Notes: generated by a model from the sequence alone, not told the origin. DNA of 33,135 nucleotides from Herpetosiphonaceae bacterium (GCA_013821605.1 JACDGP010000056.1:1-33135); one strand, 5' to 3'. Positions 1 to 33,135 are shown, counted from the stretch's first letter. Translations and numbers: made by a program.

Positions 1-60
1 GTATCACCCTTCTTGCCAGACGCGGCCGTATCCTTTTTTAACCCGAGCCAATAAACGATT

Positions 61-2562
61 ATGATCGAACAAAGAACACTCCAAACCCTGGAGTTTGACC
101 GTATTCGGGAGCGACTTGCTGCACATACAGCCTTCAGTGCCAGTCGTGCGCTTGCTCTTGCGCTGCTACCCGCAGACGACGCGCCGGCGGTACGGCGTGC
201 CCAACGTGCCACCACTGCGGCTCGCCGTTTGTATGATGACCACCCCGAGATCACCATCGGCGGCGCGCGCGATATTCGGACGCAGGTGGAGCTCGCCCAG
301 CGCGGTGGTATGTTGGAACCGGCGGCCTTGATCGAGGTGGGTGCCACCTTGCGTGCGATGCGTGAGCTGCGCTATGCCTTGCTCAAGCTTCCCGAAAGTT
401 ATGCCCCCTTACTCGATCTCGCGAATGTGCTAGTCGATCTGTCGGAGATTGAAGCCATCATCGACCGTACCTTCGATGGGGGCGGCGAGGTGCTTGACAG
501 TGCCTCCCCTGATCTGGGGCGCATCCGTGCGCAAGCCCGTATAGCTCACGCCCGCCTCATGGAGCGCTTACAAAGTATCGTCAACTCGCCAACCTACGCG
601 CCGGTCCTGCAGGAATCGATCATTACCATGCGTGATGGTCGCTATGTCATCCCGATCAAAGCGACTGGCCGCCGTTCGCTACGGGGCATTGTTCACGATC
701 AATCCAACACCGGTGCAACACTGTTCATTGAACCGTTAGCGACCGTCGAACTCAATAATACCTGGCGTGAACTGCAGCTTGCCGAGCAGCAAGAAATCAT
801 TCGCATCTTACAAGTCGTATCTGCCCAGGTCGGCGGCCACGGTTTGCGGATCAGGACGGGCGTTGATGCCTTGGCCCAGATCGATCTCTTGTTTGCCAAA
901 GGCCGCTTTAGTGCCGAGCTTCATTGTGTTGAACCTGAAATTGCGGGCCAGGAGCCGCCCGAATTCTTTCCGACCACCTTCGCCTCACAGCCGGCCGACG
1001 ACGAAGCCGTGCAACGTATTCCGGATGGTGTCGCGCTGCGGCTGGTGCAAGCCCGCCATCCGTTGCTTCAGCAAGCCACCGTCGTGCCGACAAACCTATG
1101 GCTGGGCGGCGGTCCCGATCATGTACGCATTCTGCTGATCACCGGCCCTAACACCGGCGGCAAAACCGTTGCCCTGAAAACAGCCGGTTTGCTATCGGTC
1201 ATGGCCCAGTCCGGCTTACACATCCCTGCCGCCTGGGGCTCGCGGCTGTCCATCTTCGAAGGTATTTTTGCCGATATTGGCGATGAGCAAAGCATCGAGC
1301 AATCCTTATCAACCTTTTCGTCGCATATGACGCACATCATCACCATTCTCGACACGCTGCAACGCGAACGGCTAGGAGCACGCGCCCTGGTCTTGTTCGA
1401 CGAGTTGGGTGCCGGCACCGATCCGACCGAAGGTGCTGCCTTGGCGCGGGCGATCATCGAGCGCCTGCTTGACCTGAACTGTTTAATGATCGGTACGACG
1501 CACTATGCCGAGTTAAAGGCCTACGCCTATACCACGCCTGGTGTCGAAAACGGCTCGGTGGCCTTTGATACCGAAACCTTGCGCCCGACCTACCGGCTGG
1601 AAGTTGGGCTGCCTGGTCGCTCGAATGCGCTCGCGATTGCCTCACGCCTCGGTCTTGAAAGTGGCTTGATCGAGCGTGCTCGCTCCTTCCTGTCAACCGA
1701 AAGCGAAGCGATCGAGGATTTGCTGGCAGGCATCGCCCGTGAGCGCGATGCTGCTGTCACCGAGCGTGCTCGCGCCGCCGAACTCCGCGAAGATACCGAA
1801 AAGATCCGTGACCAACTGCAACATGAGCTTGACCGCTTCGAGCAAGAGCGTGTGGAACGATTGCGCGCTTTTGAAGCACAGTTGGACGGCGAGCTCCGTG
1901 ACGCGCGTCAGGAAGTACGTCGCCTACGCGATGATACTCGTGCAGTGTCGGTAACCCGCGAATGGATGCAACAGGCTGAGGAGCGTCTCAAGGCCGTGGA
2001 CGAACGCGTCGACTCTCGTCGCCAGACACGCCCCACCTCAGTTCCTGCTGTTCAGGCTCCCCGTCCCTTTCAATCCGGTGATCGCGTGCATGTCGCCTCA
2101 GTCAAACTTGATGGTGAGATCTTGGACGTTGACCAGGTGGCCGGCGAGGCCGATGTACAGGTCGGTGGCTTTCGTATGCATGTTGATCTGCGTGAACTGC
2201 GCCGGCTTAAAGGTGGCGATGGCGAGCGCAGCACTGTCGCCACACCGACTCAGCCGCAACGTGCGCCCTCCGCTTCTACCCGCTCTGGCGGGTCAACCTC
2301 CACCCCCGTGCGCGATGTCTCCATGCAGTTAGATTTACGTGGCATGCGCGCCAGCGAAATCGACGCCCTGCTTGATCGCTATTTGAATGATGCCTATCTC
2401 TCGAACCTGGACCAAGTACGGATTGTGCACGGCAAGGGGACCGGCACGCTCCGTAAGATTGTGCGCGATGCGCTTGTTGCCCATCCGCTCGTCGCGTCAT
2501 ACGCTGCCGGAATCGATGGCGAAGGTGGCGATGGTGTAACAACGGCGCGCCTCGTCCGCTAG
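61..2562 (+). CDS. mutS2: Endonuclease MutS2 (DNA mismatch/recombination and ribosome-rescue family)
   Basis: MutS2 proteins are ATPases that bind branched or mispaired DNA, or collided ribosomes in Bacillus, and carry a C-terminal Smr nuclease-type domain. Seen here: an N-terminal start typical of the family (TLQTLEFDRIRERLAAHT), a MutS core and clamp, Walker A GPNTGGKT near residues 362-369, Walker B LVLFDELGAGTDP near 443-455, and a long charged coiled coil at about 550-665. The C-terminal Smr domain has LDLRGMRASE near 758 and VHGKGTGTLR near 789. At 833 residues it is slightly longer than the usual 780-800. It is complete. The ATG is chosen because it gives the conserved family N-terminus, although no strong Shine-Dalgarno precedes it. 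It appears to be transcribed alone, with 262 nt separating it from transaldolase. Confidence 0.96.
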   Translation: MIEQRTLQTLEFDRIRERLAAHTAFSASRALALALLPADDAPAVRRAQRATTAARRLYDDHPEITIGGARDIRTQVELAQRGGMLEPAALIEVGATLRAMRELRYALLKLPESYAPLLDLANVLVDLSEIEAIIDRTFDGGGEVLDSASPDLGRIRAQARIAHARLMERLQSIVNSPTYAPVLQESIITMRDGRYVIPIKATGRRSLRGIVHDQSNTGATLFIEPLATVELNNTWRELQLAEQQEIIRILQVVSAQVGGHGLRIRTGVDALAQIDLLFAKGRFSAELHCVEPEIAGQEPPEFFPTTFASQPADDEAVQRIPDGVALRLVQARHPLLQQATVVPTNLWLGGGPDHVRILLITGPNTGGKTVALKTAGLLSVMAQSGLHIPAAWGSRLSIFEGIFADIGDEQSIEQSLSTFSSHMTHIITILDTLQRERLGARALVLFDELGAGTDPTEGAALARAIIERLLDLNCLMIGTTHYAELKAYAYTTPGVENGSVAFDTETLRPTYRLEVGLPGRSNALAIASRLGLESGLIERARSFLSTESEAIEDLLAGIARERDAAVTERARAAELREDTEKIRDQLQHELDRFEQERVERLRAFEAQLDGELRDARQEVRRLRDDTRAVSVTREWMQQAEERLKAVDERVDSRRQTRPTSVPAVQAPRPFQSGDRVHVASVKLDGEILDVDQVAGEADVQVGGFRMHVDLRELRRLKGGDGERSTVATPTQPQRAPSASTRSGGSTSTPVRDVSMQLDLRGMRASEIDALLDRYLNDAYLSNLDQVRIVHGKGTGTLRKIVRDALVAHPLVASYAAGIDGEGGDGVTTARLVR

Positions 2563-2666
2563 CCATCTATACCGGCTACATTGTTCGTCTGCCTTTGAGT
2601 CAATCACACGGCTCAAGGGTCTCTTATTCTAAAAAAGTGCCGTGGTGGGATACTTCTTGCTAAGCC

Positions 2667-2672
2667 TATAAT
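2667..2672 (+). promoter_or_regulatory. Possible -10 element upstream of transaldolase
   Basis: A perfect TATAAT lies in the 262-nt gap between mutS2 and the transaldolase gene, about 150 nt before the start codon. I see no good -35 hexamer at 16-18 nt spacing, so it is only a candidate. If real, it gives a long 5' leader that contains the palindrome at 2702-2723. The rest of this gap shows nothing that I recognise. Confidence 0.3.
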
Positions 2673-2701
2673 GTTGGCTTCGTTCGGAGTACGGCATGCA
2701 G

Positions 2702-2723
2702 CCCTGCTACAAATTGTACAGGG
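2702..2723. promoter_or_regulatory. Palindrome in the transaldolase leader
   Basis: CCCTG-C-TACAA-A-TTGTA-CAGGG is an inverted repeat. The arms CCCTG/CAGGG and TACAA/TTGTA are perfect, with one unpaired C on the left side. It lies about 100 nt before the transaldolase start and about 30 nt after the possible -10. This fits a repressor operator, or a small leader hairpin if transcribed. The binding protein is unknown. Confidence 0.35.
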
Positions 2724-2824
2724 ACGCTGACCACGATGGTAATGACGAGCCATTTTACACTTGAGGCCCGTGGTATTGTTTACATAGGCAGGTGCATGCC
2801 TGCCAAAGAATGAAGGAGCTGACT

Positions 2825-3994
2825 ATGGCAACGCCGCTAAGTACACCGCATCCGCAGCGCGTCAAGAATCACTTGGAAGAGTTGCACGACTATGGTCAAA
2901 GCGTTTGGTATGACAACATTAGTCGCGATTTGATCAAGCAAGGTGGCTTGCAAAAGCTGATCGATGAGTCAGGCGTGCGGGGCGTTACCTCGAATCCGAC
3001 CATCTTTGCCAAGGCGACCGCCGAAAGCAAGATGTACGATGATGAAATTCGCGAAGGCATCGATAAGGGCCTCGACGCCGAGCAAATTTTCGAAAATCTG
3101 GCTGTCGCCGATATTGGCGCTGCCGCCGACATTTTTCGGCCGCTCTACGACCAAAGCAAGGGTATCGATGGCTATGTCAGCATCGAAGTCTCACCCACGC
3201 TGGCCCATAATACCGAGACCACGGAGACGGTTGCCCGGCGGCTCTGGACGGAGATCAATCGTCCTAACGTCATGATCAAAGTACCGGCGACCCCCGAAGG
3301 TCTCCCTGCGATCACGACGTTGATCGGTGAAGGCATTAATGTTAACGTCACGCTGATCTTTGGCTTGGAACGCTACAAGCAGGTCATCGACGCCTATCTT
3401 GCCGGTCTCGACCGTCTCATTGCCGCCGGGCGCCCGCTTGACAAGGTAGCCTCAGTTGCCAGCTTCTTTGTAAGCCGCGTTGATACGCTGGTCGATAAAG
3501 AGTTAGATGCCAAAATCAAAGCAACAAGTGGGGCTGAGGCGGAGCATCTCAAGAGCTTGCTTGGTAAAGCGGCAATAGCGAATGCGAAGCTAGCCTACGA
3601 ATTGTTCCTCCAGATCTTCCACGGTAAACGGTTCGAGACCTATCGAGCGCACCAGGCCCAGGTTCAGCGTCCCTTGTGGGCCAGCACCAGCACCAAGAAT
3701 CCAAATTACCGTGACGTGATCTATGTCGAACAGTTGGTTGGCATGGAAACGGTTGACACAATGCCGCCCGCGACCATTGTTGCATTCGGTGAACATGGTG
3801 AGGTCTGTGAAACCGTTACCCAGAACGTGAAACAGGCCCATGATGCGTTCCAGCAACTAGCTGAGGTCGGCATCCACATGGATCGGGTGGGGCAACAGCT
3901 GGAAGACGAGGGTGTAACGTCGTTCGGAAACTCATTCAAGGAGCTACTGCAAACGATCGACGGGAAGCGTCAAGTCGTAGCAGCGGCTAGCTAA
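2825..3994 (+). CDS. tal: Transaldolase
   Basis: Transaldolase moves a dihydroxyacetone unit between sedoheptulose 7-phosphate and glyceraldehyde 3-phosphate, in the non-oxidative pentose phosphate pathway in the cytoplasm. The 389-residue protein shows the family motif GVTSNPTIF, the ISVE-like strand YVSIEVSP, and the Schiff-base lysine in IKVPATPEG (Lys152). Its length fits the longer ~370-residue transaldolase subgroup rather than the ~220-residue one. The ATG at 2825 has AAGGAG at 2813-2818, six bases upstream. An in-frame GTG at 2792 would add 11 residues but lacks such a site. The gene looks monocistronic, with a hairpin following. Its product or substrate, sedoheptulose 7-phosphate, is also the substrate of GmhA encoded at 25860. 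Confidence 0.96.
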   Translation: MATPLSTPHPQRVKNHLEELHDYGQSVWYDNISRDLIKQGGLQKLIDESGVRGVTSNPTIFAKATAESKMYDDEIREGIDKGLDAEQIFENLAVADIGAAADIFRPLYDQSKGIDGYVSIEVSPTLAHNTETTETVARRLWTEINRPNVMIKVPATPEGLPAITTLIGEGINVNVTLIFGLERYKQVIDAYLAGLDRLIAAGRPLDKVASVASFFVSRVDTLVDKELDAKIKATSGAEAEHLKSLLGKAAIANAKLAYELFLQIFHGKRFETYRAHQAQVQRPLWASTSTKNPNYRDVIYVEQLVGMETVDTMPPATIVAFGEHGEVCETVTQNVKQAHDAFQQLAEVGIHMDRVGQQLEDEGVTSFGNSFKELLQTIDGKRQVVAAAS

Positions 3995-4027
3995 GTCTCA
4001 GGACTACATCTCTGGTCCTACTCCCAC

Positions 4028-4072
4028 GAAGGCCTCAACTCCCATCTGATCGACGGAGGAGTCGAGGCCTTC
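4028..4072 (+). terminator. Long stem-loop after transaldolase
   Basis: GAAGGCCTCAACTCC (4028-4042) and GGAGTCGAGGCCTTC (4058-4072) form a 15-bp stem with one mismatch and a 15-nt loop. It starts 33 nt after the transaldolase stop. There is no T-run after it, so it is either a terminator of the non-canonical type or an mRNA 3'-end stabiliser. Confidence 0.55.
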
Positions 4073-4117
4073 ACTAACTAGTACCTTTCGACCATAGCCT
4101 GGAAAGGAGACGAAAAT

Positions 4118-4435
4118 GTGATGGGCCAAACACAGATTAATCCGCGCTTGCTCATGGTCGCCGCAGCTGCGGCTCTGGTTGTGGCGCTACTTACGCTCAC
4201 CACCCACTCCTTAGTTGTAAGTGCTATGAGCTGGCTGGCCTTTGAAATCCTCGCAATTTTGAGCGTGATTTTCTTGACAACTCCCGGCAGTGTTGCGTCG
4301 CCCACCCCCGAAAATGCTGTTGCTCCTACAGCCGTGCGTAACATCATTGCGAAGATTTATGATAGTCCGGCAGACACGGTCACTCCTTCCGTGGTGGAGA
4401 CTATCATCCCCGATAATGTTGAAGAGCATCTGTGA
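4118..4435 (+). CDS. Small two-helix membrane protein, function unknown
   Basis: I do not recognise a family. The protein is 104-105 residues. Two hydrophobic stretches at about residues 11-29 and 32-54 should span the membrane. They are followed by a soluble tail rich in Pro, Thr, Val and acidic residues. A purine-rich AAAGGAGA at 4103-4110 precedes the start. Two in-frame starts compete: GTG at 4118 (about 8 nt from the site) and ATG at 4121. A third ATG at 4116, in another frame, is immediately followed by TGA. The gene ends three bases before the lipoprotein gene at 4439, so the two are probably co-transcribed and coupled. That suggests an envelope role, but nothing more specific can be said. 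Confidence 0.65.
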   Translation: MMGQTQINPRLLMVAAAAALVVALLTLTTHSLVVSAMSWLAFEILAILSVIFLTTPGSVASPTPENAVAPTAVRNIIAKIYDSPADTVTPSVVETIIPDNVEEHL

Positions 4436-4438
4436 ATC

Positions 4439-5770
4439 ATGGGAACGTTCATGCGACAGAAATCCAATGCTACACGGCCTCGGTTACTCTTGTCACTTGC
4501 GGCAATCATCCTCGTCGGCTGTGTGTCTACCGCGACCACCAATCAGGGTAATGGCTCCTTTAACCAGGGCAACAGTTCACAGAACAATGGTGGCTCAGCT
4601 AGCCAACTGCCGCCGACCAATGCTCAACCCCCTTCGTCCGGCAATGCCGTGCAGAGTGGCAATAATGGCCAGCTTCCCACACTCCAGACGAAGCCACAAC
4701 CGGTCTCCGTAAACTTCGAGGGTTGTCCGGCCGGAGGTGACGGTGGAGATCATCAGTTAAATATGCTCAAGAATCGCACAGATAGTGTGCCCTGGTACCC
4801 CGTCTCGGTCGCCAGCATCCTGAACTTGAAGTGGCCGCCAAGCATTCAACAGCGCCAACGCCAAACCTGGAGCCAGTCCGACGCCGCCGTAATCGCGCGC
4901 TATGAAGGCACGCCAATCCAGATCGAAGGGTACCTGGCGGGTGCGAAACAACAAGGTCCCGAGTCAACGAACTGCCACGCGGTCGATCAGGTCGATAACC
5001 ATATCTGGGTCGTCGATGACCTCAGTAAAGATCGAACACAATCCATCGTGGTCGAAGTCACGCCGCGCACCCGTGCACTGCACCCCGGCTGGGCCTTTAG
5101 CCGTATCTCACCCCTAGTCGATCATCGCACCAAGGTGCGAATCAGCGGCTGGCTATTGATGGATCAAGAGCATCCCGATCAGATCGGCAAGACGCGCGGT
5201 ACCATCTGGGAGATTCACCCTGTTGTCGCCTTTGACGTTTTGCAAGGCAATCGTTGGGTGTCTCTTGATACCGGTAATGCCGTCCCTCAGTCTAGCGGCC
5301 CTCAAGCCCTTGTCCCCACCGACGATCCGAGCCTACCAGCCCCCATTGTCGATCCGAAAGATCAGGAGGCCAATCAAGCTACGCCTATTCCATCCCATAC
5401 GAGTGGCACTGCTGGCGAACAACCTTTGCACATCGGCCCACTCGCCATCGTCGACATCTTCTACCGTGGTGCAAACAAACCCAATGAGTCAGACGAGTAT
5501 GTCGAGATCGAAAACACCGGCAACAGTCCGGTGAACATGAGCGGGTGGTCGCTGCATGATGTCTACAGCAGTGATGCTTTCACCTGGAACAACTTTACCC
5601 TGCAGCCCCAAAAGCGGATCCGGGTATATAGCAATGAGCAACATCCGGAAACCGGTGGTTTTTCATTCAATTCATCTCGTGCCATCTGGAACAACGCGGG
5701 CGATGCTGCCGAATTGGTTGATGCTAACGGGGTCATTGTTGCGGTCTATGGCTATGGCAATAAGCGCTAG
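4439..5770 (+). CDS. Lipoprotein with C-terminal lamin-tail domain
   Basis: This is a predicted exported lipoprotein of 443 residues. A positively charged start is followed by a hydrophobic stretch and lipobox LVGC (Cys28). A low-complexity Asn/Gln/Ser/Gly/Pro linker runs to about residue 85. The middle part, about 115-285, has OB-fold-like character with GYLAGAKQQGPESTNCH and TRGTIWEIHPVVAFD, a pattern I associate with uncharacterised surface proteins. After a second Pro-rich linker, residues ~328-443 form a lamin-tail (LTD) domain: IVDIFYRG, DEYVEIENTG, MSGWSLHD, and a C-terminal AELVDANGVIVAVYGYG. LTD domains are immunoglobulin-like folds, often found in secreted proteins and nucleases. 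No catalytic motif is visible. The start could also be the ATG at 4451, and both keep the signal peptide. Confidence 0.8.
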   Translation: MGTFMRQKSNATRPRLLLSLAAIILVGCVSTATTNQGNGSFNQGNSSQNNGGSASQLPPTNAQPPSSGNAVQSGNNGQLPTLQTKPQPVSVNFEGCPAGGDGGDHQLNMLKNRTDSVPWYPVSVASILNLKWPPSIQQRQRQTWSQSDAAVIARYEGTPIQIEGYLAGAKQQGPESTNCHAVDQVDNHIWVVDDLSKDRTQSIVVEVTPRTRALHPGWAFSRISPLVDHRTKVRISGWLLMDQEHPDQIGKTRGTIWEIHPVVAFDVLQGNRWVSLDTGNAVPQSSGPQALVPTDDPSLPAPIVDPKDQEANQATPIPSHTSGTAGEQPLHIGPLAIVDIFYRGANKPNESDEYVEIENTGNSPVNMSGWSLHDVYSSDAFTWNNFTLQPQKRIRVYSNEQHPETGGFSFNSSRAIWNNAGDAAELVDANGVIVAVYGYGNKR

Positions 5771-5782
5771 GAGTGACAAGCT

Positions 5783-6160
5783 ATGAAAAAAGGCATTACA
5801 TTGGCCCTGGAAGTGTATCTTGAGGGTGAGCAAGATCCGGCTGCCGATTTCGCGGCCCTAGCCACGCAAACCATACGTAGCCAGTTAGACGCTGCCTTCC
5901 GTAGCCAGCCGCAAGGCTTGACGCTGCAGATCAGAAAGCTACAAGAGCAAGACGACAGTGACGATAGCAATGTTGTCCTACCACCGCCCCTCACGCCTCC
6001 TGCTACATCGCCAAGCGTCGCGCCTTCTCCAGCGGTAGCTGCTCCAACGACCTCTCGACCGACGTGGAGGGCACGTATCTTTCCTCATCCTGCCTCTCAT
6101 AGCGCTGGTACGCCAACGAACCCGGATGGCAACCCCAAGCCGGACTCACCGTACAAATAA
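5783..6160 (+). CDS. Short protein with Pro-rich tail, function unknown
   Basis: I recognise no family. Residues 1-60 look folded and helical, with ALEVYLEGEQDPAADFAALA and LTLQIRKLQEQDD. From about residue 65 to the end (125) it is a disordered Pro/Ser/Thr/Ala-rich tail. The Shine-Dalgarno AGGAG at 5769-5773 overlaps the TAG stop of the lipoprotein gene, and the start is 9 nt later. Translation is therefore likely coupled, and the gene is the last of the 4118-6160 unit. It ends 11 nt from the convergent methyltransferase gene. Confidence 0.65.
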   Translation: MKKGITLALEVYLEGEQDPAADFAALATQTIRSQLDAAFRSQPQGLTLQIRKLQEQDDSDDSNVVLPPPLTPPATSPSVAPSPAVAAPTTSRPTWRARIFPHPASHSAGTPTNPDGNPKPDSPYK

Positions 6161-6171
6161 AGCGTACGGCT

Positions 6172-7266
6172 CTAGCCTTTGCGTCGTAACAGGTAGATGC
6201 GGGGTCGGATATGACCCCCGCCAAAGGGCAATTTGATCGGCAGAACGGTGTCCAACGTCCAGTCGGCTGCCGCATCGGCCACCAGATGCTCCCAGCGCCG
6301 AATATCGGCTGTGATCGCGACAAAAAGCGCGCCCCCAATGGCAACTCGTGCTCCTTCACGCAGCACATCCCGGTACAGCCGGTCATTTTCGCTCGTGGAG
6401 CCGACAAGTTGCCCGAAGGGGAGATCTGCCAGCAACACATCCACACAGGCGGGCGGCATCGGCAGGTTGGCTACGTCCCAGTCCACAAGGCTGATCATGC
6501 TATGCCCGCTTGCGCGCACATTCTCCTCTCCACACCGCAAGGCCTCCTGATCAGGCTCACATCCTAAGGCAATGCGGGCAGCTCCTGCTTGTAGCCGCTC
6601 GACCAGCAGTGTCGCAGAGCCACTACCAATATTAAGCACAGCATCATCGGAGTTCGGCTGCGTCAAACGCACCATGGCCTGAGCTATTGATGCATTCAGT
6701 GCCCCCGGTAGGTTGCACACCCGCCAGCGCCTGACCGACAAGGGCCGGGGCGACAACCGTATCAGCACCTCCCAGCCCGGGCTGCCATCGAGTGGGCGGC
6801 GCAGGCGGATCAGCAGGTCGCCTTCGCTGGCTACAAAGGCAAGACCCGTGCTCTCGACAATCCGTTCCCGCAGGCGCTGCATCACCGTGGAGGCTTCGCC
6901 GGCCGCGCTGATCCGGAAGCTTTGAAAGGCGTTCGCCGGGTGGAGTTCGCGTACGACCTCGATCATACTCAACAGAATCGCGAATTCAGTGTTGCCCAGC
7001 AGAGCCAGCGGTCGTGGGATCGGAAAATGGCGCAGACCATAAATCGCCAGCACCGTTTCGAGATCGAGCAATGCCGTGAGGTCGCCATCATAGGCAAACG
7101 GCACAAGCCCTTCTTTGTAGCCCTGTTCAACGACAACCCGTTGGCGAAAGCGCTGGCGTAACTCGGCGGCGGCGAAGCCTTCGAGCCCGGGAATAATCTC
7201 AGCTTCGCACGTAATATACCCCTGACTAGCGGGTTGTGCGACTGCACCTTTATGGTGTTGCTTCAT
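6172..7266 (-). CDS. THUMP-type RNA (guanine-N2) methyltransferase-like protein
   Basis: This appears to be a SAM-dependent RNA methyltransferase of the THUMP/UPF0020 group, related to RlmL and Trm14, that modifies rRNA or tRNA in the cytoplasm. The N-terminal ~170 residues look like a ferredoxin-like plus THUMP region (CEAEIIPGLEGFAAAEL at the start). The linker SVRRWRVCNLPGALNASIAQAM (around 177-198) is typical of the group. Motif I is VLNIGSGSATL (210-220), and the catalytic motif IV is DLPFG (281-285). Residue positions were counted from the ATG at 7266. The start overlaps the previous gene's stop by four bases (ATGA), with CAGGG upstream. It is the last gene of the 9777-6172 unit. The exact target nucleotide cannot be told. 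Confidence 0.82.
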   Translation of the reverse strand: MKQHHKGAVAQPASQGYITCEAEIIPGLEGFAAAELRQRFRQRVVVEQGYKEGLVPFAYDGDLTALLDLETVLAIYGLRHFPIPRPLALLGNTEFAILLSMIEVVRELHPANAFQSFRISAAGEASTVMQRLRERIVESTGLAFVASEGDLLIRLRRPLDGSPGWEVLIRLSPRPLSVRRWRVCNLPGALNASIAQAMVRLTQPNSDDAVLNIGSGSATLLVERLQAGAARIALGCEPDQEALRCGEENVRASGHSMISLVDWDVANLPMPPACVDVLLADLPFGQLVGSTSENDRLYRDVLREGARVAIGGALFVAITADIRRWEHLVADAAADWTLDTVLPIKLPFGGGHIRPRIYLLRRKG

Positions 7267-7841
7267 TGCCCTGAGCGCTTGACCAAGCCCCCTTTACGCT
7301 TAACCGCGCGGGCTTCAACTTGGACGACCCGATTTTGGCCGCTCGTCGCTACCGTTTGCATCCCCGTAACCAGCGTTCGGAGCAGACCGAGGTAACGGTC
7401 GAATTCATGGTACTGGTCGCCGGCGATTAATAGTCCCCCGGTTGGCTTTAATTGTTGCAGCGCGACCGTTAGAATCTGCTCGACATAAGCAACCCCTAGA
7501 TGGTAAGGTACAACTGAGGTAATCAGATCGAATCGTACCAGTGGGTCGATTTCGGCCCATTCATTCGCCACTATGACCTGCTCAAAGGCTGCCAAAGCTG
7601 CCTGAGTAGCTACTAACTCATCATAACTGTAGACCAGCGCCGTGATACTGCCGCTGGGAACGCGTGGTGCAAGATTCGTTACCAGAGGAATAACCCCCGG
7701 ATTACCTAAATGCAAAATGTGATCGGCTGGACGTGGACGAAGCTGGCCAAGCAACAACTGTGCTAGCTCAGCACCGTAGGTATCAATCTGGTCGCTACGA
7801 CGGTCTTCGCGACCGGCGCGCCCTCGCAAGACTTTTGGCAT
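7263..7841 (-). CDS. RsmC/D-like class I methyltransferase domain protein, possibly degenerate
   Basis: A 192-residue Rossmann methyltransferase-like protein. The stretch RFDLITSVVPYHLGVAYVEQ (103-122) and the following LKPTGGLLIAG (131-141) match the layout of RsmC-type 'small' methyltransferases. In those enzymes the motif is normally NPPFH. Here it reads SVVPYH, and motif I (ILHLGNPGV, 42-50) lacks the usual G-x-G spacing. It may therefore be a partner or regulatory subunit rather than an active enzyme; this is inference. GGAG lies five bases before the ATG. The stop overlaps the start of the THUMP methyltransferase gene by 4 nt, suggesting the two proteins act together. Confidence 0.68.
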   Translation of the reverse strand: MPKVLRGRAGREDRRSDQIDTYGAELAQLLLGQLRPRPADHILHLGNPGVIPLVTNLAPRVPSGSITALVYSYDELVATQAALAAFEQVIVANEWAEIDPLVRFDLITSVVPYHLGVAYVEQILTVALQQLKPTGGLLIAGDQYHEFDRYLGLLRTLVTGMQTVATSGQNRVVQVEARAVKRKGGLVKRSGQ

Positions 7842-7871
7842 AGGTGCTCCACGTGTGCCTGGCCGAGCTGC

Positions 7872-9263
7872 TCAGCGCAAAATATAGTAGGTGCCGCGCC
7901 GGTCACCGATGCGTAGCAGCAAACCGCGCTCAACGAGGTCTGCCAGATCGCGACGTACCGTCTCGTCCGAGACCGATGGCTGCTGCTCTCGGTATTCACG
8001 ATTAGTGATGCGCCGGTGCTCGGTCAGATACAGCAGCGCGGCCACTTGACGATCATTCAAACCTTGCCGTAGCCATTCACTGGTATCAACACCGGCATGC
8101 TGGGCTTCGGCCACGGCTCGACCTTGCAACGCCAGTAGAAAGCCAGCAGCCGTTTCCCGGAATTGGGGTGGTGGCAAACCGGCGGCATCCATTTGCTGCA
8201 AGATCCGGTCGATCCCATAGCCCAGTCGCTCGATCAGGCCAAGGTCTGAAAGAACCTGCACAAGTACCTCATTACGTGAGAAGCGCTCGTGTGCCAGGTT
8301 ATGCAAGGTCACGTGACCAGGGAGCCGTCCTGGCGAATAGCACTCAATGCGGTCACCAAACAGCGCAATACGAATGCCTTCCCCCCGCACCGTATAATCG
8401 CGATGGGCCACCGCGTTCACAATGACTTCACGAACTGCTCCCGCTGGATACTCTTCCCAATCCTGGCGCTCAAGCCCGACCATGCGCGAGCCACGCCGGA
8501 TATGATCTGCGATCCATCGCTCAGCCCGCCGGATCTGTTCGGGCAGCGTTTCACGAATGTCGTCGCGCTCGAACTCATCGCCCATGGTCAAGCCCCGATA
8601 GCGCACGACCGTAATCTCGCAATGCGGAAAATGGCGCTCTACCGTGCGCGCAAAGAGCAACAGGCCCGCATTGGTCGGAACATAGGTCGTGCCCTGCCGT
8701 TCTAGGCAACCACGACGAAACAGCCATTCACGCGCATTGTCTTGGGCCATGGACCCGACGCGTTCGGCGTAGCGGTCGATCTTCGCGGGATCGAGGTCCT
8801 CCAGTGTAACACCCTCTGGGACTTGTCGCTCCCACCCTACATCGCCGCGCTCCGTCAGCAGCCGTCGTAGCGCATGTGCTGGCATGGGTACGTTAGCTGA
8901 GCCTTCGCGCTCCAAGTATTTACCATGCACACTATACACGTTGGGCAGCCCTGCGGGTACCTCAATGACCAGCAACGCCTTGTTCTCATAGTCGATCACC
9001 TCGGGCAGGGGTAACACGAGTGGTGGTGTGACCAGTAGGGTCGCGAGCAAGGCCAACTCCTCGGCTGCGACCCGTTCGATGCCTTCAGGTCGCGGTCGCA
9101 CCTTCCCTCCGACGCCCAGCACTGCATACCCACCACTACGATTGGCAAAGGCTGCCAGCGTTTCCGCCAGCTCTTCAGCCCGTGCATTCCCTCGCAGGAA
9201 GGCAGCGTGCGTCGACTCGCCCGCAGCGAGGAGTTCGGCAATCGAGAATTGCGCTGTAGTCAT
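7872..9263 (-). CDS. AlbA_2/Schlafen-like ATP-binding transcriptional regulator
   Basis: The protein is 463 residues from the chosen ATG at 9263. It begins with an AlbA_2 (Schlafen AlbA-like DNA/ATP-binding) domain, with ESTHAAF and AAFANRSGGYAVLGVGG at about 37-53. This is followed by a HATPase_c_4-type region with VREVIVNAVAHRDY (277-290) and ERLGYGIDRI (345-354). The C-terminal winged helix-turn-helix lies near 405-463 (NREYREQQPSVSDETVRRDL). Such proteins are usually annotated as DNA-binding regulators with unknown ligands. An in-frame extension to 9389 is possible, but it would run deep into the upstream gene and has no family similarity. The ATG sits one base after the stop of the DUF2227 gene, so translation is probably coupled. 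Confidence 0.85.
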   Translation of the reverse strand: MTTAQFSIAELLAAGESTHAAFLRGNARAEELAETLAAFANRSGGYAVLGVGGKVRPRPEGIERVAAEELALLATLLVTPPLVLPLPEVIDYENKALLVIEVPAGLPNVYSVHGKYLEREGSANVPMPAHALRRLLTERGDVGWERQVPEGVTLEDLDPAKIDRYAERVGSMAQDNAREWLFRRGCLERQGTTYVPTNAGLLLFARTVERHFPHCEITVVRYRGLTMGDEFERDDIRETLPEQIRRAERWIADHIRRGSRMVGLERQDWEEYPAGAVREVIVNAVAHRDYTVRGEGIRIALFGDRIECYSPGRLPGHVTLHNLAHERFSRNEVLVQVLSDLGLIERLGYGIDRILQQMDAAGLPPPQFRETAAGFLLALQGRAVAEAQHAGVDTSEWLRQGLNDRQVAALLYLTEHRRITNREYREQQPSVSDETVRRDLADLVERGLLLRIGDRRGTYYILR

Positions 9264-9264
9264 C

Positions 9265-9777
9265 CTACAGCCGCTTCCACTCGCGACGCGCCCGCTTCGC
9301 GCTGGTTTGCAACCAGTCGGGAATTGTATGTGCAGCCCCACCGGTAATAAATCCCCACAAAAAGGCCCAGCTTTGACCACTGTTATCACGCATCAAAGCC
9401 TCGAAATCGGTTCGGAATCGGACGACCAAATCTCCATGACCGAGTGGGCCAAGAATCAACCACGCAAGGGCGTACACCACGACACCAAAATAGGCTAGAC
9501 GGAGCAGTGGACCAATCACCAGCCCATGTGATAGCACCGAACGGTGGAAAATCATATGCTGGTAGGGCCACCAGATGATACGGAGTGGCCCCCAGCGCTG
9601 GTACTCCGTAGAGTAAACATCAAGGTCACAAGAAAAAACGAGCCCTGAAATAAGATGACCCAAGGTAACTGTGAGGGCCGTGCGTAAAAGGTGATCTGGC
9701 GAGATCAGCCACCAAACTGGCGTCAGGACGACACCCGAAACGAGCGTAATCATATCATGTGTTGCAGCACCCGGCAT
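9265..9777 (-). CDS. DUF2227-family putative metal-binding membrane protein
   Basis: The sequence matches the family pattern of DUF2227, described as putative metal-binding proteins of unknown role. Seen: MPGAATHDMIT at the start, SCDLDVYSTEYQRWGPLR (49-66), and WWPYQHMIFHRSVLSHGLVIGP (69-90), then an H-T-x-x-D-W near 150-155. His7, Asp8, Asp52, His78, His84, His150 and Asp154 are the likely ligand set. Several hydrophobic segments (9-29, 33-49, 86-110 and 137-148) suggest a membrane protein. The ATG at 9777 is preferred because it gives the family N-terminus. A GTG at 9795 would add six residues. It is the first gene of the coupled minus-strand unit down to 6172. Confidence 0.82.
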   Translation of the reverse strand: MPGAATHDMITLVSGVVLTPVWWLISPDHLLRTALTVTLGHLISGLVFSCDLDVYSTEYQRWGPLRIIWWPYQHMIFHRSVLSHGLVIGPLLRLAYFGVVVYALAWLILGPLGHGDLVVRFRTDFEALMRDNSGQSWAFLWGFITGGAAHTIPDWLQTSAKRARREWKRL

Positions 9778-9894
9778 GAGGGCAAAGTATAGCACGTTTG
9801 AGCGAAGGTGATGGAGTGCGCAAAAGGACGGCGGTGCTAGAGCAAGACGGACGACACGTTGTATGCCGCCCGTCGCATGTCTTTACCTGTACTC

Positions 9895-10656
9895 TTATAC
9901 GTCCGTGCCGCCGGACGGGCCACCACCACCGAAGCCCCCCGACGAGTTCGGATCGATCTCAGCGGTATTTTGCCCACCCAATAGACCGCCGAGCATACCT
10001 CCTAGACCGCCGCCCGTCACGCCGCCAAGGGCACCTCCACCAAGAGCTCCACCCAGCGCGCCGCCGAGACCACCTCCGCTCAATGCACCGCCTAGTGCAT
10101 TACCCGCCATTGCACCACCACTGCCACCGAGGAAGTGCCGCGCCGCCGCCGCAGCAGCACCGGCAATCGCCATCTTCGCTAGCGGGTTGTTGAGTGGGCC
10201 TTGAGCATTACCAAACAGTTGGTCAAGCACGCCCGGATTTTGTTGCTCGGTCTGCTGCATCATACGGCCCATCTGACGCGGGTCTTGGGCTAGTTGGCGT
10301 GGGTCGAATTGTGATTGATAGCTACCACTATTCTGCTGCTGGTAGCCACCGCCCTGCTGTTGCTGGGCCTGATACATCTGGCGGGCGAGCTCCTCGCGCT
10401 GTTGCGGGCTGAGTTGCTCAAAGGCCTGCTGATGTGCGTCTTCCATAACCTGTGGCGGCGCATTTCGCAACATATGCCGGTACTGTTGCTGTACTTGTTG
10501 TGGGTCAAACTGTGAATGATCCGTGGGATCATTGGGATCGGCGTAGCGCTGATACTGTTGGTTCAGGTTCTGGTAATCTTGTTGCCGGGTCGGTGCCTGC
10601 TGCCCGAAAAGCGAGCCGAGCAAGCTACCTAAACCACCTGACGGATTATTCCCCAT
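9895..10656 (-). CDS. Gln-rich/Gly-rich low-complexity protein
   Basis: Function unknown. The 253-residue protein has three parts. Residues 1-20 are a Gly/Leu/Ser start. Residues 20-150 are Gln-rich and contain two related blocks beginning SQFDP (48-60 and 115-130) with a helical NAPPQVMEDAHQQAFEQL segment between them. An Ala-rich helix (160-172) then leads into a Gly-rich C-terminus (177-248) built from GGALGG-like units. No signal peptide or catalytic motif is seen. A strong GGAGGAAG (complement of 10663-10670) precedes the ATG, so it is a real, probably well-translated gene. Similar Gly-rich ends occur in glycine-zipper and aggregation-prone proteins, but that assignment is not proven. 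It is next to stress-type genes. Confidence 0.75.
   Translation of the reverse strand: MGNNPSGGLGSLLGSLFGQQAPTRQQDYQNLNQQYQRYADPNDPTDHSQFDPQQVQQQYRHMLRNAPPQVMEDAHQQAFEQLSPQQREELARQMYQAQQQQGGGYQQQNSGSYQSQFDPRQLAQDPRQMGRMMQQTEQQNPGVLDQLFGNAQGPLNNPLAKMAIAGAAAAAARHFLGGSGGAMAGNALGGALSGGGLGGALGGALGGGALGGVTGGGLGGMLGGLLGGQNTAEIDPNSSGGFGGGGPSGGTDV
9973..10128 (-). repeat. In-gene GGALGG-type coding repeat
   Basis: The DNA encoding residues 177-228 of the preceding protein is an imperfect short tandem repeat of Gly-Gly-Ala-Leu/Gly-Gly-Gly-Leu codons. It reads as CCGCC/ACCACC/CCACC-rich sequence on the plus strand. The repeat unit varies at third positions, which indicates selection on the protein rather than recent slippage. 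Confidence 0.6.
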
Positions 10657-10675
10657 GAGAAACTTCCTCCACTAA

Positions 10676-10690
10676 AGACCATCTTGGTCT
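10676..10690. promoter_or_regulatory. Short inverted repeat in the 5' leader of the Gln/Gly-rich gene
   Basis: AGACCA-TCT-TGGTCT is a perfect 6-bp inverted repeat with a 3-nt centre. It lies just upstream of the Shine-Dalgarno of the minus-strand gene starting at 10656 and inside the divergent region 10657-10835. It could be an operator or a leader hairpin. No convincing -35/-10 pair was found in the divergent region. Confidence 0.3.
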
Positions 10691-10835
10691 GTATCCTGGC
10701 ATTCATGAACGACTGCCTCGTTGTTAAGCAATGGCTATGCCAGTGACGGGAGGTGCTAAACGGGGCACAATTCGTGGCGCACTTCATGCGAAAAGGCTCA
10801 TACGATGAAGCTCATTATGGAAGGAGTCGAGACAC

Positions 10836-11345
10836 ATGAGTCACGCGGCACACACTGATGACATCAAAACCCTTGGGGAAAAAATAAAAGACATCCGTAT
10901 TGCGATGCTCACGACCCAATCTGACGATGGCACCTTACGCAGCCGTCCGATGGCCACCCAAGAGATGGAGTTCGATGGCGATTTATGGTTCTTTACCTAT
11001 GCCTCAACCCCCAAGGTTGAGGAGGTTAAGCAGGATCAACATATTAATCTGAGCTACGCCAAGCCTGACGACAATCTCTACGTGTCGGTGAGTGGCACGG
11101 CGAATTTGGTACGGGACCCCCAGAAGATGAAAGAGCTTTGGAAGCCCATCTTGAAAACCTGGTTTCCCAAAGGACTGGAGGATCCGGACCTGGCCTTACT
11201 CAAGGTCAGTGTGACGAAAGCGGAGTACTGGGAGACGAACGCCGGGACCGTTCAGATCCTGGCCGGCTTCGTGAAGGCTGCCGTAACCGGTAAGCAAGCC
11301 GATATCGGTGAGAACAAGAAGCTTGACCTTCAACACGGTGCATAA
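10836..11345 (+). CDS. Pyridoxamine 5'-phosphate oxidase-like general stress protein
   Basis: A 169-residue split-barrel flavin-binding protein of the 'general stress protein 26' group. These proteins bind FMN or related cofactors and are not true PNP oxidases. Seen: IRIAMLTTQSDDGTLRSRPM (20-39), the family's first strands and loop, then GDLWFFTYASTPKVEEV (48-64), INLSYAKPDDNLYVSVSGTA (69-88), and a WKPILKTWFPKG helix near 116-127. Length matches the family. AAGGAG at 10821-10826 precedes the ATG by nine bases. A hairpin follows between this gene and the convergent ferritin-like gene. The role in oxidative or general stress is inferred from the family and neighbours. Confidence 0.9.
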   Translation: MSHAAHTDDIKTLGEKIKDIRIAMLTTQSDDGTLRSRPMATQEMEFDGDLWFFTYASTPKVEEVKQDQHINLSYAKPDDNLYVSVSGTANLVRDPQKMKELWKPILKTWFPKGLEDPDLALLKVSVTKAEYWETNAGTVQILAGFVKAAVTGKQADIGENKKLDLQHGA

Positions 11346-11371
11346 GGCAGCGTTCCAGGGCCAAAACAATA

Positions 11372-11393
11372 GCGCTCACCACATGGTGAGCGC
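11372..11393. terminator. Bidirectional terminator hairpin
   Basis: GCGCTCACC-ACAT-GGTGAGCGC is a perfect 9-bp stem with a 4-nt loop, placed between two convergent genes ending at 11345 and 11416. Read on the minus strand, the stem is followed by TATTGTTTTGG. It therefore best fits a terminator for the ferritin-like gene, and it may serve both directions. Confidence 0.65.
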
Positions 11394-11415
11394 GATTACA
11401 ATTAATGGAGTTTAC

Positions 11416-12000
11416 TTATGCTCCGGCAGTGTTAGAGCTCTGGTAGAGCGAACCAACCTGCTTGTTGCTCGTGACCTGTTTAGCAAGGTCGGGCGAAACA
11501 GGACCAACGTCGTCGCTAACATCTTTAATAACTAACGTGGGCATCACGCTGGCAATCGCCTGCGCATTATGAACGCAGTCCTGTAGATGCTGCTCGGCCA
11601 AGGTCGCCGTCTCTTGATCGTTCAGAGCTATTGCCGTCGTCTGAAGCATGATATAGGCAATGATGGCATGGTTGGTGGCGGTGTAGCTATCGCGCAAAGC
11701 CTTTGAAACCTGTTGCGGGCGCACAGTGTCGATCGCTCCTGCTGCCACACCAAACAACGCTGCGACCGCAGCTTTGACGCTGTCCGTCACCGTCTTCTGC
11801 GGGTGGCCAAGCTGTTGGACCCGTGCATCGAGTGCCGTTTCATGCCGCCGAGCGGTATCAACCAGTTGCTGTACGACCTGATGCGCTTCCGGCGAATCTT
11901 TGGTTAATTCGAGCTGGCGCTGAAACGGTTCGAGCATATGGTGCTCAAGGGCATGCATATCCCCTACGTACGTCGTTAATGTCCGGTTCTTGTCGTCCAT
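11416..12000 (-). CDS. Ferritin-like protein related to DUF892/YciF
   Basis: A 194-residue all-helical protein. The opening TLTTYVGDMHALEHHMLEPFQRQLEL and ARRHETALDARVQQLG resemble the first two helices of ferritin-like stress proteins (DUF892, YciE/YciF). Glu and His residues in HALEHHM and RRHET could be metal ligands. A second helical pair follows (ALRDSYTATNHAIIAYIMLQ and TATLAEQHLQDCVHNAQAIA). The last ~30 residues look disordered. AGAAGGAG lies upstream of the ATG. A role in stress or metal/oxidant handling is inferred from the family. The family match is by pattern only, and some canonical DUF892 residues differ. Confidence 0.72.
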   Translation of the reverse strand: MDDKNRTLTTYVGDMHALEHHMLEPFQRQLELTKDSPEAHQVVQQLVDTARRHETALDARVQQLGHPQKTVTDSVKAAVAALFGVAAGAIDTVRPQQVSKALRDSYTATNHAIIAYIMLQTTAIALNDQETATLAEQHLQDCVHNAQAIASVMPTLVIKDVSDDVGPVSPDLAKQVTSNKQVGSLYQSSNTAGA

Positions 12001-12090
12001 GAATAAAACTCCTTCTTAATCCAATTCCTCAAGCTGAGCAAAAAGAATGCCGCCGCTTTACCTCATCTCCACCTCATGGCAGTGATGACA

Positions 12091-13263
12091 CTAGGCTGCA
12101 GATGTTCCCGGCTGCGAATGCTCTTGTGCATCCAATGATGCTTCACCCGCATGATCGGCCTTCAAGTTCTCTGGTGGGATCTCCGCCCGGACATCCGCAA
12201 CCGAACTCAGCAAAATATCGAGGACTCCGCCAGCTCGGGCCATCTTAACCGCCTGATGTGTGATCAACTCGCCGGCATTCAAGATAACGTTATCTTGTGG
12301 ATCGAGAATAACACGGTCGGTTGGTCGTCCCAGCGCTGCGTTAATCCGCTGTTCCTCCAACTTTTCGGCTGCCTGATCTTGTGCCCCGCTGACCGTCTCT
12401 TTCAGCTTCTCCCACAAGCCCGTTGCCCCCTGCTTAACGTTTTCGGCTCCTTGTTTTAAACTATCTGCTGCCTGCTGGCCTGTAGCCTGGACCGTATTGC
12501 CGGCCGCTTGCGTCACCGTCAGTCCCGTGGCATCCAACAAATCGTTTTCCACATGGTAGGTGCGCGCACGGTTAATGACTTGCTCGGTCACAATCTGGCC
12601 GGGAGCAGCAATCATTAGCCCTTCGCCGGTGCGAACTGCACGACTGACTCTTCGACCCTTCGCTTGGTCAATCGTCTGGCCGGCCGCAGCGTCCTGTGCA
12701 TCACCAGCCTTTTCGGAGACAGTTGCACTTGCCTCCTGCAAAGCTGCCTTAACACCTCCAACCTGCTCTTCCATCAAGTCCGCCGTTTCGGGCGGTACAA
12801 AGGCCACATCCTCGCCAATCTTCAGGGTTTGAGGTGCCGGAATAAACGAGCGACCGGTATAGCTGTCGGCAAATAGGCCCCCCGAGGCTTCATACCCCTC
12901 AACGGTCCCATTATGCTCATCAAAGTACAGATCCGTGAGCGTCCCGAGATCCCGTCCATCAGTCGTGACAATCTTGGTACCTTTCAGAATATTGTTGCGT
13001 GCCAGAATCGAGCGAAAGCGCTGGTCGCTATCACTACTAATAATGACCTTTTTATTTGGCACGATCACTGCATCCGGACCGATTGCCTGCACGCCGCTCA
13101 ATGGCAGAACTCGAGATGTGCTGAACCAACCGCCTTCATCCACCACAAATCCCAGCAGTTGATTATTTTGCTGGTCAAACACAACGTCGTGGATTTTTTC
13201 AAATTGCTCGCCTGTGTCGAAGCTCACGACCGGCTTGCCAATCAGATCACTTCCTTTGCGCAT
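12091..13263 (-). CDS. PRC-barrel domain protein with LEA-like amphipathic repeats
   Basis: The 390-residue protein starts with two PRC-barrel domains. The first (about 3-80) has [22 protein letters not shown], and the second (about 88-165) has [22 protein letters not shown]. Residues ~165-205 and ~255-300 are Ala/Gln/Glu/Lys-rich amphipathic helices resembling LEA or apolipoprotein repeats. Two short hydrophobic-alternating blocks ([14 protein letters not shown] and [20 protein letters not shown]) flank them. There is no signal peptide. PRC barrels bind RNA, protein or photosynthetic partners, and the function here is unknown. AGGAG (complement of 13273-13277) overlaps the stop codon of the small gene at 13276, so the two are translationally coupled. 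Confidence 0.85.
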
Positions 13264-13275
13264 GGCTTAAGTCTC

Positions 13276-13404
13276 CTACCTTGTAGCCGGGATGAAGTGC
13301 ACCACGCCGAGCACTTGCAACAGCAAGAGCACGACGACAATTACCACGATGGCGATAACAACATACATTCCTATATTCGATTGTTTTCCAGCAAGCCGCG
13401 GCAT
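13276..13404 (-). CDS. 42-residue single-pass membrane protein
   Basis: This gene is easily missed. It starts MPRLAGKQ, then a single strongly hydrophobic helix of about 25 residues (Val/Ile/Leu from about residue 12 to 35), and ends VVHFIPATR. The ATG at 13404 has a GGAGAGGAG-type site just upstream. The TAG stop contributes the first bases of the Shine-Dalgarno of the PRC-barrel gene (TAGGAG), and the reading frame has Val/Ile-biased codons with no stop. Good start site, overlap coupling and a clean transmembrane helix support a real gene. It might anchor or regulate the PRC-barrel protein; that is inference. Confidence 0.68.
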   Translation of the reverse strand: MPRLAGKQSNIGMYVVIAIVVIVVVLLLLQVLGVVHFIPATR

Positions 13405-13573
13405 AACCTTGCTCCTCTCCTTGACCATTCAATGACCATGGCAAGCAATGTACAGGCCATCAATGCATTCCTTGATGCCAGTTTGTCACAGTGATCGCAC
13501 GCGTACCGGAACCCCGCAAAATGCTGGCACGAAAACCGCAGAGAGTAACTGTCATAGTGCTAAGGAGTCAGTG

Positions 13574-13939
13574 ATGACTAACGAACCATTCGATCCTGCA
13601 AACGAGGCCATCGATCAAGCCCAGCGGAGCGACGAGTCGTATGCAGGCCAGCATGGCTATGGAGTCCACTTCGAGGATGGTAAGTACCACAGCGAAAACA
13701 TGCAGACCACCCCAACTGAAGGCCGCAGCGGGAGCTACGAAACCAACAACCAGGGTGGCTATGGTAACTCCCAAAAGGATCTTGGTGGCCACACGCACGT
13801 AGCCGAAGGATCGACGAACCCCGCTGGTGGGCAGCTGGCTGAACGGTCTACAACGACGGATCTCGGTGGTGAGGATGCGGAGTCGGGGAACTCGCCCACC
13901 CAGCGCAACCGGCACCTTGACAGCGGTCAGGGCGTCTGA
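13574..13939 (+). CDS. Hydrophilic, probably disordered stress-type protein
   Basis: A 121-residue protein with no Cys or Trp and few large hydrophobic residues, rich in Gly, Asn, Gln, Ser, Thr, Glu and Asp, so likely intrinsically disordered. Seen: FEDGKYHSENMQTTPTEG and GGYGNSQKDLGGHTHVAEG. I recognise no named family. It resembles hydrophilin or desiccation-type proteins in composition only. AAGGAG at 13562-13567 sits six bases before the ATG, which is why the longer in-frame extension to 13448 is not used. It ends nine bases from the convergent hldE gene with no clear terminator between. Confidence 0.7.
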   Translation: MTNEPFDPANEAIDQAQRSDESYAGQHGYGVHFEDGKYHSENMQTTPTEGRSGSYETNNQGGYGNSQKDLGGHTHVAEGSTNPAGGQLAERSTTTDLGGEDAESGNSPTQRNRHLDSGQGV

Positions 13940-13948
13940 AATGCTGCT

Positions 13949-15406
13949 TCACGCTTGGAGCCACTTGCTCAAAATGTAGGGCTGATTTTGTCCTTCTAAC
14001 AGCGGCAAGATAATGATCTCGCCACCGACATCCCGTACAGCATTCGCTTCCGGGAGATCATCCAGCCGGTAATCGCCGCCTTTAACATGGATGTGCGGCC
14101 GTACACTCTGGATGATCGTCTCGGGAGTTAGCTCGTCGAAAAGTACCACATGCTCGACGTAATCGAGTGCTGCGAGGGCTGCTACACGCTCCCTTTCAGG
14201 GAAGGTTGACGCTGTACCCCGTCGTGCGAGTACTCCCCGATCACTGTTAACGCCTACGATCAGCAGGTCACCAAGCTGTCTCGCAGCCCGTAAAAAAGCC
14301 ATATGTCCACTGTTAAGACCATCGAAGACCCCATTGGTAAACACAATACGTTTCCCGGCGTCGCGATACCGGGCCAAGGTTGGTGCTAGTTGCACTGCTA
14401 TTTCGGGCATCAGACCGCTTCGGGCTAGTCGCTGCAAGAGTTCATGCGACGAAACAGTCGCCGTATCCGCTTTGCCGACCACGACTGCGGCAGCCTCGGC
14501 CGCTACTTCGACCGCCACTTGTACCGGTGCACCGGAGGCGAGGGCCAGCGTCAGCGTTGCCGTGAAGGTATCCCCAGCGCCAGAGACATGTGGATTAGCT
14601 ACGGGCCGAGCAGCCACGCGATACGTCGGCTGACCCGCCTCGAACAAGAGTGAGCCGCGTGCTCCCAGCGTCACTAAAGCCCACGTTGAGCCGACATGCT
14701 CCAGTAATTGCTGCCCCAGTGCTTCAAGTTCGTCTCGACCTAAGCTATCGATGTCACGAACGGTCCAGCCAAGTGCACGCTGTGCTTCCACGTGGTTGGG
14801 CGTGATCACGCTAGCTGCCATCCCTCGATAGACCGGCAGATTTTTGGAGTCTACGACCACCAAACGGTTGTATTGCTGCTTTAAGCGACTGATGGTCGTG
14901 ATAATCCGGTCGTTGAGGGCACCATAACAATAGTCTGCTACGATCACGGCATCACATTCCCTGAAGCCATCTGCGAGGCGGTCAAGGAGCTCTGCCTCAA
15001 CGGTCGGCGTGAGTGCTTGCCGGTCGCCTTCGTCCCATCGCACCACATACTGCTGATCGGCTATGATCCGCAGTTTGGTGAGCGTGGTCCGGCCCTGCTC
15101 AACTACGAGCTGCGCCTCGATACCACGCGCCGCAAGCTCATATTGCAGGATACGGCCGGCGTGATCCGGTCCCACGACACTCAAGCAACGTACCTTACCA
15201 CCGAGAGCTGCCAAGTTAGCCGCGGCATTTGCGGCTCCGCCCGGATACTGATGCTTGCGCCCGCTCTGTACAACAGGAACCGGTCCCTCTGGACTAATCC
15301 GCTCTGCACGCCCACTATAGTAGCAGTCAAGAATAACATCGCCCACAACCAATACCTGCTGCTGTCGAAAGCGACCAACCAACTCTACAACATCAAATGC
15401 AGCCAC
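13949..15406 (-). CDS. hldE: Bifunctional D,D-heptose 7-phosphate kinase / heptose 1-phosphate adenylyltransferase (HldE/RfaE)
   Basis: HldE phosphorylates D-glycero-beta-D-manno-heptose 7-phosphate and then couples the 1-phosphate to AMP, giving ADP-heptose. The N-terminal ribokinase-like domain has GDVILD, ISPEGPVPVV, GGAANAA (57-63) and the catalytic SGAGDTF (~273-279). The C-terminal nucleotidyltransferase has TNGVFDGLNSGH, GVNSDRGV, and VKGGDYRLDDLPEA. The usual HxGH motif is NSGH here (Asn365-His368). The chosen GTG at 15406 has GGAGAG seven bases upstream and gives 485 residues. A TTG at 15457 would add 17 residues without such a site. It is divergent from the CdaR-like gene. The neighbouring GmhB, HddA-like kinase and GmhA complete the pathway. 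Confidence 0.93.
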   Translation of the reverse strand: MAAFDVVELVGRFRQQQVLVVGDVILDCYYSGRAERISPEGPVPVVQSGRKHQYPGGAANAAANLAALGGKVRCLSVVGPDHAGRILQYELAARGIEAQLVVEQGRTTLTKLRIIADQQYVVRWDEGDRQALTPTVEAELLDRLADGFRECDAVIVADYCYGALNDRIITTISRLKQQYNRLVVVDSKNLPVYRGMAASVITPNHVEAQRALGWTVRDIDSLGRDELEALGQQLLEHVGSTWALVTLGARGSLLFEAGQPTYRVAARPVANPHVSGAGDTFTATLTLALASGAPVQVAVEVAAEAAAVVVGKADTATVSSHELLQRLARSGLMPEIAVQLAPTLARYRDAGKRIVFTNGVFDGLNSGHMAFLRAARQLGDLLIVGVNSDRGVLARRGTASTFPERERVAALAALDYVEHVVLFDELTPETIIQSVRPHIHVKGGDYRLDDLPEANAVRDVGGEIIILPLLEGQNQPYILSKWLQA

Positions 15407-15650
15407 AAGTGATCTCTCCAGCAAAGCCAGTAGCACGGGCAGGTATTCCTGCAGCAAAAGCTGTGCCAGTTACTTGCGGCTTCGCAATCATAAACGGTGC
15501 GTAATTGGTTGTGGCATGGCTTTTGCTGAACGCTATCCCTTGCAGTCAGCGATGACACGTTTCTTTCTCCGTTCCTCGCGTGTTGTTAAGCATAGATGCC
15601 GCCCCAATCGTTTCACAATCGTTCCTGGGGTGACTCATAAAGAGGTCATT

Positions 15651-16832
15651 GTGCCGCCGACTACCAAACATTTTGAGCAGGTTGCTGAAGCTGTAACCGA
15701 GCGTGCTGCGGAACTGCTGAGTGCGTGCATCTCTGTTGTCGACGCACAGGGCTTTGTGGTCAAGAGCAGCGACCCTAAGCTTATCGGCCTTACATTTGAC
15801 AGGCTAGAAGACGATACCTCCGTATTGCGCGTGCCGCTACAGTTCGATGGTCAACGTGGCGAGGTCGTTGTTCGAGACGTGCAAGTTGGTGAGGCCATCC
15901 CACAACGCCTCACCCGCGAGCTCATCGAACTGATGATTAACCAAACCAAAATCGCGATGCGCTTACCGAATCAGCATGAGCTCAAAGACCGCTTTATCTA
16001 TAATCTTTTGCACGGCCTGACGAACAATGAGGAGGCGATCTTACGCGAAGCGCGTATGCTCGGGATGGATTTTGATCCACCCCGAGCGGTAATTCTGATC
16101 GATGCTACAGACTATATTCATGCACCTGGTCTGGATCAACATGAGGCCGCCGATGCGCAGATTCGCCGCCGGGTGCAATTAATCATTGGCACCATCGTCG
16201 GCTTCTTCCAGTTGCCCAATGATACGATTTGTGCCTATCTAGGGAATGGTGAAGTAGCTGTGCTAAAAGCCAGTAATACCAAAAATCTGGCGACATGGGT
16301 TGAAGCTGGCGAGGGAAGTGAACAAGCGAATGCATCTTGGGCGAACCTGGGCGCGCTACGGCGCGCTGGCGAAAGCTTGCTGCGGCGTCTGCGTAGCGAC
16401 ACCGGAGCGGCGATCAGCATGGGTATTGGCCGTTATCATCCTGGCGTATGCGGCTTGGCCCACTCGTATGAGGATGCACGTGCAGCACTTTCACTGGGAC
16501 GCCGCTTTCATGGCTTGAATGGCGTACACTGCCTTGATCGTCTAGGTGTCGCGGCCTTTATTGGCGTGGCTGATGAGCAAACCAAGATTGACCTAGCAAC
16601 GCACCTCTTGAGCCCCCTTGACCACGAGCCAGAGTTGCTCGCAACGCTCAATACGTTCTTCGTACACAATTGCTCTCCGGGGCCTGCTGCGCAAGCGTTA
16701 TCGATCCACCGTAATACCCTGGGTTACCGGCTTCAAAAAATTGCGTCGTTAACAGGCCTTGACCCCCGCGGCTTCGATCCAGCGGTCCAAATCCGTCTGG
16801 CGCTCCTCTTACGCTCCTTTAAAGCCCCGTAG
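15651..16832 (+). CDS. CdaR-like (sugar diacid recognition) transcriptional regulator
   Basis: A 393-residue regulator. The N-terminal part has the 'diacid recognition' pattern (HFEQVAEAVTERAAELL and CISVVDAQGFVVKSSDPKLIG). A middle GGDEF-like/PucR-type domain follows. The C-terminal PucR/CdaR helix-turn-helix region has FFVHNCSPGPAAQALSIHRN and TLGYRLQKIASLTGLDP. The family usually activates uptake or catabolism genes in response to a small organic acid or sugar acid. The start is uncertain: GTG at 15651 has AGAGG five bases upstream, while in-frame starts as far up as 15474 exist but would overlap the promoter region. The gene is divergent from hldE and precedes the gmhB operon, so it may regulate this heptose locus. 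The ligand is unknown. Confidence 0.85.
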   Translation: MPPTTKHFEQVAEAVTERAAELLSACISVVDAQGFVVKSSDPKLIGLTFDRLEDDTSVLRVPLQFDGQRGEVVVRDVQVGEAIPQRLTRELIELMINQTKIAMRLPNQHELKDRFIYNLLHGLTNNEEAILREARMLGMDFDPPRAVILIDATDYIHAPGLDQHEAADAQIRRRVQLIIGTIVGFFQLPNDTICAYLGNGEVAVLKASNTKNLATWVEAGEGSEQANASWANLGALRRAGESLLRRLRSDTGAAISMGIGRYHPGVCGLAHSYEDARAALSLGRRFHGLNGVHCLDRLGVAAFIGVADEQTKIDLATHLLSPLDHEPELLATLNTFFVHNCSPGPAAQALSIHRNTLGYRLQKIASLTGLDPRGFDPAVQIRLALLLRSFKAP

Positions 16833-16842
16833 CTGTAATTGG

Positions 16843-16893
16843 GCAAATGCACAAATCCTTAAGATAGTATCACTTCATTCTTCGGGCATTTGC
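16843..16893. promoter_or_regulatory. Inverted pair of 8-mers before the gmhB operon
   Basis: GCAAATGC (16843-16850) and GCATTTGC (16886-16893) are reverse complements, separated by 35 nt, in the 146-nt gap between the regulator gene and gmhB. They could be paired operator half-sites or the edges of a weak hairpin. The region between is AT-richer than its surroundings. Confidence 0.3.
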
Positions 16894-16929
16894 ATAATGA
16901 ACTCCCCTAACTGAATCGGTAAGATGGAA

Positions 16930-16951
16930 GTGTCACAGCTATTGGTGACAC
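16930..16951. promoter_or_regulatory. Operator-like palindrome upstream of gmhB
   Basis: GTGTCAC-N8-GTGACAC is a perfect 7-bp inverted repeat, 28 nt before the gmhB start codon. Its spacing fits a dimeric DNA-binding protein. The CdaR-like regulator encoded just upstream is a candidate. A related half-site (TGACAC) also occurs at 15553-15558 in the hldE/cdaR divergent region. Confidence 0.45.
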
Positions 16952-16978
16952 AAATGCTGACAGGTCGGTGGAGAAGCA

Positions 16979-17620
16979 ATGGCGGTACAACGTGGAGTTC
17001 TGCTTGATCGGGATGGAACCCTCGTATATCCGCGCCACTATCCGTCGCGCCCGGACGAGCTACAGCTCTATCCGGGGTTAGCTCCCGAGCTCCGTTTACT
17101 TCAATTGGCTGGCTTTCGACTCGTCGTCGTTACCAACCAGGGCGGTTTGGCTCACGGCTTGTTTAGCCCAACCGCACTTGATGCCATGCATGCGCATCTC
17201 CAGGCCCAGCTCCACGGGCAAGGCGTAACCCTTGACGGCATCTATTACTGCCCCCACCATCCGGCTGGTAGCATCCCCGAACTCGCCGTGGAATGCACCT
17301 GCCGCAAGCCGCAACCCGGCATGCTATTGCGTGCGGCTGCCGAGCTTGATTTGGATCTCGAACAATCTTGGTTCGTCGGCGATATCCTTGATGATATTGA
17401 GGCCGGCCGTCGTGCCAGTTGCCGCACCCTCCTCGTTGATCTTGGGACCGAATCGTTGCCCGGTACCGAACTCCGCACCCCGCACTTCGTTGCTCGCACA
17501 ACTGTTCACGCCCTTCAAATAATCGCTGCTGTCGAACAACTGGGCGATCCGGTTGAACTCGACTATCTACCGCCAAGCTGGCAGTGGAGCACTGTTCATG
17601 AGCAGGACCATGCCTATTAG
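16979..17620 (+). CDS. gmhB: D-glycero-D-manno-heptose 1,7-bisphosphate 7-phosphatase (GmhB)
   Basis: This HAD-family phosphatase removes the 7-phosphate from heptose 1,7-bisphosphate in ADP- or GDP-heptose biosynthesis. Seen: nucleophile motif LLDRDGT with Asp10 and Asp12, TNQGG (52-56), the zinc loop ligands Cys91, His93, Cys106 and Cys108 around CPHHP...CTCRKP, and the C-terminal acidic GDILDD motif. At 213 residues the length is slightly above the usual ~190. A GGAG about five bases before the ATG supports the start. It is the first gene of the heptose/glycosyltransferase operon. Its anomer preference (alpha or beta bisphosphate) cannot be read from the sequence, and it could serve either pathway branch. 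Confidence 0.93.
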   Translation: MAVQRGVLLDRDGTLVYPRHYPSRPDELQLYPGLAPELRLLQLAGFRLVVVTNQGGLAHGLFSPTALDAMHAHLQAQLHGQGVTLDGIYYCPHHPAGSIPELAVECTCRKPQPGMLLRAAAELDLDLEQSWFVGDILDDIEAGRRASCRTLLVDLGTESLPGTELRTPHFVARTTVHALQIIAAVEQLGDPVELDYLPPSWQWSTVHEQDHAY

Positions 17621-18722
17621 TGTGCCTGAGCCATGGCAAGCAGTCCAACGTGTGCTCCTTGTGCGTCTGGATAATTTAGGCGATGTGTTGGTGACGACGC
17701 CTGCCATCCATGCAGTCAAGCAATCTCTTCCTCATGCCGCCCTGACATTGCTGGCAAGTCCCATTGGTGCCCAGGCTGGTCGGCTCAACCCCGATGTCGA
17801 TGATGTGATCGTCTACCAGGCACCATGGATGGACCCTTGGCAACGGTTGCCCCAGGATCCCGCCCGCGAACAACAAATCATCGCGGTGCTTCGCGAGCGA
17901 AACTTTGACGCTGCCATCATCTTTACCTCCTTTCGGCAAAGCTCTTTGCCGTCGGCCTACTTGTGCTATCTGGCAGGTATTCCTTTACGTCTCGCGGCGT
18001 CGATTGATGGTCCCGGATCGTTACTAACGACGCGGCACAAACATCCCGAACAAATGATGCACGAGGTTGAGCGTGGTCTGGATCTGGTCGGTGCTATCGG
18101 CCTCTACACCCTAGAACGTGATCTGGTGCTGCGTATCCCAGACGGTGCGCGCAGTGGGGTGGACGATGTTCTATCCTCCCACGGCATCGCGCACGCCCAC
18201 CCACTGGTTGTGATTCATCCCGGTTGTACTATGCCTGCTCGTACCTATCCGGCTGCCATGTTTGCCGAAGTCGCCGGTCTGCTGGTGGAACGCTTAGGGG
18301 CGACGGTCGTCGTGACCGGTGCCGCAGATGAAATCGAACTGGTAGAAGAAGTTCGATGGGGGATGCAGTCGGAGCATGCTGCACAGGCCATTCCACTGGC
18401 TGGTGTACTTCCTTTTCCTGCCTTCTGCGCCCTGATCGAGCGTGCTGACCTAACGATCACCAATAACACCGGCCCCATGCACGTTGCCGCAGCGCTGAAA
18501 ACACCGGTTGTCGCCTTGTTCGCCTTGACCAACCCGCCCGAGCAATGGGGTCCCTGGCACGTGCCGCACCGCCTGTTGAACCACGATGTACCGTGCCGCA
18601 TCTGCTATAGCCGCATCTGTCCCTATGGCCACGAGTGCCTGCGGCTGGTCCATCCCGAGATAGTCGTAGCGGCAGCTGCTGAGCTGTTGCCGGTCACAGC
18701 ATTCGCGGAGGTGGACCGGTGA
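17598..18722 (+). CDS. GT9 heptosyltransferase-like protein 1
   Basis: This is a glycosyltransferase family 9 protein (ADP-heptose:LPS heptosyltransferase type), a GT-B enzyme acting at the inner face of the membrane. Seen: an N-terminal VLLVRLDNLGDVLVTTPA with the conserved Asp of GDV (about residue 29), a second-domain VVIHPGCTMPARTYPA, NNTGPMHVAAALKTPVVALF (the nucleotide-sugar site), and a C-terminal Cys cluster CRICYSRICPYGHEC. The chosen ATG at 17598 (374 residues) overlaps the end of gmhB and has GGAG eight bases upstream. An in-frame ATG at 17553 would also overlap gmhB. The acceptor is unknown. It shares motifs throughout with the next gene. Confidence 0.9.
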   Translation: MSRTMPISVPEPWQAVQRVLLVRLDNLGDVLVTTPAIHAVKQSLPHAALTLLASPIGAQAGRLNPDVDDVIVYQAPWMDPWQRLPQDPAREQQIIAVLRERNFDAAIIFTSFRQSSLPSAYLCYLAGIPLRLAASIDGPGSLLTTRHKHPEQMMHEVERGLDLVGAIGLYTLERDLVLRIPDGARSGVDDVLSSHGIAHAHPLVVIHPGCTMPARTYPAAMFAEVAGLLVERLGATVVVTGAADEIELVEEVRWGMQSEHAAQAIPLAGVLPFPAFCALIERADLTITNNTGPMHVAAALKTPVVALFALTNPPEQWGPWHVPHRLLNHDVPCRICYSRICPYGHECLRLVHPEIVVAAAAELLPVTAFAEVDR

Positions 18723-19807
18723 GCGATCGCGCACAATGGCAGGCTGCTCGGAACATTGTAGCGATCCGTCCCGATAACATCGGCGATGTCGTCATGCTTG
18801 GCCCGGCGCTCCGCGCAGTCAAGCAAACCTCCCCCGATGCTCGTATCACCTTGCTATCCAGTCGCGCGGGTGCTACTGCCGCTCCCCTATTGCCTTGGGT
18901 CGATGACGTCATTCCTGCTCGTACGCTCTGGCAGGACCTTGGTCATTTAGCCTTCGATCCTGAGCGCGAATGGGAGTTCGTGCAGCTGTTAAGGACTCGG
19001 CGCTTCGATGCAGCCTTGATCTTTACCTCCTTCAGCCAGACACCACATGTTCCTGGCTATCTGTGTTACCTCGCCGGCATTCCCCTGCGTGCCGGTGAGG
19101 GCAAAGAGTTTGGCGGCGGCACGTTATCGATGGAGTTGCGGGGTGCGCCCGACGATCTGCACCAAGTTGAGCGTAATCTGCGGCTGATTGAAGCACTTGG
19201 CTTCACAGTCACGGATCACGATCTGGAGGTGGAGATTGCTCCCGCAGCCCGTGCTGCGGCGCAAGGCCTACTTGCTCAGCTGGGCATCGATCCGGCCGCG
19301 CCCTATCTCCTCTTTCATCCCGGTGCCAGTGCCCGAGCCCGCCGTTATCCGCCCGAACGCTCAGGCGTGGTCGCACGTCTTTTAACGGCGCATGGTTGGC
19401 CGGTGCTGCTAACGGGTGTTGATCGCGAGGCCGAGTTGATTGCGACTGTCGCCGCTGCAGCTCCCGAGGCGAAAGTGTTGGTCGGTGGTACGTCGCTCGC
19501 CGAGTACGCGGCCTTGGTCGAACGCGCCGCACTCGTCATCTGCGGCAATACCCTGCCTTTGCACCTGGCCGACGCACTCCTGACACCCGTACTTGTGCTC
19601 TATTCGGGGACCGACTACGAATCACAATGGCGACCCCGCCGTACGCCTTCGCGTCTGCTGCGCGAACCTACACCTTGCCATCCCTGCTATCTGTTTCAGT
19701 GTCCTATCGGGCTACCCTGCTTAGATATTGCGCCCGATGCCGTAGTCACCGCCGCCGAGGAGTTGCTCCAATCGGCCCGGCGTACCTCCGTGAGCATGAG
19801 CATATGA
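18719..19807 (+). CDS. GT9 heptosyltransferase-like protein 2
   Basis: The second GT9 protein, 362 residues, starts at a GTG that overlaps the previous stop (GTGA, 4 nt). Seen: IVAIRPDNIGDVVMLGPALR, RFDAALIFTSFSQT, FHPGASARARRYPPE, the weak donor-site strand ICGNTLPLHLADAL, and a C-terminal Cys cluster CHPCYLFQCPIGLPC. It is clearly paralogous to protein 1: both share DN-x-GDV, FDAA-x-IFTSF and YLCYLAGIPLR. The donor-site NTGPMH of protein 1 is NTLPLH here, which may change donor or activity. It is co-translated with its neighbours. The donor is likely a nucleotide heptose made by this locus, by inference. Confidence 0.9.
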   Translation: MSDRAQWQAARNIVAIRPDNIGDVVMLGPALRAVKQTSPDARITLLSSRAGATAAPLLPWVDDVIPARTLWQDLGHLAFDPEREWEFVQLLRTRRFDAALIFTSFSQTPHVPGYLCYLAGIPLRAGEGKEFGGGTLSMELRGAPDDLHQVERNLRLIEALGFTVTDHDLEVEIAPAARAAAQGLLAQLGIDPAAPYLLFHPGASARARRYPPERSGVVARLLTAHGWPVLLTGVDREAELIATVAAAAPEAKVLVGGTSLAEYAALVERAALVICGNTLPLHLADALLTPVLVLYSGTDYESQWRPRRTPSRLLREPTPCHPCYLFQCPIGLPCLDIAPDAVVTAAEELLQSARRTSVSMSI

Positions 19808-20841
19808 TGCCGCCGGTACACAAGATCGCCGTGTTTCGGGCCTTGTTCCTCGGTGATCTCCTGTGCAGCATACCCGCCTTCCGCGCCTTACGCCACCGCT
19901 TTCCTGGTGCCGAGATCAGCCTCATCGGTTTGCCCTGGGCGGCTGACTTCGTCGAGCATTGCCCGTACCTTGATCGTTTTGTTAGCTTTCCGGGCTACCG
20001 CGGCATTGCCGAGGTCGCCTATGACCCGGCACGAACGACCGCCTTTTTCGACGCAGCCCAGGTCGAAGGATATGACCTAGCGCTCCAGATGCACGGCGAC
20101 GGCAACGTGAGCAACAGCTTCGTAACTGCCCTAGGCGCACGCCAAACGCTCGGCTACCGCCAGGGTGACCTGGAGCCACGTTTGACGCTCTCCCTCCCGT
20201 ATGTGCTGCCGGAACACGAGGTCCGACGCTGGCTACGCTTGGTGCAGTTGCTAGGCACTTCAGCCCGTGACGAACGCTTGGAATGGCTCATCACTCCGAC
20301 CGAAGCTGCTGCTGCCCATGCCTTGTTGCCCTCAGCTCCCGCTGGCCCCTTGGTGGGCTTGCACGTGGGCTCGAAAGAGCTCGCCCGCCGCTGGCCGTTC
20401 GCCTCGTTTGCCCGCCTGGGCGACGAAATTCGCCGTCGCTACGCCGCCCGTATTGTGTTGACCGGCAGCGCTGCCGAACGTCCTGTCGCTGCGGCTATTG
20501 CGCATCTCATGGAGTGCCCAGCCACCAATCTTTGTGGCCTAACCGATCTCGCCACCTTCGCGGCGACGATTGCCCAACTTGATCTCTTGGTGACCAACGA
20601 CACCGGTGCCTCGCACCTTGCTGCTGCCACCGCTACCCGCAGTGTGGTGCTCTTTGGCCCGTCACGACCGGCACAATGGGCGCCCCTTGATCGGGAGCGC
20701 CATGTGGTGATCGATGCCATGCAGGAGTTAGCGCTGCCAGATGGCGCTGCTGCCCTCCAACGCCTGCCGGTCAAGCGGGTGATGGAGGCGTGCAACGAAC
20801 TCCTCCGCTCGCAGCCCCAGGAGCTATCATGCGTCGCCTGA
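19804..20841 (+). CDS. GT9 glycosyltransferase-like protein 3 without the Cys cluster
   Basis: The third GT9 protein. The ATG at 19804 overlaps the previous stop by four bases (ATGA), giving 345 residues. A longer in-frame reading from 19627 lies inside the previous gene and is not used. Seen: IAVFRALFLGDLLCSIPAFR (the GD motif near residues 17-18), YDLALQMHGDGNVSNSF, GLHVGSKELARRWPFASFA, NDTGASHLAAATATRSVVLFGPS, and a C-terminal helix KRVMEACNELL. It lacks the C-terminal Cys cluster of proteins 1 and 2 and is more distant. It overlaps the next gene by 13 nt. It may add a different sugar or a later heptose; this is inference. Confidence 0.9.
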   Translation: MMPPVHKIAVFRALFLGDLLCSIPAFRALRHRFPGAEISLIGLPWAADFVEHCPYLDRFVSFPGYRGIAEVAYDPARTTAFFDAAQVEGYDLALQMHGDGNVSNSFVTALGARQTLGYRQGDLEPRLTLSLPYVLPEHEVRRWLRLVQLLGTSARDERLEWLITPTEAAAAHALLPSAPAGPLVGLHVGSKELARRWPFASFARLGDEIRRRYAARIVLTGSAAERPVAAAIAHLMECPATNLCGLTDLATFAATIAQLDLLVTNDTGASHLAAATATRSVVLFGPSRPAQWAPLDRERHVVIDAMQELALPDGAAALQRLPVKRVMEACNELLRSQPQELSCVA

Positions 20842-21779
20842 AGATTTTAATGTGGCACATCCACGGCAGCTACCTGAATAGCATGGCCCGTATCGACCAC
20901 GACTGGTATTTGCCGATCAAGCCCGGTCGTCCCGAGGGCTATGGTGGCCGTGGACCAACCTTTGACCTTCCGCCCTATGTTCGGGAAGTGCCTGCTGACG
21001 AGGTCCGTAACCTTGATCTCGACCTCATCATCTACCAGACCCCCAAAAACTACTTCGAGGACGGTCCCGAGCTGCTCACTGCGGCCCAACAACGGCTGCC
21101 GCAAATCTACCTAGAGCACAACACGCCCAAGCCGCATCCTACCGACTCGCATCACCCCATCAACGATCCCAATCTCCTGCTGGTTCACGTGACTCACTAC
21201 AATCGTCTCATGTGGGACAACGGCCGCACCCCGACGGTTGTGATTGAGCATAGCGTGGCGATTGATCCACGTGCCGTCTACACCGGCGAGCGTGCCCAAG
21301 GCATTACAGTCATTAATGGCATGCAACGCCGCCCCCGCATCGCTGGCTATGACATCTTTTTGCAAGCCCAAGCACAGCTTCCCCTAACGTCGGTCGGCAT
21401 GCAAACCGAAGCCCTGGGTGGGCTGGGTGATGTGCCCTATCGCGACCTTCACCGGCAGCTTGCGGCCTACCGCTTCATGTTTAGTCCCATGCGCTACACC
21501 AGCCTGCCCCTAGCAGTGATCGAAGGCTTGCTGATCGGTCTGCCGGTCGTAGCACTTGCGACGACTGAACTACCGACGGTCATTACCAACGGCGAGACCG
21601 GCTATGTTTCGGCCAATGTCGATGCCCTCATTGACCACATGCACGCGCTGCTCGATAACCCGCAGCTGGCCCAGGAGATTGGGGCCAATGGACGCCGCAT
21701 GGCACAGAAACGTTTCGGCTTGGAGCGTTTTATCCGTGATTGGAACCAAGCCTTCGCGCGTGTAGCAGGGGAACTGTGA
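20829..21779 (+). CDS. GT4-type glycosyltransferase, short form
   Basis: A 316-residue GT-B protein. The N-terminal domain is reduced (ILMWHIHGSYLNSMARI, then DLDLIIYQTPKNY and LPQIYLEHNTPKPHPTDS). The C-terminal part is a glycosyl transferases group 1 domain: YRFMFSPMRYTSLPLAVIEGLLIGLPVV, TNGETGYVS and ANGRRMAQKRFGLERF. The C-terminal nucleotide-sugar region has RYTSLPLAVIE, in which the first Glu of the usual E-x7-E is not obvious. AGGAG lies five bases before the ATG at 20829, inside the end of the previous gene (13-nt overlap). It is not a plain fragment, because both Rossmann halves are present. Donor and acceptor are unknown. Confidence 0.82.
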   Translation: MRRLKILMWHIHGSYLNSMARIDHDWYLPIKPGRPEGYGGRGPTFDLPPYVREVPADEVRNLDLDLIIYQTPKNYFEDGPELLTAAQQRLPQIYLEHNTPKPHPTDSHHPINDPNLLLVHVTHYNRLMWDNGRTPTVVIEHSVAIDPRAVYTGERAQGITVINGMQRRPRIAGYDIFLQAQAQLPLTSVGMQTEALGGLGDVPYRDLHRQLAAYRFMFSPMRYTSLPLAVIEGLLIGLPVVALATTELPTVITNGETGYVSANVDALIDHMHALLDNPQLAQEIGANGRRMAQKRFGLERFIRDWNQAFARVAGEL

Positions 21780-23089
21780 TGGCGGTCATCGGCAATCAGC
21801 CCCTACGGCCCTTACGCATCGCCTGGGTCAGCGAACATGCGAGTCCGTTGGCGCTACTAGGTAGCCAAGATGCCGGTGGTCAAAATGTCTACGTTGACGA
21901 GGTGAGCCGCGGCCTCGCTCAGCTCGGCTATGCCGTCGACATTTTCACCCGTCGCGATCATGCCGATCTTTCAGAAGTCGTCGCTTGGTCCCCTGGCGTT
22001 CGCATCATCAACCTGCCGGTAGGCCCGGCGCAGTTCGTCCCCAAAGACCAGCTCTGGCCCCTCATGCCATCTTTCCGAACGGAGCTGGAAGCTTGGAGCA
22101 AGCGTGCTGGTCTCCGCTATGACCTGCTTCATGGCAATTTCTGGATGTCCGGTGCAGTTGTGGCCGAACTTGGTGCGCAGCTCGCTATCCCGGTGGTCCA
22201 AATCTTTCATGCTATGGGCAAGACCAAGCAGCAACATCAGGGCGCAGCGGACGGGAGTCCCGCTGATCGCATCGCCACCGAAACCGAGATCATCAAGCGC
22301 GTGACCCGCGTCATTGCTCAATGTCCCGCCGAAGCAGCCGAGTTGATTGACGATTATGGTGCCGACCCCCACAAGGTGGTAACGATTCCTTCAGCCGTCA
22401 ACATTGAGCGTTTCCACCCCCTGCCACACGAGCTTGCCCGGCAGTCTATTGGCCTGCCTCCCGACGGCTTAATCGTCGCCTATGTCGGGCGTATGATGCC
22501 GCGCAAAGATGTTCGCAATCTCGTCCACGCCATGGCGCTCGTCCTCCGTCAGACCGATTTACCGCTCCGCTTGCTGCTTGTGGGCGGTGAAACTGACCAG
22601 CCCGATCCGCTCTTGACCCCTGAAATTGGTGTGCTGCAATCGTTAGCACAAGAGCTGGGCATCAGTGACCACCTCATCTTTACCGGCAAGCGGCAGCCCG
22701 ACGTGCTCCATCGCTATTATGCTGCTGCCGACATCATTGTGACAACGCCGTGGTACGAACCCTTTGGCCTCACACCGCTTGAAGCTATGGCCTGTGGCCG
22801 TCCGGTTATTGGCTCTGCTGTAGGTGGTATTCCCTTTACGATCAACGACGGTGTAACGGGTCTGCTCGTACCACCGCGCGATCCACCGGTCTTGGCTGCT
22901 GCTCTCCTTGACCTCCTTCAGAATGGCGCTCGACGGCTCGGGATGGGCCTCGCGGCGCGTAACCGTGTCGAGCAGTTGTTCACTTGGCGCACAGTTGCCG
23001 AGCGGACCTCTGCGCTTTACCGGCAGTTGATCAATGAACAAGCCGCCGCCTCGCATGGCTCAGGAGCAAAAGCTTGTGGCAGTAGTTGA
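21779..23089 (+). CDS. GT4 glycosyltransferase (sucrose-phosphate-synthase/MshA-like)
   Basis: A 436-residue GT4 protein. The N-terminal GGQNVYVDEVSRGLAQLGY, IFTRRDH, and LLHGNFWMSG are typical of the MshA and sucrose phosphate synthase branch. The donor half has PSAVNIERFHPL, AYVGRMMPRKDVRNLV, and EPFGLTPLEAMACGRPVIGS with the E-x7-E pair. The start ATG shares one base with the previous stop (TGATG). A GTG at 21776 is also in frame. It ends overlapping the next gene. The donor nucleotide sugar cannot be read from sequence. Homologues use UDP- or GDP-sugars, so it probably extends the glycan with a non-heptose sugar. Confidence 0.88.
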   Translation: MAVIGNQPLRPLRIAWVSEHASPLALLGSQDAGGQNVYVDEVSRGLAQLGYAVDIFTRRDHADLSEVVAWSPGVRIINLPVGPAQFVPKDQLWPLMPSFRTELEAWSKRAGLRYDLLHGNFWMSGAVVAELGAQLAIPVVQIFHAMGKTKQQHQGAADGSPADRIATETEIIKRVTRVIAQCPAEAAELIDDYGADPHKVVTIPSAVNIERFHPLPHELARQSIGLPPDGLIVAYVGRMMPRKDVRNLVHAMALVLRQTDLPLRLLLVGGETDQPDPLLTPEIGVLQSLAQELGISDHLIFTGKRQPDVLHRYYAAADIIVTTPWYEPFGLTPLEAMACGRPVIGSAVGGIPFTINDGVTGLLVPPRDPPVLAAALLDLLQNGARRLGMGLAARNRVEQLFTWRTVAERTSALYRQLINEQAAASHGSGAKACGSS

Positions 23090-24017
23090 TGTGTTGATCC
23101 CGACCTGTGGTCGCAAGACTGGCCTCGCTATGGTGCTAGCCAGCTTGCTTGGTCAAACCTTCACCGATTGGGATCTCACCATCTCGGATCAAACGCCCGA
23201 CGACGGCTATTACTTGGATAGCATCGAGATTCAAACTGCGGTCCGCGCGCTGGAGTGGCATGGTCATCGTGTCACCTTGCACCGCCACCTGCCTCGTCAA
23301 GGTATGGCCGAGCAGCGTCATTTCCTGCTTGAGCAGAGTCGCGCCCCGTATGTGCATTATCTGGATGATGATGTCTTGCTCGCCCCGCAGGTTATGGAGC
23401 GTATGTTGCAGGTCCTCACAACCGAGCGTTGTGGCTTCGTCGGTTGTCCGGCCACCGGTCTTGATTATCTCCATGACGTACGGCCCTATCAACAACATAT
23501 TGAGCTATGGAACGGTCCTGTTCGCCCGGAGCCCTTCGCCCCCTATCGCATCCCGGTGCCGCGCCACAAGATCAATAATGCAGCCAACCCCCTACATCTC
23601 GAGCGCAAGCTGGCGGCGAACGGTGCCGTTATCCGTTACAAGGTCGCCTGGGTCGGCGGTGCGAACGTACTATACGACCGGAACAAGCTGTTGAGCGTGG
23701 GTGGTTTCTCCTTCTGGGATCGTCTACCACCCGAACATGCTGGCGAAGAAGTGGTCGCGCAATATCTGCTGATCCGCAAATATGGTGGCTGCGGCATCTT
23801 ACCCAGCGGTACCTACCACCTTGGTCTGCCGACCGCCGTCGCTGATCGCCGTCGCAATGCGACCGAACTTTTTGCTGACCTCATTGCGGAATATCACGTC
23901 GAGCCGGCGGGACCAGTTGAGCCTCTGCCGCCCCGTCGCGTTCGACTGGTCCGCGATGCCCAGCGCATCCGTCAACACCTCTATCGTATCAAAGGAGTAA
24001 CCCATGGCAAACACTAA
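23076..24017 (+). CDS. GT2-type glycosyltransferase
   Basis: A GT-A protein of 313 residues from the chosen GTG at 23076. Seen: VVDVLIPTCGRKTGLAMVLASLLGQTF and WDLTISDQT at the start, the metal-binding acidic motif in YVHYLDDDVLLAP, and a late acceptor region VGGANVLYDRNKLLSVGGFSFW. AGGAG at 23062-23066 sits nine bases before the GTG, which overlaps the previous stop by 14 nt. ATG starts at 23034 and 23055 are alternatives. Its stop overlaps the dehydrogenase start by 14 nt. Substrates are unknown. The start choice is moderately uncertain, but the gene itself is clear. Confidence 0.88.
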   Translation: MAVVDVLIPTCGRKTGLAMVLASLLGQTFTDWDLTISDQTPDDGYYLDSIEIQTAVRALEWHGHRVTLHRHLPRQGMAEQRHFLLEQSRAPYVHYLDDDVLLAPQVMERMLQVLTTERCGFVGCPATGLDYLHDVRPYQQHIELWNGPVRPEPFAPYRIPVPRHKINNAANPLHLERKLAANGAVIRYKVAWVGGANVLYDRNKLLSVGGFSFWDRLPPEHAGEEVVAQYLLIRKYGGCGILPSGTYHLGLPTAVADRRRNATELFADLIAEYHVEPAGPVEPLPPRRVRLVRDAQRIRQHLYRIKGVTHGKH

Positions 24018-24750
24018 TCTCCATGGCAAGGTCGTACTGGTTACCGGCGCAGGAAGTGGTTTGGGCGAGGCGACCTCGCGTGCCTTTGCTCAGGCCGGTG
24101 CCAAAGTAGCCTGTATCGATATTAACCAGCAGGCGGCCGAACGCGTCAGTGCTGAGCTACGCGCGCAGGATGTGGATACAATTGGTTTAGGCTGCGACGT
24201 CAGTGATGCCGCCGCCGTAACGCAAACGGTCAACGCTGTCGTGGAGCGTTGGGACCGCTTGGATGTCGTGGTTAACTGCGCGGCGATCGACTACACGCGG
24301 TCCGTCGATGAGATGACCATCGCTCAATGGGATCAAGTGATCGCCGTCAACCTGCGTGGTCCCTTCCTGCTGGCCAAGGCTGCGATGGCCGAAATGCGCC
24401 GCGTGGGCGAAGGTGGCCATATCGTTAATATTGCTTCCACTGCTGCGACCCGTGCCTGGGCCAATGCTGCTGCCTATCATGCCTCGAAATGGGGCTTGGT
24501 TGGTTTCGGTCGCGGCCTGGGCGTCGAAGGTCGGCCCGACAATATCAAGGTCACCACCGTGATCCCGGGCGGCATGCAAACCCATTTCTTCGACAAGTTC
24601 CCCGAGCAAGGGATTCCGATGCCCGACCAGGCCAATCTACAGGATCCGGCGAACGTCGCCGAAACCATCCTGTTTGCGGTGCAAATGCCGGCCCAGTCGG
24701 TGATGCAAGAAGTGATGGTAACGCCGCTGACCGAAACAAGTTGGCCCTAG
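24004..24750 (+). CDS. Short-chain dehydrogenase/reductase
   Basis: This is a classical SDR of 248 residues that reduces or oxidises a sugar or sugar nucleotide, or a carbonyl, with NAD(P). Seen: VVLVTGAGSGLGE (cofactor loop Gly15-Gly21), Asp after the second strand (CIDIN, favouring NAD over NADP), and a catalytic Ser145, Tyr158, Lys162 triad (SIAS-like NIASTAA, YHASK). It is too short and of the wrong SDR type to be the HldD epimerase (extended SDR). AAAGGAG lies about six bases before the ATG. The substrate may be a sugar intermediate of the surrounding glycan pathway; this is inference from context. Confidence 0.9.
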   Translation: MANTNLHGKVVLVTGAGSGLGEATSRAFAQAGAKVACIDINQQAAERVSAELRAQDVDTIGLGCDVSDAAAVTQTVNAVVERWDRLDVVVNCAAIDYTRSVDEMTIAQWDQVIAVNLRGPFLLAKAAMAEMRRVGEGGHIVNIASTAATRAWANAAAYHASKWGLVGFGRGLGVEGRPDNIKVTTVIPGGMQTHFFDKFPEQGIPMPDQANLQDPANVAETILFAVQMPAQSVMQEVMVTPLTETSWP

Positions 24751-24769
24751 GCCTTCAGGACGCTCTGTC

Positions 24770-25816
24770 ATGGTGATCGTACGTGCGCCGGTCCGTATCA
24801 GCTTTGGTGGTGGTGGCACCGATCTAGAGGCCTATTACGCCGTCTGGGGTGGCTTCGTCGTGAGCGCGGCCATTTCGCACTACTGCTATGCCATGGCGCG
24901 CCCGTCGCGAGATGGTGGTACGCACATCTATTCCGCCGATTACCATGCCTCAGCATCATATCCACCTGGCGAGGTGTTGGCCGTAGCGGAGCCGCTGATC
25001 CTCCCCAAGGCGGTGTTGACCTGGTTTACGGAGCAAGGCTTGCTCAACCATGGCGTCGACCTGCTACTTGCTGCCGATGTACCGCCTGGGACCGGACTGG
25101 GCTCATCCAGCGCCATGACCGTAGCCATCATCCGAGCCCTGGCCGAACATACTGCGATGCCCATCACTACCACCCGTCTGTCCGAGCTTGCGTGTATGGT
25201 CGAAATCGAACGACTGGGAATGCCAATCGGCAAGCAGGATCAATATGCCAGTGCCCTGGGTGGCCTCAATACCCTTGAGTTCAGTAGTGCCGAGGTCGCT
25301 ATCCAACCGCTCGGCCTGTCGTCCTCAACCATGACAGCTCTCAGCGACCGCTTACTGTTGTTCGGGACCGGCCAACTGCGGCACTCGGCCAGTATATTAA
25401 GCGGCCAGCGCCGTGATACTGCCACCCAGCCCATAGTGATCGAGGCCTTGCATCAGCTCAAGTCGTTAGCCCACCAGATGTGCGCGGCGTTGCGTGCCGG
25501 TGAACTAGATCACTTTGGCCACCTACTCGATCTAGGCTGGCACCACAAGCGTAGCCTGTCGGCCTCGGTCTCTTCCCCGGCCATTGATGGCTGGTTTGCA
25601 GCTGCGCGTGCGGCAGGTGCCCTTGGTGGCAAGCTTACTGGGGCTGGCGGCGGTGGCTTCTTACTGTTGTATTGCCCCCTAGTAGCTCAGTCCAAGGTGC
25701 GCCAACAGCTGCAAGTCTGCGGTCTCCAAGAGTTGCCCTTCAGCTTCGATACCGCCGGAGTCCAGCTACTCGCTGGAGCCCAGCCTGCTCGCGAACTGAG
25801 CATGCTCCCCGCATAG
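24770..25816 (+). CDS. hddA: GHMP kinase, D-glycero-alpha-D-manno-heptose 7-phosphate kinase-like (HddA)
   Basis: HddA makes heptose 1,7-bisphosphate (alpha anomer) in the GDP-heptose route. Seen: RAPVRISFGGGGTDLEAYY at the start, the ATP-binding loop PPGTGLGSSSA (105-115), IGKQDQYASALGG, and the C-terminal GHMP motif KLTGAGGGGF. This arrangement of sugar 7-phosphate GHMP kinases matches HddA and related fucokinase-like enzymes. The 348-residue length fits. AGGA lies about nine bases before the ATG. It lies next to gmhA, as in known heptose clusters. HldE in the same window has the beta-anomer kinase, so one of the two routes may be incomplete. HddC (the GDP-transferase) is not seen. Confidence 0.85.
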   Translation: MVIVRAPVRISFGGGGTDLEAYYAVWGGFVVSAAISHYCYAMARPSRDGGTHIYSADYHASASYPPGEVLAVAEPLILPKAVLTWFTEQGLLNHGVDLLLAADVPPGTGLGSSSAMTVAIIRALAEHTAMPITTTRLSELACMVEIERLGMPIGKQDQYASALGGLNTLEFSSAEVAIQPLGLSSSTMTALSDRLLLFGTGQLRHSASILSGQRRDTATQPIVIEALHQLKSLAHQMCAALRAGELDHFGHLLDLGWHHKRSLSASVSSPAIDGWFAAARAAGALGGKLTGAGGGGFLLLYCPLVAQSKVRQQLQVCGLQELPFSFDTAGVQLLAGAQPARELSMLPA

Positions 25817-25859
25817 TCTTTATGTACGCGCCTACCAGCGTGAGGAGTGGAGTTTGAAT

Positions 25860-26480
25860 ATGCGCGATGATATCGAGTGCTATTGGCTTGCTTTAGCGGA
25901 GCTGGCCCGTAACATGCCGTTTTCCTCGATTGCGGAAGTGGCGGAGATCTTATTCGCTTGCCATGAGCAAGATGGCACGGTCTTCGTGCTCGGCAATGGG
26001 GGGAGTGCGGCTACTGCCTCCCACTTTGCCTGTGATTTAGCCAAAGGTACACAAACGCCCGGTGTGACGCCCTTCCGCGTGATGCCGTTGACCGACAATA
26101 TGCCCTTGCTTACCGCCTGGGCCAACGATACAAGCTATGAGCGCGTCTTTGCCGAGCAGCTTAAAACCCTGGTCCGTCCCGGCGACGTGGTCTTGGTCAT
26201 TAGCGTGAGCGGCAACTCGCCGAATGTGCTGCATGCTGTCGACACCGCGAACGCCATGGGTGCAATGACGATCGCCCTTGCTGGTGAGAGTGGCGGCGAG
26301 GTTGGCAAGCTCGCGGCGTTAACCCTCCGGGTGCCTGGTGGCTCAATCGAGCAAGTCGAAGATGCCCACTCGGCCATTACCCATAGTTTGTGCGTCGCCC
26401 TCCGCGAGCGCTTACGTAGCCGCGCTGAGCTACCTCAATGGGCGAACTCGGAGCCGTTCGTTCTAGAACTGGAGCCGTAA
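25860..26480 (+). CDS. gmhA: Sedoheptulose 7-phosphate isomerase (GmhA)
   Basis: GmhA converts sedoheptulose 7-phosphate to D-glycero-D-manno-heptose 7-phosphate, the first committed step of heptose synthesis. The 206-residue SIS-domain protein has VFVLGNGGSAATASHFACDLAKG, SVSGNSPNVLHAV, and VEDAHSAITHSLC with conserved Glu/His active-site positions. GAGGAG at 25842-25847 and GGAG at 25849-25852 precede the ATG at 25860. A TTG at 25854 is in frame but less likely. It is the last gene of the operon. A hairpin 18 nt downstream separates it from the convergent topoisomerase gene. Confidence 0.93.
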   Translation: MRDDIECYWLALAELARNMPFSSIAEVAEILFACHEQDGTVFVLGNGGSAATASHFACDLAKGTQTPGVTPFRVMPLTDNMPLLTAWANDTSYERVFAEQLKTLVRPGDVVLVISVSGNSPNVLHAVDTANAMGAMTIALAGESGGEVGKLAALTLRVPGGSIEQVEDAHSAITHSLCVALRERLRSRAELPQWANSEPFVLELEP

Positions 26481-26497
26481 ATGCTCTTGACGACTAT

Positions 26498-26517
26498 GAG
26501 CCGGCTTACGCCGGCTC
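26498..26517. terminator. Bidirectional hairpin between gmhA and topoisomerase IB
   Basis: GAGCCGGC-TTAC-GCCGGCTC is a perfect 8-bp GC-rich stem with a 4-nt loop. The TAA stop of the minus-strand topoisomerase gene lies in the loop (complement of 26506-26508). It most likely ends both convergent transcripts. There is no clear T-tract on either side. Confidence 0.6.
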
Positions 26518-27624
26518 GCTCGCCTGGGCTTGCCCCTGCTCTAACCGTGCTTTGAGGAGCGTGAGCACAGTTCGCTCTTCTGAATCTAAGCCATCTCCTT
26601 CTTCGTCCAATGCTTCGACGATTTGCTGCTCCAAGCTTGCCCGCATTGTTCCGTCTATATAGGCATCGAGTATCGCTGGGTGAACATAACATTTTCGACA
26701 GATCGTGGGTGTATTGCCCAATCGCTTCGCGACCTCCTCGATCGTTCGCACGATATTTTTCTTGGCCTCTTTGTCATCTTGAAACGGCTCCAGACTCTGC
26801 AACGTCAGCGCCGCAATCTTGGTGCCTGCCCAGGTCCTAAAATCCTTGGCTGTAAAATCCTCACCCGTAATCTCATGCAGATAATCGTTGACGTCAGCCG
26901 AGTCAATCGTTACCCGCTGGCCCTCATCGTCCAAATATTGAAACAGTTCATACCCCCGAATATCGCGGCAGCGCTGCACGATCTTCGCCAGCTTTCGATC
27001 CTTGATGTCAATCTCATGCTTGACGCCATGCTTGCCGACAAATGCGAAGTGGATCGTTGCCCCCTCGATTGTGACATGGCGGTCACGCATCGTCGTCAGG
27101 CCGAAGGACTTGTTGTCCCGCGCATATTCTGTGTTGCCGACCCGGATAAAGGTCGTTTCAAGCAGCCGCACCACAGTCGCCAGTACTTTTTCGCGTGGCA
27201 ACTGCGGCAGTGAGAGGTCATGGTCAACGCGTTTACGAAGCTCTGGCAGAACCCGAGCAAACGTAATCATCCGCCCATATTTGGTCTCATCGCGCACCTC
27301 ACGCCAGCGTGGGTGGTAACGATATTGCTTACGACCCTTAGCATCGCGTCCGGTTGCTTGGATGTGGCCGTTAGGTAGGGGACAAATCCAGACATCGGTA
27401 TAAGCCGGAGGAATACCGATTGCTTTGATCCGTTTGATTTCATCGGGGCTAGTGATGGGTTTGCCGTTAGGCTTGATAAAGATCCAGTCATCACCCATGC
27501 GTTCACGTCGAATGCCAGGCTTGGTGTCGGTGACATACCGTAGGCCGGCTGCCCTCGCCGACTCAAGGGGGTCGGTAATGAACTCGGCTAGATCGTCTTG
27601 TTGGTTCTGATCATTGTCTGTCAT
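26506..27624 (-). CDS. DNA topoisomerase IB (poxvirus/bacterial type)
   Basis: This enzyme relaxes supercoiled DNA by forming a 3'-phosphotyrosine nick, with no ATP needed. The 372-residue protein shows the N-terminal DPLESARAAGLRYVTD, PPAYTDVWICP, and IQATGRDAKGRKQYRYHPRW, typical of bacterial TopIB. The catalytic core has TFIRVGNTEYARDNKSFGLTT, a KDFRTWAGT motif, and the active-site tyrosine in CRKCYVHPAIL (Tyr313). The ATG gives the usual family N-terminus. The nearby leader (27633-27648) has a hairpin that could block ribosome binding. It stands alone, inside the glycosylation locus. There is nothing truncated. Confidence 0.93.
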   Translation of the reverse strand: MTDNDQNQQDDLAEFITDPLESARAAGLRYVTDTKPGIRRERMGDDWIFIKPNGKPITSPDEIKRIKAIGIPPAYTDVWICPLPNGHIQATGRDAKGRKQYRYHPRWREVRDETKYGRMITFARVLPELRKRVDHDLSLPQLPREKVLATVVRLLETTFIRVGNTEYARDNKSFGLTTMRDRHVTIEGATIHFAFVGKHGVKHEIDIKDRKLAKIVQRCRDIRGYELFQYLDDEGQRVTIDSADVNDYLHEITGEDFTAKDFRTWAGTKIAALTLQSLEPFQDDKEAKKNIVRTIEEVAKRLGNTPTICRKCYVHPAILDAYIDGTMRASLEQQIVEALDEEGDGLDSEERTVLTLLKARLEQGQAQASEPA

Positions 27625-27632
27625 AACCAGAT

Positions 27633-27648
27633 CGCATTAGCAAATGCG
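27633..27648. promoter_or_regulatory. Palindrome in the topoisomerase/glycosyltransferase divergent region
   Basis: CGCATT-AGCA-AATGCG is a perfect 6-bp inverted repeat located 8 nt upstream of the topoisomerase ATG. No strong Shine-Dalgarno precedes that start. The repeat is in the 73-nt gap between two divergent genes, so it could be a shared operator or a leader hairpin that limits topoisomerase translation. Confidence 0.4.
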
Positions 27649-27697
27649 GTGCCAACCGGCTACGCACCTTTAATCAATATTGCGAAAGGTGGTTTCC

Positions 27698-29530
27698 TTG
27701 CCGCAGCCACTCGTTTCGGTTCTGATGCCGACCTACCAGCACGCCTTCTTTATCCGGCGTGCCATTGCTAGCCTCCTTGCCCAAACCTTCGACGATTGGG
27801 AGCTCGTTATCATTGATGACAGCTCCCCTGATAGCACTACAACTGTCGTCCAATCCTTGCTAGACGACTCCCGCATTCACTATCATCGCTTGAGCGAGAA
27901 CATGGGCCTCGGTGCCGCCTTGAACGCGGGACTGCATCACGCACGTGGCTCGTTGATAGCCTATTTGCCATCCGATGACCTGTATTATCGCGGGCATCTT
28001 GCCTTGCTTGTCGCAGCCCTTAATGCGCATCCCACCGCGTCACTGGCCTATGGGGGCCTGCGCCATCACTATAATCGTTCTTCCCCTGGTCAGATTGACG
28101 GCGCGCCGTTACAACTGGTCCAGGTTATGCACCGTCGTAATGCGCACGAGTGGCTCGAACGCGATGAACTGGTGACCGACGACCTAGAGCGCATGTACTG
28201 GCACGCCCTCAGTCCGCACGGACCCTTCATCGCCACCGAACAGATCTCTGCCGAATGGGTTGATCACCCTGCTCAAATGCACAAGGTCATCCAGGAGCCC
28301 TTAGGCGGCATCAATCCTTTTCGATCCCGTTATCACGTCAAACACCCGCTTCGTTTTCATACCTCAGTCGGCAACTTGATCGATGAGGTTGCACATTACC
28401 GCCGTTTCAGGGAACGACCTGATACGCCCTTAGCAGCCGACGGCCTTAAAATCTTGCTTGTCGGGGAACTGGCCTACAATGCTGACCGTGTGTTGGCGCT
28501 TGAAGAGCGTGGTCATAAACTCTACGGCTTATGGACCGATGAACCGGCTTGGTTTAACATGGTCGGACCCTTGCCCTTTGGTCACGTGGAAGATCTACCG
28601 CGTACCGGCTGGCGCGACGCGATTAAGCGTATCCAGCCCGACATTATCTATGCCTTGCTGAATTGGCAGACCGTGCCGTTCGCCCATCATGTGCTGTGCG
28701 AGAACCCCGGTATCCCCTTTATCTGGCATTTCAAAGAGGGTCCATTTATCTGCCTCGAAAAAGGTATATGGAACCAGCTTGTCGCGCTCTATACGCGTGC
28801 CGATGGTCAAATCTACTCGAGCCCTGAACTGCGTGATTGGTTTGAAACCGTTGTTCCCGGCCTAACTACTGCCGCTCCCTCTCTTGTGCTAGATGGCGAT
28901 CTTCCCAAACGCGATTGGTTTACCCAGCCTCGCACTCCACTCCTCTCACAGGAGGACGGAGAATTTCATACCGTCGTGCCGGGCCGACCCATTGGCCTGC
29001 ATCCTTGGACGGTCGGTGATTTGGCCGAGCAGCGTATTCACCTCCATTTTTATGGTGACTTTACTCAAGGCCTGTGGCGTAGCTGGATCGAGAAGGCGAA
29101 CCGCGTCGCCGCTGGCTTTCTGCATCTTCATTCCAACGTCGATCAGGAAGCGTGGGTCACCGAGTTTTCCCAATACGATGCCGGCTGGCTCCATTTCTTC
29201 CGCAGCGAGAACGCGGGCGATCTCCGGCGTGCCAACTGGGACGATCTGAATTACCCGGCTCGCATCGCGACCTTGGCCGTCGCCGGCTTGCCGCTGCTAC
29301 AATACGATAACTACAATGCCCTTGTGGCATCACAAACCTTGGCTCACCGCCTTGATCTTGGTCTATTTTTTTCAGATATGGCACAGTTGCGCGCACAGCT
29401 AAGCGACGAGCAGCGCATGGCGCAGCTCCACGACAATGTATGGCGGCGGCGCGAGCAGTTTATGTTTGATACGCATGCCGATAATCTAATTTCTTTCATG
29501 CGACAGGTAATCACCCATCACACTCATTAG
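27698..29530 (+). CDS. Two-domain glycosyltransferase (GT2 + GT4-like), copy 1
   Basis: A 610-residue protein. Residues ~1-235 are a GT-A family 2 domain (SVLMPTYQHAFFIRRAIASL, IIDDSSPDSTT, and the acidic PSDDLYY). Residues ~245-610 have a second glycosyltransferase-like half beginning KILLVGELAYNADRVLALEERGHK, with IPFIWHFKEGPFICLEKG and SQYDAGWLHFFRSENAGDLRRANWDDL. This half has the look of a GT-B/GT4 enzyme without the classic E-x7-E. The TTG at 27698 has AAAGGTGG just upstream and gives the expected N-terminus. A TTG at 27680 and a GTG at 27689 are also in frame. The next gene is a paralogue. Sugar specificities are unknown. Confidence 0.85.
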   Translation: MPQPLVSVLMPTYQHAFFIRRAIASLLAQTFDDWELVIIDDSSPDSTTTVVQSLLDDSRIHYHRLSENMGLGAALNAGLHHARGSLIAYLPSDDLYYRGHLALLVAALNAHPTASLAYGGLRHHYNRSSPGQIDGAPLQLVQVMHRRNAHEWLERDELVTDDLERMYWHALSPHGPFIATEQISAEWVDHPAQMHKVIQEPLGGINPFRSRYHVKHPLRFHTSVGNLIDEVAHYRRFRERPDTPLAADGLKILLVGELAYNADRVLALEERGHKLYGLWTDEPAWFNMVGPLPFGHVEDLPRTGWRDAIKRIQPDIIYALLNWQTVPFAHHVLCENPGIPFIWHFKEGPFICLEKGIWNQLVALYTRADGQIYSSPELRDWFETVVPGLTTAAPSLVLDGDLPKRDWFTQPRTPLLSQEDGEFHTVVPGRPIGLHPWTVGDLAEQRIHLHFYGDFTQGLWRSWIEKANRVAAGFLHLHSNVDQEAWVTEFSQYDAGWLHFFRSENAGDLRRANWDDLNYPARIATLAVAGLPLLQYDNYNALVASQTLAHRLDLGLFFSDMAQLRAQLSDEQRMAQLHDNVWRRREQFMFDTHADNLISFMRQVITHHTH

Positions 29531-29631
29531 CTCCGCTGCTCTCGTCTAGCCTGTTGCTTGCTTGACCGGGGATGTTTGGCGTGCAGCTTGCTATACGCCC
29601 GAGGGAATACGTAGATAAGGGTATGGAAAGC

Positions 29632-31572
29632 ATGTTCGATCACGATGTGGTGCCGCGTGTCTCGGTGCTTATGCCGACCTTTAAACAGGCCACCTTTATT
29701 CGCCGGGCGCTAGAAAGCCTTAAGGCGCAAACATTCACTGCTTGGGAATTGATCGTCGTGGACGACGGCTCGCCCGACACTACTGCTGAAGTGGTGCATC
29801 CCTATCTCGCGGATCCACGCCTGCACTACCATCGCTTGCCCCGCAACCTTGGCTTAGGTGCTGCCTTAAACACTGCCACCGCTCTGGCACGTGGCCAGTA
29901 CCTCGCCTATCTCCCGTCCGACGATCTGTATTATCCCGATCATCTCGCGCGTCTGGTCTCGCTCCTCGATCACGAAGAAGCTGTATACCTGGCCTATGGC
30001 GGCCTCCGCTGGCGCGCCCATACCGAAAGCGCGACTTTACAAGGCGACGCGGCGGTTGGTCACGAAGCCGAACTGCTCTTTAATCCACCCCCGGTGCGCC
30101 ATGACGCTCCCTTAACCGATGGCAATCTCCTGGCTCTGGTTCAGGTGCTCCACCGGCGTGGACTTGAACCGCATGTGCAGTGGACACCGCGCACCGAACG
30201 GGTCTCGGACGAGCTAGAGCCCGACTTCTGGCGCGCCTTGCTCCACCATGGTGCTCGTTTTGCCTACGGCGGCGAGATCTCCTGCGTGTGGGTCGATCAT
30301 CAGGACCAACGCCATAAGCTGCTGGCTGGCGTAGGCGGCGGCTTGTCCCGCTACCGTGCCTATTTTAATATCGAGCCTGGCCACTGGCTGAACTGGCAGC
30401 CCTCACGAGGCATTTGTGTCAACGAGTGGCAGCGCTATGGTCGCTTTGCCGTACCGCGCGCTTTGCCGTCCACCGGTGGCCTCAAGATTTTGCTGGCTGG
30501 TGAGCTTGGTTTTAATCCCGACCGCATCATGGCCTTCGAGGAAGCTGGTCACAAGCTGTATAGCCTTTGGATTACGCATACCGAAGGCTGGGACAACACT
30601 GGACCGTTTCCGTTTGGTAATATCGAGAATATTCCCTATGCCCCTGGCTGGCTTGAGCGCGTCCGGCAAGCCCGCCCTGATATCATCTATGGCCTGCTTA
30701 ACATCCATGTGTTACAACTGTTGTGCGAACTGCTGGATGCTAGCCTAGATATTCCTTTTGTCTTCCATTTCAAAGAAGGCCCTTTCATGGCCCTCGAACG
30801 CGGCCAGTGGCCCCAGCTCATGCATCTCCTGCACAAAACCGACGGTCAGGTCTATATCAATCGCGAAACCTTTGAATGGTATCAGCTGGCGACCGATCAC
30901 TCCCTCGATCCGGCTCGCAGCTTCATACTAGACGGGGATTTGCCGAAGGCGGACTGGCATACCGACGACTGGGTGCCCAAACTTTCAGCTCAGGATGGCG
31001 CAATCCATACCGTTTGTCCCGGCCGACCACTAGGCCTTGACCCCTTTGAGGGCATCGCCGCCGCCGGTATGCATGTCCATTTTTACGGCAAACACTTCCA
31101 GCAGTGGTTTCCAAACTGGACCCGCAACGGTCTTGCCTCCGGCTACATGCATCTCCATGCTACTGTTGAGCCTGCGGATTGGGTCCGAGAATTATCACAA
31201 TACGATGCTGCCTGGCATCATATCTTCACCTCCACCAATGGTGGCGATTTGCGCCGTGCCAGTTGGGACGACCTCAACCTCCCCGCTCGCCTCGGCACCT
31301 ACGCTGCTGCCGGCTTGCCCTGGATCATGAAAGATAACCGTGGGTCGCATGTGGCCCTGCAGCGGATCGCTCAAGCCCATGATGTCGGCATCTTCTTTAA
31401 TGACTTTGAGGATCTGGCAGCACAACTCCATGATCGTGACCGGCTAGTCACTCTCACGACCAACATGCGCACAGCCCGCCATCTCTTCGCCTTTGATACC
31501 TATCTTCCGGAACTGGTGCATTTCTTTCGGCAGTCGATTGCCTATCACTGGAACGGGAGCGCCCACCGCTGA
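29632..31572 (+). CDS. Two-domain glycosyltransferase (GT2 + GT4-like), copy 2
   Basis: A tandem paralogue of the preceding gene, 646 residues from the chosen ATG at 29632. The N-terminal GT2 domain has RVSVLMPTFKQATFIRRALESL, VVDDGSPDTT, and PSDDLYYPDHL. A central insertion of about 25 residues relative to copy 1 follows (around HTESATLQGDAAVGHEAEL). The C-terminal half has KILLAGELGFNPDRIMAFEEAGHK, IPFVFHFKEGPFMALERG and SQYDAAWHHIFTSTNGGDLRRASWDDL. AAGGG at 29617-29621 lies about ten bases upstream. ATGs at 29572 and 29623 are possible. The start choice is uncertain but the gene is clear. No stop or frame break was seen. Confidence 0.84.
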   Translation: MFDHDVVPRVSVLMPTFKQATFIRRALESLKAQTFTAWELIVVDDGSPDTTAEVVHPYLADPRLHYHRLPRNLGLGAALNTATALARGQYLAYLPSDDLYYPDHLARLVSLLDHEEAVYLAYGGLRWRAHTESATLQGDAAVGHEAELLFNPPPVRHDAPLTDGNLLALVQVLHRRGLEPHVQWTPRTERVSDELEPDFWRALLHHGARFAYGGEISCVWVDHQDQRHKLLAGVGGGLSRYRAYFNIEPGHWLNWQPSRGICVNEWQRYGRFAVPRALPSTGGLKILLAGELGFNPDRIMAFEEAGHKLYSLWITHTEGWDNTGPFPFGNIENIPYAPGWLERVRQARPDIIYGLLNIHVLQLLCELLDASLDIPFVFHFKEGPFMALERGQWPQLMHLLHKTDGQVYINRETFEWYQLATDHSLDPARSFILDGDLPKADWHTDDWVPKLSAQDGAIHTVCPGRPLGLDPFEGIAAAGMHVHFYGKHFQQWFPNWTRNGLASGYMHLHATVEPADWVRELSQYDAAWHHIFTSTNGGDLRRASWDDLNLPARLGTYAAAGLPWIMKDNRGSHVALQRIAQAHDVGIFFNDFEDLAAQLHDRDRLVTLTTNMRTARHLFAFDTYLPELVHFFRQSIAYHWNGSAHR

Positions 31573-31587
31573 GCAACTGGTCGTCGC

Positions 31588-32328
31588 TCATCCTGCACCG
31601 CGTTTCACTGCTCGTGCCGTGATGATCATCTGGTAATCGGGATCCTGGTAATCGAGTTCCTCCACGCGTAGCTCCTCAGCTGCCAGTCCTTGCAGAAAAC
31701 TGATTGTGGCTAGCACGTTACCGAACGCTTCCACCTCCACCTGTTCTGCTCCAAACGCATCCCCAAACAGTCGCCCAATCGAGGCCGTCGTAAAGCGCCA
31801 ATAATCGCCCCAGCGTTCCATGTCATAGCGACAGATCTGACTGGTGAATGGAAAGGTTGCCAGCAAGACGCCACCCGGTTTGAGGATGCGGTGAATAGTC
31901 ACCGCTGCCGCCCGCAGGTCATAGATGAACTGCATGGTTTGCGTAAAAATCATACAGTCAAAGCTCTCGTCATGAATCTGCGGCGCGTCGCTAAGATCGG
32001 CAATGATCGTGGCGCGGTTATTATCCAGCGTCAAACTCAAGATGTCGGATTGTGTAACCTGCGGCCCGCCAAAGCGACGTGTATACTCATCGTCGCCGAT
32101 CTCCAGAGCTCGTCCTCGCACATCCTCGCTATGCTGCTGCAGAAACTGCTCGATATAATAGCGGTCGATCGGTCGCCCGCGTTCAAAGCCGAACGCACGG
32201 CTAATCGGCGTTACCCGCCGTAACGCACCCCACTCCACCTGTCCAACCAGCGGCACCGGTGCCTCTCGTGGAGCTTGCGCATCTCCCTGCCTATCTTCGT
32301 TCTCGCTCACGGCCCCATCCCTGCTCAT
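31588..32328 (-). CDS. SAM-dependent methyltransferase of a glycosylation-locus type
   Basis: A class I Rossmann methyltransferase of about 246 residues. Seen: FGFERGRPIDRYYIEQFLQQH (the recurrent start of a family often found near glycosyltransferases), SAM-binding GRALEIGDDEY, ATIIADLSDAP, ESFDCMIFTQTMQFIYDLR, LKPGGVLLATFPF and WGDYWRFTTASIGRLFG. It ends with a RLEELDYQDPDYQ-like segment. The start is uncertain: ATG at 32328 or ATG at 32370, with no clear Shine-Dalgarno at either. It is convergent with the two-domain glycosyltransferases, 15 nt apart. It may methylate a sugar or a glycan lipid carrier; that is inference from neighbours. Confidence 0.82.
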   Translation of the reverse strand: MSRDGAVSENEDRQGDAQAPREAPVPLVGQVEWGALRRVTPISRAFGFERGRPIDRYYIEQFLQQHSEDVRGRALEIGDDEYTRRFGGPQVTQSDILSLTLDNNRATIIADLSDAPQIHDESFDCMIFTQTMQFIYDLRAAAVTIHRILKPGGVLLATFPFTSQICRYDMERWGDYWRFTTASIGRLFGDAFGAEQVEVEAFGNVLATISFLQGLAAEELRVEELDYQDPDYQMIITARAVKRGAG

Positions 32329-32414
32329 ATCACCACGAACCACCATAACAGCTACTTCGCCAAGACCCATGCCAGCAACCCACGCTCACTCATCCCTCAT
32401 TGCTGGTACACGAT

Positions 32415-32443
32415 TTGCTCCACGCGGAACTCTGGACTAATAC
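32415..32443 (+). promoter_or_regulatory. Candidate promoter of the SRPBCC gene
   Basis: TTGCTC (32415-32420), a 17-nt spacer, and TAATAC (32438-32443) fit a sigma-70 type -35/-10 pair, about 48 nt before the start codon at 32491. It lies in the divergent gap of 32329-32490. Confidence 0.4.
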
Positions 32444-32490
32444 AGAGACGAAGCTGTAGAGCGGCCATTGTCGTATAGAGGAGAAATTGC

Positions 32491-33135
32491 ATGGCATCGA
32501 CAACGCGAGATATCCCGGTCCAGGGACCGCACGGCACGCAAGGGCTGGGACATGAAACGACCAACATTGGCATGGGTGAGCGCTGGATCTCCGCTGTAGG
32601 TGGTGGCGCACTGCTCGCCTACGGCATGCTACGCCGTGATCGCTCGAGCATTGCGACTGCGATCGCAGGTGGAACGCTCGTTATACGCGGTCTCACTGGT
32701 CGCTCGTTGCTCTACCGCTTAGTCGGTTTCAACCAGGTCGGCGGCACCTACCCCAGCGTGCAAAAATCAAAGACCATCAACCGCTCGGCGGAAGAGCTCT
32801 TCCGCTACTGGCGCAACTTCGAAAACTTGCCGCGCTTTATGGATCACCTCCAATCCGTCCGCACGACTGGTCACAAGACCTCACACTGGGTCGCCAAGGC
32901 CCCTCTCGGCTCCTCGGTCGAGTGGGACGCCGAGATCGTTGACGAGCGACCAAATGAACTTATCGCCTGCCGCTCGCTTCCGGGTGCCGATGTCTACAAT
33001 GCTGGCTCAGTGCGCTTCGAGCAGCTCCCCGAGGACCGTGGGACGGAACTACATGTCACGTTCGAGTATAACCCACCGGCCGGCTTCGTTGGTGCCCTGG
33101 TGGCGAAGCTCTTTGGTGAGGAGCCCAACCTGCAG
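32491..33135 (+). CDS. SRPBCC/cyclase-like membrane protein (partial at window end)
   Basis: The frame stays open from ATG 32491 to the window end (215 codons), so the 3' end is missing. AGGAGA at 32479-32484 lies six bases before the start. The N-terminal part has ERWISAVGGGALLAYGMLRRD and AIAGGTLVIRGLTGRSLLYR, a DUF2892-like hydrophobic segment that should sit in the membrane. The second part starts at about residue 90 with SVQKSKTINRSAEELFRYWRNF and ENLPRFMDHLQSV. This is the polyketide cyclase/dehydrase-type SRPBCC ligand-binding fold. Family members are often stress-linked in bacteria, but the ligand here is unknown. It follows the methyltransferase gene divergently. Confidence 0.84.
   Translation, partial: MASTTRDIPVQGPHGTQGLGHETTNIGMGERWISAVGGGALLAYGMLRRDRSSIATAIAGGTLVIRGLTGRSLLYRLVGFNQVGGTYPSVQKSKTINRSAEELFRYWRNFENLPRFMDHLQSVRTTGHKTSHWVAKAPLGSSVEWDAEIVDERPNELIACRSLPGADVYNAGSVRFEQLPEDRGTELHVTFEYNPPAGFVGALVAKLFGEEPNLQ

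What the first reader, a model, noticed from the sequence alone, without database searches (positions are those of the whole stretch)
13949..26480. Complete heptose activation and transfer locus in a probable non-LPS lineage
GmhA, GmhB, HldE, a HddA-like kinase and three GT9 heptosyltransferase-like proteins sit in one locus with GT4 and GT2 genes. GT9 enzymes are known from LPS core assembly. If the host is a Chloroflexota member, a group usually described as lacking LPS, the heptose must go to another glycan: an S-layer or other glycoprotein, an exopolysaccharide or a glycolipid. The genes are seen directly; host lineage and acceptor are inferred.
Basis: partly seen in the sequence, partly recalled or inferred. 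Interest (0 to 1): 0.75.

Follow-up and report, generated by a model that had tools for sequence, protein, structure and literature searches.

The report
Heptose-glycan gene cassette without LPS
This is a mobile set of genes for making and attaching the seven-carbon sugar heptose, normally known from the endotoxin (LPS) of Gram-negative bacteria, in a Chloroflexota bacterium that lacks the endotoxin genes tested; the same set recurs in other Chloroflexota and on Burkholderiales and actinobacterial replicons, and what it decorates is unknown.

Summary
The genes are real and form one operon plus a divergent HldE. The host is Chloroflexota, and its genome (99.6% complete) has no LpxC, WaaA N-domain or Omp85, so LPS is an unlikely destination. 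Intact HldA+HldC and a canonical GmhA lie on other contigs. HldD was not found above cut-off.

The main new result is comparative. The cassette (GmhA' GmhB HldE GT9a GT9b GT9c GT4a GT4b GT2a SDR) occurs patchily in 36 of 400 sampled Chloroflexota genomes, none with LpxC. Rearranged forms lie on Burkholderiales and Actinomycetota replicons, and the GT4a tree mixes phyla, so it has moved horizontally. No exporter, polymerase, ligase or acceptor gene recurs beside it.

Best reading: a self-contained cassette building a short D,D-heptose-containing oligosaccharide on an unidentified acceptor that is not lipid A. The acceptor is inferred, not shown. New variant of a known kind.

The parts
13949..15457 (-). 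HldE-like protein: PfkB kinase half (GAGD motif kept) plus nucleotidyltransferase half with degenerate HxGH (NSGH) and no STT motif
   Evidence: the copy in a genome of the same family (L131, 62% identical) is also degenerate (SSAQ)
15474..16832 (+). PucR-type regulator, probable dedicated regulator
   Evidence: linked to the cassette in 11 of 34 Chloroflexota loci and beside HldE in L010
16979..17620 (+). GmhB-like HAD phosphatase; DRDGT, CxHH...CxCRKP and GDxxDD motifs present
17553..18722 (+). GT9a glycosyltransferase (true start probably downstream, about 17598-17610)
   Evidence: GD motif conserved; D of NDxGPxH is N in nearly all orthologs across phyla
18719..19807 (+). GT9b glycosyltransferase; found in 19 of 34 cassettes
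19627..20841 (+). GT9c glycosyltransferase (true start probably about 19801); GD and NDTG motifs kept
20790..21779 (+). GT4a glycosyltransferase, used as marker of the cassette (true start probably about 20829)
21740..23089 (+). GT4b glycosyltransferase of the MshA / sucrose-phosphate-synthase branch
   Evidence: MshA model 290 bits, cut-off 462; best PDB relative 6kih, Tll1590
23034..24017 (+). GT2a glycosyltransferase, no transmembrane segment
24004..24750 (+). classical SDR oxidoreductase, a near-constant member of the cassette
24770..25816 (+). HddA-like GHMP heptose-7-phosphate kinase
   Evidence: PDB relatives 3k85 and 4usk
25854..26480 (+). SIS-domain protein of the GmhA family with altered D61, E68 and Q175 positions, as in nearly all SIS genes next to HddA
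27680..29530 (+). long GT2 protein (GT2L1), beyond TopIB; follows the cassette also in Thermomicrobiales L012 and L017; membership uncertain
29572..31572 (+). long GT2 protein (GT2L2), tandem paralog; membership uncertain

Best explanation
A horizontally mobile heptose-glycosylation cassette. It carries heptose-phosphate enzymes (HldE, GmhB, HddA, SIS protein) and a near-fixed set of soluble glycosyltransferases (three GT9, two GT4, one GT2) plus an SDR. These build a short, defined oligosaccharide containing D-glycero-D-manno-heptose in the cytoplasm, much as the waa enzymes build the LPS inner core, but on an acceptor that is not lipid A. In this host the nucleotidyl-transfer step is probably done in trans by the monodomain HldC on contig C161, and the isomerase step by the GmhA on C71. 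Shown: genes, order, conservation, spread between phyla, absence of the LPS markers tested, motif changes. Inferred: sugar identity, oligosaccharide product, membrane-bound acceptor (most likely a lipid or lipid carrier), complementation in trans.
For: Family assignments. Conserved order in 34 Chloroflexota loci: GT4b 33, GT9a 33, GT9c 32, SDR 31, GmhB 27, HldE 27, canonical GmhA 23. 36 of 400 Chloroflexota genomes carry GT4a at 50% identity or more. Rearranged homologous sets on Burkholderiales and Actinomycetota replicons. GT4a tree with Burkholderiales grouped with four Chloroflexota sequences and Actinomycetota grouped with two others. No LpxC, WaaA N-domain or Omp85 in the host; no LpxC in 36 carriers. 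HldD not above cut-off. Intact HldA-HldC next to a MurJ-like flippase gene on C161. No clear transmembrane segment in the cassette proteins apart from one marginal stretch in GT4a.
Against: No biochemistry. GT9 membership does not prove a heptose donor, and GT9a and GT9b carry N where GT9c and solved relatives have D. Burkholderiales carriers make LPS (established knowledge), so there the product could touch LPS. No exporter or ligase is encoded with it, so a surface glycan would need one from elsewhere; the host does have seven Wzy_C proteins. A soluble product fits the same facts.
Confidence: 0.5

Rival explanations
1. The cassette makes a soluble heptose-containing glycoside or secondary metabolite. 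The MshA/sucrose-phosphate-synthase-like GT4b starts on a small phosphorylated acceptor, and variable members (carbamoyltransferase; PIG-L deacetylase and UDP-glucuronate decarboxylase in Burkholderiales) tailor it.
For: GT4b is nearest to enzymes with soluble acceptors; no membrane protein, flippase or ligase in the cassette or recurring beside it; patchy spread and location on accessory replicons; carbamoyltransferase in 7 of 34 Chloroflexota cassettes and in Burkholderiales and Streptomyces; heptose is known in natural products such as septacidin (PMC11573728).
Against: No PKS, NRPS or aglycone gene recurs in the flanks; six glycosyltransferases are many for a simple glycoside; the host itself has no PF02543 carbamoyltransferase.
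Confidence: 0.25
2. A heptosylated S-layer or other glycoprotein, or a heptose exopolysaccharide (two of the reader's options).
For: D-glycero-D-manno-heptose occurs in S-layer glycans made by the GDP route with HddA (established knowledge); HddA is in the window; the host has Wzy_C proteins elsewhere.
Against: No HddC-type nucleotidyltransferase signature in the window or near HddA in the related Chloroflexota loci; no S-layer, polymerase, polysaccharide exporter or oligosaccharyltransferase gene recurs in the flanks; GT set near-fixed rather than variable as in EPS loci.
Confidence: 0.15
3. The locus does not act in heptose metabolism in this host family: with a degenerate HldE half and an altered GmhA it has drifted, and the GTs use other sugars.
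For: Motif losses in HldE here and in L131 of the same family; D to N changes in GT9a and GT9b.
Against: All frames are open; kinase, GmhB, HddA and GT9c motifs are intact; HldA, HldC and GmhA with intact motifs are present in trans; the GT9a N is conserved across phyla, so it is not decay.
Confidence: 0.1

Closest known systems
ADP-heptose pathway and waa (rfa) inner-core loci of Gram-negative bacteria
   Same: GmhA, HldE, GmhB and GT9 families; soluble peripheral GTs building a short glycan without exporter genes in the operon
   Different: No LpxC, WaaA or Omp85 in the host; no HldD above cut-off; extra GT4, GT2 and SDR genes; cassette shared between phyla
[quoted passage not shown]
   Same: HddA-like kinase next to a SIS protein
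   Different: No HddC signature nearby; SIS protein has altered active-site positions; HldE also present
NDP-heptose enzymes outside LPS (septacidin, protein heptosylation; PMC11573728)
   Same: Same heptose-activating families serving non-LPS products; that paper itself suggests studying genes adjacent to these enzymes
   Different: Product and acceptor unknown here; this GT9-GT4-SDR set was not found described in the papers searched
MshA-type GT4 enzymes
   Same: GT4b scores 290 bits with the MshA model
   Different: Below the cut-off of 462; no other mycothiol gene seen in the window

Membership tests
ADP-heptose biosynthesis (within the locus) | GmhA isomerase with D61 and zinc ligands H64, E68, Q175, H183 (B. 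pseudomallei numbering) | tested here: not met
   H64 and H183 kept; D61 is T, E68 is D, Q175 is E (residues from PMC5705639). The two ligand changes are conservative, so activity is uncertain rather than excluded. The C71 copy keeps all five
ADP-heptose biosynthesis (within the locus) | Heptose-7-phosphate kinase half of HldE | tested here: met
   PfkB domain with GAGD; TIGR02198 272 bits, below its cut-off of 345
ADP-heptose biosynthesis (within the locus) | Nucleotidyltransferase half with HxGH and STT motifs | tested here: not met
   NSGH and no STT; HldC with both motifs on C161
ADP-heptose biosynthesis (within the locus) | GmhB phosphatase | tested here: met
   Motifs present; 151 bits against a cut-off of 178
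ADP-heptose biosynthesis (L,D form) | HldD 6-epimerase | tested here: not met
   Best own-genome hit 124 bits, cut-off 274.6
LPS core locus | Lipid A and Kdo-transfer genes and Omp85 in the same genome | tested here: not met
   LpxC, PF04413 and Omp85 absent, controls positive; lpxA, lpxD, lptD not searched
LPS core locus | GT9 enzymes using ADP-heptose | not testable with these tools
   GT9 domain and GD motif present; D of NDxG is N in GT9a and GT9b
GDP-heptose (S-layer/capsule) pathway | HddA kinase | tested here: met
   165 bits to NF049969 (cut-off 600); PDB relatives 3k85, 4usk
GDP-heptose (S-layer/capsule) pathway | HddC guanylyltransferase | tested here: inconclusive
   No signature in the window or near HddA in related Chloroflexota loci; the rest of the genome was not searched

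The most novel reading that the evidence does not exclude
A mobile, self-contained pathway that builds an LPS-core-like heptose oligosaccharide on a previously unknown, non-lipid-A anchor in bacteria without LPS, and that has passed between Chloroflexota, Burkholderiales and Actinomycetota.
Probability: 0.3. Interest if true: 0.75.

Novelty: new variant of a known kind. Interest (0 to 1): 0.5.

Why it matters
GT9 and HldE genes are routinely annotated as LPS core biosynthesis. Here they form a conserved, mobile cassette in genomes without LpxC, so that label misleads and heptose has another use. The cassette is present in cultured carriers (Dictyobacter arantiisoli, Ktedonosporobacter rubrisoli) and in Burkholderiales, so the question of what heptose is for outside LPS becomes directly testable.

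Tried and rejected
Stress-gene linkage: the window has DUF892, PRC-barrel and PNPOx-like genes near the cassette, and Burkholderiales neighbours include Mn catalase, CsbD and BON proteins. A Pfam tally of 138 flanking proteins from Chloroflexota loci against 134 control proteins showed only DUF892, twice, so the link is not general. Dedicated exporter, polymerase or ligase: none recurs. HddC beside HddA: not found with strict or loose signature scans in Chloroflexota loci. Carbamoyltransferase in the host: absent. A bleomycin-like sugar module came to mind from memory, but the paper search gave nothing usable. Literature searches found no description of this cassette. No structure prediction was run: the families were already clear by sequence, and a model would not show the donor or acceptor.

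Full report
OBSERVATION. The window is one whole contig (C174) of a 5.88 Mb, 259-contig, 99.6% complete assembly. hmmscan confirms an HldE-like bifunctional protein, a PucR-type regulator, a GmhB-like HAD phosphatase, three GT9, two GT4 and one GT2 glycosyltransferases, an SDR, an HddA-like GHMP kinase and a SIS/GmhA-like protein between 13949 and 26480. Genes from GmhB to GmhA run in one direction with overlaps or gaps below 40 bp, as an operon would. HldE lies upstream on the other strand, with PucR between. None of the heptose proteins reaches its NCBIfam equivalog cut-off, so they are family members rather than certified orthologs.

HOST. HddA relatives in public genomes are nearly all Chloroflexota. 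The phylum is therefore Chloroflexota. Lower rank is not settled; the best named MutS2 match is a Thermomicrobiales MAG at 51%. LpxC, the WaaA N-terminal domain and Omp85 give no match in the host, while positive controls ring. This agrees with a published survey finding no lpxB, lpxC, kdsA or bamA in the Chloroflexi genomes it reported (PMC5826079). LpxA, LpxD and LptD were not searched separately.

IS THE PATHWAY COMPLETE IN THE LOCUS? Not on motif evidence. The nucleotidyltransferase half of HldE reads FDGLNSGH where most relatives have FDILHAGH, and its C-terminus reads EGQNQPY where most relatives have STS or STT. A paper on heptose nucleotidyltransferases describes an STT-containing motif as the hallmark of the promiscuous ones (PMC11573728). 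The copy in a genome of the same family (L131, 62% identical) is also degenerate (SSAQ, no STT), and L138 looks degenerate too, so the loss is recurrent. The GmhA-like protein keeps H64 and H183 but has T for D61, D for E68 and E for Q175 of B. pseudomallei GmhA; H64, E68, Q175 and H183 bind the active-site zinc and mutations in them, and in D61, reduce activity (PMC5705639; alignments). The two ligand changes are chemically conservative, so the protein may still be an isomerase. The same changes mark nearly all SIS proteins next to HddA, whereas many relatives carry in addition a SIS gene with the canonical residues upstream of GmhB. The host keeps canonical copies elsewhere: a GmhA and a GmhB-like gene on C71, and HldA plus a monodomain HldC with intact HxGH and STT motifs on C161, directly followed by a gene that by its sequence looks like a MurJ-family flippase. 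HldD is not found above cut-off, so D,D-heptose is expected if heptose is made. No HddC signature was seen in the window or beside HddA in the related Chloroflexota loci.

A CONSERVED, MOBILE CASSETTE. GT4a was used as marker. It occurs at 50% identity or more in 36 of 400 sampled Chloroflexota genomes: 3 of 3 in the host family, 0 of 40 in other families of the host order, and scattered through others. Of 34 loci read out, 33 have GT4b, 33 GT9a, 32 GT9c, 31 SDR, 27 GmhB, 27 HldE, 23 a canonical GmhA, 19 GT9b, 19 GT2a, 11 PucR, 10 HddA and 7 a carbamoyltransferase; some loci are cut by contig ends, so these are lower bounds. The usual order is (PucR) GmhA' GmhB HldE GT9a GT9b GT9c GT4a GT4b GT2a SDR (HddA SIS). 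None of the 36 carriers has LpxC. Rearranged homologous sets lie on Burkholderia, Paraburkholderia, Caballeronia, Cupriavidus, Streptomyces, Nonomuraea and Arthrobacter replicons, found with GT4a and again with GT9a. Annotated examples show HAD, GT9, carbamoyltransferase, GT2, GT9, GT4, with SIS and rfaE2 also in Streptomyces. In the GT4a tree the four Burkholderiales sequences group with four Chloroflexota sequences, and the three Actinomycetota sequences with two others, each with full or near-full support. This indicates transfer between phyla; direction is not shown.

HOW IT MAY WORK. The GTs have no clear transmembrane helices (one marginal stretch in GT4a) and the set is nearly fixed, which suggests a defined oligosaccharide made in the cytoplasm, as the waa enzymes make the LPS inner core. 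All three GT9 keep the GD motif. GT9c keeps NDTG, but GT9a (conserved across phyla) and GT9b have N for D, so their donors may not be heptose. GT4b belongs to the MshA/sucrose-phosphate-synthase branch. A Pfam tally of flanks against control regions shows no recurring exporter, polymerase, ligase or S-layer gene; the host does have seven Wzy_C proteins elsewhere. A membrane-bound acceptor that is not lipid A is the preferred inference, and a soluble glycoside the main rival. The acceptor is not shown.

VERDICT. The interpretation that heptose, if made, goes to something other than LPS is well supported; its destination is open. The cross-phylum cassette is the new element. I found no description of it in the papers searched, but that library lacks most subscription journals.

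Noticed in passing
L162 (G000:C161) 5335-8519: Monodomain HldA and HldC genes directly followed by a MurJ/MviN-like flippase gene in the host genome, suggesting a second heptose system tied to a lipid-linked precursor.
   Followed up: partly
L155 (G000:C43) 6919-8518: Two tandem GmhA-like SIS genes inside what looks by sequence like a NiFe-hydrogenase maturation (hyp) cluster.
   Followed up: no
L019-L057: HddA plus variant SIS gene pairs are widespread in Chloroflexota without a recognisable HddC beside them; their product is unclear.
   Followed up: partly
window 27680-31572: Tandem long GT2 proteins (616 and 666 aa) without transmembrane segments; the pair also follows HddA-GmhA in a Thermomicrobiales MAG (L017).
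   Followed up: partly
window 10836-13263: General-stress-type genes (PNPOx-like, DUF892, PRC-barrel) next to the cassette; Burkholderiales cassettes sit near Mn catalase, CsbD and BON genes, but the link is not general in Chloroflexota.
   Followed up: yes
window 26506-27624: Topoisomerase IB gene between the cassette and the long GT2 genes; a TopIB gene is also near the cassette in L120, L139 and L150.
   Followed up: no
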